Source: a virus. From it: DNA of 64,000 bases. Both the position numbers and the translations under genes were made by a program. The notes below the pieces were generated by a model. That model was not told where the DNA came from and did not search any database. It saw only the letters and a list, made by a program, of their open reading frames with translations. Positions 1-64,000 of the stretch are shown in pieces. Numbering within the stretch: the stretch's first letter is position 1; each line of letters starts with the position of its first letter. Where the stretch lies: positions 124,001-188,000 of the IMG/VR virus record IMGVR_UViG_3300028384_001500; one strand, 5' to 3'.

Positions 1-545
1 TCTTTAAATAGTTCTATTAGTGCATTTTTTCCTTTAAGAGCTCCTGATTCTATTTCTAAAGCTGAGTCTTTTCCATTAGCACTGACTAATCCTAAATGTT
101 GTGCCGCCTCTAATGCTTGGCCCGAAACCCCGCTTAAGGCTTCACCTGAAGCGTATGCAGCCTCTGTTATGCCGCCAAAAGTTTTTTGAACTTGTCGAAA
201 ATACAATACTTCGTCATCTAACTCTTTATTGTAGCTGCCTAATGCATTAAGGGCAATTTTTCCCATTTCCCCCACAGCTTTAAAAGATGCACCAAACACA
301 GCTGTCGCATTTGCCGATACTGACTTAATAAACTTTTTATTTTTTTCGCTTTCAGATTCTCTTTCATCGTCTCTTTCATCACTAGAACTAGAAAAATCAA
401 CGTCCGGAACGGTGTCATCACTACCTGAAGTAGATGTCGTGTCACCCGGTGAACTTGATCTTCTACCGGTGAACAGTCTTGAAACACTAGGGTCGGACAT
501 AGCTTCTATAAAAGCTTCTTTAATTTCGTCTTTTGTAATTGACAT
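1..545 (-). CDS. Partial virion/tail protein, N-terminal 181 residues
   Basis: The gene starts at an ATG read at 545-543 and stays open to the left edge, so only the N-terminus is seen. It begins MSITKDEIKEAFIEAM, then has a Ser/Asp/Glu-rich linker (roughly residues 29-62), then an Ala/Gly-rich helical stretch with alternating small residues. It lies directly downstream of the tail tube and two hub-type genes, where T4-like phages keep baseplate hub and tape-measure genes. The Ala/Gly-rich helical part would suit a tape-measure or hub protein, but no motif proves it. A short ORF at 239-487 in another frame is a shadow of this gene. The reading frame is certain; the function is open. Confidence 0.75.
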   Translation of the reverse strand, partial: MSITKDEIKEAFIEAMSDPSVSRLFTGRRSSSPGDTTSTSGSDDTVPDVDFSSSSDERDDERESESEKNKKFIKSVSANATAVFGASFKAVGEMGKIALNALGSYNKELDDEVLYFRQVQKTFGGITEAAYASGEALSGVSGQALEAAQHLGLVSANGKDSALEIESGALKGKNALIELFK

Positions 546-562
546 AAATATTCCTGTTTAGA

Positions 563-572
563 TATAAATATC
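563..572 (-). promoter_or_regulatory. Candidate late promoter, GATATTTATA
   Basis: The minus strand reads GATATTTATA 17 bases before the ATG at 545. It resembles the T4 late promoter box TATAAATA and the similar GATATATATA boxes at 2216-2225, 11829-11838 and 13897-13906. It abuts the TAG stop of the preceding gene. Assignment rests on position and repetition only. Confidence 0.4.
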
Positions 573-871
573 TATGTTCCTAACTTATTTTTAATACCAG
601 CTTCAAACTTATTTAGCATATCCATTTGGTTGTTACTATTACGATTTTTATTTCCACCGCTTCTAGCATCTTCAAATGCTTTGTTTTTATCGTCAAAATG
701 TTTAACAAGTCGGCGTAGAAACCAAGTACGATACCGTATTGGTAACTTATGCACCTCTGAATATGACATGTTAAGGTGAAGCTGGAGGGCGAAGAATTCT
801 TCTAGTATGTCTTCTCTCCAACTATGTACTGGGCCAAAAAAACTCCGAATTAATCGGAAGCCCCATGTCAT
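572..871 (-). CDS. Small baseplate-hub-assembly-like protein (gp51-type position)
   Basis: A protein of about 99 residues if translation starts at the ATG at 871. A longer reading with a hydrophobic N-terminus would overlap the upstream gene by 95 bases and is unlikely. Its core has the pattern EEFFxLQxHxxMSYxExxxLPIRYRxWFLRRLV, seen in small assembly-type proteins of T4-like phages that sit beside baseplate hub genes. The C-terminus is Asn-rich and polar. It lies between a gp26-like gene and a large tail gene, which supports a role in hub assembly rather than a main structural role. The exact start is uncertain because no clear Shine-Dalgarno precedes 871. Assignment to gp51 is by position and general pattern, not by a decisive motif. 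Confidence 0.6.
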   Translation of the reverse strand: MTWGFRLIRSFFGPVHSWREDILEEFFALQLHLNMSYSEVHKLPIRYRTWFLRRLVKHFDDKNKAFEDARSGGNKNRNSNNQMDMLNKFEAGIKNKLGT

Positions 872-1625
872 TATAATGATCGCAATTACTGCAATTATAC
901 TTCCAGCGCATATCAATGCCTGGTTCAGTATCTTTGATATGTTTTCTTAGTTTTCTACTATCCATTGCCGGCATATTTAAAACAAAATGCTTGATTTTAT
1001 TTTTATCTGTAATACCATCAATAGAAACAATTGTATTTTCTAAATAACTGGTAACAGAGTTATTATAAACTACACCCGCTGCTTTAAGTCTTTTTTCTGT
1101 AATTTCAATTTCTTTTTGATCATGCCCAGTTAAAAGTTTAAATTTTACTTCTTTTTTTGTAACAGGTAACACATAGGAAAATAAGTTTTTACCAGGCTCT
1201 ACTGGGTTTTCACTAAGGCGCCTAATAGATAACTGACTTAAGTCTACATCGACTTTGTTGTTTTTTCCGCACTTTTGACAATTGTGTTTTACTTTGTAGT
1301 CTGTACCATAACCTGTGATTCTAATAGAAACCATCAAAGAGTTTCTGTCGCCATCAATCATGTCGTTAACATTAATTGTTTTGTTAATCAAACAAGATTC
1401 AATAAGCTTTTCAATTACTGTACCATCTTTAATGTATGCCTGACTAGAAAGAATGTCTTCTTCACGCGCTGTCATTGCCTTTATTTGTAGGGTTTCTGTA
1501 TTATGTAAAATAGAGTCTGGGTGGTAAATTACTCCTTTTGACGGAAGAGGTACACTCTCAACTGGAACCTCCCATCCAAATTCGTCTTTTATAACGTTAC
1601 TACGTGGAATCATGTCATTGTTCAT
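822..1625 (-). CDS. Baseplate hub subunit-like protein (gp26-type) with zinc-ribbon Cys pairs
   Basis: A 267-residue protein beginning MNNDMIPRSNVIKDEFGWEVP. The segment around residues 20-60 (VPLPSKGVIYHPDS, then LQIKAMTAREEDIL) is the type of N-terminal signature seen in the T4 baseplate hub (gp26) family. Two Cys pairs, CQKC near residue 116 and CSNC near residue 245, could bind one zinc ion between them. It follows the tail tube gene, from which it is separated by a terminator at 1649-1675, and overlaps the start of the next small gene. The predicted place of action is the central baseplate hub during tail assembly. The family call is from memory of the pattern and gene order. Confidence 0.55.
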   Translation of the reverse strand: MNNDMIPRSNVIKDEFGWEVPVESVPLPSKGVIYHPDSILHNTETLQIKAMTAREEDILSSQAYIKDGTVIEKLIESCLINKTINVNDMIDGDRNSLMVSIRITGYGTDYKVKHNCQKCGKNNKVDVDLSQLSIRRLSENPVEPGKNLFSYVLPVTKKEVKFKLLTGHDQKEIEITEKRLKAAGVVYNNSVTSYLENTIVSIDGITDKNKIKHFVLNMPAMDSRKLRKHIKDTEPGIDMRWKYNCSNCDHYNDMGLPINSEFFWPST

Positions 1626-1648
1626 ATTTCTACTCCTAAATACAGAAA

Positions 1649-1675
1649 AAGCTTCTATAAATTATATAGAAGCTT
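1649..1675 (-). terminator. Rho-independent terminator after tail tube gene
   Basis: The minus strand reads AAGCTTCTATA, a five-base loop, then TATAGAAGCTT followed by TTTC. This is an 11-bp perfect stem with a T-tail. It lies between the tail tube stop (1705) and the next start (1625). Confidence 0.7.
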
Positions 1676-1704
1676 CTCTAAAAGTAAATAAAAATTAATT
1701 CTTC

Positions 1705-2196
1705 TTAGAACTGTAGTACACAATTGTCAACTTCTAGCGTTAAAGAAACTTTCATTAAGTCAGTTCCATCATAAGATAGACTTCCAAAGTTTGCTGATTG
1801 AATAATTGCACCTTTAATATCCCAAAGCTCAACAACTGTACCAATTGGATCTAACATTTTAAGTTGAAGATCACGCTTATAAAAATCAGCGTACCCTGCA
1901 CGACCTGAAACTGATTCGTAATGTGTTCTAACCCACTCCATAACTTGTTGCGCGCCTGATGGTGCAATTGGGTCATGAAGATCAACTGATATCGAGCCCC
2001 ACTTGATTTTACCGTCAGATATCATTCGATAACTATTAATAAACTTAATTTCTTGAGTTCCCATTGATACGTCTGGGCGTTTTGTTGACGTCACCAAAAA
2101 TGAATCAATACCTTCAATAGCTAGAACCCACCGGTAACCTCTTTTAGGTTCAAATTTATTTGGTAACATGTCTGTGACTGAAAGTGTTTCTGCCAT
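1705..2196 (-). CDS. 19: Tail tube protein (gp19-like)
   Basis: At 163 residues it has exactly the length of T4 gp19. The sequence starts MAETLSVTDMLPNKFEPKRGYRWVLAIEGI and includes the IKWGSISVDLHDPIAPSGAQQVMEWV segment typical of T4-like tail tube subunits, then a C-terminal beta-rich part ending LTLEVDNCVLQF. It would form the inner tube of the contractile tail, through which DNA passes. It directly follows two tail sheath genes, as gp19 follows gp18 in T4. An AAGGAG-type ribosome site precedes the ATG, and a candidate late promoter lies at 2208-2225. A hairpin terminator follows it, which would allow high-level independent expression. Confidence 0.9.
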   Translation of the reverse strand: MAETLSVTDMLPNKFEPKRGYRWVLAIEGIDSFLVTSTKRPDVSMGTQEIKFINSYRMISDGKIKWGSISVDLHDPIAPSGAQQVMEWVRTHYESVSGRAGYADFYKRDLQLKMLDPIGTVVELWDIKGAIIQSANFGSLSYDGTDLMKVSLTLEVDNCVLQF

Positions 2197-2207
2197 TTTT
2201 TTCTCCT

Positions 2208-2225
2208 TATTCCTTTATATATATC
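2208..2225 (-). promoter_or_regulatory. Candidate late promoter for tail tube gene
   Basis: The minus strand reads GATATATATAAAGGAATA. The identical 18-mer occurs at 13889-13906. The GATATATATA core lies 20 bases before the tail tube ATG and also resembles boxes at 11829-11838 and 563-572. Function is inferred from recurrence at gene starts. Confidence 0.45.
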
Positions 2226-2231
2226 TATTAA

Positions 2232-5198
2232 TTAAAGATTTGAACCTGCATTTGTAACAACAAAATCAAGTGCAACAAATTCTACAGATCTAGTTGGTTG
2301 AATATAAATTTTTCCACGAATTGTATTGTTTTCAACGTCTGCCTGAGTTGTTGTTGACGTATCGATAACTGCCTTGTATCTATCAACGCCACTTTGCTCT
2401 TGAACTTTTTGCAAAATAGGATTAACCAGTGAAGTAAACTTCTCTAAGGTTTCTTCCCTATTTGGCTCAAATAATAAAGTATTGGCAACGTTTCTAACTT
2501 TTCTTCTAATGTCAATTAGTAATCTTCTTACGTTAATTCTATCTAGTGCAGAGTTTGCAGCTTGTAGAGTTTTCTGGCCCCAAATAGTTACACCAGTCCC
2601 AGGAAAAGCCGTGATAGGATTAATATCAGCTTCATATAGGTCATCAAGGTTTGTTCTGTTAAGTCTAACAGAAGCCATTTCTACGCTGTTTAAAGCACCT
2701 CTCGCAAAACCTGCCGGAGCAAACCAAGGGTGAGCAACTCTATCGTTAAGAGAATAAGCACCAAGAACTGCGACTGATGGTGGAACCTGAACAAGTGTGC
2801 CTGTGTCAGGATCGTTAACGACAACATCAGGAAAATATGAAGCTGCAAAAGAAGTATCAAGCGCTCTATTTTTAAACGAAGAAACTGTATTAAGTACGTG
2901 TGGCTTTTGTACAGATGAAGTAATTACTGTATTTACTTGATCTCGCTCCTCAATATCCATGACATAGAGAGCATCAAATCTTTCTTCAATTTTTTGAACA
3001 GCAAAGTCTGTTACAGATGCGTGTCTAAGGCCAGGTATCGCAAGAACTTGAATATCAACGTCAGTTTTTGAACTCATAATTTCTGTTGCTTTTCTATAAG
3101 CCGCTACCGTATTATCATTAACACCGTTGTCACCATCCATTTCTCTTTTAACTGCGTTGTTTGTTAATTTGTATCTGTCTGTATTAAATATATTTGTTCC
3201 GTTAAATCCGCCTTGTGCCATAAATGTAAATTTTGCAAACTTAACATTGCTTACTTTTCCTAAATCGTCAACAGTAAAGCCTCTTGTCTTGTTTGACTCG
3301 TTGGCTGCGATAACACCATTTCTAATATAGGAAGCGCTTAACCAATATTCTGGATCAGCAAGTGTATCTGATCCTGTTCTTACTTGAATATTTTCTAAAG
3401 AAAACTTATTATTATTAAAAGTGTCACTATCGATCACACTTCCATTTACGTCAGCAGCTCCTGCATTATCACCAACGGAGAAATTAAGTATATTTGTTCT
3501 ATGGCCAGGAAAATGTTTAACAAAAGACTGAAATGACTGATCTGGTAAGCCAATTAAATTAGGCTCGTTTGCGTCTGTCTTTCTAGTGGTTTGAACTCCC
3601 CAGAAAAGCCTAGAATCTGACTTCTTTTTAATACCTGTTCCTTGAGATACAGATTCTCTATACGGAATAGGAGGCTCAATCATGCCTCTAATTGAGTCTG
3701 CTGTCGTATAAATTCCACCGTTAATTCCGCCTAGTGATAATAAAGATCCGCTTGTTACTAAGTGATTAGGTCCTCTGAATCCCATAGGAAGTGCTGTCGC
3801 GTCAACATTTCCATTTTCAACATCATCAGACATTTCAACTCTGATATATCTAGATCTAACTGGGTGGTTTCCTTCAACAATTATCTTTTGACTATTTTTT
3901 GCAACATCAAAATTAAAGAAAATGTGTTGATCCCCAACAACACGCCCAACATACCTATCTGAACCTGGGTTTAATGACAGTCCTCTAAAAGATTCCAATA
4001 CAACCGGTTCTTCATCAGTATCGTTAAAGTCTCTAACAACTAAGTCAAAAGTACCGTATTGATCAATAGTTGACGATGATTTTCTAATATTTTCAATTGA
4101 AAATTTAAATCTATTAGATACATTTTCGCCTGATGACAACAAATGAATTTTAAATAAGTTTTTAGGATTTGCACCGTATGCTTGTGATATCACAAACGGT
4201 GTTTTCGCATTTGTAAATCTATCCTCGAAATCTTCAAAATTAGGTACTGTGCTAGAGCCTACGTTCCTGTCTAAAGATGAAGTCATTAACAAAACAATGT
4301 CTTCTTTTTCATCATTAGAACCGGGAGAATATTCACCTGCTGTAATAGCATTGCTACCTGTAACTACAGCAATATCTGGGTATATATCATAATGTGAATA
4401 AAGTAAATGCCCTTCTTCTTCAATTTTAAGAGGGTCTCTATTAAATACATTTGCAAAATAGTTTGGCGCCGTCATATCAAAAGAAGCAGTAACAACTGTT
4501 TTCTTTGCGCTGTCTGTGTTATTGTATCCATTCATTAACATTACAAATTCTTGCGTTGCTAAGTCAACTGACCCGGTAATATGACCTTGCTTGGAAGTTG
4601 TGGCAGTATTTCCTTTTGTTGGGGCATCAGTATACTGTGAAGCATTTCCGCTTAAGTGCAGAATTACACCACTTGGTGCCAACAAAACGCCTCTTAGAAT
4701 TGGTTTAGCTGCAGCTGAAGTTTGGATTCCAGCATCACTAAATATTGTAGATCCGTTTGACTCTGACATAAAACAGCCTAAAAAGTATGTTCTTCCTTTT
4801 ACATCACCATTTCCATTAGCTGCATATGGGTTGTTACCTAAGTTACCGTTGCTTTGGTAATTTTGATCACCTACCAAATAGCCTGCATTTGTAACTTTAC
4901 CTGTTGACGTGTTTCTTTGCAAACCATTACCTGCTCCAAGTACCCTCATGTAAGTAACAGCCTGAGCATTTGTTAACCACTGGTGAACAGCTATAGGCCC
5001 AAATTTTTCACCATCTGACTTTCCAAATGTAGTTGCAAAGTCCTTATAGTTTGCAAATGTCAAAGGAACAAACGCAGGTCCTTCATTAGCAGTCCCAATA
5101 ATTCCTGCAGGTACACCAACCGGTCCAGTTCGAGAAGGCTGACTTAAGTCAATTTCTCTAGTTTTAACTCCTGCTGATTTAAACGTTATTTCTGCCAT
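2232..5198 (-). CDS. 18: Tail sheath protein, second copy (gp18-like)
   Basis: A 988-residue contractile sheath subunit. The N-terminus MAEITFKSAGVKTREIDLSQ followed by GVPAGIIGTANEGPAFVP is the classic gp18 start. The C-terminus keeps the conserved PWFAPAGFARGAL, INPITAFPGTGVTIWGQKTL and LDRINVRRLLIDIRRKV elements that form the tube-contacting core. T4 gp18 is about 659 residues, so extra insertions in the middle probably form outer protrusion domains. It lies just downstream of a 1048-residue paralogue with only a ribosome site between them (GGAG before ATG), and just upstream of the tail tube gene. Both copies keep the core motifs, so neither looks broken. Whether both are in one sheath or are used in different proportions is unknown. 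Confidence 0.92.
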   Translation of the reverse strand: MAEITFKSAGVKTREIDLSQPSRTGPVGVPAGIIGTANEGPAFVPLTFANYKDFATTFGKSDGEKFGPIAVHQWLTNAQAVTYMRVLGAGNGLQRNTSTGKVTNAGYLVGDQNYQSNGNLGNNPYAANGNGDVKGRTYFLGCFMSESNGSTIFSDAGIQTSAAAKPILRGVLLAPSGVILHLSGNASQYTDAPTKGNTATTSKQGHITGSVDLATQEFVMLMNGYNNTDSAKKTVVTASFDMTAPNYFANVFNRDPLKIEEEGHLLYSHYDIYPDIAVVTGSNAITAGEYSPGSNDEKEDIVLLMTSSLDRNVGSSTVPNFEDFEDRFTNAKTPFVISQAYGANPKNLFKIHLLSSGENVSNRFKFSIENIRKSSSTIDQYGTFDLVVRDFNDTDEEPVVLESFRGLSLNPGSDRYVGRVVGDQHIFFNFDVAKNSQKIIVEGNHPVRSRYIRVEMSDDVENGNVDATALPMGFRGPNHLVTSGSLLSLGGINGGIYTTADSIRGMIEPPIPYRESVSQGTGIKKKSDSRLFWGVQTTRKTDANEPNLIGLPDQSFQSFVKHFPGHRTNILNFSVGDNAGAADVNGSVIDSDTFNNNKFSLENIQVRTGSDTLADPEYWLSASYIRNGVIAANESNKTRGFTVDDLGKVSNVKFAKFTFMAQGGFNGTNIFNTDRYKLTNNAVKREMDGDNGVNDNTVAAYRKATEIMSSKTDVDIQVLAIPGLRHASVTDFAVQKIEERFDALYVMDIEERDQVNTVITSSVQKPHVLNTVSSFKNRALDTSFAASYFPDVVVNDPDTGTLVQVPPSVAVLGAYSLNDRVAHPWFAPAGFARGALNSVEMASVRLNRTNLDDLYEADINPITAFPGTGVTIWGQKTLQAANSALDRINVRRLLIDIRRKVRNVANTLLFEPNREETLEKFTSLVNPILQKVQEQSGVDRYKAVIDTSTTTQADVENNTIRGKIYIQPTRSVEFVALDFVVTNAGSNL

Positions 5199-5220
5199 AA
5201 AAATTCTCCATTTATTTTAA

Positions 5221-8200
5221 TTATTCGAAACTTACACCTGAATTTGTAATAATAAAGTCAACTGCAATAAATTCAATTGCTCTAGTAGGAACTAAAACAA
5301 TTCTTCCGTTAAGTCTATTTTGTTCAATATCTTCAGCTGAATTATTTGATGCATCCATAACAACTTCAAATCTATCAACGCCTTGATTTAATTGAATTGA
5401 AGCCAACTGTGGTGTAACTTGTGCTACAAATCTAGATCTAGTTTGTGGTGTATTTTGCTCAAATATTAATTGATTTGCAATGTCTGACACAATTCTTTTT
5501 ACTTCTAAAAGCATTCTTCTTACGTTAACTCTATCTAAGGCAGATCTATTCTGTTGCAATGTTTTTTGACCAAAAATAACGAATCCACCATTAGGGAAAT
5601 TAGCAATAGGATTGATTCTAGCTTCGTATAAAATGTTCCTATCCTCTGCGTTGAGTCTTACTTCAGAATTAACAACGTTTAATAAAGCGCCTCTATTAAA
5701 ACCAGCAGGGGCAAACCATGGATAAGCAACTGAGTCATTATATCCCAAAGCTTTAATTGCTGCAATAGAAGCAGGTAAAGAGACATTTGTATTGTTAACA
5801 TCGTCTGCAAATATCATGTCTGGAAAATATGTTGCTGCATAACTATTATCAAAAGCACGTGCCTCAAATGCGTCAATCGTTTCTTGGACGCTTGGTCTTG
5901 TAGTAGCATCAAAAAGTCTGTTTCCGTTATCATCATAAGAAGGAATATCCATAATGTATATTGCCTTGCTATAATCACGAGTTAAGTCAGAAACAAAGTC
6001 TGTTACAAAAGAGTCTCTAATCCCTGGAATACCTACAACGTTAACACGTGTTGATAATGGGTCAGTCATGATCTTGGCTGCTTCCCTATAAGAGTTGATA
6101 ATATTGTTTTGTTTTCCTGAACCTGGCGATGAGTCAGCATGTAAGTTTTGATGTGTGTAAGTCCCTAATGCTTTGTTTCCTTTTCCACCCGCGTCCAAAG
6201 AAGATGCTTTATCATTCATTAGACGATTATCTTTATCGAGAATATTTAAACCATCAAAACCACCGTACATAATGTTAGTAAACTTTGCATAGTCTGTAAA
6301 TCTATTAAAGTATTTTGCACTTCTTGCAGCAGCTAATGTTGCAAATGTAATACGCTGTCTAGATCCAACATCATCGAGAATTGTGTAGTTTTTGGTTTCA
6401 AGGACACCATTTCTTAAGTAAGCAGCATCTTTAATATGCTCGTTAGCTGAACCTGTTACTTCGCTGGCAATAGAATCTTCAATTGTCGACGTGGTTGCAA
6501 TTTGATTAAATAGGGCAACATTTGCCAATGTAAACTTATTATTGTTAAATACATCTGCCCCAGAACCGGTAACTAAAGTATCTAATTTTTGAATTCCTAA
6601 GAGTTTACTATAGCTCTCAACTAACGGGTTTTTCTTTGAAGAAGCATTAGGTTGAAGTATTGCATTACCTATAGTACCTGTCAAAGGTAAAGTTTCTAGT
6701 TTAATACCCCAGAAAAATCTACTATCAGCCAACTCTAATGAACCAGCTTGACCGGTAAATCCAGCACTACTTGCAGCTGCACCTCTTGTTGACTTAAATC
6801 TAAAAGGAACGGGAGGCAAAATAGACCCCGTGAGGTGTTCTCCCGCAACCGCTGAAGATCCTAAAACTGCTCCTAGTCTTGATCTTAAAGATCCGCCTGA
6901 CAATGATGTGTCATCGTCAGTAAGATTATCTGTAGTTTTAAGTAACGGAAGTCCTCTAAACCCAAACGGCAATGTCTCCTTAGGGATTAAGTTATCTTCT
7001 ACGTTACTATTCATAACAATTCTAACAAATTGTGACTTATTAGGTCGCTTACCTTCAACATTAATTCTTCTTTCAGACTCTGACTCAGCATTAAAATTAT
7101 AATATGCTTTCATATCACCAATTTTATTAGCAACATAATTTTCGTCTTTAGGGTCAAGCGTACATTGTGAGTATTGCTCTAAGACTTTTAAGTCTGTGTC
7201 TGTATCATTATAGTCTCTTACTAATACAGTAAAAGTTCCGTAAGGATTCTTTTTGTTAGTTGATCGTCTTAAATTAGATATTGAAACTTTTACTCTTTTA
7301 TTTCCAATTTCACCGTCGTCTAACGCCTCAAAATGGAAAAGATCATATTCTTTAGTTCCAAATGGTTGCGAGATAAACGACGTCGTTTTTGCTGTTGTAT
7401 ATCTTGTATCGAATCTACCAAAAGCATCTCTAAATGATTGCCCGGTGTCTCCACTACTATTACTTGTTCCAGCTGAACCGGATACAATACCAACTGTACC
7501 TTTATTTGCTGTTCTTGTCACTCTAGCTATTTCATCTTCGACTGCAAAATCAGCATAAAAAAGATGCTGTTCTTCTTGGAATCTGTCTGGGTTTTTGTTT
7601 AAAAACTTACCAACATAATGTTTGCTTGACGGATTCAAAGAAGCAGTATAAATTTTAATTCCTACGTTTCCTTCGTCATTTCCAAAATCAGATCCAATAG
7701 CACTAGATAAAACTAGTTTAAACGTTCCTTGCGTTTCACTTCCATCATATGCACTAATTTCTGCTAAATCATCCGCAACGTTAGAAGTACTATATGCATT
7801 ATCATAATCAAGCAATTGAATTCTTGATCCTGTTGCTGTTAAAATCATACCCCTTACTAGGCGTATTGATGTAGATGTGTCAAACGAATCACTATCTGTA
7901 AATAGTGGATATCCTGCACTTTCATTTGCATTTACATCATGCGATGCAACAAGAAATTGCACAGAACCAGCATGTCTATTTTCACCTGTAACTGGGCTTG
8001 GAGTTTGTGCTGCTGCTGTCGTTCCTTTAATTCTAAATCCTGCACTTTTAACAGTACCTTGTGTTAACGTTGTCTGTATGTCACCAGTGGTATTTGCAGC
8101 TCCGGCACCAAGTACCCTTATATAAGTAACAGCTGTTCTATTTGAAAGCCACTCTTTAACTGCATAAGGCCCATATTGTTCCCTGTTAAGAGTACCAAAT

Positions 8201-8367
8201 TTTCTCTCAAAGTCTACAAATGAACCTAAAGTGACAGGAACAAATGCCGGTCCTTGGGTTGCTGTCCCAATGATCCCTGCAGGTACACCTTCGATTTCTA
8301 CTGTTCTCTGAGTTAAATCAATTTCTCTCTCGAAAAAACCCGGAGATCTAAATGTTTGTTCTGCCAT
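5221..8367 (-). CDS. 18: Tail sheath protein, first copy (gp18-like)
   Basis: A 1048-residue sheath paralogue. I chose the ATG at 8367 because GGAGAAG lies just before it; an in-frame TTG one codon earlier is less likely. The N-terminus (AEQTFRSPGFFEREIDLTQ, then GVPAGIIGTATQGPAFVPV) and the C-terminus (PWFAPAGFNRGALLNVV, INPIANFPNGGFVIFGQKTL, LDRVNVRRMLLEVKRIV) match the neighbouring copy closely, while the middle third is more divergent and rich in Ser, Thr and Asn. That is the pattern expected of variable surface domains on a conserved sheath core. It is first of the tandem pair and lies after the gp15-like terminator gene, in T4 order. Confidence 0.92.
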   Translation of the reverse strand: MAEQTFRSPGFFEREIDLTQRTVEIEGVPAGIIGTATQGPAFVPVTLGSFVDFERKFGTLNREQYGPYAVKEWLSNRTAVTYIRVLGAGAANTTGDIQTTLTQGTVKSAGFRIKGTTAAAQTPSPVTGENRHAGSVQFLVASHDVNANESAGYPLFTDSDSFDTSTSIRLVRGMILTATGSRIQLLDYDNAYSTSNVADDLAEISAYDGSETQGTFKLVLSSAIGSDFGNDEGNVGIKIYTASLNPSSKHYVGKFLNKNPDRFQEEQHLFYADFAVEDEIARVTRTANKGTVGIVSGSAGTSNSSGDTGQSFRDAFGRFDTRYTTAKTTSFISQPFGTKEYDLFHFEALDDGEIGNKRVKVSISNLRRSTNKKNPYGTFTVLVRDYNDTDTDLKVLEQYSQCTLDPKDENYVANKIGDMKAYYNFNAESESERRINVEGKRPNKSQFVRIVMNSNVEDNLIPKETLPFGFRGLPLLKTTDNLTDDDTSLSGGSLRSRLGAVLGSSAVAGEHLTGSILPPVPFRFKSTRGAAASSAGFTGQAGSLELADSRFFWGIKLETLPLTGTIGNAILQPNASSKKNPLVESYSKLLGIQKLDTLVTGSGADVFNNNKFTLANVALFNQIATTSTIEDSIASEVTGSANEHIKDAAYLRNGVLETKNYTILDDVGSRQRITFATLAAARSAKYFNRFTDYAKFTNIMYGGFDGLNILDKDNRLMNDKASSLDAGGKGNKALGTYTHQNLHADSSPGSGKQNNIINSYREAAKIMTDPLSTRVNVVGIPGIRDSFVTDFVSDLTRDYSKAIYIMDIPSYDDNGNRLFDATTRPSVQETIDAFEARAFDNSYAATYFPDMIFADDVNNTNVSLPASIAAIKALGYNDSVAYPWFAPAGFNRGALLNVVNSEVRLNAEDRNILYEARINPIANFPNGGFVIFGQKTLQQNRSALDRVNVRRMLLEVKRIVSDIANQLIFEQNTPQTRSRFVAQVTPQLASIQLNQGVDRFEVVMDASNNSAEDIEQNRLNGRIVLVPTRAIEFIAVDFIITNSGVSFE

Positions 8368-8425
8368 CAACTTCTCCTAAACTAACAAATATAAGTATTC
8401 ATTTTTTTGTGTAATATCTTTTTAA

Positions 8426-9628
8426 TTATTCATATTGTCTGTCAATATCTTTTACAATTCTAGATGACACAACAGACTCTCCTGTTCTAGAGTTAACATT
8501 TTTTACTTTTAAAAACTCTGTTGACCCTTCTGTTGAAAAAGGATTCTCCACAAACCTTTCAATTGACTCATTAGACTCTCCTCTTTGAATCTTTAAACTT
8601 TCTTGATTTGTAATTTCAGAAAGAACATGTCGCTCAAATCCTTCTTTTTTTGTTTCAGGTTGATAGTCTAATTTAACTGGCGATCCCGTATCTGAATATG
8701 TAAAATCAATTACTGGAGCTGACAAGTAACTTCTCATTTGCAAAGGGTTCCCAGGAACTTTTGTATTTAAAATATAGCCAGGAACAGTCAAATCAAAGCT
8801 ATACTTAATTATTCTCTCATCATCTGTCATACTGTCAAAATTATTTTCAAAATTAATATTGTCCCCAATAAATGCAACTAATTCATATCCTTCTTTTGTT
8901 TGCATTGCAAACTCACCACCAGGAACGTCAATTTTATTTAAAAAGTATTCAATCATTTGATTTCCTTGCTGCATATACTGACACCAAAATGTAATATTGT
9001 ACGTCATAGCAATAAAATAAGGATAAGGCACCTGAATAATTTCAAAAATATTAGTGTTGACGTCTGAGTTTAAGTTAACATAAGAAGATCTAGAAAACTG
9101 AAGATTGCTTTTCTCTCTTCTCGATGAAGATCTTCCTTCTTTCGCAGTTAAAGAATTGGCCGAATCTATAAAGTTACCACTTGAAGAAACATTGTCTTGA
9201 TTTCTTATACCTTGTTTATTTAAGATGTTTTGAAAATCTCTATCTTTCTCTGACAATCTTTTTTTAACAGAATAATTTGGTTGTGCCCTAAGTGATATTG
9301 GTGTTCCTTTACCACCTTGGCTGGACCCGATATCTATGTTTTGTCGTGTTATTGATATTAAAGGTAGAATATTTGTATTGTTTCTATCTCTTATTGGATT
9401 TTTTCTTCGTGTTAATGCAAATCTTTCACCAGTTGCAAAAATCACAGGCACGTTTTTTGTAACACCTTTTGATGTGACTTGAAAGTTTAATTTGCTGTCA
9501 AATAAATCAAACACTGTCCTGTCTATGTTTTCAATTCCAATAGAAGGAAAGTCAAAATTTTCTGGTACGTTATTTCCATCAAAATCTTTAATAATGACTT
9601 GCTTTGGTGGGATTCTTACTTTAGACAT
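8426..9628 (-). CDS. 15: Tail sheath stabiliser / tail terminator-like protein (gp15-like)
   Basis: A 400-residue protein. After an N-terminal extension it shows KNVPVIFATGERFAL, ILPLISITRQNIDIG, then YPYFIAMTYNITFWCQYMQQGNQMIEYFL and KYSFDLTVPGYIL. This order and spacing match the gp15 fold of T4 (a VPITYA-type segment, a LPRI-type segment, a helix with pairs of aromatic residues, then a beta segment ending in a hydrophobic motif). It probably caps the tail tube and sheath and binds the neck. Position between the gp14-like and sheath genes is as in T4. The family length is about 270 residues, so the long Ser/Arg-rich insertion near residues 105-185 is an addition. Confidence 0.65.
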   Translation of the reverse strand: MSKVRIPPKQVIIKDFDGNNVPENFDFPSIGIENIDRTVFDLFDSKLNFQVTSKGVTKNVPVIFATGERFALTRRKNPIRDRNNTNILPLISITRQNIDIGSSQGGKGTPISLRAQPNYSVKKRLSEKDRDFQNILNKQGIRNQDNVSSSGNFIDSANSLTAKEGRSSSRREKSNLQFSRSSYVNLNSDVNTNIFEIIQVPYPYFIAMTYNITFWCQYMQQGNQMIEYFLNKIDVPGGEFAMQTKEGYELVAFIGDNINFENNFDSMTDDERIIKYSFDLTVPGYILNTKVPGNPLQMRSYLSAPVIDFTYSDTGSPVKLDYQPETKKEGFERHVLSEITNQESLKIQRGESNESIERFVENPFSTEGSTEFLKVKNVNSRTGESVVSSRIVKDIDRQYE

Positions 9629-9631
9629 ATA

Positions 9632-10294
9632 TTACTCATCATAAAAAGACGATCCAACATTTGTATCGTCACCTTTGCTTGAAACTTCTTTTGGCCCGCT
9701 AATTGGTGTGTCTAGCACGCCATTTTTTTGTAGATCTCTCACATCGCCTGTTTTACCTAGGCGATTTTCTTCAAATCCACGTTGTTGGACAAAAGTATCT
9801 TGTACTGCATCGTCATCTAGATAACCTTCAGAAGTAGGCCCAAATATTTTCGCTAAAAATAAATCTTTCCTTGCTTGTCTTCCACTAATTGTTATAAATC
9901 TTTTATGCTCTATTTGCCCAAAAATAGTCTGACTTATGGGTGCTTTAACCACTTCAAAAAAAGTACTTCCGTAAGAAAAAAAGTCGCCTTCTAAAATCTC
10001 AATGCCTTTATCTAAAAGATCACGTGACTGTATATAAGCTTCAATAGTATAGTATTCTTCAGATCCAAATCGATCAGTCTTAATTTGTTGCGCCTCATAT
10101 TTAACCAAACAATCAAGTTCAATTGGTGATTCAAAGACTTTATCAGGGCTTTCCTCATAAATGTCATGTACTTTTGATTTAATCTCAGATATTTGAAAAA
10201 GATATATTTTTTGACCTATTACATCTTTAACTACTTCTTTGGCGATATCATTAATAAAATTCATTTCGCGTGGTGTTATAAAAAGTCTTGCCAT
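9632..10294 (-). CDS. 14: Neck protein (gp14-like)
   Basis: A 220-residue protein starting MARLFITPREMNFINDIAKEVV. A central beta-rich part contains YYTIEAYIQSRDLLDKGIEILEGDFFSYGSTFFEVV, which resembles the GDLIYFP...FEI region of T4 gp14, and the acidic C-terminus (SSFYDE) is also gp14-like. It would belong to the neck that joins the head to the tail. It lies between the gp13-like gene (8 bases upstream) and the gp15-like gene (3 bases downstream), the same gene order as T4. The similarity is at the pattern level, so the call leans on synteny. Confidence 0.6.
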   Translation of the reverse strand: MARLFITPREMNFINDIAKEVVKDVIGQKIYLFQISEIKSKVHDIYEESPDKVFESPIELDCLVKYEAQQIKTDRFGSEEYYTIEAYIQSRDLLDKGIEILEGDFFSYGSTFFEVVKAPISQTIFGQIEHKRFITISGRQARKDLFLAKIFGPTSEGYLDDDAVQDTFVQQRGFEENRLGKTGDVRDLQKNGVLDTPISGPKEVSSKGDDTNVGSSFYDE

Positions 10295-10302
10295 GACATC
10301 TC

Positions 10303-11451
10303 CTAGAAAATTGTAATTACTTTACCGTTAGGTATTGGTACGTACTTAAGTTGTTTTTGTATTTGTTCTGCCCTTGTTGCTTGTGTTTCAATAAGCTTGT
10401 CATAAGTCATACTGTCTAGCATTTCTCTTAACTTATCTTTAAGTCCATCTCTATCAGACCTCCCGTTGCTAATCAAATCAGAACTATTTAAAGAAACATC
10501 AGAATTAGGTACAGGAATGCTTCCAAATTTACCCCTAATATAACCTAACTGCTCCATTGAAATAGCTAGCGTGTAACTTCTAATCCACTGGCGACCTATG
10601 CTATTAATGCGGTTATACTTGACATTGCCAAAAGGAAGATTACTCATATTTGATACACCGTGAACTGTATCATCGCGATAAGCAGGTGATGTTGGATCTG
10701 GGTACTGTCTAATTCTTAAGAATAATTTAGATTCTGTTGTAGGAATAGGATAAATTCTAAAATTTGTCCCCATAACTTTGTAAGAAAAATTAGATCTTCG
10801 CACTCTATTTGAAAGGTCTAGTTGCCCACCACGCAAAAGATCTTCGTATACAGGAAGAATATAAAAGACTGTTTCAGGTGTAAAAGACTCAAAGCTAAAC
10901 TCGTTATTAAGGTAATTAATTGCTGATGTTGTGTCAAAAAATCTGTATGCTGCTTGAGGATTATAGTGAAACACTTCTTCAATTTTAATCTTTCCTTTTG
11001 TATTGTCAAAAAGAAGTCCATTAGCCCCACTTAACTCTGTGTAAATATTGTAGTCTTGTCTTCCTACTTCTAGCTGTATCGATCCTGATAAAGAATTATA
11101 AGACCCACCAATTCCAGCTTCCATAGCATAAGGTTCAGCAAAACGACCTAGAAACTCTAGATTTTCTCTAATAAATTTTTCTTCGCCACCAGTCATGCTA
11201 CCTGTAGAAAAACCTAGATAACTAACTAATTGTGACTTAGCTTGATATTGGTTTAATATAGAACTATATTCTAAAGTTGCTTCTTCAAAGTTACCCCATA
11301 TCTGCTTTTTAGTAAGTTCAACTGATAATATATCATCACCTAACTTTCTTTTTACAAAGGTAACAATATTATCAGCTTCGGTAGAAAAATCAGATTCACT
11401 ATCGTATATACCAAAGGGTGTAGGATTAGATGTATTTTCAAAATTTGCCAC
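10303..11451 (-). CDS. 13: Neck protein (gp13-like), GTG start
   Basis: A 382-residue protein. The start is a GTG at 11451 with GAGG a few bases upstream; no in-frame ATG is available nearby. The N-terminal helix-rich part (TFVKRKLGDDILSVELTKKQIWGNFEEATLEYSSILNQYQ) is typical of the head-completion/neck family to which T4 gp13 belongs, followed by a domain with FYILPVYEDLLRGGQ and RIYPIPTTESKLFLRIRQYP. It is the first gene of a gp13-gp14-gp15 series leading into sheath and tube genes. The C-terminal helix (LREMLDSMTYDKLIETQATRAEQ) is also a usual feature of this group. A 62-bp AT-rich gap upstream may hold a promoter. Confidence 0.65.
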   Translation of the reverse strand: MANFENTSNPTPFGIYDSESDFSTEADNIVTFVKRKLGDDILSVELTKKQIWGNFEEATLEYSSILNQYQAKSQLVSYLGFSTGSMTGGEEKFIRENLEFLGRFAEPYAMEAGIGGSYNSLSGSIQLEVGRQDYNIYTELSGANGLLFDNTKGKIKIEEVFHYNPQAAYRFFDTTSAINYLNNEFSFESFTPETVFYILPVYEDLLRGGQLDLSNRVRRSNFSYKVMGTNFRIYPIPTTESKLFLRIRQYPDPTSPAYRDDTVHGVSNMSNLPFGNVKYNRINSIGRQWIRSYTLAISMEQLGYIRGKFGSIPVPNSDVSLNSSDLISNGRSDRDGLKDKLREMLDSMTYDKLIETQATRAEQIQKQLKYVPIPNGKVITIF

Positions 11452-11513
11452 GCTTTTACCTCATGTATTTAAATATAATTAGGCTAAAAACTCAACAAAT
11501 ACTTAATTTAATT

Positions 11514-11807
11514 TTATTGGTTGTCGTAGGCACCAGCCATGATATCTTGACAGCATTCCATGATAATTCTTTTTGTAATTGGGCACTCACAACATTCAAC
11601 TAAACACATAATTGCTGCACAACAGTCTTCACGTGAAACACAATTTTTTGTTGACTTCGTCATTGAATAGTTGTGACCCATGTCTGGTCTTGAATCTGGA
11701 AATCCCACAGGATTCATCCCGCCATGACCCATATTAGTCATACCCATCATTTTGAATTCTTTTAAAATCATTTTTCTAATATTAGAGCGATTAATATTTT
11801 TTTCCAT
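11514..11807 (-). CDS. Small Cys-rich protein with N-terminal capsid-targeting-like tag
   Basis: 97 residues, with AAAGGATG before the ATG. The N-terminus has SNIRKMILKEF, a variant of the tag shared by the cargo-like genes in this block, with a possible LKE cleavage site after E17. The middle is Met/Gly-rich. The C-terminal half is dense in Cys (CCAAIMCLVECCECP then CC), a pattern that would suit metal binding or a four-helix Cys-rich bundle like those in small copper- or ferredoxin-associated proteins. I do not recognise the family. It is first of a group of tagged genes that continues upstream to 13863, and a candidate late promoter is at 11829-11838. Confidence 0.7.
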   Translation of the reverse strand: MEKNINRSNIRKMILKEFKMMGMTNMGHGGMNPVGFPDSRPDMGHNYSMTKSTKNCVSREDCCAAIMCLVECCECPITKRIIMECCQDIMAGAYDNQ

Positions 11808-11828
11808 GGTACATCCTTTTATTTCTAT

Positions 11829-11838
11829 TATATATATC
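11829..11838 (-). promoter_or_regulatory. Candidate late promoter, GATATATATA
   Basis: The minus strand reads GATATATATA 21 bases before the ATG at 11807, matching the cores at 2216-2225 and 13897-13906. It touches the stop codon of the preceding reading frame. Confidence 0.4.
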
Positions 11839-12242
11839 TACTTATTTTTATATTTTCTTTTTGAATGCAACAGATCTTCTTCATGCCCGTCAACACCGTG
11901 TGACTCATGTGCTTCACCTAAATCATCGCTGTCTTTTACTTTCTCTAGTAAAATTGCAGGTATGTCAGTCTCAATTCCAATGCTAGGCCATTTTACATCA
12001 TATATTGCTATATGACCGCTTTCGTCCAGGCTGTGCCAGAGCACCTTTCCTATTTCATTTAAAGCAGAATCCTTCCGCTTAACATGAGTTAGTCATGTAT
12101 GGCCAATAATGTCATCAGCTGACTTGTCTCTTTTGGTTACATGGTCTAATCCGTAAGAGAACCCTTGTTCTTTACTAGCATAAGAAAGCCTATCTAATTC
12201 TTCTTTAATCAAACTTTTTAATTGGTTTTTTGTTAATTTCAT
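11838..12242 (-). pseudogene. Tagged gene interrupted by one in-frame UGA (or readthrough gene)
   Basis: Translation from the ATG at 12242 gives MKLTKNQLKSLIKEELDRL and stops after 49 codons at a TGA (12093-12095). The same frame then continues without any stop for 84 more codons to a proper stop at 11838-11840, ending in a Lys-rich tail. No frameshift is needed. The N-terminus carries the shared cargo tag, with LIKE as predicted cleavage site. The start overlaps the stop of the upstream gene as ATGA, like its neighbours. The UGA is followed by CUA, a weak termination context, and lies in a 6-bp inverted repeat (ACATGA/TCATGT). A single change from TGG (Trp) would also explain it. UGA is a genuine stop elsewhere in this window. 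The alternatives are a recent nonsense mutation, a sequencing error, or programmed readthrough. Confidence 0.6.
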
Positions 12243-12574
12243 TTTTTAGGCCCACCTTCTGTATATCCTGTGCAACTATTTGTTGCTTTACAAGAAAAGC
12301 CAAATGCGTGACAAAAAGCTGATGATTTATTCTTTGCAGTTACACCCGCCTCAATAGCTTCTTTTGATATATCATATGCAGCACAAGTTTTACAATATTT
12401 AACTTTGCCAAATTTATCTTCTAAAAACTCTTTTAAATCTTTGCGTTTTTTAGGATTACCGTATTTAGCATTTTTAATTGCTTTTTGTTTTCCGCCTTTG
12501 ACTTTCTTAAATGCATTGGCTTTTTTAGCAGCTTCTCTAATTAAATATTTTAGCTGCCCTAATGTAATTCTCAT
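12239..12574 (-). CDS. Small basic Cys-containing protein with capsid-targeting-like tag
   Basis: 111 residues beginning MRITLGQLKYLIREAAKK, a clear member of the tagged set, with predicted cleavage after LIRE (E14). The next 40 residues are strongly basic (KKVKGGKQKAIKNAKYGNPKKRKD). The C-terminal half has five Cys residues (CKTC, then C, C and C), enough for a small metal site or disulfides. Function is unknown. Its ATG overlaps the TGA of the acetyltransferase-like gene upstream, and its own TGA overlaps the ATG of the interrupted gene downstream, so the three are almost certainly co-translated. The basic middle would be suited to DNA binding inside the capsid. Confidence 0.75.
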   Translation of the reverse strand: MRITLGQLKYLIREAAKKANAFKKVKGGKQKAIKNAKYGNPKKRKDLKEFLEDKFGKVKYCKTCAAYDISKEAIEAGVTAKNKSSAFCHAFGFSCKATNSCTGYTEGGPKK

Positions 12575-13863
12575 TTTTTCTTTCTCATTCTTTTTGTTTT
12601 CTTTTTGCTAGCTTCTTTACGCTTTTTTGCATACTCGTATGCTTTTTTAAGACGCTTTTTCGTAGCAGGATCTTTTGCATTTTTATACGCAGCTCGTACA
12701 CGCTGGTGTATAAGATTAATTATCTGTGACTGTCGCTTATGACTTTTAGATTTAAAACTTTTTTTAGATAGCGTTTTTTTAATATCAGAAGCGGTTTTAA
12801 ATTTTACAGACACAGTATCCTTAGGATTTTCGTCTGTGTAGAGTCTTCTTCCACTACCTTTAGGTTTTTTACCTGTACCTACCTTTGGATCTTTTTTTTT
12901 TGACTCGCGCAAGTTTTCTTTTTTTGCTTTTTCTCGATTATAGGCTTCTATTTCTTCCGGGGTAGGTGAATTATTAAATGCATCTACAAAGTCAGATCTT
13001 CTGGTGCCTTGTATTCGATAATCGTCAAAATATACATTGTCTGTCCTAGATGTAAGCATGTTCCACACTTCTGCCATGGATTGTATACCTCTTTTTCGCC
13101 AAGAACTGGTTGTTCCAAAAGGATTGCGTGCCATGGCAGCAGCAGACTCAGGTGAAACTCCATTATAAAAGACGTCGTCAAGAACACCTTCCTCGTGGTA
13201 TAATTCTGAATAACAATCGTCATCCGGATCAGGTGTTAGGCCAAAAAAGTCCATTTCGTCACTTCCTTTCGCTGTGGTCTGCTTATAATACACACCTTGA
13301 TTCTCAGGAGCATTAACTTTAGAGTCAATAATGTTATTAATGACATCAGTGTTTCCACCTTCAAAGTCAGTTGTTATACCAGCTGGTGCAATTGGTGCGA
13401 CAACCTCACAATAATAAAAAATCAGGTCAAACATTAGATCGCCAATACCTCTGTTTTGGGCATTTACAGAAGTATAAATTGAACTAACTGAATATGTATT
13501 TGGTATACATTTAGCATCATGCCAGTATCTTACTTCTCCGTCTTCGTCTGCACCAACGGCGTCTTCTTCAACGCCCGGGCCTAATTTTCTTATGTAATGT
13601 ATTCTTTGATCGACGACTTCGTCATCTAATACTTTTAAAGGGTGTCCTTGCAATTGTCCTGTCAACTTAGTTAAGGTCGCTGACGCAATCAAGTCCCCTC
13701 CGTTAAAAAGGTCAAGTATTGTGATCTCTTCGTTGCCGTCATCTAAAGTTTCTTGATATCTTAAAGATAGACTAGGTAACGCTGCTAGTAGACTGTCATG
13801 TTGAGTAGTCTCAAGTATTATCTTTCTGATTGATTCTCTGATAAGTTTTCTTAATAAATTCAT
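12571..13863 (-). CDS. GNAT acetyltransferase-like protein with tag and Lys-rich C-terminal tail
   Basis: 430 residues. The N-terminus MNLLRKLIRESIRKIILE is a short form of the cargo tag, with an IRE cleavage site after E10. Around residues 126-150, SSIYTSVNAQNRGIGDLMFDLIFYYCE has the Q-x-x-G-x-G acetyl-CoA loop (Q136, G139, G141) and flanking strand and helix of GNAT N-acetyltransferases; the N-terminal part is divergent. From about residue 310 the protein becomes extremely Lys/Arg-rich (GTGKKPKGSGRRLYTDENP and onward), as in DNA-condensing tails. A second LRE site (E320, then Ser) sits exactly at the border, so a prohead protease could release the basic part. The substrate of the enzyme domain is unknown. 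Confidence 0.75.
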   Translation of the reverse strand: MNLLRKLIRESIRKIILETTQHDSLLAALPSLSLRYQETLDDGNEEITILDLFNGGDLIASATLTKLTGQLQGHPLKVLDDEVVDQRIHYIRKLGPGVEEDAVGADEDGEVRYWHDAKCIPNTYSVSSIYTSVNAQNRGIGDLMFDLIFYYCEVVAPIAPAGITTDFEGGNTDVINNIIDSKVNAPENQGVYYKQTTAKGSDEMDFFGLTPDPDDDCYSELYHEEGVLDDVFYNGVSPESAAAMARNPFGTTSSWRKRGIQSMAEVWNMLTSRTDNVYFDDYRIQGTRRSDFVDAFNNSPTPEEIEAYNREKAKKENLRESKKKDPKVGTGKKPKGSGRRLYTDENPKDTVSVKFKTASDIKKTLSKKSFKSKSHKRQSQIINLIHQRVRAAYKNAKDPATKKRLKKAYEYAKKRKEASKKKTKRMRKKK

Positions 13864-14008
13864 TAAAACGTCTCACGCGTGTTTTTACTATTCCTTTATA
13901 TATATCAAAGTACATATGCAAAATAAAAAGAAATACTAGTAGAAAGAATAAGTCCAACGGGAACATGTAATCATCCCATAATTTTTGCAATCTTTTTTTA
14001 ATGCCCAT
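13811..14008 (-). CDS. Possible small single-span membrane protein
   Basis: A 65-residue frame, MGIKKRLQKLWDDYMFPLDL, then a strongly hydrophobic stretch (LFFLLVFLFILHMYF) and a basic C-terminus (RVRRFNEFIKK). It starts just downstream of a terminator and overlaps the next gene's start by 53 bases. The composition looks like a genuine small membrane protein with basic flanks rather than a random frame. No good Shine-Dalgarno is seen before its ATG, so expression is unproven. Confidence 0.4.
   Translation of the reverse strand: MGIKKRLQKLWDDYMFPLDLFFLLVFLFILHMYFDIYKGIVKTRVRRFNEFIKKTYQRINQKDNT
13889..13906 (-). promoter_or_regulatory. Candidate late promoter for the acetyltransferase-like gene
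   Basis: The minus strand reads GATATATATAAAGGAATA, identical over 18 bp to the sequence before the tail tube gene (2208-2225). The core is 34 bases before the ATG at 13863. If the 65-residue frame at 13811-14008 is real, the promoter lies inside it. Confidence 0.45.
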
Positions 14009-14033
14009 ATTTTTATGTATACATTCTATACTA

Positions 14034-14061
14034 AAAAAGACGCCTCGAAAGACGTCTTTTT
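14034..14061 (-). terminator. UUCG-tetraloop terminator
   Basis: A 12-bp stem (one G-U pair) closed by a TTCG loop on the minus strand, followed by T residues. It lies downstream of the gene at 14082-14345. A-runs on both sides mean it could also work on the other strand. It is a sequence relative of the terminator at 23417-23448. Confidence 0.85.
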
Positions 14062-14081
14062 AATAAAACTTAAATTAGCTA

Positions 14082-14345
14082 TTAGGTTTGGCCACCTACT
14101 TCAGTACCATCACTATCTTGTGTTGGAACTGCATTATGTCTTTTAAGAGTACCATCTGACTCAAAAAACAAATACCAAGTTTCTCCTGTTGGTGCTTGCA
14201 AAGAAATATAAGATGGTTTGTTTGAATCAGATCCACATTTTAAATCAATGTGTCCTGCTTCTGCTGATCCTGAGACAGCAACTTCAAAGCCACCGCCTGA
14301 TAGCTGATGTAGACCTTTTGTGTCCGTTACGAGTACTTTTGGCAT
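14082..14345 (-). CDS. Small beta-rich protein of unknown function
   Basis: 87 residues, MPKVLVTDTKGLHQLSGGGFEVAV, then a predicted beta-rich run (HIDLKCGSDSNKPSYISLQAP, GETWYLFFESDGTLKRHN) and a short polar tail. A clear AAGGAGAAG precedes the ATG and a strong UUCG terminator follows, so it is likely a well-expressed stand-alone late gene. It has no cargo tag, no signal peptide and no membrane span. Small late beta-rich proteins in T4-like phages are often head decoration or fibre accessory proteins, which is a guess here. I do not recognise the family. Confidence 0.7.
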   Translation of the reverse strand: MPKVLVTDTKGLHQLSGGGFEVAVSGSAEAGHIDLKCGSDSNKPSYISLQAPTGETWYLFFESDGTLKRHNAVPTQDSDGTEVGGQT

Positions 14346-14433
14346 AATCTTCTCCTTTTATAAATTTGTCCACAAGATTCCGACACGACGGTGGGATCGC
14401 CTTTATGCTGTGTGCCGGGCCTGTTTATATTTA
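14346..14433 (-). other. 88-bp intergenic region with possible RNA hairpin
   Basis: Between two small late genes. The minus strand has CCGGCAC and, about 25 bases on, GTGTCGG, which can form a 7-bp stem with one G-U pair; it lacks the T-run of a terminator. It is locally much richer in G and C than its surroundings. It could be a leader structure for the gene at 14345 or the remains of an end-of-transcript hairpin. It is not tRNA-like. Confidence 0.3.
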
Positions 14434-14682
14434 TTAACTAAAAATTAATTTTTCTAACATTTCTTTATATTGAGGTCGCGTCATACCTTCTGGTCGCTCT
14501 TGCGTTCTTTTTTGCAAGTACTCCAAAATTTTGTCAACCCTAGGGTCAGCTCCACTTTTTGCTTTTGCTAGTTCCTTTTTAAGAGCTGCAACTTCTTTTT
14601 GCAAAGCAGCAACTTTTTTCTCTAGGTCTGCGTGTTTATGTTCTGGTGCAGCAGATGCTGCTGTAGTTTTCTTTGCTGGCAT
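14434..14682 (-). CDS. Small coiled-coil protein
   Basis: 82 residues. After an Ala/Thr-rich start (MPAKKTTAASAAPEHKH) there is a perfect heptad run, LEKKVAALQKEVAALKKELAKAK, a short coiled coil that would form dimers or trimers, followed by a helical tail (VDKILEYLQKRTQERPEGM). A strong CGGAGG ribosome site precedes the ATG. It is divergent from the plus-strand gene at 14764, with an 81-bp gap that must hold promoters for both. I do not recognise the family; no tag or membrane segment is present. Confidence 0.7.
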   Translation of the reverse strand: MPAKKTTAASAAPEHKHADLEKKVAALQKEVAALKKELAKAKSGADPRVDKILEYLQKRTQERPEGMTRPQYKEMLEKLIFS

Positions 14683-14721
14683 GTTTTCCTCCGTTTATTT
14701 GTTATATTATAACATGTCTAG

Positions 14722-14729
14722 TATAAATA
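14722..14729 (+). promoter_or_regulatory. T4-type late promoter box TATAAATA
   Basis: An exact TATAAATA, the T4 late promoter consensus, 35 bases before the ATG of the plus-strand gene at 14764. The 81-bp gap between the divergent genes also includes a short palindromic run (TTATATTATAA) just before it. Confidence 0.6.
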
Positions 14730-14763
14730 TAAATAATAATATCTTTTTTCCAGGAGGTCATAT

Positions 14764-15102
14764 ATGAAACCCATCATCATTCAAAACAGCAAAATACCTG
14801 TTTATTTGTCAATATTTATTAGCATTGGTGCAATTACTCTGTTCCCTTTTATTATCTCACGAGATGAAATGAGCGAAACCACAATAAGACATGAATGCAT
14901 ACACATAGAACAACAACGTGAGCTCTGGGTTGTTCCTTTTTATCTACTATATGGTTTTTATTGGCTCAAAGGAAAGTTGTCAGGAATGACAAACGACGAG
15001 GCTTATATGAATATTCCGTTTGAACAAGAAGCTTATCGAAAAATGTATGACAAAGAGTATTTAAAAACAAGAAAGCGTTTTGCCTGGAAGGAGTATGTTT
15101 AA
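14764..15102 (+). CDS. Small membrane-associated HExxH protein (metallopeptidase-like)
   Basis: 112 residues and the only convincing plus-strand gene in the window. CCAGGAGGT gives a strong ribosome site and TATAAATA lies upstream. A hydrophobic segment (VYLSIFISIGAITLFPFII) is followed by RHECIHIEQQRELWVVPFYLLYGFYWL. HECIH is an HExxH zinc motif (H41, E42, H45 by count) followed by a second hydrophobic stretch. Small proteins of this pattern are widespread in T4-like and bacteroidal phages, often with no proven activity. No third zinc ligand is certain, although a later Glu (EQEAY) is in the right area. It converges on the tagged gene at 15947, with overlapping stop codons. It may act at the membrane in late infection or lysis. 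Confidence 0.75.
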   Translation: MKPIIIQNSKIPVYLSIFISIGAITLFPFIISRDEMSETTIRHECIHIEQQRELWVVPFYLLYGFYWLKGKLSGMTNDEAYMNIPFEQEAYRKMYDKEYLKTRKRFAWKEYV

Positions 15103-15947
15103 TAAAGTTCATCTGCCCATGATGAGTCAAATTTTGATGCAGGCATAGAGCTGTATCCTAGTTCAATTCTTAGATTGTCCATAATATTCTCTGCTTTTTT
15201 ATAAGTCTTTTCTGAATGTAGTTCGCTTTCATTATAAAGACGTTGAAGCTGATAGAGGGCGTCTAAAAGAGAGTCCGATCCATCAATATCTTTAGCTGCC
15301 ATTCTTGACGTGACGTCTATCGCTGCAGGTAAAATGCGATCAATGCTGGAAGAAAATACATCATTTGATGCATCTAAACCTACTACTTTATATTTGTTTT
15401 TTACAACTTCTTGCTTCCATATTTTTTCAAAGTTTTTCTTACCGTTAGGGCTTAACTGCGCTACTAAATCATTTGGAAATTTAAGCGCGTCTCTAGAGTT
15501 GAAACCGTTAACAAAAGTATTTAATATTTCATAAATTTTTTCTTCTGGGGAACCACCATACGGTCTTTTAAATGGTGTTGATTTGCATAGCCACATAAAT
15601 CCTGGTGAATACTCACTTGTAGGTGGTGCTGGATTAATACCTATACCGGCAATTTGAACTAGTATTTTTTCACGGCTTGACTGGTACCATAAAGTTTTTT
15701 TACCACTTTTATCTTTGCATAAAAAAGCATAATTATTATGCCAGTTTTGACGGACTAGAAAGAATTCATCAATGACTAAATACTCTCTATAATAATCTTT
15801 TATTTTTTGTCTATCTTGTAGTTCAATTTTTGCAGCTTCAGCTTCAGCTTCAAGACGTCTTGTTTTCTTACTTTTAAAGAAGTCAAAAAATCCTTCATTT
15901 AACTCTTGATATATCACCTGCCGGAGTTGTTTTTTTGTCATTAACAT
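15099..15947 (-). CDS. Tagged protein of unknown function
   Basis: 282 residues, MLMTKKQLRQVIYQELNEGFFDFFKSKKTRR. The first 20 residues are a variant of the cargo tag; LNE followed by Gly (after E18) fits the (L/I)xE prohead cleavage rule. A charged helical stretch (TRRLEAEAEAAKIELQDRQKIKDYYREY) follows. A central segment, YAFLCKDKSGKKTLWYQSS, looks like a small beta domain, and the C-terminal 120 residues are mostly helical. I do not recognise a catalytic motif. It is the last gene of a tagged run (19386 to 15099), 3 bases after its upstream neighbour, and its stop overlaps that of the convergent plus-strand gene. Confidence 0.75.
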   Translation of the reverse strand: MLMTKKQLRQVIYQELNEGFFDFFKSKKTRRLEAEAEAAKIELQDRQKIKDYYREYLVIDEFFLVRQNWHNNYAFLCKDKSGKKTLWYQSSREKILVQIAGIGINPAPPTSEYSPGFMWLCKSTPFKRPYGGSPEEKIYEILNTFVNGFNSRDALKFPNDLVAQLSPNGKKNFEKIWKQEVVKNKYKVVGLDASNDVFSSSIDRILPAAIDVTSRMAAKDIDGSDSLLDALYQLQRLYNESELHSEKTYKKAENIMDNLRIELGYSSMPASKFDSSWADELY

Positions 15948-15950
15948 GTT

Positions 15951-16484
15951 TTAAATCCATTCATCGCTAAAACTATCTTCTTCAATATCAGGTGTCCATC
16001 CCGGGCTATATCTTTGAATTGCTGCGTCGTTTAATTCACCCACATATCTTCCATCGTACAAGTCTTCAACATCAATAATATGTGTAAAGGGAGCGAATCC
16101 AGGACGAGGTGTTCTTAAAAGATTAAGAACTTCACCAACTAAATCCTCGTTTTCTGGATAATGATTTTGTCCTAGAGAATTGTCAAACCTCTTTTGCTTA
16201 ACAACTAGACTTACACCGTTTGGAGATCTAGGTGGCTTAGGTATCTCTATGTGTGTTTCATAAACACTTAAGACTTCACTAAACATTTGTGCAAACTCAA
16301 GTGTGGCAAAATCAGGGTTCTGTATATACGTAAAAAGATAACCGTTTGGTCCGGGCTGTTGATATATGCTAACAGCTCGCATGCCTGGCTTTTTTAAGTG
16401 AGGTGGAAAGTTAACTGGGTATGATTCATAGCCACCAATAGACTCAAATATTAACTTTCTTAACTGTGATATTGTTATTTTCAT
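15951..16484 (-). CDS. Tagged protein of unknown function
   Basis: 177 residues beginning MKITISQLRKLIFESIGGYESYP, a textbook example of the shared tag, with predicted cleavage after LIFE (E14). The mature part is Pro-rich and probably globular (YPVNFPPHLKKPGMRAVSIYQQPGPNGYLFTYIQNPDFATLEFAQMF), followed by VSLVVKQKRFDN and an acidic C-terminus. No enzyme motif is recognised. It sits nine bases downstream of the metalloprotease-like gene, which suggests co-expression. The short size and defined globular section would suit an injected effector or an inhibitor of a host enzyme, but this is only inference from the tag. Confidence 0.7.
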   Translation of the reverse strand: MKITISQLRKLIFESIGGYESYPVNFPPHLKKPGMRAVSIYQQPGPNGYLFTYIQNPDFATLEFAQMFSEVLSVYETHIEIPKPPRSPNGVSLVVKQKRFDNSLGQNHYPENEDLVGEVLNLLRTPRPGFAPFTHIIDVEDLYDGRYVGELNDAAIQRYSPGWTPDIEEDSFSDEWI

Positions 16485-16493
16485 TGGAATCTC

Positions 16494-17888
16494 TCAAGTA
16501 AGTTGCATGTATTGCTCAAATTTTGGTCTTAAAGAATGTACAGGATTCATACCTATTTCTGCTTTAAAGGCTCCATTCTTCCATTTTTTAATTTCTATTT
16601 TTTCTAAACTAAAATATTCTTTAAATATACCGTACCTTTTAATAGCGTATCTAAACCATAATCCAACTAGTTTATTGCATAATTCATTATGTCTGTCTAG
16701 CAAGCTTTGCAAGTCTATTCCAATTTTTTGCAAACTATATGCATCTTCATACATTGCTTTAATTTGATCCTGTCCTTGCTTTTTAATTTTGTTAATACTT
16801 TCTTGACATCTATTGTAAAAGTGATTAATAACACTGGACTTTCTTTTAAAAGATATATCTTTTTTTGTCATATTTTTGTAACTTGCCTTTTCATGTTTAT
16901 TAGTGGTACTTGATCGAATACGTGCAACTCTCATCATTCCCACTACCCATGCTTCTATTTCTATCTTAGTAAAATAATAATATACTAAAAAGAGTGGTGG
17001 ATTACGATACTTATTATATGAATCAAATATCACAGGAGATAATCTTAAAAAATCTTCTGCCAAATAACCTAGCTGGTCTTTGATTGGCGAAATTCTTTTT
17101 ATACTTTTTACAAAATCATTAGTTTTTTTCAAAAAATCACGATCGTGAAGTTCTCCCATTTTGTCAACCACTAGCATTTCTCGTTTAGTTTTTAAATAAA
17201 ACGACTTGACCAGACTAGAATACTTCATTAATCCTTCACTCTCATCATATTGCCTATCAAGATAACTTATTTCGCTAGCCTCGGGAGCGTCTCTTAAATC
17301 AACTTTATTAAACTCATTAGATTGCTTAAAGTGATGTATTTCATGAAAAGCAGTTGATTGGAATTGTTCAATTACTTCATTAATACCACCGTAATTGTTT
17401 CTTTCTCTGTCATCAAAGGCTGCAAAACCTGGATGTATTCCAAGCGTCAAAGTTAATGTATTGTCGTAAGGGTTGTATCCACCACCACCCGGGAAGAACT
17501 TAAGACCTTCTAAAAAACCCGCGCTGTTATATCCTGAATAACGAATCTTAATTTTTAAGCCATCAAGTTTGTTTATAGATGAATTCTTATTCAGTGTTTT
17601 CTTTTTTGCGTTCTCTAATATTTCTTCACTTTCTTCTGATAGTTCTGAAAAAGCGTTTTTAATATCGTCAGTTACTTTTTTGTAATTTCCGCTATCTAGA
17701 TTACTCTCCAACCAAAAGTCTGTCGATTTTACATTTTTATTTAATGATTCTATTTTTTTAATTTTTTCTACTATCGCATTGATAGTTTCCCGGACAAGTA
17801 TTCCAGTACCTTGAGCGTCTCTCCTGGAAGCTTCTTTTAAAACAGATTTACATATTAATTTTCTCAATTTACTTCTTGTAATTTTCAT
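16494..17888 (-). CDS. Tagged HEIHH metalloprotease-like protein
   Basis: 464 residues, MKITRSKLRKLICKSVLKEAS. The tag is present; the usual LIxE is LICK here, but LKE followed by Ala (after E19) gives an alternative cleavage site. Residues 178-188 read STAFHEIHHFKQ, an HExxH zinc-protease motif (H182, E183, H186) in a helical context. Before it, a Gly-rich segment (FFPGGGGYNPYDNTLTLTLG) resembles the beta strand that lines the active-site cleft of such proteases. The C-terminal 250 residues are helical and basic, and may bind a substrate or DNA. Its start overlaps the stop of the kinase-like gene as TAATG. The third zinc ligand is not certain. Nearest known idea: a virion-packaged protease delivered to the host. 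Confidence 0.75.
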   Translation of the reverse strand: MKITRSKLRKLICKSVLKEASRRDAQGTGILVRETINAIVEKIKKIESLNKNVKSTDFWLESNLDSGNYKKVTDDIKNAFSELSEESEEILENAKKKTLNKNSSINKLDGLKIKIRYSGYNSAGFLEGLKFFPGGGGYNPYDNTLTLTLGIHPGFAAFDDRERNNYGGINEVIEQFQSTAFHEIHHFKQSNEFNKVDLRDAPEASEISYLDRQYDESEGLMKYSSLVKSFYLKTKREMLVVDKMGELHDRDFLKKTNDFVKSIKRISPIKDQLGYLAEDFLRLSPVIFDSYNKYRNPPLFLVYYYFTKIEIEAWVVGMMRVARIRSSTTNKHEKASYKNMTKKDISFKRKSSVINHFYNRCQESINKIKKQGQDQIKAMYEDAYSLQKIGIDLQSLLDRHNELCNKLVGLWFRYAIKRYGIFKEYFSLEKIEIKKWKNGAFKAEIGMNPVHSLRPKFEQYMQLT

Positions 17889-18697
17889 TAGTAGGCCCCT
17901 TCTACACCACCGTCAATTATAACAAACCGGCCATCTTCTAGGCTTCTTCCAATATTTCCGTAACCTAGATCATTAATGTCATTTTCACTCATAACGTGCA
18001 ATAATAATTGCATGTCCGGGCAATTAAGAATTAAACTTTTTATACTTTCCAACCCTATACTTTCAAGCATACCAGTAACATGAGAATTATTAGCAAACAT
18101 ATAATTAGTCACTGTATTTAACCCATCATTAACAATTTCTTCAATTGTCCAATCGTCATAATTTATATCGTCAGGTAGAAAGGTCATAAATATAGACCCT
18201 ATTAATGAAATATTACCGGTAGTATTGTCAGAATATCGGTTAAATTCTTGCGATAATCTTTGCATACTTTTAAAGCTGCTAATAACTGCTTCTCCTAACC
18301 CATAAGGCGTGTGGATAGGAGGTGTGTTTTCAACAATAAGCCATCTAAACTCTGGGTCATGCACATAAACCTTTGGAAATATTTTGGTATAGCGGTTAAA
18401 TAAATCTATTTCTTTTTTATTGTATTTTACACCGCTATCGTTTCCTATGTCAATGTGAGCAACTTTTGCGACTAAGCCAGGCCGTCCATTAATTTCATAG
18501 ACACCGCGATAACTACCTGCGCCAATATTATCACCAATATTTTCCTCTAGCCAGCCGGGTAATTCTGGATATAGTCTTGAGTCAGCTTTTTCAGGATTAT
18601 CCATTAAACGAGTAATAGTTGGGCCAAAATGCTTTCTTTCTCGATCTGTAAAAGACTCCCATATTAATTGCTTTAACTGACTTCTTGTTATTTTCAT
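17888..18697 (-). CDS. Tagged protein-kinase-like protein
   Basis: 269 residues beginning MKITRSQLKQLIWESF, with predicted cleavage after LIWE (E14). The rest shows the order of a protein-kinase-like fold: a Gly-rich loop GAGSYRGVY (59-67), a Lys strand LVAKVAH (K78), a helix Glu (KKEIDLF, E96), a hinge-like strand WLIVENTPP (119-127), a catalytic-loop-like DLGYGN (D243, N248) and a metal-binding strand VIIDGG (D262). The spacing between D243 and N248 matches HRDxxxxN. The protein is small for a kinase, and the lower lobe is reduced. It could phosphorylate proteins or be a pseudokinase; D, N and D are all present, which favours activity. It overlaps its neighbours by TAATG, inside the run of tagged genes. 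Confidence 0.75.
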   Translation of the reverse strand: MKITRSQLKQLIWESFTDRERKHFGPTITRLMDNPEKADSRLYPELPGWLEENIGDNIGAGSYRGVYEINGRPGLVAKVAHIDIGNDSGVKYNKKEIDLFNRYTKIFPKVYVHDPEFRWLIVENTPPIHTPYGLGEAVISSFKSMQRLSQEFNRYSDNTTGNISLIGSIFMTFLPDDINYDDWTIEEIVNDGLNTVTNYMFANNSHVTGMLESIGLESIKSLILNCPDMQLLLHVMSENDINDLGYGNIGRSLEDGRFVIIDGGVEGAY

Positions 18698-19386
18698 TAG
18701 TAAAATACGCCGTGTTGATTTGCAACTTTTTCAGGTAGCTTGTTAAGTCTTTTCATGGTAGGACTAAAATCGCCTTCTTTGCCAGAAACGATATTCATAA
18801 GCCTGTAATAGCCAGGGATATTTTGTAAAGTTTCAATAACATCCCAGTATTCTGGATAATCAGACGACTTAAGTAGTTCTTTAATCTCTACATTCATTTG
18901 ATGTTCAATTTGATCAACATGCTCGGTATAGTCTGTTTTTCCACCGTAATATGGGCTACCTTTTTGAAGGGCTGTATTATCTTTATAAGAATCTCCAACT
19001 TCTATCGCATCAAATGCTTTATCCATTTCATCATGTGCATAATCTCTTAGCGCTAATTCATCTTCGGTAAATCCAAAAGGTTTAAATTCACCTTGATCAC
19101 CAACCATGTCAGCCAATTGTACACCTTGATTCATACTAGCTATTTGTTTTTCATCAAAAGACGATCGTCCACGAGAGTCTATACCGTGTTTTAATCTATC
19201 TGGGGCAAAAGATCTAAGTCTTTCATCACTCTGTGCGTCTAAAAAGTCTTTTTTTGCATCGTGAGTGTGAAAAGCTTTCATGTGAGGACTACCTGGATCG
19301 TTAGTAGTGTCAAATGCATCACCTTCTGGATTAACATAAATTGTTTCTTTGATAAGTTTTCTTAATTGCTTTCTTGTTATTTTCAT
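18697..19386 (-). CDS. Tagged acidic protein of unknown function
   Basis: 229 residues if translation starts at 19386. A longer in-frame reading from 19464 is rejected because the tag MKITRKQLRKLIKETIYV begins exactly at 19386 and that ATG overlaps the upstream stop as ATGA. Predicted cleavage follows LIKE (E14). The mature part is acidic and rich in Asp, His and Gly, including KAFHTHDAKKDF and HGIDSRGRSSFDEKQI, and a C-terminal helical part (VEIKELLKSSDYPEYWDVIETL). No known motif is seen. It directly precedes the kinase-like gene and overlaps it by TAATG, so the two are probably translated together and could act on the same target. Confidence 0.75.
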   Translation of the reverse strand: MKITRKQLRKLIKETIYVNPEGDAFDTTNDPGSPHMKAFHTHDAKKDFLDAQSDERLRSFAPDRLKHGIDSRGRSSFDEKQIASMNQGVQLADMVGDQGEFKPFGFTEDELALRDYAHDEMDKAFDAIEVGDSYKDNTALQKGSPYYGGKTDYTEHVDQIEHQMNVEIKELLKSSDYPEYWDVIETLQNIPGYYRLMNIVSGKEGDFSPTMKRLNKLPEKVANQHGVFY

Positions 19387-20003
19387 TGTATTTTTACTCC
19401 TAGCCAAAGGCCTTGTGCTGCTTGTCTTACATACCCTTCTAAAAGATGCGCAGGTATAACCCACTTAAGAGGTTTTTGTTCAGGCATTATTCTCATATCT
19501 ATTCTGCCGCGAGTCATTGTGATACGAGTTTCTTGCTGTTTTATATAATTAATCTGACCTCTGTCAGATACTGTAGAAGTGCTTGCAAGGGTCATGTCTG
19601 GGTTAAACAATAGCATTTGCACTACAGTTTCATGATCGTCAATTGTGATAATCGTTATAATCGTTTCAACTAACATATGATTATTTTGATTTGCACATGC
19701 CTTGGCGTCCAATAAATAATTGCAATTATCGTATGCATAATCGATTGTATCTTTATCGTATACTTTAACAATAGATTTTTGTCCTAGGCGATCCCAAGTA
19801 CCTCGATCATTTTTTATTTTTCCGTCTTTCCAGTACGTGCTGTTATAGGCATAGACAGATTTGCTGCTTAAAGTCCCTTCTGTTTCTGCAGATACATTGA
19901 CGATTTTTGGCGTTGATATATACACCTCTAGGCCGCTGTGTTCTTCTACAACAATCGTCGTTTGCGCAAATGCCATTAAAATTATCAAAGCGTATAGTAA
20001 CAT
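19383..20003 (-). CDS. Exported beta-rich protein of unknown function
   Basis: 206 residues with a GAGGAG ribosome site. The N-terminus MLLYALIILMAFAQTTIVVEE is a signal-peptide-like hydrophobic segment with an AFA-Q type signal peptidase I site near residue 13; it is short and has no positive charge before the hydrophobic core, so export is likely but not certain. The mature part is beta-rich, with one pair of Cys residues (C73-type NCNY and CANQ) that could form a disulfide, and a C-terminal amphipathic helix (HLLEGYVRQAAQGLWLGV). It is alone among tagged genes in lacking the tag. It is placed in the same run, with an ATGA overlap to the next gene. Role may be periplasmic, in lysis or exclusion of other phages. 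Confidence 0.6.
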   Translation of the reverse strand: MLLYALIILMAFAQTTIVVEEHSGLEVYISTPKIVNVSAETEGTLSSKSVYAYNSTYWKDGKIKNDRGTWDRLGQKSIVKVYDKDTIDYAYDNCNYLLDAKACANQNNHMLVETIITIITIDDHETVVQMLLFNPDMTLASTSTVSDRGQINYIKQQETRITMTRGRIDMRIMPEQKPLKWVIPAHLLEGYVRQAAQGLWLGVKIQ

Positions 20004-20016
20004 TCATTCTCCTCAT

Positions 20017-20616
20017 TTAATATTCTTCTGAGTCTTCTTCAGGGTCAATTCCAATTGGCTCACCTTTTTTATTTAACATTTTTGGCATTCGAATGTCTCC
20101 TGATGTTAAAGCTTCAAATCCCACGTTAAATTCACTGTATCCGGATTTAATCTCAATATCAAATTCTGCAGCTGCTTGGATCGGTATCTCTGTAATTGCT
20201 CTAAATGTTGCTACGTATTCATTGTAAGGCATGCCGTAACCCTTGATACCCTTCAAGCCGTTCGAATAAGACAGATTTAATTGTTCACCTATATAATTAA
20301 ATAAGATTTGTACACGAGGAATGCTAGAAGTATTTCCTCTTTGTACGCTATAAGGGACTTTATTGTCATCTACATATTTCATTGCTAAAATTAAATCTTT
20401 TACCAGCATCCGATAGAGATCAGGTTTGTATTTAATAAGTGGGTGTATTAGCTTGATAGCATGTTCCATTATTTTGCCAAAAAATAACGCTGACAAAAAG
20501 GGTGGATAAAGTAATGCATTATATGGGGTTTGCTGCACAGACTCCGGATCCCAAGACATCAATTTAATTTGATCATATCCGTCTTCAATTACTTCAAGAC
20601 TAGAAAGCTCATCCAT
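20017..20616 (-). CDS. Conserved-looking helical protein of unknown function
   Basis: 199 residues from the ATG at 20616 (MDELSSLEVIEDGYDQIKLM). An in-frame TTG two codons earlier is also possible, because the start overlaps the TGA stop of the upstream 811-residue gene by a few bases and no Shine-Dalgarno is evident. The protein has a mostly helical N-terminal half (ALFFGKIMEHAIKLIHPLIKYKPDLYRMLVKDLILAMKYV) and a beta-rich C-terminal half, ending in an acidic tail (DPEEDSEEY). There is no targeting tag and no recognised domain. Translational coupling to the WCT-motif gene suggests the two work together, perhaps in the same particle. Confidence 0.65.
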   Translation of the reverse strand: MDELSSLEVIEDGYDQIKLMSWDPESVQQTPYNALLYPPFLSALFFGKIMEHAIKLIHPLIKYKPDLYRMLVKDLILAMKYVDDNKVPYSVQRGNTSSIPRVQILFNYIGEQLNLSYSNGLKGIKGYGMPYNEYVATFRAITEIPIQAAAEFDIEIKSGYSEFNVGFEALTSGDIRMPKMLNKKGEPIGIDPEEDSEEY

Positions 20617-23044
20617 CGGCAAATATTTTATAAGCAGCTTTGCCAGGTCTACTTGAAATACTGTTTATCATTGTTTTGTAAGATTCCTTAACGTCCTCAG
20701 GTTTATTCATGTAACGCATATAATATTGAATCTGTTCTGCAGGATCTGGTATAAAATTCATTTGTTGCACAACACCGCTATCAAGCAATTCTTTTCTAAA
20801 TGGCGTTAATATCCTGCACAATTCTGTATAGTACTTTGTAAATTCAGATATAGCTTTAGATGTACCGATATCAAAACCCGGTATTTTGGCTAGTACAGGC
20901 AACAGATCTCTAAAGACATAATTATACTGCGTGCGAGACCTTAAAAGTGCATCTGTTGCCAACTCAATTAACTCTATTGCCCTAGGAGGAAGTTCGTAAT
21001 CACCTTTAATATGACCCATTATAGGAAAGTGCATCTTAGGTAAAATTGATGCACCCATTTTTATCATATCACCGTCAATATCACTTCCGCTAAATCCATA
21101 GTCTTCTGCTTTCTCAAAAGTCTCTTCCATGATAGGTAAAAATTTATCAAGAATATATTTTTTAACTTCGACACTACTGTTTCCATGATCAAGCATGTTT
21201 TTCATGGCACTAACTAATTCCTTAAGTGCATCAGACATTTGCTTGGACTCAGGTGTAAGATAAAACCCAAATATTTCTTGGATCCTATCATTTAGAACGT
21301 CATCGAATTTACCTGCAAGTATCATTTCTTCAAATTTGCGGTGTGCAGTTCCGACTTGATAGGAACCTGATGTTAATCGCTTTAAAGACTCTGAAATTGC
21401 GGGAATTAACCATGGCAGCTTATGATTGTGAAGAATGCCTTCCATGTTGTCGGTTACTTTAGAAATAAGTAGTTCGCAAATTGATGGATTAAAAACGACA
21501 GATGAAGCGAAAAAATTGGTAAAGAGATTTAAAGATCCTCCTGTAGATCTAAATTGGGATTTTGGTACAAAATCCCACTGGGTTTGATCAGTCATTGGTG
21601 GGTCAAGAAGACCACGCATTTCATAGTCATTTTTTAGTTTTTCAATTATATTATTTCTTTTGTCTTGTGACTCTTTTGAGTGTGGATCAAAAAGAAGGTC
21701 GTCAGTTAGAGTGAGATATGCAATACTTTCTTTAACTTTTTTACTTACTTCTGCATGCGCAGAGCCGATTAGCGATATAACAATATATGGGAATATTCCT
21801 TCTGTTGCCAATTCTGACTGAGCCATTCTGCTGTCTTTAACACGCGGTACATTTCTCATGTAGATATAGTCTAAAACAGAAGAGCTAAGATGAGTACTTC
21901 TAAGAACATTCATTACAAAAGCCATTCGATGGTTTGGTTCAGCTAGTGTTGATAAATGTTCTTTAAAGACTGTTTTGTTTCTTGCACGTGCTCTCAAAGG
22001 TTTTATATCTTGCATACCTATATTTTGTTGCTGTGCCCTATCCTCTTGTGACACACTAGAACCTTCTAAGCCTCCCGGGCCTTTAACAGCAAAGTGACCT
22101 TTAATGTATCTAATTATTTTCTGAGTTGTTTCAGGACCTAAAACTTGAATAAGACTGTCTTCTGTGACGCCATGCTGATTTCCCCAGACACTGGCACCTC
22201 CTGCATTACCAGGAAGCACAATACTGTCTGGGCCTGACCCATTAAAACCAATTGAAAAATTATCATTATATACATTTGGATCATTATAACACTGGTGTTG
22301 TGGGTATAAATTCCTATTGTCGTAAGGCCTGTCAGGTTTTTGTTTGGCTACGTAGTAAAGTGTAATACCTTGTCTAGTATAAGTTTGCCAATGTCCTCCA
22401 TAAACAGTACACCATGCGTTAACACCAATTGCTTGAGCACCTGCCATTGTGTACGGTCTAAGAATATCCCAACCGTCGATTTCCATGTGTCTAATTAGAC
22501 CTAATCCTCCAGAGACGTCTTCGTTTAAGTCCCCACCAATTGCAGCATATTTTTGCGCAATTGCTTCCTCAGCTGCCAATTTAGCATTACCAGAGGAATC
22601 TTCACCTTTAGTCGCTACTCTGTCTTTGCCTACTAGTTTTTCATATGCTTTATTGTTTTTTTGTATAAAGCGAGCATCAATATCGTCAATAATCCCGATT
22701 AGTGTTTTGTAATCAGGAATATTATTAGGATCTAGGTACTCATCGGGTAACACACCTTTTTGCTGGGAGTACTTTTCATGCATAAGCACACAAAAAATAA
22801 TTTGTCCATAGCTAAAATTTTGATATAAAACAAAATTACCGGTCTCATCAGATATAAACTGCCCTATCATTTTATCTAAAAAGCGAAGATACTTGTTTTT
22901 GTTGCGTATCATATTAATCGCTTCTGCATATCCGTACTCCGGCTTATTCATTGCTGGGTATTTATCTAATATGTCTTTGGCTTTAATTTCAAGCAACAAA
23001 GCTTCAAAAATAAGTTTTCTAAAAATTCTACGTGTTAATAACAT
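20609..23044 (-). CDS. Large tagged internal-virion-type protein with WCT motif
   Basis: 811 residues. The N-terminus MLLTRRIFRKLIFEALLLEI is a variant of the cargo tag with cleavage predicted after LIFE (E14). Around residues 190-232, DGWDILRPYTMAGAQAIGVNAWCTVYGGHWQTYTRQGITLYYV holds a W-C-T centred motif (211-213) followed by a segment ending in LYYV; a similar pattern (G-T-x-WCT, then Y...G.LY) recurs in internal and hypothetical proteins of many marine phages and has no fixed biochemical role that I know. The rest is largely helical. It is first in the tagged block, after a terminator at 23067-23091, and is co-translated with the gene at 20616. The Cys may be catalytic or structural. Confidence 0.75.
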   Translation of the reverse strand: MLLTRRIFRKLIFEALLLEIKAKDILDKYPAMNKPEYGYAEAINMIRNKNKYLRFLDKMIGQFISDETGNFVLYQNFSYGQIIFCVLMHEKYSQQKGVLPDEYLDPNNIPDYKTLIGIIDDIDARFIQKNNKAYEKLVGKDRVATKGEDSSGNAKLAAEEAIAQKYAAIGGDLNEDVSGGLGLIRHMEIDGWDILRPYTMAGAQAIGVNAWCTVYGGHWQTYTRQGITLYYVAKQKPDRPYDNRNLYPQHQCYNDPNVYNDNFSIGFNGSGPDSIVLPGNAGGASVWGNQHGVTEDSLIQVLGPETTQKIIRYIKGHFAVKGPGGLEGSSVSQEDRAQQQNIGMQDIKPLRARARNKTVFKEHLSTLAEPNHRMAFVMNVLRSTHLSSSVLDYIYMRNVPRVKDSRMAQSELATEGIFPYIVISLIGSAHAEVSKKVKESIAYLTLTDDLLFDPHSKESQDKRNNIIEKLKNDYEMRGLLDPPMTDQTQWDFVPKSQFRSTGGSLNLFTNFFASSVVFNPSICELLISKVTDNMEGILHNHKLPWLIPAISESLKRLTSGSYQVGTAHRKFEEMILAGKFDDVLNDRIQEIFGFYLTPESKQMSDALKELVSAMKNMLDHGNSSVEVKKYILDKFLPIMEETFEKAEDYGFSGSDIDGDMIKMGASILPKMHFPIMGHIKGDYELPPRAIELIELATDALLRSRTQYNYVFRDLLPVLAKIPGFDIGTSKAISEFTKYYTELCRILTPFRKELLDSGVVQQMNFIPDPAEQIQYYMRYMNKPEDVKESYKTMINSISSRPGKAAYKIFADG

Positions 23045-23066
23045 ACATCTCTCAACTATACTAAAA

Positions 23067-23091
23067 AAGGTTAGAAACCTGTTCTAACCTT
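23067..23091 (-). terminator. Terminator after the 70-residue gene
   Basis: A 10-bp perfect stem (AAGGTTAGAA with TTCTAACCTT) with a 5-base loop and a run of T residues on the minus strand. It ends the transcript of the gene at 23122-23334. The following TTTTTTAGTATAG also follows the terminator at 14034-14061. Confidence 0.8.
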
Positions 23092-23121
23092 AATTATCTG
23101 ATAAACGACGTTTAATCTAGA

Positions 23122-23334
23122 TTACTTTGTCTGTACAAACTGGTATAGTTTATCAGCCTCAGCAATGATTTCTTCAGTGGTTGGCATTGTTGGCCATGTA
23201 ACTGTTGTTGCGTCTAGTAGATCTCTGTCACAAAGATAGCGAATTCTTTCTAGTTCTTGGTGATACTGATTTTGCAAGATACCTTCCGCTTGTGATAATA
23301 AACCCGCTCTAAGGGTATAAGGATTTCCACTCAT
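23122..23334 (-). CDS. Small conserved phage protein
   Basis: 70 residues: MSGNPYTLRAGLLSQAEGIL, then a helix (YHQELERIRYLCDRDLL), a Thr/Pro turn (TTVTWPTMPTTEEI) and a final helix (IAEADKLYQFVQTK). Small proteins of this layout are common among marine T4-like phages next to head or tail tube genes, with unknown role. A strong AGGAGG precedes the ATG, and a terminator follows it. The whole transcription unit is therefore a single small gene between the capsid gene and the tagged block, which suggests high expression of a structural or regulatory protein. Confidence 0.75.
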   Translation of the reverse strand: MSGNPYTLRAGLLSQAEGILQNQYHQELERIRYLCDRDLLDATTVTWPTMPTTEEIIAEADKLYQFVQTK

Positions 23335-23416
23335 ATTTCCTCCTGTGTGTATGTAGTGTGTGAAATTGTGCGATATGCACGTTAAATATTAGCCTATAAT
23401 AATAAAATGTAAACAA

Positions 23417-23448
23417 AAAAAGACGCCTTCCGAAGAAGACGCCTCTTT
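23417..23448 (-). terminator. UUCG-tetraloop terminator after the major capsid gene
   Basis: A 14-bp stem (with a few G-U pairs) closed by a TTCG loop on the minus strand, followed by seven T residues, 21 bases after the capsid gene stop. It separates the head operon from the small gene at 23334. Confidence 0.9.
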
Positions 23449-23468
23449 ATTACCAGAAGGTGTTTGGA

Positions 23469-25418
23469 TTAGATTACATCCATATCCAAGCAAGTAACTG
23501 TTCCGTAGAAGTCGGCGCGAACCATTTTCTTTCCGTAACGAGTCATTACACCTTTTCTTGGTGTAAAGTCTTCTGGTGCGAAGATCGTTGGAGTTACGAT
23601 TAATGGTACGTACGGAGCATAGACGTATCCAGACTCTAAGTAAGAACCACCTTTGTAACCTACAAGGATCTTGTTGCGTGGGAAGTAAGGATCTTTGTAA
23701 ACAGTAAATCTGTTAGAAAGAGAACCAATTGCTTCAGCACCAATGTTAGAGATAGCTGCTTGACCTTGACCATCAATTTTGATAGAAGGCTTGTACAATA
23801 CAGAAGCTTCGAAGATAGTAGCAACTTCAGGCGAAACCACGATAAAGTTAGCAGAACCACGAAGTGTCTTTCTGTGAATTTCGTTTGCTACGTCGATGAT
23901 GGTTTCAACAAGAGTTTCATACCATTCACGAACTGTACCAGTGAAAGCAGGACCTGGGTTAAGTGAAGAAGTTCTAGCGATTTCTGCACCTGTTCTCTTG
24001 TTAAGGAATTTACCTGGAGAACGCGACCAGAAGAAGTTAGCACCTTTTGCTTCAACCAAGAGGTCGTTAAGGATTTCACGATCGATTTCCAATGCAATCT
24101 GCTCAGAAAGAATTTGAGTCAATTCAACTTCAGCATCCATTGAGTGATATGCATTCAAGTCTTGAGCGAGTTCTGGAGACCAGCGAGCTCTTAACTTACG
24201 AGTTGTAGCTGTAACAGCAATTGACTCGATCTTGATATCAATCTCTGGAATTACCGGTTCTGGTACAGAGTTAAAGTTAGACTCAAATGATGGAATAACT
24301 AAAGTAGTACCTTCGCCACTTGAGGTTTGATTTTGAACTGAGTCAGCAACTGGGAATGAAGCTGTTAAGTGCATTGCAGCATTTAAAACGTCAGCGTCAC
24401 CAGAAGCGCTTCCACCATCAGCGTGTTGCATCACCATCAAGATACCAGTGTTAGCAGCAGTAATGTCAGCTAATGGGTCTGGAGTAAATGTAATCGCATC
24501 ACGAGCACCAGACATAGTTCCTAACTGGTTAAGGCGTCGAACATTAAGAATATTAGTTCCGCCTTGGATAGTTGGACCAGGAACTGTGAAACCGTTAGTT
24601 GTAGTTTCAGCTGAGAAAAGAGCAACTTGCTTAACTTGAGTTGCGTCAAATCTTCTTTCAGTTGATGCATCTTCAATAACACGTGAAGCTGAAAGTACCA
24701 AGAAAGAGTACTCGTTGTCACCGTTGTTGATTCTAGTCAACAATTGTGGATCGAATTGTAGTAATTTAGCATCAGCACCGCTAGTTCCTGCTACGCCTGT
24801 AGAGCTAGCAGATTGAGCTGCACCAGTACCAAAAGAACCGATCATAGCAAGAGGATTTTCAGATTCAACCAATTTATAAGTTCCGTGAACTTTTGAGTAA
24901 GCTGTACCCACCAAATCATATTGACCACCAGTTGCATCAGAACCGGTACGAATAGACTTACCTACTGGATTATTATAGATTGAATCACCGCGTGAGTAAG
25001 TAGAAGCAACAGTATCGGTTAAGTTACCAGCTGCATCAACACCAGCATCACCACCAACGTCAGATCCGTAAGTGTAGTCTAAGTAGAAAAGAAGACCAGA
25101 TGGAAGTGACATAGGCTGGATAGATACTAATTCGTTAGCAACTAATCCACCGAATACACGACGTACGATTGGGAAAGCGATGTTAGTGAAACCATCAATG
25201 TTTGATCCACCGTTACCACCACCTAAAGTGTTTGCCTCACGAAGAACTTGTGCAGCTTGGTTTTCCATTAAGCGTGCCATGTTTTCGCGGCCGTGACCCT
25301 CAAGTCCTCTTAAAAGACCTGTGCGAGTCCATTTTTCTTGAATTCTGCTAGCTTCGGCACCTACGTGACGATCGCGAATCCCTTCAGTTAATTGATTTAA
25401 AGTAAATGATCTACTCAT
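23469..25418 (-). CDS. 23: Major capsid protein (gp23-like)
   Basis: 649 residues, compared with 521 in T4. The N-terminus (MSRSFTLNQLTEGIRDRH) is followed by a region rich in helix up to AAQVLREANTLGGG. LRE before Ala (E61-A62) fits the (L/I)xE cleavage rule of the gp21 protease and falls close to the T4 gp23 site at residue 65. After it, FTNIAFPIVRRVFGGLVANELVSIQPMSLPSGLLFYLDYTYG is a conserved gp23 signature, as is ARWSPELAQDLNAYHSMDAEVELTQILSEQIALEIDREIL and the C-terminal VYAPYVPLIVTPTI. Forms the hexamers of the prolate or icosahedral head. Strong AAAAGGAG ribosome site; strong terminator follows. Extra length is in the middle, consistent with an added surface domain. Confidence 0.95.
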   Translation of the reverse strand: MSRSFTLNQLTEGIRDRHVGAEASRIQEKWTRTGLLRGLEGHGRENMARLMENQAAQVLREANTLGGGNGGSNIDGFTNIAFPIVRRVFGGLVANELVSIQPMSLPSGLLFYLDYTYGSDVGGDAGVDAAGNLTDTVASTYSRGDSIYNNPVGKSIRTGSDATGGQYDLVGTAYSKVHGTYKLVESENPLAMIGSFGTGAAQSASSTGVAGTSGADAKLLQFDPQLLTRINNGDNEYSFLVLSASRVIEDASTERRFDATQVKQVALFSAETTTNGFTVPGPTIQGGTNILNVRRLNQLGTMSGARDAITFTPDPLADITAANTGILMVMQHADGGSASGDADVLNAAMHLTASFPVADSVQNQTSSGEGTTLVIPSFESNFNSVPEPVIPEIDIKIESIAVTATTRKLRARWSPELAQDLNAYHSMDAEVELTQILSEQIALEIDREILNDLLVEAKGANFFWSRSPGKFLNKRTGAEIARTSSLNPGPAFTGTVREWYETLVETIIDVANEIHRKTLRGSANFIVVSPEVATIFEASVLYKPSIKIDGQGQAAISNIGAEAIGSLSNRFTVYKDPYFPRNKILVGYKGGSYLESGYVYAPYVPLIVTPTIFAPEDFTPRKGVMTRYGKKMVRADFYGTVTCLDMDVI

Positions 25419-25455
25419 GTTAATTCTCCTTTTGAAAGTAGTTTCTATTTATTTT

Positions 25456-26919
25456 TTATAAACCTGCCAAACGTTGCCATCTACTCAACTCATTGTTGGA
25501 AGACGTTGCGTTTGCCTGTGAAGAAGTAGTTGGGCGAGAAGAACTTCCAAAAACACGAGATTCTGAGATAGTGCTTCTAGTACCACCGGTACTTCTAAAC
25601 GTTTCAGTTAATGACTTATACAAAGATTTTGCTTCAGTCAAAGATTGTGCTTCATCCAAAGCCTTAATAACAGACTTTTTCTGACTTTCGTTAAGACTTT
25701 TGTTCTGCAACAATTTGTTAACATACAAAAGCTTTGCATTAAATAAATTGAGATCTTCCAACTGTTCACGAAGAGAATTAACAGCTCCTCTGTATTTATT
25801 CAGTTTCTCTGACTGAGATCGATTTTGACGTCTCAGCTGGCGAATTGCCTCGTTAAGCTTGTTGATTTGTGGTGGGTTTGTGAACACATCTTGTCCTTCT
25901 TTTCCGCCACCAAAAGCACCCTTAACACCTGCTTTTTTGTTGCCCGTTCCGCCATATGCACCGTTGACACCAGCTTTGCTGCCGCCTTTTCCACCGAAGT
26001 GGTGATCCATTTTACCTTCACGAACTAACCTTTTAACTCTGTTGATTTCTTGGCGAAGAACACGTGGATCAACATTAAAAACTTCGTCCAACTGTTCCTC
26101 TTCACCTTCCGGATCTTCCATGTCCATGCCTTCCATGTCATCCATCTCTGGCATATCCATGTCCATGTCTTCCATACCCATACCAGCACCACCTGCACCA
26201 ACATCTAATTCAAGTTCTGCAATTAGACCTTCAACGGCAGCTGCAACTTCATCTTTTGAAAGCATTGCATCGTCGCCCATGTCTTCACCTTCCATGTCGT
26301 CCATCTCTGGCATATCCATGTCAGCGTCCATTTCTGGTGCTTCTTCTTCGTCTTGTTCTAATAAAGCTGAAAACTGCTCATAAAGTTCTGCCATTTCATC
26401 TGTCTCATCGATGTCATCTTCGTACATGCCCATGCCTTCGTTTGCTTCTTCAGCTTCTAATGATTCCCTTAATGTTCTAAGGTCAACTTCGTAATATTTT
26501 CTAGACATTTTTTCTCCTCTTTTGCTAGATAATTTATTAGCACTTTCATCAAGCTTGTGCGATAAATTTAACAGCTTCTCTCTTTGGTTATCATCCATTG
26601 AGGAAACTGCACCTTTTACAGCACTAAAAAGTGCTTTTTGTGACTTAGACTCATTTAGAGAATCTAAATTTTCTTCACCAATTAAGTTGACTAAAGAAGC
26701 CAATGCTCCTTCGTCAAGATAAACTTCTTCGTCAAGGCTTTCAGAAGTGTCATCATCTTCTGTTTCTTCACTCTCTTTTTCACCTTCAAGCAGCTGCTCT
26801 TCAATAAACTCTCTAATTTGAGGAGTTACTGATTCAAGAATTGCTTTTTTCGCATTTTCTTCTGCAACTTCTTTAAGTTTTTTTGCGTCTGCAATTGCTT
26901 CTTCAAATAATTTGCTCAT
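25456..26919 (-). CDS. 22: Prohead scaffold protein (gp22-like)
   Basis: 487 residues starting MSKLFEEAIADAKKLKEV. I chose 26919 rather than an in-frame start at 26940 because GAGG lies just ahead of it and the usual scaffold start follows. The sequence is helical and very acidic, with Met/Glu/Asp-rich repeats (such as MDMPEMDDMEGEDMGDD) near residues 200-280 and a Gly/Lys-rich linker. The last part returns to helix (LNEAIRQLRRQNRSQSEKLNKYRGAVNSLREQLEDL) and ends in a Ser/Thr-rich tail. It lies between the head protease region and the capsid gene, as T4 gp22 does. It would form the inner core of the prohead and be degraded by the protease. The acidic part is an internal near-duplication. Confidence 0.85.
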   Translation of the reverse strand: MSKLFEEAIADAKKLKEVAEENAKKAILESVTPQIREFIEEQLLEGEKESEETEDDDTSESLDEEVYLDEGALASLVNLIGEENLDSLNESKSQKALFSAVKGAVSSMDDNQREKLLNLSHKLDESANKLSSKRGEKMSRKYYEVDLRTLRESLEAEEANEGMGMYEDDIDETDEMAELYEQFSALLEQDEEEAPEMDADMDMPEMDDMEGEDMGDDAMLSKDEVAAAVEGLIAELELDVGAGGAGMGMEDMDMDMPEMDDMEGMDMEDPEGEEEQLDEVFNVDPRVLRQEINRVKRLVREGKMDHHFGGKGGSKAGVNGAYGGTGNKKAGVKGAFGGGKEGQDVFTNPPQINKLNEAIRQLRRQNRSQSEKLNKYRGAVNSLREQLEDLNLFNAKLLYVNKLLQNKSLNESQKKSVIKALDEAQSLTEAKSLYKSLTETFRSTGGTRSTISESRVFGSSSRPTTSSQANATSSNNELSRWQRLAGL

Positions 26920-26959
26920 AAGATTAACCTCTGTATGCAATTAATTATTACGATATTTT

Positions 26960-27565
26960 TTAAATATCATAAAAATTGTTATTTATCTCATTAATAAATG
27001 ATCTTAGTCTATTAATATTAGATGTGTGCTTATTCAAGGATCGCTCATGTTGATCAATAATATCGTCTAAAGACATAATATTACTGTCGCTTTCATAGTG
27101 TCGTGGTAAAGGAGCTCTTGAAGTACCGTATTGAGTTGCAGTCATATCAACTCTAGGTCGACTATATATTTTTGGGTATGTCGTAGATGACATAGAAGTC
27201 TTTGTAACCTTTTGCCCTTTAGAACCTCTATAAGTTAAATTAGGTGACAACCCTTGTACAACCGTGTTTGTGTGGTTGCTATACTCTGCCAAGTTTGTAT
27301 ATGCACCGGTATAATTGCTTTGACGGTTTGCCTTGTGACCAATGTCTACATAAGGTCTATTACCATCTATTTTTGAGATTATATCTATATCTTCGTCTTC
27401 TATGTCTTCGACGTCATAAGTGTCAGGCTCATCATATATTCCATAATCGCCCCCTAAAGAATACTCGCTGCCCAAAGGTCCATTTTTGAGTTGACCGTAA
27501 CCTTGCCCAAGTTTTGAGTCGGCAGGGCCAAAATATAATTCATATAATTTGCTACGCTTTCCCAT
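26960..27565 (-). CDS. Head-region protein of unknown function
   Basis: 201 residues, MGKRSKLYELYFGPADSKLGQG, followed by a Gly/Tyr-rich section and an acidic run (YDVEDIEDEDIDIISKID). A polar Asn/Ser/Thr-rich middle is followed by a C-terminal helix (LDDIIDQHERSLNKHTSNINRLRSFIN). No domain is recognised. It is encoded between the scaffold gene and the genes next to the protease, overlaps the upstream gene by 14 bases, and is likely a prohead component or a head accessory protein. The composition is low in hydrophobic residues, so much of it may be disordered. A short inverted repeat (GATATTT/AAATATC) overlaps its stop. Confidence 0.6.
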   Translation of the reverse strand: MGKRSKLYELYFGPADSKLGQGYGQLKNGPLGSEYSLGGDYGIYDEPDTYDVEDIEDEDIDIISKIDGNRPYVDIGHKANRQSNYTGAYTNLAEYSNHTNTVVQGLSPNLTYRGSKGQKVTKTSMSSTTYPKIYSRPRVDMTATQYGTSRAPLPRHYESDSNIMSLDDIIDQHERSLNKHTSNINRLRSFINEINNNFYDI

Positions 27566-28064
27566 CAGAACCCAAATAAGATCTACCAGAAATATAATTA
27601 CCTAGTAATGTTTGTTTAGCTATTTCTTTAGATGTTTCTGAAGGTGATACTAATCCTCCTTTTCCGCTACCAAACTCTATGTTAAATTGAGGGTTTGGTA
27701 ATTCACCTGCATACTCAGGCATGTCAGCAGCATTAATACTACCTGGCCCAGGAGACGTCAAGTTAGGAACATAAGGCGAAGCAGGAAGACCTCCTCCACC
27801 CGTTTCTACATCTTCTAAATTAGGAACTGGATTTTGTGAATTACCTTTAAAATCTCGATCAAAAGAATTTATACCGTGACCGTTGACAACAACACCATCT
27901 AAAGCTAGTTTTTGATACAGTTTTTTTCTTTCTTCGTCTGTCATTTCGCCAGTTAGAATAGGAGAGTGTGGAAAAGATGCTTTGATGTTTGCGTCATTTC
28001 TTGCACCTTTTGATTTATTAGGAGCCGGCGAAGTCTGTACTATTGTCTGTCTTTGTTCTGGCAT
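27552..28064 (-). CDS. Disordered Gly/Pro/Asn-rich head-region protein
   Basis: 170 residues, starting MPEQRQTIVQTSPAPNKSKG. The middle holds the segment LTGEMTDEERKKLYQKLALDGVVVNGHGINSFDRDF, probably the only folded part. The rest is Gly/Pro/Asn-rich, including VETGGGGLPASPYVPNLTSPGPGSINAADMPEYAG. It overlaps the gene downstream by 14 bases and is one base from the small Lys-rich gene upstream. Likely a prohead core or internal head protein by its location between protease and scaffold genes. I do not recognise the family, and no cleavage motif stands out. Confidence 0.6.
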   Translation of the reverse strand: MPEQRQTIVQTSPAPNKSKGARNDANIKASFPHSPILTGEMTDEERKKLYQKLALDGVVVNGHGINSFDRDFKGNSQNPVPNLEDVETGGGGLPASPYVPNLTSPGPGSINAADMPEYAGELPNPQFNIEFGSGKGGLVSPSETSKEIAKQTLLGNYISGRSYLGSDGKA

Positions 28065-28065
28065 T

Positions 28066-28275
28066 TTATTTTCCTTTGATCTTTTTGATTAAAACTTTTT
28101 TCATTTCATGAAGTTGCTTAGCTTCCTTTAAAGACTTCATTTGATAATTTTTTATCTTCTTTAAAAGGCGCAAAGATTCAAGGAGTTTTTTATTTTGCTC
28201 CATTTCAATTTTTTGACGCTCTTCTTTAATTAGTCTTTTAATAGTTTGTGGTGTCAGCTTAAAAACTTTTCTCAT
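28066..28275 (-). CDS. Small basic helical protein with tag-like N-terminus
   Basis: 69 residues, MRKVFKLTPQTIKRLIKEERQKIEM. The first 20 residues resemble the cargo tag, with LIKE followed by Glu (E19 in the count) as a possible cleavage site. The rest is a single Lys/Leu-rich helix (LLESLRLLKKIKNYQMKSLKEAKQLHEMKKVL). It lies between the protease and scaffold genes, where T4 keeps small prohead core proteins (gp67 and gp68 lie near there). Its basic helix could bind the acidic scaffold or DNA. An AGGAG ribosome site lies 7 bases before the ATG. Confidence 0.65.
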   Translation of the reverse strand: MRKVFKLTPQTIKRLIKEERQKIEMEQNKKLLESLRLLKKIKNYQMKSLKEAKQLHEMKKVLIKKIKGK

Positions 28276-28320
28276 GACAATTCTCCTGTTTGCATCAATA
28301 AGTATCTATAAAAACAAAAT

Positions 28321-28872
28321 TTATCTATTTCTAATTGAAGGTGCAAAAGCTAAATTGGCCCACTTGCTCGATGCGCCACCAAACAATTCTTCAGGTAAAG
28401 ACTGATCAACGACTTTTGCTGCATGATCTCCTTGTGCAGAAACTGCCGGGCCTGACGGTCTTGACCCTTCTTTTTGCTCCCTAAGTGTTGTTGCTGCTGT
28501 GTCTGCAAATATATCACTCATAATTGGATCGTCTGTAATACCTTGAACTGTTTTTGTTATAGCATCACTTCTATTATTTTTTGCTGCACTATCTACGCCC
28601 ATCTTAATAGAATCTAAATATGAAGGCCTTCTAGTAGGTCTAGGTTTTCTAGCACTTGTCACTTGTGTTGCATGGTGAGAAAGATTTGAGTCAGAAATAT
28701 TTCTTGTTCTAGTTTGCGGTGTAGAGTTTTCATATGCTTCATGCAAGGTACCTCTTAGTTCTCTAGCCTCGCTAAGTGTTGCAACATTATTTCCTACTAA
28801 ACCTTCTGCCAATATTTCAAGTAAGCATTCTTTGACAATTGATTTCATTGCCTTTCTTGTTTTATTATTCAT
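28321..28872 (-). CDS. Tag-like head-region protein
   Basis: 183 residues, MNNKTRKAMKSIVKECLLEILAEGLVGNN. The N-terminal basic amphipathic helix resembles the cargo tag, with two possible (L/I)xE sites, VKE and LAE (E23 followed by Gly). The middle is polar and Arg/Ser/Thr-rich, perhaps disordered, and includes ARKPRPTRRPSYLDSIKMGVD. A conserved-looking C-terminus reads QSLPEELFGGASSKWANLAFAPSIRNR. It lies one base after the protease gene, suggesting that it is a substrate or partner of the protease, an internal head protein in analogy with T4 internal proteins. The family is not recognised. Confidence 0.65.
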   Translation of the reverse strand: MNNKTRKAMKSIVKECLLEILAEGLVGNNVATLSEARELRGTLHEAYENSTPQTRTRNISDSNLSHHATQVTSARKPRPTRRPSYLDSIKMGVDSAAKNNRSDAITKTVQGITDDPIMSDIFADTAATTLREQKEGSRPSGPAVSAQGDHAAKVVDQSLPEELFGGASSKWANLAFAPSIRNR

Positions 28873-29475
28873 TTACCACCTCAGAATTTCATTAAACATT
28901 CTATCAATTTTATCTGTCTGGTTAAAAAATTTGTCTAAATCTTTTCTTTGTATCTTGTGTTCTTTAAGCATAAAAGCACCTGGCGTACTAGGTTCAGATA
29001 CCATATCAAAGCAAATTAATTGAAAATCATCTTGAACAACTTGGTTTCCACCTTTTGACACCGTCGAACCAACGCCTCTTGATGATATCCCTAAGGTTAC
29101 ACCACTTTCAATAAGCGACTGAATAATTTTTCCACTAGGTGTGTCTAAAATTTCAATTCTTCCGTATACGTCATCACCTTTCATATAGGCTTCTCTTACA
29201 ATATGGCTAACATTTTTAAGTTCAACTACAGAAGAGTCTGGGTGATCGCATTCACCTAATGCTCTATTTTCTCTAATCATTTTTTGATAATTCATAATTT
29301 CTCTTTCTAAAATAGGCCTAGGGTAAACTCTTCCGTTTTGGTTAAGTGTGTTTGCTCTCTGAATGACGCCTGATAACATTATCTTTCCACCAAACTTTTC
29401 TCTTGATTCTTTAATCATTTCTTTTGAACACTGGATAGGTGTCCATTCTCTTAAAACATTTAAATCATTAGCCAT
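28873..29475 (-). CDS. 21: Prohead core protease (gp21-like, peptidase family S78/U9)
   Basis: 200 residues. FGGKIMLSGVIQRANTLNQNGRVYP is the start of the protease fold; GECDHPDSS holds the catalytic His (H78), and TLGISSRGVGST holds the Ser (S131 or S132), in the order seen in gp21-type herpesvirus-assemblin-like proteases. A late Asp or Glu would complete the site (CFDMVSEPSTPGAFM). The enzyme is packed in the prohead, activated by self-cleavage, and cuts scaffold, capsid and internal proteins after (L/I)xE sequences. In this phage such sites are found in the capsid protein and in the tags of many accessory proteins. It lies between the 280-residue gene and the tag-like gene. Confidence 0.9.
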   Translation of the reverse strand: MANDLNVLREWTPIQCSKEMIKESREKFGGKIMLSGVIQRANTLNQNGRVYPRPILEREIMNYQKMIRENRALGECDHPDSSVVELKNVSHIVREAYMKGDDVYGRIEILDTPSGKIIQSLIESGVTLGISSRGVGSTVSKGGNQVVQDDFQLICFDMVSEPSTPGAFMLKEHKIQRKDLDKFFNQTDKIDRMFNEILRW

Positions 29476-29476
29476 G

Positions 29477-30319
29477 TTACTTTACCTCTTTTTTAATTTC
29501 TGATATCATTTTTGTAAGTGTTAAAAACTTAACAACATTTTGATCATCAACTTCTTGAGAAGAAAGTGTTTTAATTTTTTGTCTTACTTCGTCAAGTTTG
29601 TTTAGTAAATATTTGTTATCAGTTGTGTCTTCAAATTTTTCCAAAGATCTAAGTGCTTCTATTTTTTTAGTTTCAAAAAATTGCTCTAACTGGTTGTCTT
29701 TTTTATCAGAGAGAAACACATAACCTTCGATAATTCTTTTTTGATCGCTTGATAGGCTTCCTCCATAGTGTTTATTAAACTTTTCTGTCAATATTTTTAA
29801 AACTAAACGATCATTATGGGAAGCATTTATTTTATTTTCCTCATTTAAAGATACTTTTTCTTTTAACATGATCGACCCTAAGCGAGTTTCTAAATCAACA
29901 AGACTTTTAATATCTTTTTCTGACTTTCGCCATTCGTTCAGGGTTAATTGAATCACTCCTAAGTCTCTGTAGTTGTCAACATTTCTATAATAAAAATCTT
30001 TGTCTTTGATTTGGTAATTGATATCTTTTAGTAACATTGACTTTTGACGATCTAAAGTCTTTTCATTTAGCTGTTTGCTAGCAATCTTCGCCTCATTTAA
30101 AATGGAAGCAACAGTATGTGTATTTGTAATGTTAGATTGTGCCAGTGCATTAAAAAGTCTAAACTCTTTATAAAGGTCTGTCCCTTTTTTAAAATGCTTT
30201 TCAATAAGTTTTGTGGCAACTTTAGCTTCTTTCTTATTACCTTCAATTAATTTTGTAGCTACATGCTTAAGCAAAAGCTCGTAAACAATACCTACATTTC
30301 TTTTTTTATTATGTTTCAT
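29477..30319 (-). CDS. Helical protein between portal and prohead protease
   Basis: 280 residues, MKHNKKRNVGIVYELLLKHVATKLIEGNKKE, with a fully helical, charged sequence (Lys and Glu are the commonest residues). Proteins of this type are encoded between the portal and prohead protease genes in many marine T4-like phages, and T4 places gp67 and gp68 there; this one is longer. The overlap with the portal gene stop (11 bases) argues for translational coupling. It may be a prohead initiation or core protein. No motif points to enzyme activity. An alternative, that it is a packaging factor, cannot be excluded. Confidence 0.65.
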   Translation of the reverse strand: MKHNKKRNVGIVYELLLKHVATKLIEGNKKEAKVATKLIEKHFKKGTDLYKEFRLFNALAQSNITNTHTVASILNEAKIASKQLNEKTLDRQKSMLLKDINYQIKDKDFYYRNVDNYRDLGVIQLTLNEWRKSEKDIKSLVDLETRLGSIMLKEKVSLNEENKINASHNDRLVLKILTEKFNKHYGGSLSSDQKRIIEGYVFLSDKKDNQLEQFFETKKIEALRSLEKFEDTTDNKYLLNKLDEVRQKIKTLSSQEVDDQNVVKFLTLTKMISEIKKEVK

Positions 30320-32264
30320 CGTCTTCTTCTCCTGATGAATTATTCTCAGAAATTATTATAGAATTCGTTTTTCTACTACCATAAGTATTATCAAAACGCT
30401 GTAAAGTTGATTTTAATGTATCATTAATTTTTGCGTTAACAGAAATTTGCTCGTCAAGATATTTATCTAAATTAAAATCATCATCAGACTCAAGCAAGTC
30501 TTTTGCTGAAGGTGCTTTTATGGATTTTTTAAGATCATAATTTAATTTACTCATTCCTGCATCAATTTCTTGATCTCTTTTTCTAGTCTTTCCAAACTTT
30601 TTTACACTACTTCCGCCTGTATTTAGACTACTTCCTTTGTTAATAACTAAGTCTTCATCAAATTTATTTTCTTCGTCCTCTTCTAATCCATCAACGTTTA
30701 GTTCAATTAGTTTTTGAATTTTAACAGGAAGTTCGTCATCTTCAATTGACTGTTGCTCTGAGAGTGCGCCTAGGTCAATACCCCCTCCGCCTAGTTCAAC
30801 ATTACCTCCGTCAAATTGAGGTAGCCCGGCTGCTGGATTTTCTGGCCCATCAGGAGTAGTTAGTTGTGTTGCTTCAATTGAAAGATCACTTATTTTATCG
30901 TCTCTAAGACCTGATTGAACTGCTTCAATTTCTTCATCAGAAAGTCTTAAAATATTTTTTTGAACCCATCTTCTATCCACTAACCCTGCAGTTTGTAGTG
31001 CTGATGCTGCTGTTGTAAATCTTCCGTTGTAAAGCTCTAATTTTTGCTGCTGCGCGATTGTTGATGGGTTTGACAACATTAATTTAAAGTCTAATAAATC
31101 TTCATCACTAAAGCCATTACAATAAAGATGAACAATTGCTATCTTGTTCATTTCTGATAATACAGTTCTTTGAATTCTTGCAATTGTACGACTAAATCTA
31201 ATATCTTCTTGGGAGAGTGTTGCCTTAGCACCTAGACCTTCATCATAACCTAGATACGCCTTAGGTATTTTAAGTGCAGCAAACAATTTCTTTTGAATAT
31301 ATTCTACATCTTGTGTTTCTCCGGCGATAGTATCTCCGCCAAGAGGTTCAATTTTTGTACCACTATCTCCACCACGTACAGGAATAAAATAATCTTCATC
31401 AATTGAAAGTGGATTATATCTTAAATCCACTCGTCCAGTTTGCTTATCTACAATTGACGTGCGTTTTAACGAAGATTGTGCTTGTTCCATGTAGTTTGCA
31501 ACTTCTTCTGGCGGGACATTTCCAACATCAATGTAAAATATTCTACGACCTGGTGCTCTAACAATTCTGTGTACTAACATTGCGTCTTCTAATAAGATCA
31601 TTTGGCGCCAAATCCTTCTAGCAGGTTCTAGAACTGATGACCCGTACGGTAAAAATGCATCATTTCCTAAAAGTCTCATATGAGAAACTTGCCAATTTTC
31701 TAATACTTGATTACCTTGTGTCACCCATCTAAAACGAACTGCCATTGGATCATTAGGGTCAAAGCCCTCTTCTCTTTCTACTTCAGATATAGGCAATGGA
31801 AAACAGTTAATCACACCGTGTTTAGGGTGCACATCGTTAAATAAAAAACAATCACCATATTTAACTAAATTCCTAACCCAAGATGACATGTTAAATTCTA
31901 CATTAAGTGTATCATAAAACAATTCTGTAAGGATCTGTTGTATTTTAGAATTATCAGAGTAAATATGTAAAGTCTTACCTGCTTCGTCAGCTGACACTGA
32001 TTCTTCTGAATAAATGTCTAAAGCGCTAGCTATTTCAGGTGTATATTCCATTTCAGAAAAATCTGAATACCTTGCCATTCTGTCATAAGTTCCGTATGCA
32101 GACATTGCGTTGCTATAAACCGTTGACTGATTTTTCTTAAATTGATCAAACGCTGATGATGTGTAGTTTTTATCTGTGTTTTTAAGCACGTTTCTTCTTA
32201 CAACAGGCCCACTTCTAAATAATCGTGTCAGTCTTTGAAAGAGATTTCTATCATTTTTTGCCAT
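30309..32264 (-). CDS. 20: Portal vertex protein (gp20-like)
   Basis: 651 residues. The N-terminal part has NLFQRLTRLFRSGPVVRRNV, then YDRMARYSDFSEMEYTPEIASALDIYSEESVSAD, the characteristic portal entry, and later SRTIARIQRTVLSEMNKIAIVHLYCNGF, GAKATLSQEDIRFS and DGPENPAAGLPQ. These agree in order with T4 gp20-type portals, which are about 524 residues; the additional length is an acidic C-terminal tail rich in Asp and Glu, perhaps for scaffold binding. The portal makes the dodecameric channel at the head vertex and docks the terminase, whose gene lies nine bases upstream. Confidence is high by sequence and synteny. Confidence 0.93.
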   Translation of the reverse strand: MAKNDRNLFQRLTRLFRSGPVVRRNVLKNTDKNYTSSAFDQFKKNQSTVYSNAMSAYGTYDRMARYSDFSEMEYTPEIASALDIYSEESVSADEAGKTLHIYSDNSKIQQILTELFYDTLNVEFNMSSWVRNLVKYGDCFLFNDVHPKHGVINCFPLPISEVEREEGFDPNDPMAVRFRWVTQGNQVLENWQVSHMRLLGNDAFLPYGSSVLEPARRIWRQMILLEDAMLVHRIVRAPGRRIFYIDVGNVPPEEVANYMEQAQSSLKRTSIVDKQTGRVDLRYNPLSIDEDYFIPVRGGDSGTKIEPLGGDTIAGETQDVEYIQKKLFAALKIPKAYLGYDEGLGAKATLSQEDIRFSRTIARIQRTVLSEMNKIAIVHLYCNGFSDEDLLDFKLMLSNPSTIAQQQKLELYNGRFTTAASALQTAGLVDRRWVQKNILRLSDEEIEAVQSGLRDDKISDLSIEATQLTTPDGPENPAAGLPQFDGGNVELGGGGIDLGALSEQQSIEDDELPVKIQKLIELNVDGLEEDEENKFDEDLVINKGSSLNTGGSSVKKFGKTRKRDQEIDAGMSKLNYDLKKSIKAPSAKDLLESDDDFNLDKYLDEQISVNAKINDTLKSTLQRFDNTYGSRKTNSIIISENNSSGEEDDET

Positions 32265-32273
32265 TTATACTTC

Positions 32274-33899
32274 CTAAAATAACCATTTATGTTCTTTAAT
32301 ATTTATTCTGTTTTTTGCTGAATTTACAAATGGGTTGCTTTTTGGCCCAGATGATCTATTTTGTTCAGCGTTTGATCCTTTACTAAATATTGTTACCGGA
32401 GATGAAACGCCTTCTGGAGAGTCTTCGTAAGGTGTTGTGTTTCTAGACATAGCCTTAAGCATTGCATCGTTAATTGCCTTTGAATTCTTGCTATAATCAG
32501 CAGATGCATCAAATAGCCAAGTTCCAATTGCAAGACTCATAACTAGGTCATCATTGTAACCTCTTCTAGCAGAAGCTCTTCCGTTGTTACCTACTGCAAA
32601 CACCTTTAACTCCTCATAGAACCTACTAGAGTATACAGCGAGTTGCTTGTTTCTTAAAACTTCTTCAAGTTTAGTTAGTATTGTTCCTCTTGTTTTGCCG
32701 TTTGTGTTAAAACCTGCGACGTCAGGTGTTTGTTTCGGAACATACTCACCAATATAAACACCTTTTCTTCGTTTATAATAGAGCCTAGGATATTTAAGCT
32801 CTTGAAGTTTAAGTATTGTTGCGTATCCGTAACTATTGTTTTCAGGGCAAACCAAAGCCTTATTGTACTTTAGGCCGTATGTATTAATAAGCTCAGCAAA
32901 TTTATCTGGTCGTATCTTACCTTTATACTCAGCTATGACCTCTGAGTTATTAACATCAATAATGTGAAATGTTGAAAAATCTTTTGCGTCGCCTCTAGCT
33001 ACATCTGCAGATATTACGTATTCGTTCTCTGACAAAGGCTGTTTCCAGATCCATACGTTATTATCTGGGCCTTCTCTCATTTTAGGAGGGGTTACAATAC
33101 CCCCTAACCATTCAATGGTCACACTGTCCAAATACGTTTCACCAGAGACAGCAAAGTCGCATAGGTATTCTTGTGCAATTTGCCTTTTAGAAAGGTTAGC
33201 TGTTACTTGTTTAAACCACTCTTCACCACGTTCAGGGTGTTCATCCCACATAATCTTAATAGGATTGAATTCATTTAGGCCGGCTTCTGCTTCTGTATAT
33301 AATTTATGATACTGACCGCCTACGCCATTTGGAGTTGATAGGATAATTACTCGACCACCAGTAGAAATTGTGGGGTAAATACCTGTCCAGATAGTATCAA
33401 AGTTTCTTACAAAGGCAGCTTCATCAACTATAAGGAGTGATAGTGCTTCAGAGCGACCGGCGTCTTCCGAGGTTGGTATTGCCTTAATTTGAGAGCCATG
33501 TGAGAATATAATCTCTTGCTTATTGTTTGAAACAATTTCGGGCAATAACATCCACTTAGGAAGTGACTTAATCATTGTCTTTACTTTGATAATAAAGTTT
33601 TGTGCAACTTTTAGTTTTGTTGCAATAATAAGAATATTTTTTTCTTTTTTAAATATCGCCATCCAAACTGAATAAGCAGCAACAAGTGTAGAAAGACCCA
33701 ACTGCCTTGATTTAAGCACAATATTAAATCTATGTTCATTAAAATCTTCTGTGCATGCCTCTTGAAAAGGAAACATCTCAAAAGGAATAAGACCTTTAAC
33801 AGGATGCTGAATTTTTACATAGTTCTTAAAAAAATAGTTAGGATCTTTTCCGCACTTAATAATTTCTGATACTTGCGCTTTTTTAGTTAGTTTGGCCAT
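32274..33899 (-). CDS. 17: Terminase large subunit (gp17-like)
   Basis: 541 residues. SRQLGLST (64-71) is the gp17-type Walker A, SLLIVDEAAF (154-163) the Walker B with D159-E160, and IILSTPNGVGG is the coupling motif. The C-terminal nuclease domain begins near EYVISADVARGDAKDF (first acidic residue of the RNase H-like site) and contains PENNSYGYATI and YNDDLVMSLAIG, with a final Asp pair. The enzyme packages DNA into the prohead by ATP hydrolysis and cuts concatemers. It is adjacent to the portal gene, overlapping by one base the stop of the upstream 147-residue gene. Full length compared with T4 (610) after allowance for a shorter N-terminus. Confidence 0.95.
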   Translation of the reverse strand: MAKLTKKAQVSEIIKCGKDPNYFFKNYVKIQHPVKGLIPFEMFPFQEACTEDFNEHRFNIVLKSRQLGLSTLVAAYSVWMAIFKKEKNILIIATKLKVAQNFIIKVKTMIKSLPKWMLLPEIVSNNKQEIIFSHGSQIKAIPTSEDAGRSEALSLLIVDEAAFVRNFDTIWTGIYPTISTGGRVIILSTPNGVGGQYHKLYTEAEAGLNEFNPIKIMWDEHPERGEEWFKQVTANLSKRQIAQEYLCDFAVSGETYLDSVTIEWLGGIVTPPKMREGPDNNVWIWKQPLSENEYVISADVARGDAKDFSTFHIIDVNNSEVIAEYKGKIRPDKFAELINTYGLKYNKALVCPENNSYGYATILKLQELKYPRLYYKRRKGVYIGEYVPKQTPDVAGFNTNGKTRGTILTKLEEVLRNKQLAVYSSRFYEELKVFAVGNNGRASARRGYNDDLVMSLAIGTWLFDASADYSKNSKAINDAMLKAMSRNTTPYEDSPEGVSSPVTIFSKGSNAEQNRSSGPKSNPFVNSAKNRINIKEHKWLF

Positions 33900-34342
33900 T
33901 AATTAATCTCAAAAAATGCTCTTCTATAAACATATGCTTGTCTAGTCTCTGCATAGTGATTAATCATTTGGACGTCAGTTGTTCTTTTATTTTTGTCTTC
34001 TTTAGTCTTTAAAGCTCTTCCAGCATTTTCTTTCTTTTTAAACTCTTTTTTAAGACTAGACATGTATTTATTAATGTGTTGATTAAGCTCACTTTCAGTT
34101 TGACTAATTACTTGATGTTGATGGCCGTGTGGACCTAGATTTACAATGCACAAAGATGTAACACAAAGAGAATTTCCTTGTAAGCTAGCTTTTGTTGCAA
34201 CAGATGAGGTATTACCGGGTCCTGTGGGTGTATATCCTAATCCCATGCCAGGTGTCTTCTCTCCGTAATTAGTACTGCTTTTTCCGTAAGTATCGTTAAT
34301 AAGATTACCTAAGGTATTTAATTCTTCAAAATTTAGCGACAT
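33899..34342 (-). CDS. Terminase-adjacent protein of unknown function
   Basis: 147 residues, MSLNFEELNTLGNLINDTYG, with a GGAGAGG ribosome site. The middle (GPGNTSSVATKASLQGNSLCVTSLCIVNLGPHGHQHQV) appears beta-rich, and the C-terminal part is helical and basic (MSSLKKEFKKKENAGRALKTKEDKNKRTTDVQMINHYAETRQAYVYRRAFFEI). Position immediately before the large terminase would suit a small terminase subunit (gp16), but the helix-turn-helix layout expected of gp16 is not obvious, so I do not assign it. A structural or packaging accessory role is inferred from context alone. Confidence 0.6.
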   Translation of the reverse strand: MSLNFEELNTLGNLINDTYGKSSTNYGEKTPGMGLGYTPTGPGNTSSVATKASLQGNSLCVTSLCIVNLGPHGHQHQVISQTESELNQHINKYMSSLKKEFKKKENAGRALKTKEDKNKRTTDVQMINHYAETRQAYVYRRAFFEIN

Positions 34343-34354
34343 ATGCCTCTCCTT

Positions 34355-34600
34355 TTAATTTTTATAAAGTTTACGCTTTATAGATATATAACTTCTAACA
34401 TCAGTTTTATTAGGACGCCAGCCATTTTTCCATTCATTTCTTCTAGACTCAGCAAAGTTAAGATAACAATCATTACAACAATTGTATTCTCTATTTTTTT
34501 CAAAATCTTCAGAAGAAGCCAATGGGAACTGACAAACCGGACAATAAAAATTTTCTTTTTTAAAATTGCCAATTACTTTAATTTTAGGGCTGGTAGACAT
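34355..34600 (-). CDS. Small zinc-ribbon protein
   Basis: 81 residues from the ATG at 34600 (MSTSPKIKVIGNFKKENF), which has GGAG nine bases upstream; a longer reading from a TTG is less likely. FYCPVCQFPLASSEDFEKNREYNCCNDCYLNFAES has paired Cys residues (CPVC and CCNDC) that would bind one zinc. The C-terminal part is basic (RRNEWKNGWRPNKTDVRSYISIKRKLYKN). It may be a nucleic-acid-binding or regulatory factor. It overlaps the 3' end of the SbcD-SbcC fusion gene by 17 bases and is 13 bases from the terminase-adjacent gene. Confidence 0.65.
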   Translation of the reverse strand: MSTSPKIKVIGNFKKENFYCPVCQFPLASSEDFEKNREYNCCNDCYLNFAESRRNEWKNGWRPNKTDVRSYISIKRKLYKN

Positions 34601-37600
34601 ACGAATCAACTCCTTTTCTCATGATATCGATGTTATTGTCAACGACGTCTTTAATCTCATCAATGTGAGATATTACTACAATATTTTTAAACCACTTTTT
34701 AAGGGTATGTAATAACTTACCACAAGCTTCTAAGTTTGTTTCATCTAGCGCACCAAAACCTTCATCAATCATCAGCATGTTTGTCTTGGGAAGAGAAGAT
34801 ACGTTAATTAAGGCTACTCTAATTGCAAGGGATGCCATCATTTTTTCCATACCAGATCCAAGCTCTATAATTCTCTTACTATCTCCGTAGTTAATAAATA
34901 TATCCATTGTGTTGCTATCTAGGTCAGCTTCTAGATCTACTGTAAACCCAACAACCCCTTTTAAAATTTTAGATATCTCTGTGTTAATCTGGGGTAGCAT
35001 GGCGTGTATAATTTGCACAGGTATACCTTTGTTTGATGTTGCCTGTATAAAAAGATCATATACTCTTAAAGCTTTGCTAATCTTTTCATATTCTTTCTTT
35101 TGTTTGACTAGCACATTTTTTTCTGCTTTTTCTTTTGCCAATTTTGTAATCATTCCTGTTCTTTTGGCGTCTGATTCTCTAATTAGACTATTTGTTTGGC
35201 TAATTCTTTTTTCTGCAAGAATATGTGCATTATCTGTTTCTTGACTATCATAGCGTTCTTTTAAGTCTTTGTATTCTTTTTCAAATGTCAAAATATTAGG
35301 CTTAAGATTGTCGATGTCTTTTTCATAACCTTTAATTTTTATCTTAATCGATGATATTGACGTGACTAGTTCAGACTTTTTCTGCAATATTGCATTGTAT
35401 TTGTCCAATTCTTCACTGTAATCTTTTCTTCCTAATTTTCTAAAAGCAGCCTTAAGATCGTCTACTTTTACTTTAAGCGCCGTTACTTTGTCTCGCTGTT
35501 TTTCTAGTTTTCTTTTATTTGAGTGAGACTCTTTTATAAACTTGCATTTAGGAAACTGATCACCACAAGGCACTTCTTTCAACTTTTCCACAGACTTTTC
35601 AATAAATGATAGTTCTTTTCTTTCGTATTTTAAATCGCTTTGCATTGAAGAAAGCAAAGACTCAATTTGTTTTTGGGCATCTCTTTTTTCTCTTATCTCA
35701 TCTGGGTTAATGTTACTTAAAAACAGATCTACTTTAGATATTTTTTGGTCTGTTTCAAATATTTCATCTTTTAAGTTATCCCGCTTAGTTATTAAATTTT
35801 CCAAAGACTTAGTTGCCACGTTCCATTTCTGCTCGGCAATTGATACTTGTGCGCCGGTTATGTAATCAGGTTTGACATTTGAATGTAAATCCTTTACATA
35901 GGCTTCATAGTCTTCTCTTAACTTTTCTAGCTTTTCTTCTTCTTTCTTAATAGACGTCTTTATTTCACTAATAGAGTACTCCTTTAGACCTATTTGTTTA
36001 TCCCAGTCACCTTTATTTAAGGTTTGTGCCTGCTGTTTAAGTGAAGCTGCTTCTTTTTTTGCATACTCATTCATTCCGTCAAAAACAGTTAAATCTAAAA
36101 AGTTTGCTAAAATAGCTTTTCTTGCACTGGCTTTTTCTTTAATAAAATTGTTCATATCACCCTGTGAGGCTAATGAAGTCATCAAAAACTCTTCAGGCCC
36201 ACCAATCATACCTCTAATAATCTTTTCTGTTTCTCTGCGTTGCTCTTCAGTAAGATCTTCTATGATATCACCCGACTTATCAAGTTTGTAAAACTTAAGT
36301 GTTGTAGGTGCCCAAACATTTTTCTTTGTCTGTTTCTTGACTGTTTGCCTAATAATTCGATACGGTACGTTATTAATTGATATATCTAATTCTGCCTTGC
36401 AAGAATTTTTTCTTGTATTAATCAAATGGATATTTTTAATTGAGCCTCGATCTGAGGTGTTAAATAGAGTGTATGCAATAGTACCAATAATAGATGACTT
36501 ACCTCTAGCATTTCTGCCAAAGATACCTGTGATGCCGGGCAAGTTTTCAAAATTAATAAAATTTCCGTCTTTGTAAGAAAAGCAATTATCAAACTTAAGA
36601 CTATTAATCGACCACCTGACATTTCTTAAATCCCTATCAGATTGTGCTATTTCTGAAAGACTTCTATCGACTAAGTCGTCTAGTTTTGTTAGATCATTAT
36701 CTGACAAATTGTTACTTTTATAATACTCTCTAATCAATTCCTTATGCTTATCAGGGCTTCGCAAGTCAATTGACATTGTTTTACCTGAGCTTGTTTGAAT
36801 TGTATCTGATTCAAACTTTGATTCAACTTTAAAAACAACCTCAGAAGCAGCCTTTTGCTTTGTTAGTATTTTTTGAAGCCTTCTTGCATCAGCTTGACTA
36901 ATGTAGTTATCAGCACGAATTCTAAATCTTGAAAGATTAGGATACTCTTTGCATTTATTGTACGTCTTTTGTACGTCACCTTGCCAATCAACTGTTACAA
37001 AATGATATCTGTTTTCAACAGGGTAGAACTGACATGTAAAATTGTCAGCATCTTTAATATCCCATAGTAAAAACCCTTTTTCGTTATCTTCACCAAAGTT
37101 TTGCTGAATTGTAGATCCGCAGTAGGCAATGGTTTCTTTTTTATTTAAGAACTGTCGTTTGTGAATGTCACCTAGCATTGCAAAGTCATATGATTTAAAG
37201 AGATCTAATGTAGACTCGCCTTCTAGTTGCCAGTCTACATCAGTAAGACTACCTCTTACAGCACCGTGATACAATGCAATGCTGACATTGTCTTTTGACG
37301 GTTTTGCCTTAAAGAAGTTTTCTTCATCAAAGCAAGATAACACACACCATTCAAACCCTGGAGCAAACTCATAAGTACCCGACTTTTTGTACAGGCGTAT
37401 CCTAGGGTTGTCTAATGCTTCAATAATAGGTGTAATAGCATCTTGCCTATCTCTATTTAGTATAAGGCCGTCATGGTTTCCGAGAATGACATGTGTTGGT
37501 GCTATTTTAGCCAGGCCATTAAACCACCAACACAAGTTTTGTATTAACTCTGGGGATATTCCTTGGGTCTTAGAATGTACAATATCACCACCTACATAGA

Positions 37601-37715
37601 TAATATCAGGCTGCAGCTCTTCAGCTTGCCTAAATAGGTCTTTAAATGCTAAAACGTATTCTTGATGGCGAGAAAGTCCTCGCCAGTGGATATCAGCTAT
37701 GTGTAGTATTTTCAT
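34584..37715 (-). CDS. SbcD-SbcC (gp47-gp46) single-chain recombination nuclease
   Basis: 1043 residues that join two genes normally separate in T4. Residues 1-330 are a Mre11/SbcD phosphoesterase: IADIH (D8, H10), VGGDIVH (D44), ILGNHDG (79-83), MLGDIHK, CGSTIQQNFGE. From about 365, SINSLKFDNCFSYKDG begins a Rad50/SbcC ATPase: GIFGRNARGKSS Walker A (398-408), a long coiled coil with a Cys pair in a zinc-hook-like position (VPCGDQFPKCKF), the signature ELGSGMEKMMASLAIR and Walker B MLMIDEGFGALDETN. Together they would process double-strand breaks for phage recombination, as gp46/gp47 do. The frame is continuous, with no sign of a frameshift. The hook is unusual, C-x6-C not C-x2-C. It lies 10 bases after the VWA gene. 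Confidence 0.92.
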   Translation of the reverse strand: MKILHIADIHWRGLSRHQEYVLAFKDLFRQAEELQPDIIYVGGDIVHSKTQGISPELIQNLCWWFNGLAKIAPTHVILGNHDGLILNRDRQDAITPIIEALDNPRIRLYKKSGTYEFAPGFEWCVLSCFDEENFFKAKPSKDNVSIALYHGAVRGSLTDVDWQLEGESTLDLFKSYDFAMLGDIHKRQFLNKKETIAYCGSTIQQNFGEDNEKGFLLWDIKDADNFTCQFYPVENRYHFVTVDWQGDVQKTYNKCKEYPNLSRFRIRADNYISQADARRLQKILTKQKAASEVVFKVESKFESDTIQTSSGKTMSIDLRSPDKHKELIREYYKSNNLSDNDLTKLDDLVDRSLSEIAQSDRDLRNVRWSINSLKFDNCFSYKDGNFINFENLPGITGIFGRNARGKSSIIGTIAYTLFNTSDRGSIKNIHLINTRKNSCKAELDISINNVPYRIIRQTVKKQTKKNVWAPTTLKFYKLDKSGDIIEDLTEEQRRETEKIIRGMIGGPEEFLMTSLASQGDMNNFIKEKASARKAILANFLDLTVFDGMNEYAKKEAASLKQQAQTLNKGDWDKQIGLKEYSISEIKTSIKKEEEKLEKLREDYEAYVKDLHSNVKPDYITGAQVSIAEQKWNVATKSLENLITKRDNLKDEIFETDQKISKVDLFLSNINPDEIREKRDAQKQIESLLSSMQSDLKYERKELSFIEKSVEKLKEVPCGDQFPKCKFIKESHSNKRKLEKQRDKVTALKVKVDDLKAAFRKLGRKDYSEELDKYNAILQKKSELVTSISSIKIKIKGYEKDIDNLKPNILTFEKEYKDLKERYDSQETDNAHILAEKRISQTNSLIRESDAKRTGMITKLAKEKAEKNVLVKQKKEYEKISKALRVYDLFIQATSNKGIPVQIIHAMLPQINTEISKILKGVVGFTVDLEADLDSNTMDIFINYGDSKRIIELGSGMEKMMASLAIRVALINVSSLPKTNMLMIDEGFGALDETNLEACGKLLHTLKKWFKNIVVISHIDEIKDVVDNNIDIMRKGVDSYVYQP

Positions 37716-37725
37716 ATTGGAGTCC

Positions 37726-39084
37726 TTATTCTTTCATTACCACTTTGGTATCTTTTTTGTCAATTTGGAATTGTGGTTCGCACCCTGGTATTATAACCCA
37801 GCATCTTTTAGATTTACAAGGTTTTGGTTTAGGTGCATAGCCATCAGTCATAATAATATAGCCATCATATTTAGCAATATGCTTTCTAAAGTGATCCTCG
37901 ACACAGTTAAAACAAGTACCTCCGCCCCTAGTTCTATATGCTTTTCGAACTGTTTTATTCTTTTTCCAGACAAACTCACTCTCTTCATCGACTGCTGTAT
38001 CGAAGTGATAGATGGTAAACGTTACCCGTTTTGCCAATTCATTAAGTGTATTGAATAGTAATTGCAATTCATGATCGCCAACGGATCCGGATTGGTCAAT
38101 ATAGACTGCAATGTTAGATGTGTAACTTGTTTTTCGACCTGGATGAATGTATGGGTATTTCTTATTAATACGCTTATAAGTTCTAGAGCGATTAGCTTTT
38201 TGCTTAGAACCACAGAAATATCTCAATACATTTCGCCAGTCGATTTCATCGGAAAACATTGCTTGGATTTCCCCTTGCATGCTAGCTCCAACTGAACCCC
38301 ATGAACGATTTTTGTTTGCTCGATTTGCAGCTTTTTTAACAATCTCTTTAATTTTAGCATCGGCCATGGCTTTTTCAGCATCAGTAAGCTCTTCATCAAA
38401 GTGATGATCAAAACCTTGACCGGGCTGACCGTTACCAAATCCGTGTTCGCAAGAGCCATTCCCTCCACCACCAGAACCTTCGTCATCACCAGAACCATCT
38501 TCAGAACCATCACCAGAACCACACATTGGACAGCTACCTGTGCCTTTTTGCCCCATAGACTCCTGAATGGCATCTTGAATATCTTCATCAGACATGATTT
38601 TTTCCATGTACCATTCAGATGCCTTATTTAAAGGTAGCGATTTGATAAAGTCACTCATTTGGATTTGTTCTGGCGTTGGGGTATAATCTTTAGGAAATAC
38701 TGTTGCTTGGCCAGGAACTAATCCGCCGTCAGGTAATTCATCAAGCGGTATTGTTGAGTTAATTGCCAAATCAGTTGCAATATTCCACATGAGGTGTGGC
38801 TTTTGCTTTCTACCTGTAACATGTTTATAAATCAAATGATAACATTCGTGCTTAAGTAATCCAAACACTTTTTTTGTTGTTAGCTTGCCAACAAAGTCTG
38901 GGTTCCAATGCAGAGTAAATTCTCCTCCGGAACATGAAACACCAGCTGTTGGTATGGCATAGGTTTTTTGTCGACGAATATGACTCATTATATCTGAAAA
39001 GAAAGGCTCATTTAATAAGAATTTAAGCATAATCTTTTTAAATCTTTCATCAGTTAATTCTTCTTTTGTTAAGGCATCTACCAT
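37726..39084 (-). CDS. VWA-domain protein with N-terminal metallopeptidase-like domain (DUF2201 type)
   Basis: 452 residues. LLKHECYHLIYKHVTGR holds HECYH (H79, E80, H83), a zinc-peptidase-like motif, followed by WNIATDLAINS, together typical of the DUF2201 N-terminal domain. A Gly/Ser/Asp-rich linker with Cys pairs (CPMC, then C) covers about residues 180-225. NIAVYIDQSGSVGDHEL has the D-x-S-x-S MIDAS of a VWA-type domain (D330, S332, S334), followed by IIMTDGYAPKP. This is the normal partner of MoxR-type ATPases, which lies directly upstream. The pair probably remodels or activates a target protein or loads a metal cofactor. It has its own promoter at 39107-39134 and an AGGAGG ribosome site. 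Confidence 0.8.
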   Translation of the reverse strand: MVDALTKEELTDERFKKIMLKFLLNEPFFSDIMSHIRRQKTYAIPTAGVSCSGGEFTLHWNPDFVGKLTTKKVFGLLKHECYHLIYKHVTGRKQKPHLMWNIATDLAINSTIPLDELPDGGLVPGQATVFPKDYTPTPEQIQMSDFIKSLPLNKASEWYMEKIMSDEDIQDAIQESMGQKGTGSCPMCGSGDGSEDGSGDDEGSGGGGNGSCEHGFGNGQPGQGFDHHFDEELTDAEKAMADAKIKEIVKKAANRANKNRSWGSVGASMQGEIQAMFSDEIDWRNVLRYFCGSKQKANRSRTYKRINKKYPYIHPGRKTSYTSNIAVYIDQSGSVGDHELQLLFNTLNELAKRVTFTIYHFDTAVDEESEFVWKKNKTVRKAYRTRGGGTCFNCVEDHFRKHIAKYDGYIIMTDGYAPKPKPCKSKRCWVIIPGCEPQFQIDKKDTKVVMKE

Positions 39085-39106
39085 GTTTCCTCCTGTGGTT
39101 GTTTAT

Positions 39107-39134
39107 ATTATACACTAAGGTATGTGCTGTTACA
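39107..39134 (-). promoter_or_regulatory. Promoter TGTAAC-16-TATAAT for the VWA gene
   Basis: The minus strand has TGTAAC, 16 bases, TATAAT, with the -10 element 22 bases before the ATG at 39084. The same elements with exactly 16 bases between them precede the MoxR-like gene and the 173-residue gene. The spacer shares CACATAC with the promoter at 40827-40854. Confidence 0.7.
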
Positions 39135-39147
39135 TTATTAGAGGTTA

Positions 39148-40212
39148 TTAGATATCGTTTGCTGCATTAACAACTTTAACAACCTTACCACCTAAGAATT
39201 TGTGGAACTTTTTGATATTGTCAAGGTGTTTTGTTTCCATTAACATGTTCATAAAGTTAACCAACATTTCATCGGAACAACTATCAATAAATGATGAGGC
39301 TGTCTTTGCTTGAGTAACCGTTACATCATTTGTTTTTAAATAAGTAATTGTGATACTCAATAAGTCATTCTTTTTATCGTTTGTCAACTTATCAATTCGG
39401 CTTTTGACACCACCTTTGTCATTATGATAACGATTAAGCAAGTCTTTTGCACTAAACTTTGATTGGTGGTTTTTGACATAGTCACTAAAAGCAACTGTGC
39501 CAGCCTCGCCAATAAAACCTAACCCGATAGAGAAGATAAGACTGTCATAATCTTCACCACAGTGTGTAGATGGATCTAGGTTTGCGTGTTTAAGTGCTTT
39601 ATCAAATCGAGCCCATGATGCAGGATTAGGATAAACAATACCTGGTTCAAATGTACCAGTATGACGAAGTCGAGCAGGATATTTCTTAATAAACCCAATA
39701 GTAAGAGGGTCAATATTACCAACATTTTCAGCCCATTCTAACCAGTCATCAGTTGTTGGTTCTAAGTCAATAGACCAAAAACGACGAAGAAGAGCAGGAT
39801 CCATTTCAGTAACTTGGTAGTCGCTGCCTTCATTAACTGCTGCATAGACACGGGTTTCTGGGTGGAGCTTGTGACCGTTAAGTTCTCGATCCAATACAAT
39901 TTGGAAAGCACATTGTTGTACTTCTAAAGTTGCACGGTTAAGCTCATCGAAGAATAAGACTCGAGGTTCATTACAAGCTTCAATAAACCAATTGACTGGT
40001 GCAAATCTTGTTGTGCCATCGACCAATTCTGGAAGACCAATGAGGTCACCCTCTGTCATGTATGAAAGTCGTCGATCCAATACTTCTAATCCGATTTCTT
40101 TACCAATTTGGTGAAAGATATGTGATTTACCAATACCGGTTGGTCCTTTTACTAATACTGAAATTTCTGGTGGAAGGTTTGATACTACTTTTACGAAGGT
40201 TTTGATATCCAT
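39148..40212 (-). CDS. MoxR-type AAA+ ATPase
   Basis: 354 residues. KGPTGIGKS (23-30) is Walker A and RVLFFDELNRA Walker B (D89-E90). The MoxR-type insert is seen as YMTEGDLIGLPELVDGTTRFAPVNWF, followed by VYAAVNEGSDYQVTEMDPALLRRF, with the sensor and arginine-finger region at its end. Together with the VWA protein (partner gene, 63 bases downstream), it forms the ATPase-VWA pairing known from bacteria, where it works as a chaperone or assembly system. Why a phage carries it is not established; possible targets are virion proteins or a host enzyme. It has its own TGTAAC-16-TATAAT promoter and an AGGAG ribosome site. Confidence 0.88.
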   Translation of the reverse strand: MDIKTFVKVVSNLPPEISVLVKGPTGIGKSHIFHQIGKEIGLEVLDRRLSYMTEGDLIGLPELVDGTTRFAPVNWFIEACNEPRVLFFDELNRATLEVQQCAFQIVLDRELNGHKLHPETRVYAAVNEGSDYQVTEMDPALLRRFWSIDLEPTTDDWLEWAENVGNIDPLTIGFIKKYPARLRHTGTFEPGIVYPNPASWARFDKALKHANLDPSTHCGEDYDSLIFSIGLGFIGEAGTVAFSDYVKNHQSKFSAKDLLNRYHNDKGGVKSRIDKLTNDKKNDLLSITITYLKTNDVTVTQAKTASSFIDSCSDEMLVNFMNMLMETKHLDNIKKFHKFLGGKVVKVVNAANDI

Positions 40213-40243
40213 TATATCTCCTGGATGATTAGGTTGTGGTTAT

Positions 40244-40271
40244 ATTATATACAATTTTTATCATGGTTACA
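40244..40271 (-). promoter_or_regulatory. Promoter TGTAAC-16-TATAAT for the MoxR-like gene
   Basis: The minus strand has TGTAAC, 16 bases, TATAAT, 31 bases before the ATG at 40212. Same architecture as 39107-39134 and 40827-40854. The spacer is more AT-rich than in those two. Confidence 0.7.
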
Positions 40272-40274
40272 TTT

Positions 40275-40796
40275 TTAGTCAACTTCAATTTTCTTAAGCC
40301 CTTTAGCGTATATCCATCTAAACCCACCTGTGGTAAGTATTTGATATTGTGTGTTATCTGTAACTACCCTTGAACCTGTATAATCGGCAATACCTCGATT
40401 ATCAATAGACTCTTTAACAATTATACCATATAAGTCTTCGCTTGCACCGTAGAGTCGACCTGGAAGTACAACTAAGTCTCCAATACCGCAGTTCCATTTC
40501 ATCTGTCGTCGTCTAGTTTTTGGTATCTTGCCTTTTACTTCTTTTTTAATCTTTCTAAGCTTTTGCTTTTGAGTTTGTTGAAGTTGACCTGATTGAGCTG
40601 CTTCTTGTCTTTGTTTTTCTAGGGCTGCTTTAACTTCTGCAAGAGTTGTTGGTACTTTTTCCTCTTCTGGTTGCTGTGTATTGCCACTTTCTTTTAAGCC
40701 AAGTTCTTCAATTTTCTTTTGGGCTTCTTCCTCAGCTTTTTGCTTACGAACTTTTTCTTTAATGGCTTTTAATTGTTGTCTATTTAACTTTGCCAT
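40275..40796 (-). CDS. Lys/Gln-rich coiled-coil protein with C-terminal SH3/KOW-like fold
   Basis: 173 residues. The first 100 form a highly charged helix (MAKLNRQQLKAIKEKVRKQK and onward) with many Gln, Lys and Glu. The C-terminal 70 residues (WNCGIGDLVVLPGRLYGASEDLYGIIVKESIDNRG, then TQYQILTTGGFRWIYAKGLKKIEVD) look like a small beta-barrel of the KOW/SH3 type, which binds nucleic acid or protein. It has a good ribosome site (AGGAGG) and its own TGTAAC-16-TATAAT promoter. It belongs to the promoter group with the MoxR and VWA genes, so a link to that system is possible. Function is otherwise unknown. Confidence 0.65.
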   Translation of the reverse strand: MAKLNRQQLKAIKEKVRKQKAEEEAQKKIEELGLKESGNTQQPEEEKVPTTLAEVKAALEKQRQEAAQSGQLQQTQKQKLRKIKKEVKGKIPKTRRRQMKWNCGIGDLVVLPGRLYGASEDLYGIIVKESIDNRGIADYTGSRVVTDNTQYQILTTGGFRWIYAKGLKKIEVD

Positions 40797-40826
40797 AACT
40801 ACCTCCTAAATTGGTTGGACAATACT

Positions 40827-40854
40827 ATTATATATGGTAGTATGTGCAGTTACA
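40827..40854 (-). promoter_or_regulatory. Promoter TGTAAC-16-TATAAT for the 173-residue gene
   Basis: The minus strand has TGTAAC, 16 bases, TATAAT, 31 bases before the ATG at 40796. The spacer begins with TGCACATAC, resembling the spacer of the promoter at 39107-39134. Confidence 0.7.
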
Positions 40855-40857
40855 CTT

Positions 40858-42126
40858 TTACAAAAGTTTGTTAATTTTATCAGGTTGCATGTGCGCAACA
40901 ATATTATCTATGTACCTGTCACCAATCATGGTATTGACCTTTTCAAAGTCAAAATCACAATCTGATGCTAGTATAATCCTACCAGAACGACCGTTACCGT
41001 CACAAAATGGATGTATGTATTCATAAAGAATATGTCGTAACCACGGATGACTAGAGTGCGCATGACATTTCTTAAGCTTTTGATTTAATTCATAAGGTTC
41101 CGGATATTGACACCCTGATGGTGAACTATGTGAATAGTTTCTAAACTCACCCGGTGATCCTTTCTCTAATATATTTTGATCAAAACACTTGTGAATATGA
41201 CAGATTTTATGATTATTGTCAATCTTACCTAGTTTATTTGCCATGACTAAACCGTTAATCTGAGAATTGATGTGAGGGCAGTTTGTAATATGTTTAGGTG
41301 GTACGCCCATCATTAAGTATTTTGCTGCTTCAAAGCAGTCGCTATATTCTAAATTAAACTTTTCAATTCCTGACGTTCTTTGCAAGAAATAAGCCAGATC
41401 ATGACATGTATCTTTGAGATTGTCACTTTTAGATCTAAGTTTTTCTGCAAAATTTTTATAATGTTTTTTAGATAGAGTCTTGTCAATATTACTAGCATTT
41501 TCGTTGTTGAATATATCAGCTAACGTTTCTCCTATAAGCCTTCCGTATTCTACATCTGTTGGATAGTGTACAGCATTTTCTATTCTTGACTGCCCTATTA
41601 ACGATGATAAGGTTTGCAAATCTTGTTTTATTTCTGGTATCGCATTTGAAAGTACATCACAAAGAAAGTATGCAATTGCTGTATGCCCGGATGGAAACGA
41701 CGGTGACTTTTTATATTTAACTTTCAAGTCTTTGTCAGCATCTTTAAGATAATGTATAGGGCGAGGCCTATTATTGTCATATTTTAATTTTAAAACAACG
41801 GTATCAACGTCGTCTAAAACATCCTTAATTTTCTTCCAGTCTATGTTTCGATATCCGTTTTCTTTACAATAAGACCTAAATATGTCTTCAACACTATCAT
41901 CAGAGTTTTTAAGAAAAGAAGTCGACATGCAAGGATTATTATGACACCGTTGGACTTCTTCTATGTCTGATTTAAATCCTTTTGTATTTTCAGCTGGGTG
42001 CTTTAAGACAGGTAATCTATCCATGCAATCGTGGGGAAGATATCTATATCTTCTGGACATTCTATCAGCATGCCCTTTATCAATATCTAATTTTGTTTCC
42101 TCAAATAGATTTAAAATAGATCTCAT
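40858..42126 (-). CDS. PAP2-type phosphatase fused to a Fic AMPylase-like domain
   Basis: 422 residues in one frame. Residues 90-210 carry all three PAP2 (class A acid phosphatase-like) motifs: K113-x6-R120-P, PSGH (145-148) and S180-R-x5-H187-x3-D191. Residues 235-422 are a Fic domain: HPFCDGNGRSGR (372-383) is the active-site motif with His372 and Arg380/383, and a flap-like GEFRNYSHSSPSG precedes it. TSGIEKF (251-257) resembles the inhibitory helix (S/T-x3-E), with Lys in place of the usual Gly or Asn. PAP2 removes phosphates; Fic transfers AMP from ATP to Ser, Thr or Tyr. The start overlaps the stop of the tagged zinc-ribbon gene. A short LFE motif at residues 7-9 could be a cleavage tag, but is weak. 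Confidence 0.85.
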   Translation of the reverse strand: MRSILNLFEETKLDIDKGHADRMSRRYRYLPHDCMDRLPVLKHPAENTKGFKSDIEEVQRCHNNPCMSTSFLKNSDDSVEDIFRSYCKENGYRNIDWKKIKDVLDDVDTVVLKLKYDNNRPRPIHYLKDADKDLKVKYKKSPSFPSGHTAIAYFLCDVLSNAIPEIKQDLQTLSSLIGQSRIENAVHYPTDVEYGRLIGETLADIFNNENASNIDKTLSKKHYKNFAEKLRSKSDNLKDTCHDLAYFLQRTSGIEKFNLEYSDCFEAAKYLMMGVPPKHITNCPHINSQINGLVMANKLGKIDNNHKICHIHKCFDQNILEKGSPGEFRNYSHSSPSGCQYPEPYELNQKLKKCHAHSSHPWLRHILYEYIHPFCDGNGRSGRIILASDCDFDFEKVNTMIGDRYIDNIVAHMQPDKINKLL

Positions 42127-42845
42127 TAATACTCATCGTGAAAGTCATAGTCTAAAGAGTGATATACTTCTGATATATCATCTGCAATTTGTGCAATTTT
42201 TGTACGTTGCCAGTCATCTAATTCATATCCGTCAGGGATCATTTGTAAAAGTTTTTGTGAGTATTTTGCAACCTTATACAATGACGGTTTTGCCATGTAA
42301 TTATTATTGTGATATTTATGCCCGTCTAATTTACCGTCATGATCATGATGATGTTTATACGCATCGACTGCATATCCTGCTCCAGTTAAAGTACCTAAAG
42401 CATTACCAATCATACCCATTGTATCTATTGAATAATCTGATCCGTCGTCTGAGCATCCTGCACATGTGCCGCATCCGCAACCTCCTTCATTCAGCATTTC
42501 ACCCATGTAACCGCATTCCATGCATTCACCTTCGTACATTGAACCACCACATTGCTCACACATTTTGCCTTCTAAAATAGAAGACTCCATTGCACCACAC
42601 TGTTCACACATGCCTTCAAATACTGAGTTGCTTCCACACTTGTGACAGCTACTTCCTCCACCGAAGTCATCAAAAGAGTCGACATGTTTTGTTAAATTTA
42701 GATTATGAGGAGCACGTGCTTGTGAACGATATCCTGTATCTCTGTAGCTGTCTTTTCCTCGGGCGATTAATGCGTCTTCTCCTACCATTTTTGCCATTTC
42801 TTGCATGATCAAACGCCTAATCATGTTTTTTGATAATTTGCTCAT
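42126..42845 (-). CDS. Zinc-ribbon-rich protein with tag-like N-terminus
   Basis: 239 residues, MSKLSKNMIRRLIMQEMAKMVGE. The start resembles the cargo tag, although its cleavage site is less clear (LIMQE rather than LIxE). Four CxxC units in a row (CHKC, CEQC, CEQC, CMEC) and later CGCGTCAGC point to two or more zinc ribbons near residues 80-150, then a His/Asp-rich linker (AYKHHHDHDGKLDGHKYHNNN) and a helical C-terminus. Zinc ribbons bind nucleic acid or proteins. The gene directly precedes the PAP2-Fic gene and overlaps its start, and follows the primase gene. AGGAG precedes the ATG. Confidence 0.7.
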   Translation of the reverse strand: MSKLSKNMIRRLIMQEMAKMVGEDALIARGKDSYRDTGYRSQARAPHNLNLTKHVDSFDDFGGGSSCHKCGSNSVFEGMCEQCGAMESSILEGKMCEQCGGSMYEGECMECGYMGEMLNEGGCGCGTCAGCSDDGSDYSIDTMGMIGNALGTLTGAGYAVDAYKHHHDHDGKLDGHKYHNNNYMAKPSLYKVAKYSQKLLQMIPDGYELDDWQRTKIAQIADDISEVYHSLDYDFHDEY

Positions 42846-42853
42846 TTTATCTC

Positions 42854-43819
42854 CTAAAATATAGATCCTGAACTGATATTCTTTATTAAATATTCAATTC
42901 TATCAGATATTTCATACTTCTTGGCGTTTTGTATATAAAATTTTACTTCTTCCTTTGTCATGTCACCAAAGTCTTTTTCTTTATGATCACATATTTTAAC
43001 ATCAATACCAAAAGAAGTTAAGTTTTTTGCTATTTTCATTGTTTTCTGGATAGCATCAGGGTCCATACCTAGAATAACAGAAGAATTATTTTTTACTATT
43101 TTTTGAAAAACATAGTGACTTTCATCAATCCAACTTCCTAAAATAGGTATAGTATTCTCAATTGACTTTATTGCGTCAAAAACACCTTCTACCAAAACGA
43201 TAGGTTGCGACCAATCTATTAAATGCTCATTAAAAATAATTTCTGTTTTCTTTCCGTCACAATTTTTGTATTTTCTAAAAGAATTTTCATCATAACTTCT
43301 TGATAGGTAGAAGTTAAGTTTCATGTCTTCTGAAAATGACGGAATGATAATTCTGTTAATATATTCGCTTTCGTTACTTATTCCTATTTTAAACCTTAAA
43401 AGATCATCAGAATTACATCCTCGTTTGTGCAGATAACGTTTAGCAATCTTACCTTGAATCGTATTGTCTAAATATAATAACTTAAAGTCTGAAGGAAGTC
43501 TGATTATTACTTCTTTTTGTTTTTCTACTTCTTGTTGTAGGTTAAATGCTTCGGATAACTTTGCTTTAGTCTGTGTGTCAATGTGAGCATTTTTAAATGC
43601 AAATGACGCAACATTTTTACCTTTTGACTCGCAAACCCAACAGTGATATATTCCTTTTTCTAAACATATTGATAACTTTTTCTTTTTTGAGCTAGTTCTG
43701 CTATTTTCTTTACATATCGGACAAGAAACAGATACATTTTTACCGCTATTTGCTAAAGATGATTCACCAAATGCAGCCTCAATTAAAGATATTTTTTCTT
43801 GCTTTGTCGTAATTTCCAT
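42854..43819 (-). CDS. 61: DNA primase (gp61-like, DnaG type)
   Basis: 321 residues. CPIC (33-36) and CWVC (60-63) form the zinc-binding domain, and a TOPRIM fold follows: IVLVEGVFDAIKSI (E211), then VILGMDPDAIQK (D253, D255). This is the T4 gp61 layout. It makes RNA primers for lagging-strand synthesis, with a replicative helicase that lies outside this window. It sits between the RuvC-like and zinc-ribbon genes, with short gaps. The C-terminal helical part is short, as in gp61 rather than the full DnaG. A 14-bp palindrome (43828-43841) lies just before its start. Confidence 0.88.
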   Translation of the reverse strand: MEITTKQEKISLIEAAFGESSLANSGKNVSVSCPICKENSRTSSKKKKLSICLEKGIYHCWVCESKGKNVASFAFKNAHIDTQTKAKLSEAFNLQQEVEKQKEVIIRLPSDFKLLYLDNTIQGKIAKRYLHKRGCNSDDLLRFKIGISNESEYINRIIIPSFSEDMKLNFYLSRSYDENSFRKYKNCDGKKTEIIFNEHLIDWSQPIVLVEGVFDAIKSIENTIPILGSWIDESHYVFQKIVKNNSSVILGMDPDAIQKTMKIAKNLTSFGIDVKICDHKEKDFGDMTKEEVKFYIQNAKKYEISDRIEYLIKNISSGSIF

Positions 43820-43827
43820 ATTACAAC

Positions 43828-43841
43828 AGTAACTAGTTACT
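43828..43841. promoter_or_regulatory. 14-bp perfect palindrome before the primase gene
   Basis: AGTAACTAGTTACT is a perfect inverted repeat in the 24-bp gap between the RuvC-like and primase genes. It may be an operator or an mRNA structure; the primase has no clear Shine-Dalgarno nearby. It is short enough to be chance. Confidence 0.3.
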
Positions 43842-43843
43842 AT

Positions 43844-44383
43844 TTAAATTACAAAATAAGCTTTACCAATTACATAAGCATCAGCCATATCATAACAAGC
43901 GTCCAGTCTTCTAACTTGTCCTTTATTTCTACCTGATTTAAGAATTTTAGTTGGCCAGGACAACTCAGGCCTGTCATTCATTACCCATTCAAGCACTTTT
44001 TCTTTTGTTGTTTTAGACTTATCTTTTTTATCTATTTTAAGATTGACTGATTTTCTAGCAGTGTTAACATTGATTGCTTCTGACTCTAGTCCAAACAGCT
44101 CATAACATATCCATCTAACTGTACCATTAAATTGTGCTAGCGTCATTAGCGTCTTAGCAGAAGATAATCCTGGCCTAAAAGCTTGTAAATTTTCTTCAAC
44201 AGCTATATATTTAATTTCGTAATTCTCTTTGATTTTAGACATTACACGTTTAATTTCTTTAGCTTTTTCATAAAAGCCTTTATGTTTACGTAAGTCAATA
44301 TAGTTAATTAATTCTAGATCATTCTGATCATTAAAAATACAATATCCGGTACAGCTAGTTGATATATCTAGTGACAATAGCAT
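43844..44383 (-). CDS. RuvC-like Holliday junction resolvase / RNase H-fold nuclease
   Basis: 179 residues. MLLSLDISTSCTGYCIF is the first strand of a RuvC fold with catalytic D6; KYIAVEENLQAF provides the second acidic position (E63 or E64); RRLDACYDMADAY provides the last (D161, D165 or D168). These four acids in this order are the RuvC pattern. It would resolve recombination intermediates or debranch DNA before packaging, comparable in role to T4 endonuclease VII but of a different fold. It is translationally coupled to the upstream 782-residue gene by a one-base overlap, and lies before the primase gene. Confidence 0.82.
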   Translation of the reverse strand: MLLSLDISTSCTGYCIFNDQNDLELINYIDLRKHKGFYEKAKEIKRVMSKIKENYEIKYIAVEENLQAFRPGLSSAKTLMTLAQFNGTVRWICYELFGLESEAINVNTARKSVNLKIDKKDKSKTTKEKVLEWVMNDRPELSWPTKILKSGRNKGQVRRLDACYDMADAYVIGKAYFVI

Positions 44384-46731
44384 TAAAAATCCTCTTTTAG
44401 TCTTATAACAAATTCATCTTCTTCAGTCTTAAAAATAGGCTGTGAAAAGTTTGCTTTCATTATAATATTAAAGTTATTGTCATGAATGTTAACTGTAGTA
44501 ACGTATAGAGTGGATAAATCTTCATCGTTTGCACCATTTGAAGGTTGTATTACCTCAAAAGTTGGGTTTGAAGATGATGTAAACAATTCTTTAAATGCCG
44601 GAATATTTAATATCATTGTATGCAGGTTTTGTTCACCTCTAAATGTCACGTTTGTCTCATTCTTATTAAAGAATAAAAGGTGAGGTGACTTAACAACAGC
44701 CATCCCTTCATCATACAGTACAGTTCCTACATTATTCCATTTAGCATGCGGTGTTAAAGAGTCAGCACGATATAATGATCCGCGCTCATTATCTTTAAGT
44801 TTAATTTTAATTTTACCATCCGAACCTGTTAAGTCTTTTTCATATAACTCAAATGATCCAGGATGGATTCTGTTACCGTAATAAAGATTAGATATATCGT
44901 ATATAACAATTTCATTACTACTTCTATCACGTGTTCTCTGTGCTATTGTTAGAACTGCACCTTGATTCACACCTGGATTCTGAGAACTAGCAGACATCAC
45001 CTTGTCATAAAAACTTCCGCTCGTTGCAACTAAGCCCGGGTATAAAGAACTGCTAGGTATTAAATTCTCTAAACTAATAATAGAGTAGTCTGCTAAGCCC
45101 GCAGTCTTTAATGGGTCTTGATGAAACTTTCCGCTAGCCGACATAGGTGATGAAGATAATGCATAAAAGTTAGGTGTAAACAATCCATTATCATTTGGCA
45201 ATATTGTCATGTTTCTTTTTTTGTGAGATCCGGTGTGATAAATAAACTGATCTGCAGTTATATTTTCTATAGTTTGATCAAAGACTTCAGGAAAAAGACC
45301 AAAAAGCCTAGGATTCGTTTCATTAACAAATTCTCGGGTAAAATTCTCTAAATTAATAGACTTGCCGTTTGCACCGTAAGAAAAAGCAACATTAAAAGGA
45401 TCGTCAGTTGTGCTGGTAATTTTTTGAAAAGGTGAAACTAGCACCTCTCTTTCAGGTGTGGTTGGGTAAAAGAAAGGTGGGACATAGAATACTAAATTGT
45501 TAAAATTAGAAGGCCCTCTATTTTTAGCTTCTTCTCGTTCTGTTTCTAATATTGTTTCAGGGTTTGACAAGACTTTGTTATATAGTTTTATTTCGTGAAT
45601 TTCAGCATTTAGAGGGTGCGAAAAAGTATCATCATTAACTGATGGCGCGCTTCCCGGGTGATTAATACTAGTAAAACCTTCTGTGGTTGATAAGTCATCT
45701 CTGAGTAAATTTGCTAAATTTGAATCTGTGCCATTATAGTAGTTACCAACAACAACACCTGAAGGTTCCAAGTCTTCATTAGCAGATAAGGATGAAGAAG
45801 GTACATAAAAATTAGTTTCATTATCATCGATAAATATTGATCCTGATGAATTATTTTTAGTATTACCCCATTGAATACAAATATGGTGCCAATTATTTTT
45901 GGTCAAAGAGTGTGATGAAGTAAATATTAAGTCATTAGGATAATTACCTGCCGGGCTCGAAAGATTAATTTCTGAAGGTTTAGTATCAGCACTTTGACTA
46001 AGTTGCAATAAAACTTTAAAATCGTTCGGATTATTGTCTTTATCCAGTGAAGACCCGGAAACTATTGACACAGCAATCGAAGAAGAAATGTGAAAAACAG
46101 TTCCTGACTTGTAATCTGAATTAGTATATCTAGGATTAATCCAAAAATTTAAACTAAATTCATCAGGAAGACTGTATACTCCTGTTCCATTTTCAGAAAC
46201 GTTAGGGTATATCAACGCCGATCCAGTAGGAACAGTATCGCTAGTAAAAAAATTAAGAGTGTGATAATTTGAGTAAGTAAAAGCGCAGTTGTCATATCTA
46301 TGTTGATGATGAGGCATTAACACGTTTTTTACAATATTTTTAACTGTCCTGTTTGAGTTAAAGAGAACAGGCATGTCAAACCTAAACATGTCAATTGTTT
46401 TAGTAAATTTTTCAATCTTATCTGCATTATTAACTGTGTCCAAATAAGACTGTGCTAGCCCCAAAGACATTGTATTGTTTTGTAGTGTATTAAGTACATT
46501 TTGAGGACTGGTGTAGAGAGAAATTAAAGCTTCGCCTAAAGTAACGGTACCATCATTATTTAAATCAAAATTAGAAGGAACTGCTTGTTTTAAACACTTT
46601 GATCTGTGAGGGGCAACAAAATTAGAACCGGTAACTCCTCCTCCCACAGATGAAGATATAAAACTTACATTGGGCTTAAGATTAAGCCCAACATACTCAA
46701 AATTGTTTTTGTCTATTTTAACAAATGACAT
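44383..46731 (-). CDS. Large virion adhesion-type protein with EF-hand-like loop and LamG-like domain
   Basis: 782 residues. Near the start, FDLNNDGTVTLGEAL has a full EF-hand/dockerin loop (D56, N58, D60, T62, E67) that should bind calcium. Residues about 190-400 (EFSLNFWINPRYTNSDYKSGTVFHIS, NNWHHICIQWGNTKNNSSGSIFIDD, LNAEIHEIKLYNKVLS) match a laminin-G/concanavalin-like sugar-binding domain. The C-terminal 40 residues (YVTTVNIHDNNFNIIMKANFSQPI, ending RLKEDF) repeat the end of the neighbouring 397-residue protein. It likely forms part of a tail fibre, baseplate or adsorption apparatus. It is the last gene of the tail fibre block before the replication genes. Confidence 0.75.
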   Translation of the reverse strand: MSFVKIDKNNFEYVGLNLKPNVSFISSSVGGGVTGSNFVAPHRSKCLKQAVPSNFDLNNDGTVTLGEALISLYTSPQNVLNTLQNNTMSLGLAQSYLDTVNNADKIEKFTKTIDMFRFDMPVLFNSNRTVKNIVKNVLMPHHQHRYDNCAFTYSNYHTLNFFTSDTVPTGSALIYPNVSENGTGVYSLPDEFSLNFWINPRYTNSDYKSGTVFHISSSIAVSIVSGSSLDKDNNPNDFKVLLQLSQSADTKPSEINLSSPAGNYPNDLIFTSSHSLTKNNWHHICIQWGNTKNNSSGSIFIDDNETNFYVPSSSLSANEDLEPSGVVVGNYYNGTDSNLANLLRDDLSTTEGFTSINHPGSAPSVNDDTFSHPLNAEIHEIKLYNKVLSNPETILETEREEAKNRGPSNFNNLVFYVPPFFYPTTPEREVLVSPFQKITSTTDDPFNVAFSYGANGKSINLENFTREFVNETNPRLFGLFPEVFDQTIENITADQFIYHTGSHKKRNMTILPNDNGLFTPNFYALSSSPMSASGKFHQDPLKTAGLADYSIISLENLIPSSSLYPGLVATSGSFYDKVMSASSQNPGVNQGAVLTIAQRTRDRSSNEIVIYDISNLYYGNRIHPGSFELYEKDLTGSDGKIKIKLKDNERGSLYRADSLTPHAKWNNVGTVLYDEGMAVVKSPHLLFFNKNETNVTFRGEQNLHTMILNIPAFKELFTSSSNPTFEVIQPSNGANDEDLSTLYVTTVNIHDNNFNIIMKANFSQPIFKTEEDEFVIRLKEDF

Positions 46732-46739
46732 TGATTACC

Positions 46740-47933
46740 TTAAAAGTCTAGTCTAACTCTAAAGGTCAAATCTTTTTCATCGTTCTTTTCTACCGGGCGA
46801 CTCAATTTTGCAACAGCTAAAAGTTCTTCATTTGCATCATAAAGACCTACAGTTGTAACAAAAGAAAATGACTTTTGAATATCTTCTTGGCCTGAATCGA
46901 TTACTCTAATTCTTCCTTCTGAGTTAGTATAAGATGGGTTTGTTGAGAAATTGAACTCATCTGCTGTTGCTCTACAAAAGTAAAGAGTAGAGTTAATTTT
47001 TGTATTATTTTGAAAAGTTAATGTTGTGTTTGAACCTGAACCAAATCGAGTTGCTGAAATATGCTCCAATACATCATCAATAGAAGCTGAAACTACAAAA
47101 TCAGGAATAAAGGCTCCCGACATTGGTGTAGATGATACTGATCCTACTGAGCTAATTGAACCGGTCATTATCTGGTTTCCATTAAACACCTTTTTCATGT
47201 CAAAAACTGCGACTCCTTGCTGGTAAAACATAAGGCCTACTGTTTCAGAAGTGTTTGCTGCGTTAACAATATTACCCACATCGCCACCTGTTGATGATCT
47301 TTCGACACTAGTTGAGGATCCTACGTCAGTAAAGATGGCTGATCCGGTTGTGGGATTCGTTGCTGTAATCGTTAAATTAACTGGGTTTGCGTCAGTTACA
47401 TGCCCATTTGATGAACTTTGAAACATTTTAATTGCAAAAGTCTCTCTTTTAACGCCATCTCGCACAAAAAGTCTTTTAAAAGAAATAAACAATGCTTCAT
47501 CAATTTCATCTGTTCCTGCTGTAGCATTTGAAAAAGGCGCAGTAAATCTTTCAGTACTACTCCCTAAAAGAAGCTGAGAAAACTGTTTATAAATGTTGAC
47601 TTTTTCACGCATCATTAATGACTGGGATGGGAAGAGAAACTTACCATTTGCATCTATATCTGATCTAGATCCTGTAACTGCCTCACTGTTATAGTAAAGG
47701 CCCATTGTTACATCAAAAAGCTCATTTGCAGTTTGAAGTGTGTAATTTTGATCATAGACTGTATGAAACAAAGACGAGGTAACAGCATTGTCACCTGAAC
47801 TAGTTACAAATACTTGGAATTTTTTTCTAGTATTTGATCCGGAAATATCCTCTTCTACAAAATCGACTAATTGATTCAAGACAGATGTTGTTTCTTTAAT
47901 GTCATCTGAAGATATTGTTTTAAATGTTGCCAT
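46740..47933 (-). CDS. Tail-type structural protein
   Basis: 397 residues, MATFKTISSDDIKETTSVLNQLVDFVEEDI. The middle is beta-rich with FISFKRLFVRDGVKRETFAIKMF, and the C-terminus (FVTTVGLYDANEELLAVAKLSRPVEKN, ending RVRLDF) is shared with the 782-residue neighbour. That C-terminal module occurs in tail proteins of many marine phages and could be a common docking element. I cannot say whether this is a fibre, baseplate or adaptor protein. It lies nine bases from the downstream gene, in one transcription unit with the fibre genes. Confidence 0.65.
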   Translation of the reverse strand: MATFKTISSDDIKETTSVLNQLVDFVEEDISGSNTRKKFQVFVTSSGDNAVTSSLFHTVYDQNYTLQTANELFDVTMGLYYNSEAVTGSRSDIDANGKFLFPSQSLMMREKVNIYKQFSQLLLGSSTERFTAPFSNATAGTDEIDEALFISFKRLFVRDGVKRETFAIKMFQSSSNGHVTDANPVNLTITATNPTTGSAIFTDVGSSTSVERSSTGGDVGNIVNAANTSETVGLMFYQQGVAVFDMKKVFNGNQIMTGSISSVGSVSSTPMSGAFIPDFVVSASIDDVLEHISATRFGSGSNTTLTFQNNTKINSTLYFCRATADEFNFSTNPSYTNSEGRIRVIDSGQEDIQKSFSFVTTVGLYDANEELLAVAKLSRPVEKNDEKDLTFRVRLDF

Positions 47934-47944
47934 GCTTTATTCCT

Positions 47945-48670
47945 TTAGTTTTCTATTCTTACTTCAAAAGTTGATGTAATACCTGAATTTATACCAGTTA
48001 CTTTAATAAATGTCTTGATAAAGTTTCCACCCGAAGTACTATATACGTTAAATGTTGTATCTGTCATTTCTTTAAGCGACAAGTTGAAAGAAGTTGTTGC
48101 GCTTACATTTCCTGCGCCTACACTTGCTCCTTTTTCATAAACAGAGATATTATCAGTATAAACAATATCAGGCGATTCATTGTCAATTTTTAAGAAAATG
48201 TTGTTAACTTCAATTCTAAATGAACTATCTATTAACTGAACATCAACATCAGGCGTTCCTGCAGCTGGTGAAACCTCTATATTAATAGTTTTTGTTTTGT
48301 TTGCGCCTGTTGCATTAGTTCGCTTAAAGACTGGAATTGATGCGCCTGTACCTGTTACTGTCTCTGTATTGGCAGTGATTGTAAATTGTGGAAAATGTGT
48401 GACAAATTCATTATCAATACTGACTAATTTATTTTTCAAGGCAAGACTTCCTGCTGTTAATGCCTCTAAAATAGGTGTGTTTTTCTCAATTTTTTCCTTG
48501 CCAACAGTCCTCCCAAAGTGCTCAATTAACTCGTAGTCTACTTCATCGTCTCCTAAAGCAAATTGAAATACTTGAAAAGATCCATCGTTTCTTGCTAACG
48601 CTCTTCTTCCTGCATCAGTCAATACAGCATCAACAATAATATTGTTGGTAGAATGATCTAAAAATCCCAT
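47945..48670 (-). CDS. Tail fibre adaptor-like protein (MGxLD family), shorter copy
   Basis: 241 residues, MGFLDHSTNNIIVDAVLTDAGRRALARND, then FQVFQFALGDDEVDYELIEHFGRTVGKEKIEKN. The N-terminal 50 residues are of the same type as the longer protein at 57878-58933 (MGILDKKTRFIDLVVTQEGKRQIAAGELKAEFASLSD), so the two are probably distant paralogues. The beta-rich remainder (from about residue 110) resembles an immunoglobulin-like domain. In marine phages such proteins are found next to fibre and baseplate genes and may link fibres to the baseplate; that is inference. A 58-bp gap upstream contains an AT-rich promoter-like box (TATAATTATA). Confidence 0.65.
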   Translation of the reverse strand: MGFLDHSTNNIIVDAVLTDAGRRALARNDGSFQVFQFALGDDEVDYELIEHFGRTVGKEKIEKNTPILEALTAGSLALKNKLVSIDNEFVTHFPQFTITANTETVTGTGASIPVFKRTNATGANKTKTINIEVSPAAGTPDVDVQLIDSSFRIEVNNIFLKIDNESPDIVYTDNISVYEKGASVGAGNVSATTSFNLSLKEMTDTTFNVYSTSGGNFIKTFIKVTGINSGITSTFEVRIEN

Positions 48671-48728
48671 GTAATTCTCCGGTTATTTTTGTATAATTAT
48701 ATGTTTAATTATCAGCGTAGTAAATTTT

Positions 48729-50816
48729 TTATTCAACACCGTATTGAAAACTTACATTTTTATCAGAAAAGTTTGCCGGACTTACTTCAAAAAAGTTTTC
48801 ACCTATTCCGTTAGGGCTAGCAAAGTTTTGTAATTTAATGTTGACAACTTGATCTTTTTGATTATCGACGTTAATTAGCTGCATTTTATACCTAGCTTTT
48901 TTAGGATCAATTGCTAATAAACCTAAATCAATTTCAGAAACTAGCTCGTTATTTAGATTGTTTAACCTCTTGTACTTGGTCACTTTATAATGATCCGGAT
49001 CTAAAAATACATTAATTCTATCATAGCCACTTACTTTTATACAGTCTTCAAAAGCGTCAACATTTAAAAGAATATTAGGGTAAGGCTTAGGGGCACCTTC
49101 CCTACTAATGACTTTTCTATGAACTCTATTTGTATATCTATCTCTTTCAACTTGAAGCTGAGGCCCATAATTAGAACTCATTCCGTGTGCATCGACACAA
49201 GCAACAGTATATATTGGTTTTTCTCCTTCTTTATGAGTCATATCGACAAAAGAAAGCCTAGGACCGTCCAATGTTTCTATACTTTCATCAATTGCAATCT
49301 CTGAAACTCCGCCTTTTATAATAGAATCGTCAAAGTTGTACTCTTTTAAAAGTGTAAAAGGTTGACTGGTGCTAAATCTTTTAAATATTTGAAATCGCTT
49401 AATGTCTCTCTGCTTATTTAGCGGAAATTGCCAAGTTATTCTAGGTTTAATGACATCAAAGTCAAAAGTAATCCTCATTGAATTAGGAGGTGGTGGAGGT
49501 ACTTTTTCAACGCAAGTTACGCCTGCCAATACGCCTTCAGACGCCATTAACATTGTAGCCAGCACATTTTGATTTAGTGAGCTGTCATCTTTATGTTCAC
49601 TGCTAGCAATTACTTTAACGGAACACAAACTTCTAATTTTATAAAAATAACTACCACCGTACCTTACATCATTATCAATCGCATATGTTGAACTGTGACC
49701 TTGAATAAAAAGACGATTAACAAAATTAACAGATTCATTAGGGAGTATTTCATATTTTTCAATGATATATCCAACAAACTTAATCTCTGGGAATTTCTTT
49801 ATGAATTCATTAATAAAACTCTGAGGCCCGGAAATTTCTTTTTGAGAAATTGCATCAACTTGCAAGTCATAATCAGCCTCTCCAAAAGTATTTGCCGGAG
49901 GAATAGAAGAAAGAATCTCAGACTTAATATCTCTAGAAAATTTTTCTAAACTTCTAATTTCGTCTTGGTAAACGTTGTCAGGAACTATAGTTGAATTTGA
50001 AATGACGTCTGCCATTAAAAGATTATTAAATTGAACAGAAAAAGATTGTTTTCCGATTGGGTCATTTGCAAAGTTGGCAATTTCTGGAGAGACGTCAGAA
50101 GGAGCCAAAGTATAACCCTCAGAAGCCATATTTGTCATAGCTTCAACAATTAGCTTCTTATCTGTACCTTCAAGCCCTCCCTTGTCTTTAAGAGTTGAAT
50201 GCAAAAGTTCAGCTGATTCTTTTTGCGATAATCTTTCTGTTGGTAAGTCATAAAAAAACGCTGACCCCTTGAGAATAGAATAGATATTTGATTCTTTTCC
50301 TGTGTCTATTAATTCTACACCTGTAAATATCTCTGACGAGGTTGTTCCTTCTGCAACGATTTTATTTAAAGAGTTTTGAAAATCAAAGTCTAGCTGATTG
50401 ATTGGTATTGTGTTTATTAGGCTATTTTCGACTTTAGGCGGCTTAATTTCAATTTTAACGTATCTTGGTAATTTTTTATTTTTTACCTGATGAAATATAT
50501 CTGCTGTATTACTTGCGTCTAAACTAACTAGTCTTTCGTTAAAGTTTTCTTTTCCATTTCTTACTCTTTCATCTCTAGTAAAATAATTATAAACAAAAGT
50601 TGCTTTTGCTGAAACAATTTCTGGTAAGTTTATTTTATCAGCTGGCCTACTAGTAAACGTGTCATAAGGCGTTGCCTTAGATCCGTAATTTTCTAATGCC
50701 AGTGCAACCAAGTCTTTCTCTAAATTATCAACAGTGCCTGCTATGCTAGGAGGTAAAACTTTTGCCTCACCTAAGTTTGAATTTACAGCTAATGTTTTGC
50801 TAAAATAAGTACTCAT
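48729..50816 (-). CDS. Large tail structural protein with fibronectin type III-like domain
   Basis: 695 residues. The N-terminal half is a polar, helical and beta mixture (MSTYFSKTLAVNSNLGEAKV and onward). A region near residues 440-560 (PRITWQFPLNKQRDIKRFQIFKRFSTSQPFTLLKEYNFDDS and onward) has the strand pattern of a fibronectin type III domain, with aromatic core positions. It lies among genes for fibre and baseplate-like proteins and is eleven bases from its upstream neighbour. It is likely part of the baseplate or its peripheral fibres. I do not recognise a specific T4 counterpart. Confidence 0.6.
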   Translation of the reverse strand: MSTYFSKTLAVNSNLGEAKVLPPSIAGTVDNLEKDLVALALENYGSKATPYDTFTSRPADKINLPEIVSAKATFVYNYFTRDERVRNGKENFNERLVSLDASNTADIFHQVKNKKLPRYVKIEIKPPKVENSLINTIPINQLDFDFQNSLNKIVAEGTTSSEIFTGVELIDTGKESNIYSILKGSAFFYDLPTERLSQKESAELLHSTLKDKGGLEGTDKKLIVEAMTNMASEGYTLAPSDVSPEIANFANDPIGKQSFSVQFNNLLMADVISNSTIVPDNVYQDEIRSLEKFSRDIKSEILSSIPPANTFGEADYDLQVDAISQKEISGPQSFINEFIKKFPEIKFVGYIIEKYEILPNESVNFVNRLFIQGHSSTYAIDNDVRYGGSYFYKIRSLCSVKVIASSEHKDDSSLNQNVLATMLMASEGVLAGVTCVEKVPPPPPNSMRITFDFDVIKPRITWQFPLNKQRDIKRFQIFKRFSTSQPFTLLKEYNFDDSIIKGGVSEIAIDESIETLDGPRLSFVDMTHKEGEKPIYTVACVDAHGMSSNYGPQLQVERDRYTNRVHRKVISREGAPKPYPNILLNVDAFEDCIKVSGYDRINVFLDPDHYKVTKYKRLNNLNNELVSEIDLGLLAIDPKKARYKMQLINVDNQKDQVVNIKLQNFASPNGIGENFFEVSPANFSDKNVSFQYGVE

Positions 50817-50827
50817 TAATCATTCCT

Positions 50828-53800
50828 TTATTTGTCAAAGTCATCTGGAAGTAAAGAAACTGTAACAGAATAATTATATACTTCCGGAAAATTTTCATTA
50901 ATTGATCTTGCATATTTCAAAATGGAAGAGTCTTTAGACTGACTCACACCAGCTACGTCTCTTAAATTAATTAAATTTTCATAAGCTCTACTAACTTTAT
51001 CAGGTCTTTGAATTTTACTGGTAATGTGATGACTAATAGGATCATCAAATATTTTAAAATTTGAGTCAAGTATAAAGTCTTTTTCGTTAACTAAGATTGA
51101 ATACACTTTATCGAAAGACTTAGGTGAGATAACCTTTTTAAACCTATTTTCAAAAGAAAAAGGCAAAGACTGCTTAAGTATCTTTGTCAATCTAAAGACT
51201 TCACTTTTTAACTGAATATCAGACTCTGTGTTTGGATATAGTTTGCTTAAAAGTTCTAAGACCCTTAAGTATTCATCAGATATGTTTGCACCCAATGAAC
51301 TTTCAGAAGTCATGTTAAAATTTATAGGTTGGGGCAGTAATAAAAAACTGTCTTCGTCAAAATTTAGACCGGTCGTTAACTTAGAGTACTCTTTTAAGAC
51401 ATAGTCAAACAAATGATTAATTAGCAAGTCTTTGTTTTTAAAAGCTTTTCCTGTGCCTACTTTTCCTGATCTTCCAGGTAAACCTGCCAACAAAGCTTTA
51501 CCAAATCCTTTTTTTGTATTTTTAATTAGTCCACCACTTTCATTAATAAAAACCCTAGAAACCTCCAGACTATTAAGAAGTTGATTAAATGTCATATCGT
51601 CTCTAAAATCTTTTAGATGCGATGATAATTCAAAATTATTAGGATTATAATCTAGTATGTTGGCACTGACGTCAAATACAAAGTTTTTTGGAAAAAAGCT
51701 ATATTCCGGATAAAAATGGCTTTTCTTGTAAACACTAATACAAATAAAATTGCTATCTAAGTACCTAATATCATCTGTTTCTTGAAAAGCATTAAGTCGC
51801 AAAGATGATATCATTGAGTTTGTAATTCCTACATTTAATATTGATTTACTACCTCTTTTTTCACTTTTTAAGAAGCCGTAACCTTGCTCACTTAATACTT
51901 TGCCCACCAGTCTATTCTTTTTTGCCAAAAATCTTATGTCTTTAGGAAAAAGAGACTCACTATTAGTTTCATAATTCTTTTGAAAAGAAGCTAGCATTAG
52001 GCTTGCTGTATCATCATTATTTAGAGTCAAAGAATCTTCGTACACTTTTAACTTTTTTAGAGAAGATATTGCTAATAATGTCTTCTTAGGTATTGTTTTT
52101 TCACCTATGCTGGACACACTTCCTTCTATTGTATTAAGCGCATAAGATTTAGACTTCTCTAAAGAGTTTGCATGAATATTAAATAATGAAACACAGTCTC
52201 TTATTCTTTTTTGTCTTATAAAAACGCGCTTGTAGAGGTCGTTAACAATATTTTTTGCAGAATCATAAGCTTCTTTCCCACCTGAAGACTCAAAAATATT
52301 GTTTAGTTCGTTTCCACGAAGTGCAGCAATAACAGCTTTTATTTGATTACTGTGTACTCCTAATGTTAACCCTCCATCGTCATCAGTTTTAGCCGTTGCT
52401 TGCAGCGTTAGTTTTAAAAGATTGTGAACATAAGAAAACCAAATTAAAGATCTTTGCACAGCAGAAAACTGAACTATTGACCCGGTAACGGCTGGGTTCT
52501 TTTTACCTCTAATTTTATCATCTTTATTTTCATCTTTAACAAAAAAAGAATTAATTCTTTCTTCTCCACTAGGTGTCCTATAAGGTATTGATCCTTGTTT
52601 TCCTACTGCTTCTGATAAATTGCGATTTTCACCTAAAATAATTTTTTTAATTGAATTTCTAAATAAAGTGTAAAAACCGTAACCTTTAGTGTTTGCAGAG
52701 TGATTATACCTGTAATTCCTTATTGTTCTTAAGCGTGCTCCTGGTGCAAAAGTTTCAGAGAAAACATTGTCTAATTTATTGTGATTCATTTTAATTTTTA
52801 GATTAGAATTACTCTTATCATCAACAGTGCTATTTAAGTATTTCCCTTGATTAATTGCACCACTAACTTTATTTTTATTAGTTAAGTCACCATCTTCTGC
52901 AAGTACAACTTTAAACTTTTCATTTGAATTGTGAAATTTTCTTTTTCCTACACCGCCATTTCTATAATCAATGTTGCAAATATCTTTTAAAAAGTAATCT
53001 GCCAAGTCTTCACAGTAGTATTGCACAAATGCTGCAATCGTTTCAAAAACTTTTTCGGTCGGTGTGTTTCCTAAATCTTCTCTATTAATAATGCTTCTTT
53101 CATTGTCATTATTTTTTTGTCGGTTGCCTATATCAAAAACAAATCCCCAAAACATACTAGCAAAAAGCTTTGTCATTTTATCAGGTGGAAGATCAGATAA
53201 GAATATTGACAAGAGTGGTATTTTGCTAATTTTTCTGTCATCATAATCTTCTAACATTGCTTTTAAATCGTCAGCCAGCGCATTATTCATATCTTGCAAA
53301 TAAGTGACAACTGAATTATTTTTAAGATAGCTGAAATTTGTCATTCCTTTGGTGCTATTTAAGGCCACCTGACTATCTGGAATCATTGTGAGAATGTCAG
53401 ATTGCAATGATTTTGATAATGACTTATAAGTAGAAGTAAAGTTATTAATATCAGAAAAGTCTATGTTGTTGTTAGTGTTGTTAGAAATGCCTGACGCAAC
53501 TATAGGGTTTTCAATAAAAAACTGAGTCGCCGGAATCAATCCTTTGCCATTTTTGTTCACTTCTTTTTTTGTCGACTCAATCGGAGAATAAAAAACACTG
53601 TTGTTAATTTCTGAAGACCCTGCCTGATTTTTTTCTTTTACACCTGCTATCTGTGCACCAAATATTCCAAACCCTTGTAAACTTTCATTAAAATCAGGAA
53701 GCCCTGTCCTTTGGATGTTATTGTCATCATTATCTACGCTTATTATGCTGTTTGGTACCCCTAAAACATCGCTAAGATAACTTCTAATTAAACCAGGATT

Positions 53801-55099
53801 GTTTGATCCGTAGTTGTTTCTTATCTGCAACTTACTGTTTACATTGTTAGTACTACAAACAAAGCTAATGTAATCATACGATAACGCAGCTAGCAGCTCA
53901 TTAATACTCGTAGTTTTATCAGAAACAGAATCACCTGCTGCATCAGATATTTTACCAAATACAGAATTTAAAAATGAATATGACATTGGTTTATGATCAA
54001 TTTGCAAACCTAGAGTTTTATATTCGTTGCTTAGTCCAGATTTTGCACCTGCAAACATACTTCTTAAATTAATTTGCTTAAGCTCAGATATGGCCTCTTC
54101 TAGATCACCCTCAATTCCATATCTAATTTCTCCCGGATCAACTTCTAAATAACCGTCATCTAAAGATGTTGCAGTTTCTAAGACAGTGCTAGAATCTTTT
54201 AACAATATTAAGCTGGCCAGTTGGGACAATGTATTTGCAAACATATCAGTGTCAGAGTTAAGCCCAGATCGATATAGGCTTAATAAACTCTTAGGGATAT
54301 TTGATTCATTATTAAGTAATGTCTCAGCTGAAGCGTATGCACGCTTAAGTGCATTTTCATCAAAAGCATTTGCTTGATCAAATGATTCGTTTTTATAAAA
54401 ATTTTCTATGGACCAAACAGAAGACAAATATTCGTCAATTGATGAAACCCTACCCACATACTTAATAATTTCCTCAATTATGTTTTCATAGATAATATAC
54501 TCTATCATTCCTAGAAAAAACGGGTGATTTGTATTTCTATTTACAATATCTTTTGTACTTTGCGTTGCTTGTTCTTTTAAGGATGTGGTTATATTTTTAA
54601 AAGTTTTCTGTATATCTTCGTCAGCGTCGTTATCAAAATTTAAAGCTACTATATTTTTTACTTCTTGGATAAAAGATTTTTCACTTAACTCTGGATACAT
54701 TTTATTTAAAACTAATTCAGCAGTTTGAATTATATATTCCCTTATTTGGCGATGAAGCTCCATCAATCTTGCAACATTAGTTACAGACACCTGTTTTCCA
54801 TCACCTAAATTATAATTTATAGTATTTTTATTTGTATCGTCTAGATCACCAGTTGCAAAAGGAATGAATTCAGAAATGCCGACAATTTCAGATCTTAACA
54901 TATTTAGGCCTTTACTTTGGAGCCTAACATATCTTACTGTTGTGTCTTCATCAGTAAATGCGATAGCGCCTTCTTTTGTTTGGGGTGGGCGATCTTGATA
55001 CTCTTTAAGCGATACTATCATTTTTCCCATTGAGGCTGGAATTTTAACTTCCTGATTTGTACTTAAACTAATTTTTGATTTATTAAGTTTTAATGGCAT
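50828..55099 (-). CDS. Very large tail structural protein
   Basis: 1423 residues, the longest gene in the window. It starts MPLKLNKSKISLSTNQEVKIP, a short beta segment followed by helical and mixed parts. Repeated Asn- and Ser-rich stretches are typical of large viral surface proteins. There are no transmembrane segments and no recognised enzyme motif. It is co-transcribed with the 923-residue gene, from which it is four bases away. Gene position between two other large tail proteins suggests a baseplate wedge or a large fibre component. It is too long to be a T4 wedge protein (gp6, gp7, gp10 are smaller), though gp7 (1032) is nearest in size. Confidence 0.6.
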   Translation of the reverse strand: MPLKLNKSKISLSTNQEVKIPASMGKMIVSLKEYQDRPPQTKEGAIAFTDEDTTVRYVRLQSKGLNMLRSEIVGISEFIPFATGDLDDTNKNTINYNLGDGKQVSVTNVARLMELHRQIREYIIQTAELVLNKMYPELSEKSFIQEVKNIVALNFDNDADEDIQKTFKNITTSLKEQATQSTKDIVNRNTNHPFFLGMIEYIIYENIIEEIIKYVGRVSSIDEYLSSVWSIENFYKNESFDQANAFDENALKRAYASAETLLNNESNIPKSLLSLYRSGLNSDTDMFANTLSQLASLILLKDSSTVLETATSLDDGYLEVDPGEIRYGIEGDLEEAISELKQINLRSMFAGAKSGLSNEYKTLGLQIDHKPMSYSFLNSVFGKISDAAGDSVSDKTTSINELLAALSYDYISFVCSTNNVNSKLQIRNNYGSNNPGLIRSYLSDVLGVPNSIISVDNDDNNIQRTGLPDFNESLQGFGIFGAQIAGVKEKNQAGSSEINNSVFYSPIESTKKEVNKNGKGLIPATQFFIENPIVASGISNNTNNNIDFSDINNFTSTYKSLSKSLQSDILTMIPDSQVALNSTKGMTNFSYLKNNSVVTYLQDMNNALADDLKAMLEDYDDRKISKIPLLSIFLSDLPPDKMTKLFASMFWGFVFDIGNRQKNNDNERSIINREDLGNTPTEKVFETIAAFVQYYCEDLADYFLKDICNIDYRNGGVGKRKFHNSNEKFKVVLAEDGDLTNKNKVSGAINQGKYLNSTVDDKSNSNLKIKMNHNKLDNVFSETFAPGARLRTIRNYRYNHSANTKGYGFYTLFRNSIKKIILGENRNLSEAVGKQGSIPYRTPSGEERINSFFVKDENKDDKIRGKKNPAVTGSIVQFSAVQRSLIWFSYVHNLLKLTLQATAKTDDDGGLTLGVHSNQIKAVIAALRGNELNNIFESSGGKEAYDSAKNIVNDLYKRVFIRQKRIRDCVSLFNIHANSLEKSKSYALNTIEGSVSSIGEKTIPKKTLLAISSLKKLKVYEDSLTLNNDDTASLMLASFQKNYETNSESLFPKDIRFLAKKNRLVGKVLSEQGYGFLKSEKRGSKSILNVGITNSMISSLRLNAFQETDDIRYLDSNFICISVYKKSHFYPEYSFFPKNFVFDVSANILDYNPNNFELSSHLKDFRDDMTFNQLLNSLEVSRVFINESGGLIKNTKKGFGKALLAGLPGRSGKVGTGKAFKNKDLLINHLFDYVLKEYSKLTTGLNFDEDSFLLLPQPINFNMTSESSLGANISDEYLRVLELLSKLYPNTESDIQLKSEVFRLTKILKQSLPFSFENRFKKVISPKSFDKVYSILVNEKDFILDSNFKIFDDPISHHITSKIQRPDKVSRAYENLINLRDVAGVSQSKDSSILKYARSINENFPEVYNYSVTVSLLPDDFDK

Positions 55100-55103
55100 G
55101 CTT

Positions 55104-57875
55104 TTACTCTATAATTTGTGCTGTTACTAGTCTTGGTAACAATATTCTTCCCGACTTAAGAAAAGGAACAACATAGTATTCTATTACGCCTTGTGCACCT
55201 GCGTGTTCAATTAAGTAAGAATAGCTTTTAGTTCTTTGATAATTGTCATTACTATGCGCTGCTCCATCTAAATATACATTGTTTCCTTCTTTAATAAAAA
55301 CTGCATAAAAATCAACGACTGAATCACCCTCAACGTCAAAGCTTAAATCATAGTATTTTTTTGTAATAGAATTATAGGATTCTCTTTCAATTAAGGCGTG
55401 TTGAATTTCTAATATATCTCCGTTTAATAAAGTAACATCTGTTCCTGAAGTACTTCTATTACTGCCTCCCACTTCAATATAAGCTATGTCACCTGTGGAA
55501 GAGTCAGCAAATATGTCTGCACCGTTATTTTGAACTATTTTCTTAGGGTCTCTAATTAAGCCTTTTTTGAAAACTTGTCTGTCATTAAACTTGTTTCTTT
55601 TTGCTGAGAAAACTTTATCGTTTCTATTTCTTGCATTTGATCTTGCAGCAGCTGAGACAAAATTAACAGACTTTGATATCGTATATTTTGCGAGAGAGTT
55701 TAATTGTGCATTAATACTATCAATTGCTTCGCTAGCTGGTTTAACTCTAGGTATTAGTTTATAAGTAACATCAGACAACAAAGGAGCCTCTTTATCTTCA
55801 AAAAAGCACATTCCTGATTCATTAGCAGTTACTTTTCCTATTGTTTTAGAGTCACCTGTGTCGTTGTCGATTCTTTGTATTTCAATAGAATAAACTAAAC
55901 CTTGCGCATCTTTTACTTTTTTAAGTTCATCACTAAATATGTCAAAAAGGTTTCCAAACATGTTTTTAATGACTTTATCTATTTCATTTTCAATTTTTTC
56001 AATTTTAAAACTTATCGATATGCTTCTCGTAGGTTGTTCAAAGACATCTCTAGTAAAACTTTCTAAACTATCAAAAGACTCATCTATAACATTAGTGTCA
56101 GATATTAATACTGTCTCAGTTCTGGCTTCAAACTTTTCGATAAAATAGTCTGAAGCCAATTTTCTTTCTCCGTTTGACATTATACATTCTACAACATACA
56201 TGTATGCTTTTCCCTCAAAGACATCACTATCAAAAAAGCTAATATTTTGTTTTCCTGAGGTTTTTTCTAGATAACTAAAGTCGTTATTATTTCCTTCCAA
56301 ATCTTTAGTTGTTAAAAGTTTGCCTTTTGCTGATCCCTTAAATCTGTATTTTTTTAAACAAACAGCAGCTATATTTTCTGATATATCGTAAATATTAACA
56401 TTAAATCCACGCCCACTTTCATCAATTTTTGCAATTAATTTTAAACTTGGAAAGTTCAAAGATCTTCTATTTCCTGACATGCTTTTACTTGATATTGACT
56501 TTGAATTTTGATATTGCTTGTCTCTGTAATTTAATGTTGATCGATAGAATATTGATGATGACCTATTAAAGTTAATAGGTTGTCTAGGGTTAGCATCTAC
56601 AACCCCGTCATTTAAAGTAGCAGTGTTTTTTGGAAAAACACCTATATTGCTAGCTATTTTTTTATAAAAAGAATCTAGCTTACCTTGTGATCTATTAATA
56701 GTTTTAGCTTCAATGTCAATACTTGCATAGTTTTTATTGTCTAAGTTAGAAACTGTGAGTTTAGAAACACCTGTAGGTTTTCTTAAAGTTGAAAGTTTAA
56801 CAATAGTACTTTGCTCTTTTACTTGGTCAGTTAGCGCTTTGACGCTAAAAGGTACAGATTGAGCTTGAATATTTAAACCGCCTAATGATTTAGCTATAAA
56901 AAGAATATAACCGTTTTTTCCAATTTTTAGCAGTTCGTCCTTACTAATAGAACCTACTATTTCAATAATTTTATAATTCTCAGTTTTTTCTACTTTACTA
57001 AATTGATATTTCTGACCAGATAAAAGATTAATCTCTTCAACAAGAGTGTTGTTTATGTCTTTAAAAAATGCCGGAACTTTAATTGTTGTATTTTTAATTC
57101 CTTTTCTTTCTTGATTAAAAGACCTTTTACCTATCGGATTTTCGTAATATCTAATAGGATCGATATCACTATCAATTAAATTATTGTACGTGTTTAAAAA
57201 AGTATCTAAATTAGATCCTCGAGATCTTTTAATATTTTGATCTATTCTGTCGTCCAAAGATTTAATTTGTAGAACTTTTTTATTACTACTTAAAGTATTT
57301 GTTAGTTTTGCGCGAGCAATATTAAAAGATCCAATTTTTTTTGCGCTTTCATATATATCGTTGTTTTTTGATAGCATAAAATTAGCGCTGTTTCTAGAAC
57401 TTCTAACTAGTGCTTTAGTATCTAAAATTACTTTTGAATTGACTCCAGATGTCAACCTGTTCTTATTAGATATTTTGTTTTTTTCTTTTTTTTCTCTTGC
57501 TCTTCGCCTTCTCTCTTTTCTTCTTTGTTGTCTTTTTGATGATTCTAAAAATGACTTAGTTGTATTATCTTTTGTTTGAGCGTCAACTTCTTTATCAAGA
57601 ATATTAGCGGCAACGACATTTGTCTGAGTCATTTTTCCTAATGTTCTGTAATAAGATAAATCTTTTGAAGATAAACGTGCATCAATTTTTTCACATTCAA
57701 CTTCATTAATGGTATCAAGATTAATTCTGCAAAATAATTTAATAGTCAGTATTGACTTATCTCTACCATCTCTGTCTTTTACAATGTTTTCTTTAAGAAT
57801 ACGTGGCTGCAACTTGTCATTGCTATTTTCGTTTGCTAAAATTTTATATTTTTTAATTGGGTTTCTAATAAACAT
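55104..57875 (-). CDS. Large tail structural protein with basic N-terminal segment
   Basis: 923 residues. After MFIRNPIKKYKILANENSNDK, a strongly basic segment (about residues 110-135, KRQQRRKERRRRAREKKEKN) is followed by mixed beta and helical domains. The latter half has repeated strand motifs, such as ARTETVLISDTNVIDESFD and SISISFKIEKIENE. It probably belongs to the baseplate or fibre, by neighbourhood. The Arg/Lys cluster is unusual for a tail protein and may bind an acidic partner. It begins two bases from the downstream end of the MGxLD protein gene. Confidence 0.6.
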   Translation of the reverse strand: MFIRNPIKKYKILANENSNDKLQPRILKENIVKDRDGRDKSILTIKLFCRINLDTINEVECEKIDARLSSKDLSYYRTLGKMTQTNVVAANILDKEVDAQTKDNTTKSFLESSKRQQRRKERRRRAREKKEKNKISNKNRLTSGVNSKVILDTKALVRSSRNSANFMLSKNNDIYESAKKIGSFNIARAKLTNTLSSNKKVLQIKSLDDRIDQNIKRSRGSNLDTFLNTYNNLIDSDIDPIRYYENPIGKRSFNQERKGIKNTTIKVPAFFKDINNTLVEEINLLSGQKYQFSKVEKTENYKIIEIVGSISKDELLKIGKNGYILFIAKSLGGLNIQAQSVPFSVKALTDQVKEQSTIVKLSTLRKPTGVSKLTVSNLDNKNYASIDIEAKTINRSQGKLDSFYKKIASNIGVFPKNTATLNDGVVDANPRQPINFNRSSSIFYRSTLNYRDKQYQNSKSISSKSMSGNRRSLNFPSLKLIAKIDESGRGFNVNIYDISENIAAVCLKKYRFKGSAKGKLLTTKDLEGNNNDFSYLEKTSGKQNISFFDSDVFEGKAYMYVVECIMSNGERKLASDYFIEKFEARTETVLISDTNVIDESFDSLESFTRDVFEQPTRSISISFKIEKIENEIDKVIKNMFGNLFDIFSDELKKVKDAQGLVYSIEIQRIDNDTGDSKTIGKVTANESGMCFFEDKEAPLLSDVTYKLIPRVKPASEAIDSINAQLNSLAKYTISKSVNFVSAAARSNARNRNDKVFSAKRNKFNDRQVFKKGLIRDPKKIVQNNGADIFADSSTGDIAYIEVGGSNRSTSGTDVTLLNGDILEIQHALIERESYNSITKKYYDLSFDVEGDSVVDFYAVFIKEGNNVYLDGAAHSNDNYQRTKSYSYLIEHAGAQGVIEYYVVPFLKSGRILLPRLVTAQIIE

Positions 57876-57877
57876 GC

Positions 57878-58933
57878 TTAATCCATTACGATTGTAAATA
57901 TATTGACAAATGTGGGCGTATTAAAATCATCTAAAAAAGTTTTACCTACGTAGAATATTTGCTTTTGAATTCTTCCATTTTCATCTGATTCATCTTCAAA
58001 TATTCCTGCGTCAACTATATCCAACTTTTGCATTGTTGGCCCTAAAGAATCTTCAAATAGCTGAATTAAAAGATTGTTTTCTGTTGACGTTTTGTTAAAC
58101 CTTATAGTTTTGTTTTCTTTTTTAGACTGCTTAATATTAGGAAGCTTCCCATTGATAAGTAGCTTTCTACTCTTTTTATTAATGCCTATTGCATTTTTTC
58201 TGATATCATTGTCATTTCCAAGAGGTGACATGTCTGATTCGCTAAAAACTTCATAACCAATTCTAGCCTTAATATCATCCCATGTTTCTCTTGATCTAGA
58301 TCTGATATCTGTATATGTACCATAGTTTGATCCATCTGTATTTACGGGAGGTAAAAACTGAAAATTTTCTAAGTGTGTAAGTTTTGGATCAATAAAAAAA
58401 GGATCAGCTTTATTAACATTTATTGTTTCTTTATAAGGGCTGCCGCCAAAAGGTTGCTCGTTATTGATTGTAAAAACTATCTCTGTATTATCAACTTCAA
58501 ATTCATTGTTGTCTCTTTTATCGTTTGTCCCTATGAAGTAATTTTTTTTAAAATGATTAAGCGAAGTGTCTAAAACAGAATTTTGCCCCACATCAAAACT
58601 ACTGCCTGTTACAGCATTTAAACTTAGCTTTTGCGCGTTATTAGTGTCTTTTAGAAAAATATTGTTCCCAACAATAGATCCAGTCGGCGAAAAGTTAAAA
58701 CTTATTAATTTTCCACTGTCATCTTTTTCTAAAACTATTGAGTTTTCTGGTCTTTCCATTACTTCAAAATAAAGTCTTTGTGATATATCATCTTTATGTG
58801 ATTTGTCGTAAAATGCATTGCAGTCTGAAAGTGAAGCAAACTCAGCTTTAAGCTCTCCCGCAGCAATTTGGCGCTTACCTTCTTGTGTGACAACTAAGTC
58901 TATGAATCTTGTTTTTTTATCTAGAATTCCCAT
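57878..58933 (-). CDS. Tail fibre adaptor-like protein (MGxLD family), longer copy
   Basis: 351 residues, MGILDKKTRFIDLVVTQEGKRQIAAGELKAEFASLSDCNAFYD. Its N-terminal 45 residues resemble the shorter copy at 47945-48670. The C-terminal part is unrelated, with KTIRFNKTSTENNLLIQLFEDSLGPTMQKLDIVDAGIFED followed by a beta strand (TFVNIFTIVMD). It lies between the fibre gene and the large tail genes, and is 43 bases from the fibre gene stop. It is likely to be an adaptor that holds other proteins at the baseplate. That role is by location; there is no biochemical motif. Confidence 0.65.
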   Translation of the reverse strand: MGILDKKTRFIDLVVTQEGKRQIAAGELKAEFASLSDCNAFYDKSHKDDISQRLYFEVMERPENSIVLEKDDSGKLISFNFSPTGSIVGNNIFLKDTNNAQKLSLNAVTGSSFDVGQNSVLDTSLNHFKKNYFIGTNDKRDNNEFEVDNTEIVFTINNEQPFGGSPYKETINVNKADPFFIDPKLTHLENFQFLPPVNTDGSNYGTYTDIRSRSRETWDDIKARIGYEVFSESDMSPLGNDNDIRKNAIGINKKSRKLLINGKLPNIKQSKKENKTIRFNKTSTENNLLIQLFEDSLGPTMQKLDIVDAGIFEDESDENGRIQKQIFYVGKTFLDDFNTPTFVNIFTIVMD

Positions 58934-58976
58934 ATTTGTTTCCTGTTAACTATAACTATCTTGCCTATAAAAAACC

Positions 58977-61900
58977 TTAACCACAATGATAAGTACACGC
59001 CAGTAGTTTAGACTTGAACCCAAGATTACTATCTACGTCTATCGTTGAAAAGTCAATTGATTCTGTTGCTTTTGCAACTGTAAAGTTTTTTAAACTATCA
59101 CTATCTTGCTTCATTCCATGACCTTCCCTATTGCTGCTGCATATATAATCACCAACCTCAATATTTCCATTTTCGTCTGTAACAAGTAACATTCCTTCAC
59201 CGACAGCATTATAACAATGTAGACTGCCGGAAACAAATGAGTTATATTCATCCCAAAGCCCGGTATAAACTCCTACTACTGCTTTATCTTTTGCAGACGT
59301 TGTTGTTTCAAATTCTACCCAAGCGTTAGATATATCGTTTGGCGAGTTTGATTTATGGACAACATTGCCGGTCGATTTTACAATACTACCTAGTTTATAA
59401 TCTAAACTTCCGCTTAACTTTACACCCGGGTGATTTCCCGTGAAAGTTCCGTATATGACTTCGCTGTGTATACTACCTACAAGTGTTCCATTCTGAGTAA
59501 AAGTAATCCAATAATTAGTCGTACCCATAGACTGATCAGCTGAGTCTATTCTCATTATTCTTTGGCCTGTTCCCATAATTGTATCGTTAGAGTCAATGTA
59601 AAACATTCCAACTTTATCACCTGATCCGTCTGTAGTATTGTATGCACTAGTAAATCTTGCAAAAGTATTACCGCTATCAGCAATGTATAACTCGTTTCCT
59701 CCTGCATCCAACGTAATGTCACCTGATACGTCTAAAGTATAATCACCAGTTACAGCAGCTGTCACACCTGAGAGTTGAGGTATATTATATGCAAGTTTAG
59801 TTACACCTGCTGATTTAAAAGTTATATCTGCGCCCCCGGCATCCAACGTAATGTCACCTGAAACATCTAGTGTAAGATTTCCTGTTGCATCAATTGAATC
59901 ATTTGTCCCATCAACGTTAAAACCTAGATAATTATTACCTCCATCACCAAAGTAAATTTGACCGCCATCTGCATCTAAAGTAATATCGCCAGTACAATCT
60001 AGTGTAAAATTACCTGCAACATCCATTTCAGGAGTACTATCTAGATTAAATGTCATCCTAGTTGTGTTATTATTTTTAAGCACAACTTGAGGCACAACGT
60101 CTGTTGCATTTAAAATTATACCACTTCCTGTTATTGCGTACGCACCAGTTGTTTCTATTCCAACCGGGTCGACACCAGAACCTCCGATATTGTATGTGAT
60201 TCTTGTATTTCCAGAATCTTTAAAATAAATTTGATCACCGCCGGCGTCTAGTGTAATATCTCCTGACGCGTCAATAATGTATGCGCCAACAACATCAACC
60301 TCTACAGCACCGGCGTTTGGAATATTATGTGTTAACTTTGTAATACCGCCTGATTTAAAGACAATGTCAGTACCAGCAGCGTCCAATATAATATCTGTAG
60401 AAGCGTCTAGCGTCATATCTCCTGTTGAATATATTCCTAATGGGCTTGGAGATATAATTCTAGGTGTTGAGTCTAATTCAAATGTTAACTCTGTCACTCC
60501 TGACCCATTAAATTTAATTTCATCACTACCTGCGTCAAAAGTTAATCCACCACTCCCAGTCAATGCATAATTTCCAACAACATCTACTTCAACTGCACCT
60601 AGTTGAGGAATATTGTAAGTTAATTTTGTAGTACCGCTATCTTTAAAATAAATCTGATCACCGGCTGCATCTAGCGTAATATCTCCAGAAGAGTCTAGAG
60701 TTATACTCCCGTCTGCAGACAAGCTCATATTACCTGATGTGCCATCATTATCGTAGGTTGACAGTGTTGTACTTCCGTTTGCAGCAACTTGAATTCTAAA
60801 ATAATCGTTTGAATTGGTGTCGTCATAAATTGACATGGAAGTGTTATCCATGTCAAAAAGAAAATGATTGGTTCCGCCATCCTTAAAATCTATTTGACCG
60901 CCACCCGCATCGATGACGATGTCACCTCCGCAGTCAATAGTAAAGTTACCATTAATATCTAATTCAGGTGTTGAATCTAGATTAAATGTAAATCGTGTAT
61001 TGCCTTGACCGTCATCCATAGTTATCTGATCACCGTCTGCTGATAGAGCAATATCCCCGGAAGCATCTAAAGTGATATCACCAGTTGCATTTAAATCAAT
61101 ATATCCATCAATGTTTGCAATTAATCGAGCATTTGATGCAGCATTATCTACTGTCGTTAAAGTAACACCGCCGTTAGGTACAACCTGGATGTCAAAATAA
61201 TCACCGGTGTCTGCATCGTCTCTCATTCTAAATCGACCGTTGTCTAAGTCAAAATTAAAAATTGTGTTATTACTATTATCAACAAAGTTTATGTCACCTG
61301 TTAAACTATCAAGTGTAATAGAACCATCGACTTCAAAAGTCAAGTCGCCACTGGTTCCGTCATTGTCATTTGTTGATATTGTACTGGCACCATTTGTGTC
61401 CACTTTAAATTTTAAATAGTCACTGCTAGTTACATCATCATAGATTGTTAGTTCTGTATTGTCCATGTCAAAAAGAAAGTGTGTAGAAGTACTATCTTTT
61501 ATTGTTAAAGAACCTCCATCTGCGTTAAGAACCATTGTTCCTGATCCGTCAATAGTAAAGTTACCTGTGACGTCTATTGTTGGAGTTGCATCTAAATTAA
61601 ATCTAAATCTTTCATTGCCGGCGGCTTTAAAATAAATTTGATCCCCGTCAGCATCTAGTATAATATCCCCTGCCACGTCAAGGGTTAACTGACCTGAAGC
61701 AACATCAATTTCAGCGTCGTCTGTAAAGTTAATATTCCCTTCAAGGTGCAAATCTTGCCATGCAGCCGTTGTAGATCCTAAGTCATAGGTGTCGTCTGCA
61801 CCAGGCAATATCCTACCTGTCACAGTTAAGTCGCTACCGTCAAACGTCAAATTTGTTTCGGCATTCATCCCATCGGTACCAGTTGCAGTTACAATTCTGT

Positions 61901-62588
61901 TATTTGCACCATTACTCATGAAATCAGAGACGTCGACAGCAAATTGCATATCGTAAGGATCAGCATCTGTACCGTCTGAAGTGTCTGTCCAGTTAATCTC
62001 AATGCCAGTTCCTTCTCTAAATTTTACTTCTTTATTCTCTGTAATTGTTACTTCTGTACCAGCTCCGTCTTCTAAAACAAATCCTGAACCCATTGTATTT
62101 TCTGTTACAAAACCACTGTCATTGTTAAAACCTGATAAATTAATGCTCCCTTTAGTCAACTTTTTATGAACGTTGCTGTTATTGACTACAACAAAATGAT
62201 CTCCATCACCATCAGTTGTTGATGTTGGTATTTCTGAAAGATCTAGCTGTATATATGGTGTTGATGTTGGTGTAGTAATATCCAACCCAGTCCCAACAGA
62301 TACTTCTGTTACTGTTCCGACTGCCTCACCAGAAGATGCATCGATTGTAATTTGTCCATTAGAAGCAGATGTAATTGTTATGTTGTCACCGGCAACTAAA
62401 TAAGACTTACCTTGGCGTGTGTGGTGTATTGAACCGCTTATAGTTGATGCGAATTCGTCACTAGACAAACCTACTTGTAGTGTATTTGGAAAGATTACTT
62501 TATTAATATTACCTGCAGAATTAATCTCTTTAAACGATTGCGTTTTTTTAATATCGTCGACACTTTTCTTGCTAGTGTTTTTACCCAT
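58977..62588 (-). CDS. Repetitive tail fibre protein
   Basis: 1203 residues. A helical start (MGKNTSKKSVDDIKKTQSF) is followed by an assembly region (SIHHTRQGKSYLVAGDNITITS) and then, from about residue 280 to 990, many copies of a short beta repeat of the pattern GDITLDAGGDQIYFKDSG, with D/G-rich turns. Such repeats form trimeric beta-helical shafts. The C-terminal 180 residues (YNTTDGSGDKVGMFYIDSNDTI and onward, with GEGMLLVTDENGNIEVGDYICSS) form a distinct knob that may bind the host. No chaperone-type cleavage motif is visible. It is the main candidate for a long tail fibre here. Its start overlaps by one base the end of the partial gene at 62588. Confidence 0.85.
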   Translation of the reverse strand: MGKNTSKKSVDDIKKTQSFKEINSAGNINKVIFPNTLQVGLSSDEFASTISGSIHHTRQGKSYLVAGDNITITSASNGQITIDASSGEAVGTVTEVSVGTGLDITTPTSTPYIQLDLSEIPTSTTDGDGDHFVVVNNSNVHKKLTKGSINLSGFNNDSGFVTENTMGSGFVLEDGAGTEVTITENKEVKFREGTGIEINWTDTSDGTDADPYDMQFAVDVSDFMSNGANNRIVTATGTDGMNAETNLTFDGSDLTVTGRILPGADDTYDLGSTTAAWQDLHLEGNINFTDDAEIDVASGQLTLDVAGDIILDADGDQIYFKAAGNERFRFNLDATPTIDVTGNFTIDGSGTMVLNADGGSLTIKDSTSTHFLFDMDNTELTIYDDVTSSDYLKFKVDTNGASTISTNDNDGTSGDLTFEVDGSITLDSLTGDINFVDNSNNTIFNFDLDNGRFRMRDDADTGDYFDIQVVPNGGVTLTTVDNAASNARLIANIDGYIDLNATGDITLDASGDIALSADGDQITMDDGQGNTRFTFNLDSTPELDINGNFTIDCGGDIVIDAGGGQIDFKDGGTNHFLFDMDNTSMSIYDDTNSNDYFRIQVAANGSTTLSTYDNDGTSGNMSLSADGSITLDSSGDITLDAAGDQIYFKDSGTTKLTYNIPQLGAVEVDVVGNYALTGSGGLTFDAGSDEIKFNGSGVTELTFELDSTPRIISPSPLGIYSTGDMTLDASTDIILDAAGTDIVFKSGGITKLTHNIPNAGAVEVDVVGAYIIDASGDITLDAGGDQIYFKDSGNTRITYNIGGSGVDPVGIETTGAYAITGSGIILNATDVVPQVVLKNNNTTRMTFNLDSTPEMDVAGNFTLDCTGDITLDADGGQIYFGDGGNNYLGFNVDGTNDSIDATGNLTLDVSGDITLDAGGADITFKSAGVTKLAYNIPQLSGVTAAVTGDYTLDVSGDITLDAGGNELYIADSGNTFARFTSAYNTTDGSGDKVGMFYIDSNDTIMGTGQRIMRIDSADQSMGTTNYWITFTQNGTLVGSIHSEVIYGTFTGNHPGVKLSGSLDYKLGSIVKSTGNVVHKSNSPNDISNAWVEFETTTSAKDKAVVGVYTGLWDEYNSFVSGSLHCYNAVGEGMLLVTDENGNIEVGDYICSSNREGHGMKQDSDSLKNFTVAKATESIDFSTIDVDSNLGFKSKLLACTYHCG
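59700..61700 (-). repeat. Tandem beta-repeat coding region in the fibre gene
   Basis: Within the fibre gene the pattern GD-I-x-LDA-x-GD-x-I-x-FKD-x-G-x-T-x-x-x-FNLD-x-T recurs a dozen or more times at roughly 40-45 residue spacing. Copies are divergent in DNA but alike in protein, so they were kept by selection. Limits given are approximate. Confidence 0.7.
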
Positions 62589-64000
62589 TATACAACCTCG
62601 ACAGTTTCTGTTCCATACGTTCTGTTTCTTGCAGTATTATCATCAAAGAAAGGCAAAGAAGACGTTGCAAATAAGCTTAAATTAGAGCTTTGAAATAACT
62701 CCTCCGAGGTGCCGTCAATATCGCCTGCTTTAATTAAACTAAACTTTCTAAAGTTTAAATTTTCTTCATCGTAATCATCTTCAACAAATTTAATTCTTAC
62801 AGCAGCTTCTGTAATAGTTTGGTTGCCCCTTTCAATTACTCTTTTAAATTTACCATCTAAACCTTGACGTAGATTATCAATGTAAAAACCGTAGTGTTTT
62901 TTATTAAAATAATACTTTGGTCTACCACCTAAATTTTTAATTCCGGTGCCAGGTAGCATTAAAGTTGTTGCTAAAGTTTGAGCCACACCATAAGCGTTTA
63001 GATTACCACTTCCGTTATCTGTTAAATTTTTCTGGAATTTTGTATCAGCATCGCTAAACTGCCTATCCGGATCCACAAAACTTTCAAATCTATTAATTTG
63101 TGGTAAAAGTAAGTTTTTTCCAAAGTCATTATTAAATCGACTAGTTAATGTTGAATTTGTAGTAAACTGTGTAATACTTAATACATTACCTGGGTATATA
63201 AAAGCAGGTATTGGTAAAGCGTCACTATAGGGCTTAGCTTTGATTCTTTGTATTGGGTTTATTCCTATAACATAATTAGCATGAGTAGTATTTAATAGGT
63301 TATCATCAAAAAAAGCTATATTTCTACCTATAACATAAGATACATTATTGTCAGTATCAAGTGTAGAAAAAGAAAATTGATCAGAAAAACTACCAGTTAA
63401 CTCACCCCTTGTTTCAATCTGCCACTGATCGATCACCGGTTCACTTCCAATAACCTCATGCACTACATTTGATGTAAGGTTTTGATTCAGACCTTCGTGG
63501 AATTCTTTACCGTCTTTTACTTGCGAACCAAACAATTCTATATTTGTTATTCCTTTTAAAGTCATACTAAATTCATCAAACTCATCGTCACCCGAACCAA
63601 TCCCGGCATCGGATTTCCTAGGTAGCGGATATTGCCAGCCAATAATTAATTCATCTTCAGGAAATATTAAATAAGGTGAAGTTCGATCAAAAGAATTTAA
63701 ACCTGCTATTTTTAAAGTTTTTGTCAACTCTGTTGTCAATCCGTCTGCTATATTAATTTCTTTTGTTTCTAATAATGTCAAATTAGGATTAAATGCTGAA
63801 CTAATATTTCTACTCAAACTATTAACTGTTATTGGTGTTCTTCCTCCTGCAGAATCTAATATTACCGTGTAATCTGTTCCACTTTTACCTATGTCAAATG
63901 TAGAAAAAACATCTTGGGATATAATGGGGCTTCGACATGGAAATTCCATGGTTAGTTGATTTATTTCTAAATTATTAGTGCTTGACGTTATTGTTAAAAG
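62588..64000 (-). CDS. Tail-type structural protein, N-terminus beyond window edge
   Basis: At least 470 residues. An internal ATG at 63949 could be taken as start, but the same frame continues without a stop to position 64000 (SSTNNLEINQLT just before it), so the true start is likely outside. It is beta-rich with Asn, Asp and Ser, including YLIFPEDELIIGWQYPLPR and a C-terminal helix and strand (RAAVRIKF-type segment: ITEAAVRIKFVEDDYDEENLNF). It ends one base before the fibre gene start. It is probably part of the tail fibre or baseplate module; no closer match is recognised. Confidence 0.65.
   Translation of the reverse strand, partial: LLTITSSTNNLEINQLTMEFPCRSPIISQDVFSTFDIGKSGTDYTVILDSAGGRTPITVNSLSRNISSAFNPNLTLLETKEINIADGLTTELTKTLKIAGLNSFDRTSPYLIFPEDELIIGWQYPLPRKSDAGIGSGDDEFDEFSMTLKGITNIELFGSQVKDGKEFHEGLNQNLTSNVVHEVIGSEPVIDQWQIETRGELTGSFSDQFSFSTLDTDNNVSYVIGRNIAFFDDNLLNTTHANYVIGINPIQRIKAKPYSDALPIPAFIYPGNVLSITQFTTNSTLTSRFNNDFGKNLLLPQINRFESFVDPDRQFSDADTKFQKNLTDNGSGNLNAYGVAQTLATTLMLPGTGIKNLGGRPKYYFNKKHYGFYIDNLRQGLDGKFKRVIERGNQTITEAAVRIKFVEDDYDEENLNFRKFSLIKAGDIDGTSEELFQSSNLSLFATSSLPFFDDNTARNRTYGTETVEVV

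Follow-up and report, generated by a model that had tools for sequence, protein, structure and literature searches.

A tagged minimal kinase-like protein as a candidate head-packaged enzyme of a large uncultured T4-type phage

A 237-kb T4-type phage, represented by a virus record of 236,652 bases, encodes a single kinase-like domain, and the protein that carries it is probably, with moderate confidence, a phosphotransferase that is packaged in the phage head and injected into the host. The gene lies in the window, a 64,000-nt part of this record, where it occupies positions 17888–18697 on the minus strand and combines a short tag, a spacer and a minimal kinase fold in 269 aa. The original prediction had placed the protein at these positions, and the reading frame was confirmed: the ATG stands at 18697 and the stop ends at 17888, while the plus strand there is rich in stops. 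The tag belongs to a family shared by many ORFs of the record, the protein is homologous to kinases and is encoded in the context of head genes, and the combination of tag and kinase recurs in other phages. Packaging, cleavage, injection and action on the host are proposed by analogy with T4, only the sequence facts being observed.

All residues on which the original prediction had based its proposal of a kinase-like fold are present at the positions it named. The Gly-rich loop GAGSYRGVY spans residues 59–67 (18497–18523, minus strand, as for all features of this gene), followed by Lys78 (18464–18466), the predicted ATP-binding lysine, and Glu96 (18410–18412), a candidate helix-C acid. Further downstream, the predicted catalytic loop D243-L-G-Y-G-N248 (17954–17971) precedes D262-G-G (17906–17914), a putative DFG-like metal site. 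In an alignment of 13 sequences from diverse relatives, G61, R64, K78, N93, N248, G250 and D262 are invariant; an acidic residue (Glu or Asp) occupies position 96 in 12 of the 13 and position 243 in all of them, the latter being Glu in ten. The window kinase keeps Asp at 243, whereas most tagged relatives have Glu, and its DGG at the DFG position differs from the DSS or DAS found in most of the other aligned sequences. The features that define the kinase superfamily, namely the Gly-loop, the VxK lysine, the catalytic-loop acid and Asn, and the Asp of the DxG motif, are thus present in order and conserved, and since these motif positions are kept across 13 diverse relatives, the set cannot be attributed to chance.

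Searched as a single sequence, the window protein matched none of the Pfam families, Pkinase and PF18762 included, at E-values up to 10, and it had no relative in the viral contigs, no match in the phage collection and no meaningful relative in the PDB. On its own it matches only phrog_4301, over residues 53–264 (E=7.8e-12). A family profile of eleven sequences gave 845 PDB matches at E up to 10, the best 60 of which were all kinases, with STK24, MKK4 and STK4 at the top (best E=1.1e-6); seven of the 11 members of this profile, phrog_4301 relatives among them, match Pfam Pkinase. When the profile was restricted to the tagged type, the best 60 matches were again all kinases, nearly all of them CK2 (best E=0.0012), and the HRD aspartate of CK2 fell on position 243.

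An AlphaFold model of the window kinase built on the 13-sequence alignment reached a pLDDT of 81.9 and a pTM of 0.80, replacing a model from two sequences with a pLDDT of 33. The tag residues were of very low confidence or disordered, as expected for a flexible appendage. Comparison of the model with the PDB yielded kinase folds for all 50 best matches (best E=6.7e-4), including aminoglycoside and methylthioribose kinases, PsiK, IRAK4, BRAF and MST3, and the viral fold matches comprised the RaK2 and CBB members as well as kinases of podovirus-like phages. The TM-scores of the PDB matches are low (~0.3), and the arrangement of the lobes is therefore either divergent or imperfectly modelled. Profiles, model and fold matches agree in supporting the kinase-like fold predicted for this protein; structure prediction had been proposed as a check on the claim, and each of the 50 best PDB matches of the model was a kinase fold. 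It is highly improbable that the motifs match by chance in a protein that is not kinase-like: the failure of the protein alone in Pfam and the poor two-sequence model would fit such an explanation, but the residues are invariant across diverse relatives, and two profiles and the 13-sequence model all lead to kinases.

In the fold comparison with the PDB, APH(2'') enzymes and methylthioribose kinases rank highest, which raises the alternative of a small-molecule kinase, packaged or not, whose substrate in the host would be a metabolite, a nucleotide signal or a drug-like compound. This alternative is considered unlikely. The sequence profiles favour protein kinases, TM-scores of this size do not separate the two kinds of enzyme, and the substrate-binding C-lobe of APH, which follows the catalytic loop, is missing in the window protein.

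The chain stops seven residues past D262, and the usual C-lobe helices are therefore missing; the protein thus has neither the activation segment nor the C-lobe helices that follow the DFG motif in canonical Hanks-type kinases. In the model, about 100 residues of helices precede the catalytic loop. The absence of a C-lobe after DxG and the Glu at position 243 of tagged relatives go beyond what the original prediction had observed. Both bear on the possibility of a tagged pseudokinase, which would be packaged and injected and would bind a nucleotide or a host protein without phosphotransfer, acting as a decoy or inhibitor. Although Glu stands at position 243 in 10 of the 13 tagged or related sequences, the DFG motif reads DSS, DAS or DGG and the activation segment is missing, this reading appears unlikely for the window protein, which retains Asp243, Lys78, Asn248 and Asp262, in a group where position 243 is always acidic. 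Loss of the C-lobe is also compatible with activity; in the kinases of polyvalent proteins, which are without the usual C-terminal subdomain, the active-site residues are reported to be retained (Iyer et al. 2017, PMC5512222). Few members of the group are as canonical in sequence as the window kinase, and its phosphotransferase activity is plausible; the tagged relatives mostly have no catalytic Asp, which makes activity across the group less likely.

For the polyvalent-protein kinases, delivery together with the phage DNA has been predicted, and the class of proteins to which they belong also contains MPTase, Nudix and GNAT domains (Iyer et al. 2017, PMC5512222). The window protein resembles the corresponding family, Kinase-PolyVal (PF18762), in that the C-terminal subdomain is lost and the active site kept. 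It differs in having no match to PF18762 and in being a short stand-alone ORF with a T4-type tag. In addition, it has neither the Gln of Kinase-PolyVal in the last strand of the N-lobe (residues 119–123 are WLIVE) nor the His and the insert that come ahead of the catalytic Asp in that family, no His preceding D243.

A likeness at the sequence level is found in phrog_4301, members of which occur in RaK2-, 121Q- and Munch-like jumbo phages, several of them annotated as putative protein kinases. Those of the RaK2/121Q-type jumbo phages (Munch, Muenster, SE_PL) belong to the same sequence family and have the same compact kinase core, but they are ~195 aa long and untagged, with the canonical Asp at position 243 and mostly DYG or DFG. 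In phage Muenster, the untagged gene lies within the terminal repeat, and in phage CBB, a second kinase-like gene (gene 444; L147:1-555, plus strand; profile E=1e-15) directly precedes the phrog_4301 member. An untagged homologue, gp500 of phAPEC6, is not named in the paper listing 62 virion proteins of that phage. The untagged members and the absence of gp500, taken from a single proteome, fit weakly with a distinction in which packaged versions of the protein are those that bear the tag. Phage proteins annotated as kinases, some of them from Pantoea and Pectobacterium phages, are also among the viral fold matches; compared with the window protein, such T7-type kinases are larger and match weakly (E about 3e-3). 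T7-type kinases are made from the genome early in infection and are not known to be packaged. Effector kinases of the OspG/NleH kind are small, are without much of the C-lobe and are delivered into the host cell, in their case by type III secretion into eukaryotic cells.

The classic case of an enzyme packaged in a phage head is T4 Alt. It is ejected into the host, which it modifies (PMC9026906). In Alt and the other T4 internal proteins with a capsid targeting sequence (CTS), as in the present phage, a short N-terminal peptide ending in L/I-x-E is shared by otherwise unrelated proteins, and a gp21-family protease is encoded in the genome. The T4 CTS and the window tag differ in sequence, and Alt is an ADP-ribosyltransferase, whereas the window enzyme, a predicted cargo of the head, has a kinase-like fold.

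The tag of the window kinase, MKITRSQLKQLIWE, comprises residues 1–14 (18656–18697) and ends L-I-W-E|S, with a predicted cut after E14; the spacer that follows (residues 15–54, 18536–18655) is partly kept in a relative, L186 (K.FG..IT.L..NP). With variation, the tag is found in 21 of the 228 ORFs of the record, as against a mean of 0.6 and a maximum of 3 among permuted N-termini (200 permutations). A profile of the other 20 tags scores the N-terminus of the window kinase above all 5000 of its shuffles, and a strict form of the tag pattern has two matches in the window and none in 100 shuffles. The last residues of most copies are L/I-x-E, the cut consensus of T4 gp21 (PMC9026906), and the residue after it is often Ala, Ser or Thr. 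A search of the viral contigs with the strict pattern retrieved 100 stretches. An S77 protease is present in 12 of the 24 tag-bearing contigs longer than 60 kb, including all eight longer than 140 kb, compared with one of seven contigs from false pattern matches, a rough, small and biased control set.

On the evidence of its genes, the record represents a large uncultured T4-type phage with a T4-type head, since genes for the large terminase (32274–33899), the portal protein (30309–32264), a prohead protease of the Peptidase_S77 family (28873–29475; T4 gp21 family, E=2.1e-27), a scaffold-like protein (25456–26940) and a gp23-type major capsid protein (23469–25418; phrog_138, E=6e-74) lie on the minus strand from 33899 down to 23469. 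The scaffold-like protein is recognized by position and composition, with no PHROG match. Between it and the protease, a small conserved protein (28321–28872, minus strand), with IVKEC[LI][VLI]EILxEG near its N-terminus, is a probable prohead core protein. The capsid protein contains a cut-like site, LRE|AN, and L[RK]E|x, which by analogy with T4 may be taken as the cut site, occurs in 60 of 61 related capsid proteins. A 20-kb part of the window had no nucleotide match in the phage collection, and the capsid protein is less than 60% identical to those of cultured phages, among which no close relative was found.

Within a group of tagged and overlapping genes, all on the minus strand, the kinase gene follows the major capsid gene at a distance of 4.8 kb. 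It overlaps both neighbours at TAATG and is therefore part of a tightly packed run that has the same strand as the head genes. The previous gene encodes 229 aa from its tag ATG (18697–19386), and the next one (16494–17888) encodes a tagged protein of 464 aa with a HEIHH motif, peptidase-like by motif only; against Pfam, this protein gave nothing over the cut-off and a weak DUF2408 match below it. Further tagged proteins are one of 811 aa downstream of the capsid gene (20609–23044), one of 177 aa (15951–16484) and a pair of 111 and 430 aa (12239–13863), the larger with a GNAT-like motif by eye. In the same minus-strand region, a plus-strand ORF of 112 aa (14764–15102), rare in this orientation, has HECIHIEQQ and a hydrophobic start. 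The T4 late promoter TATAAATA occurs three times in the window where eight are expected and, being rarer than expected, provides no support.

The original prediction had called the tag a capsid tag, and this designation now has indirect support: the tag ends in a gp21-type cut motif, the phage has an S77 protease, tag and protease co-occur across contigs, and the gene lies behind that for the capsid protein, all of which suggests that the tag serves as a capsid signal. The tag might otherwise be an N-terminal handle of another kind, for a membrane, a replication site or a partner protein, with the kinase acting after its synthesis in the infected cell. Tagged genes do lie far from the head genes as well (e.g., at 24–31, 40–42 and 227–236 kb of the record). 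A resemblance of the tag to the start of the conserved core protein encoded next to the protease seemed good by eye but did not rise above shuffles in a profile test, and it was dropped as an argument for a capsid tag. Even so, a non-capsid handle seems quite unlikely given the L/I-x-E end followed by a small residue, the gp21-type protease, the gene run that follows the capsid gene and the L-x-E end that relatives with the second tag type also have.

Among the tagged genes outside the window, two adjacent ones of 764 and 763 aa (G000:C1:26415-31000; L003:6415-11000, minus strand) have near-identical starts and are a tandem duplication. Other tagged genes (G000:C1:68324-70078, also outside the window, L005:8324-10051, minus strand; L101:815-1996; L110:10405-11730) have a VYHG[ST] domain in common, which is present in several copies in record G016, joined there to LPxGLxVxGxL repeats. 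The tagged VYHGS protein is ART-like by motif only, with no database match, and its identification as an ADP-ribosyltransferase was not confirmed.

By iterating from tag and motif patterns, about ten tagged relatives of the kinase were found in other uncultured phages (P0002 (L094), L186, L227, L243, L250, L251, L280, L264/L255 and L168); a scan of genome contigs gave chance matches only. The protein of L186 resembles that of the window in tag, spacer and kinase alike (34% identity overall). Others bear a second tag type, MKLLxENWRKYLxE, and wherever a locus was inspected, further tagged ORFs surrounded the kinase; L255 has several ORFs in succession that begin MKLLMENWR. In some relatives the kinase is fused to further domains, recognized from motifs by eye. 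One protein of L251 (4001–5431, plus strand) consists of a tag, a kinase domain and a HELQH peptidase-like domain, the last 31% identical to that of L168. The 724-residue frame of L168 (5102–7273, plus strand) joins several cargo domains, with a tag-like start, a HELEH peptidase-like domain, a Nudix-like domain and a kinase, and a second tag-like stretch, MEKNVLEKIISRILTE, lies inside the chain. In L264 (13103–14419, minus strand) and L255 (7083–8411, minus strand), the tag MKLLMENWRKHLNE is fused to a GNAT-like and a kinase domain. Comparison of the HEIHH protein of the window with the peptidase-like domains of L251 and L168 did not demonstrate homology (16% identity, hhalign probability 2), nor did comparison of the GNAT-like ORF at 12571–13863 with the GNAT-like domain of L264.

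For the preferred reading, a head-packaged phosphotransferase, the following course of events can be envisaged. The 14-residue tag would recruit the kinase into the prohead core, where the gp21-type protease, judging from its consensus, would cut after L-I-W-E14. The mature protein, a minimal kinase fold beginning at S15, would be enclosed with the DNA and enter the host at infection, where it would most likely move phosphate from ATP to a host target, either a protein or a small molecule. Such phosphotransfer would precede phage gene expression and take place alongside the action of the other tagged proteins of the gene run.

Kinases packaged in phage heads have been predicted before, inside polyvalent proteins (Iyer et al. 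2017, PMC5512222). The original statement that no example of this tag on a kinase is established holds at the experimental level in the open literature, but it has to be qualified by that prediction (PMC5512222) and by the ten or so further tagged kinases. The open literature searched gave no description of a minimal kinase that stands alone behind a T4-type capsid tag and recurs with two types of tag. What is new here is the set of tagged relatives with two tag types, some of them fused to peptidase-, Nudix- or GNAT-like domains. A broader proposal, which is put forward tentatively, is that T4-type phages have a clade of minimal kinases that are packaged in the head by means of two interchangeable tags, the catalytic Asp being replaced by Glu in many of them, and that these, together with tagged peptidase-like, acetyltransferase-like and other enzyme-like proteins, form a capsid-loaded set of effectors by which the host is rewired ahead of all phage gene expression. 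A stand-alone tagged kinase recurring in several phages with two tag types would make phosphorylation another route of host takeover ahead of phage expression, and the tag would allow the head cargo of uncultured phages to be listed from sequence alone.

Follow-up and report, generated by a model that had tools for sequence, protein, structure and literature searches.

A gene joining predicted PAP2 phosphatase and Fic domains in an uncultured lineage of T4-like myoviruses

Enzymes of the PAP2 superfamily hydrolyse their substrates through a phosphohistidine intermediate, and the class A nonspecific acid phosphatases among them are exported single-domain enzymes. A large number of Fic proteins act as toxins or in defence, and Fic domains can also transfer phosphate (Doc) or phosphocholine (AnkX). 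The Fic superfamily is represented in phages by Doc of phage P1 and by single-domain Fic/Doc proteins; Doc has a degenerate Fic motif, kinase activity and a separate antitoxin. Modification of host proteins by phages is best known as ADP-ribosylation, as carried out by T4 Alt. Class II Fic proteins carry an N-terminal inhibitory helix with the motif (S/T)xxxE(G/N), which in CbFic2 reads TSAIEG at residues 62-67, with the Fic motif at 205-216 (PMC10628234). In FICD, the corresponding glutamate, Glu234, interacts with the second arginine of the Fic motif (R2, Arg374) and blocks competent MgATP binding (PMC6826200).

The window analysed here, 64,000 nucleotides (124001-188000) of a virus record 236,652 bases long, contains a gene that combines these two well-known families in an arrangement of which we found no description. 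The record as a whole contains one Fic domain and one PAP2 domain, both within this gene. The open reading frame (40858-42126, minus strand) starts with an ATG that shares a base with the stop codon ending the gene upstream (TAATG) and runs as a single frame of 422 residues, with no internal stop. Its features, all on the minus strand, are as follows.

40858..42126, minus: PAP2-Fic fusion gene, 422 aa (ORF translation, Pfam, orthologues)
42091..42126, minus: conserved N-terminal peptide, residues 1-12, MRSILNLFEETK, a possible capsid-targeting propeptide (entropy, pLDDT, pattern test)
41494..42057, minus: PAP2 domain, residues 24-211, predicted class A acid-phosphatase fold (Pfam, PDB profile, superposition)
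41758..41784, minus: PAP2 motif 1, K115-x6-R122-P123 (invariant in 15/15)
41683..41694, minus: PAP2 motif 2, PSGH, residues 145-148 (invariant in 15/15; retained in the degraded-Fic subclade)
41554..41589, minus: PAP2 motif 3, S180-R181-x5-H187-x3-D191 (R181, H187 and D191 invariant)
41422..41493, minus: variable linker between the domains, residues 212-235 (entropy, pairwise identity)
40864..41445, minus: Fic domain with N-terminal inhibitory helix, residues 228-421 (Pfam, PDB profile, superposition)
41359..41376, minus: inhibitory-helix motif T251-SGI-E255-K256 (Glu255 invariance, SoFic model, CdFic alignment)
40978..41013, minus: Fic motif HPFCDGNGRSGR, residues 372-383 (translation, Pfam, alignment)

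Pfam places PAP2 (PF01569) at residues 110-203 (E 1.4e-13, 51.1 bits) and Fic (PF02661) at residues 307-386 (E 3.3e-7, 31.5 bits). Both matches exceed the family cut-offs (27.2 and 24 bits, respectively), and both families were matched in all 15 orthologues scanned. The initial annotation, made from the letters alone, had described complete PAP2 and Fic motif sets in one frame, and this description holds, with both scores above the cut-offs and the motifs intact. It had also called for a structure prediction. An AlphaFold2 model built on an alignment of 44 sequences reached a pLDDT of 93.1 and a pTM of 0.89 (an alignment of 7 sequences gave an unusable pLDDT of 51; 44 sufficed), and it supports both folds when superposed on known structures. 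The anatomy of the fusion and its predicted fold are almost certainly as set out here. The linker between the domains is the variable part of the protein: its entropy reaches 2.4 bits, and in each pair of sequences compared its identity is the lowest or nearly the lowest among four regions.

The N-terminal half has its closest described counterparts in the class A acid phosphatases (PhoN, PhoC, the Escherichia blattae enzyme 1eoi/1d2t, Pseudomonas aeruginosa 7f17 and Shigella PhoN2), with which it has the whole-domain fold and all catalytic residues in common. A profile of residues 34-212 searched against the PDB retrieved enzymes of class A, 7f18 at 1e-15 and PhoN at 1e-14, and model residues 24-211 overlay the E. 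blattae enzyme 1eoi with a Z score of 18.8 and a root-mean-square deviation of 2.8 over 183 residues. Residues K115, R122, P123, P145-S146-G147-H148, R181, H187 and D191 are invariant in a 15-sequence orthologue alignment; the register of motif 1 is fixed as K115-x6-R122-P123 because the overlapping alternative, K113-x6-R120-P121, breaks in one orthologue (L010). On sequence and model, this half is a member of the PAP2 superfamily that resembles the class A type, but as it shows by inspection no export signal we do not place it among the secreted class A enzymes. It differs from the class A enzymes in being only about 20% identical to them, in its fusion to a Fic domain and in its N terminus, MRSILNLFEETKLDIDKGHADRM, which by inspection has no hydrophobic stretch resembling a signal peptide and thus points to a cytoplasmic phosphatase.

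The C-terminal half compares most directly with the class II Fics (FICD, CdFic, CbFic2 and SoFic), sharing with them a complete Fic motif, an N-terminal helix bearing a glutamate and the overall fold. Its motif, H372-PFCDGNGRSG-R383, is complete and fits HxFx(D/E)GNGRxxR, and the 15-sequence alignment shows no variation at the key motif residues, at Glu255 or at the flap residues G326 and R329. Model residues 228-418 superpose on Clostridioides difficile Fic (CdFic, 4x2d) with Z 15.2 and residues 234-421 on FICD (4u0z) with Z 15.0; in the latter, model residue 234 aligns to FICD 213, an offset that, if constant, places Glu255 on FICD Glu234. A sequence profile searched against the PDB aligns the TSGIEK helix with SNKIEG of CdFic, and the PADLOC SoFic model matches residues 251-386 (2.5e-10), with the alignment beginning at residue 251. 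Glu255 sits N-terminal to the Fic core, 117 residues before H372; all inspected orthologues whose Fic motif is intact retain it, as do two Fic-only relatives (L039 and L040, after their contigs). Judged from these alignments and the model, the TSGIEK helix is a class II inhibitory helix. The first reading of the sequence had seen in it an inhibitory-like helix with one key position changed, and so it proves: the protein has K256 where the class II motif has G/N, and this position varies among relatives, with N in L001, L032, L037 and L084 and K, F, S, L, R or Q elsewhere, whereas Glu255 does not vary. The fusion further departs from the class II Fics in its short C terminus and in carrying a PAP2 domain in place of TPR, DUF4172 or HTH, and from Doc in its canonical motif, built-in inhibitory helix and PAP2 partner.

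Scans of viral contigs recovered full-length orthologues in 25 other contigs at 30-78% identity, the 78% relative coming from the first scan, and the Fic motif is complete in the window and in 21 of the 25. In a tree of PAP2 domains, all fusions fall together on one side of a branch supported at 100/99, apart from the stand-alone phage PAP2 proteins. Soluble PAP2 proteins that stand alone are common in viral contigs, and the Fic-only relatives (L039:5953-6585 and L040:5911-6552) are proteins of 210-213 aa with the inhibitory helix and its glutamate, in contigs of 57 and 108 kb, possibly fragments, in which no PAP2 was found. The two modules thus occur apart and, to judge from the tree, came together a single time, in a lineage of T4-like myoviruses. 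In both halves, dN is well below dS for the pairs P0001-L007, L023-L025 and L078-L081; dS is saturated in several other orthologue pairs.

The surroundings of the gene are conserved as well, and the neighbours on the minus strand that belong to the conserved block are these.

42126..42845, minus: upstream neighbour, with leader MSKLSKNMIRRLIMQE, a cysteine-rich zinc-ribbon-like part and a conserved C-terminal region (conserved neighbour)
40275..40796, minus: downstream neighbour (conserved neighbour)
39148..40212, minus: AAA ATPase (phrog_1297), next gene in the conserved block (PHROG match)

The order of the block is a structural protein, a RuvC-like protein, a DnaG-type primase, a cysteine-rich protein with a basic leader, PAP2-Fic and a small basic protein, usually followed by the AAA ATPase and a partner; in the window, SbcCD-like and terminase genes lie beyond. 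This order is the same in every orthologue contig whose flanks were read, and the terminase, portal and head protease are T4-like. PAP2-Fic is a syntenic core gene of a T4-like myovirus lineage known only from environmental DNA. The gene at 37726-39084 of the window, which adjoins the MoxR-like AAA ATPase, carries the PHROG label 'HNH endonuclease' (phrog_1314), although it may be a VWA/metallopeptidase-like partner.

The earlier remark that no phage enzyme of this architecture had been described stands: we found no description of a PAP2-Fic fusion in the open-licence literature, and searches of cultured phage genomes (INPHARED), plasmids (PLSDB) and viral protein structures (BFVD) returned the two domains only separately. 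The nearest checked cultured relatives by terminase, Microcystis phage Mel-JY01 and Flavobacterium phage immuto, have no match to either family. The search for further fusions that had been suggested turned up the 25 viral contigs and, in two scans of bacterial contigs with narrow peptide patterns, none; fusions may thus also occur in cellular genomes.

We propose the following reading of the protein, to which we assign a probability of roughly 0.6: on sequence and structural model, it would be a cytoplasmic PAP2 phosphatase and an autoinhibited AMPylating Fic enzyme in one chain. A single soluble two-enzyme protein would be made in, or injected into, the infected cell. Its PAP2 half is predicted to hydrolyse small phosphate esters or pyrophosphates, such as nucleotides, and its Fic half to move AMP from ATP onto a hydroxyl of a host protein. 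Glu255 would restrain the Fic half by pairing with Arg383, in the manner of Glu234 and Arg374 in FICD, until some trigger released the inhibition; since the inhibitory glutamate also supports deAMPylation in other Fics, a switchable enzyme is possible (PMC6408439). A link through pyrophosphate, in which the PAP2 half consumed the pyrophosphate released by the Fic half, is an attractive possibility. In this explanation we infer both activities, the group moved, the host target and the coupling between the halves; AMP is the probable group on the strength of the canonical Fic motif, though other Fics move other groups. The lysine at position 256, where class II Fics have G/N beside the inhibitory glutamate, counts against the proposed reading. 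Most likely the fusion acts on the host during infection, in host takeover or nucleotide handling, and its status as a syntenic core gene argues that it serves every infection and is not an accessory toxin. If so, AMPylation would be a candidate for a general means of host takeover in a T4-like group that only metagenomes have revealed. The suggestion in the initial annotation that the chain might remove one modification and add another finds no support: the phosphatase resembles the small-substrate enzymes PhoN and PhoC and not a protein demodifier, and the degraded-Fic subclade described below argues against obligate coupling. Its alternative, a chain that would first process nucleotides and afterwards use them, is conceivable.

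The fusion can also be set beside T4 Alt. As a works-like comparison only, both belong to T4-like phages, the fusion being predicted to modify a host protein and having a propeptide-like N terminus (PMC9026906), but it differs from the ADP-ribosyltransferase in chemistry and fold, and packaging is hypothetical in its case. In T4 IPIII, the first 10 residues are needed for capsid targeting, with positions 4 and 7 serving targeting and 8 and 10 processing; the Alt propeptide has 7 residues, and a gp21 site reads LIE (PMC9026906). Residues 1-23 of the fusion lie outside the fold (pLDDT is 62 for residues 1-10, and the acid-phosphatase superposition begins at residue 24), yet S3, L7 and F8 are invariant in 15 orthologues, and entropy at residues 7-12 is 0.94 bits, so that this part of the peptide is about as conserved as the motif regions. 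The family is hydrophobic at positions 4, 7 and 8, in the T4-like spacing, and has mostly E/D at position 10. The conserved peptide reads MxS[LI]xxLFxE. Its positional pattern (hydrophobic at 4, 7 and 8, E/D at 10) occurs in only 2 of the 43 window genes against 0.56% of internal 10-mers, the second gene encoding a protein of the leader family discussed below, and the genes for a T4-like portal, prohead protease and terminase are close by. It is conceivable, if on balance doubtful, that the fusion is packed in the head by means of this peptide, cut by the prohead protease and, as happens with T4 Alt, injected so as to modify the host at once. The pattern was drawn post hoc, which keeps packaging and injection at the level of hypothesis, and some members have A, N or L at position 10. 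The fusion leader also differs from the MKITxxQLRKLIxE leader of other proteins of the same phage. A point in favour of packaging is that L039 and L040, the Fic-only relatives, have a leader of another type, II-x-E. The fuller proposal of a head-packaged, injected two-enzyme effector that alters both host nucleotide pools and a host protein within the first minutes is less probable still; if true, the injected fusion would be an AMPylation-based counterpart of T4 Alt.

Leaders of a related kind are widespread in the window. At least eight proteins (12239-12574, 12571-13863, 15099-15947, 15951-16484, 17888-18697, 18697-19464, 20609-23044 and 42126-42845) share a leader like MKITRxQLRKLIxE that ends in an [LI]xE-like site; by analogy it recalls the capsid-targeting propeptides of T4, with a cleavage site of the gp21 type, and could be the signature of a packaged set. 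The leader of L039 and L040 is of the type MRITKxxLRKIIxE, and four stand-alone soluble phage PAP2 proteins (L092, L095, L096 and L119) have short N-terminal leaders with an [LI]xE-like site.

A different challenge to the two-enzyme reading comes from four orthologues, L077, L078, L080 and L081, nested among the fusions in the PAP2 tree as a 100/100 clade. Their Fic motif reads APFxxGN[KR]KITN, the catalytic histidine and arginines and the inhibitory glutamate having been lost together; no Fic match is returned by Pfam for the two members scanned (L077 and L080), while the frame is uninterrupted and the PAP2 residue set is intact. As this subclade loses the Fic site and keeps the phosphatase, the two activities are not obligatorily coupled. 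The degraded Fic half is still selected, since in one close pair of the subclade its dN is 0.078 against a dS of 0.783, presumably for something other than transfer, and its retention means that the region can have a non-catalytic role. From this it could be argued that the protein is functionally a phosphatase throughout, its Fic half being a regulatory or target-binding appendage in which catalysis is incidental. The PAP2 residues are intact in all members, L080 retains the gene order of the block, and viral contigs commonly encode soluble PAP2 proteins on their own, all of which would fit. We nevertheless regard this account as unlikely for the family at large, where the Fic motif is complete in the window and most relatives with dN well below dS, and where Fic-only proteins exist in contigs with no PAP2. 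The subclade is a natural experiment that separates the role of the phosphatase from that of the Fic domain, and one in which the inhibitory glutamate disappears when the catalytic residues do.

The toxin and defence roles of many Fic proteins, together with the PADLOC SoFic match noted above, raise the question of whether the gene is the Fic-type toxin of a phage toxin-antitoxin or abortive-infection system. We consider this very improbable and reject a class I toxin-antitoxin arrangement: the neighbours at 42126-42845 and 40275-40796 match no antitoxin family in Pfam or PHROG, inhibition is predicted to be intramolecular, and a core syntenic gene of a phage lineage is not a mobile accessory. 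A frameshift or misassembly joining two genes, which would have undone the original observation, can be dismissed, because the same full-length frame is intact in the 25 other viral contigs, drawn from many samples and separate assemblies with a coherent phylogeny, and the inter-domain model is confident (pTM 0.89).

PAP2 domains are also found in other settings in viral contigs. A different phage fusion occurs in L112:2377-3471 and L113:1801-3423, where PAP2 lies behind a UPF0227 (YqiA-like esterase) domain, as seen in a Pfam scan of L113. In L097, L103 and L118, PAP2 is embedded in longer phage proteins, of about 538-539 and 961 aa, a sign that viral genomes may carry soluble PAP2 as a mobile module.
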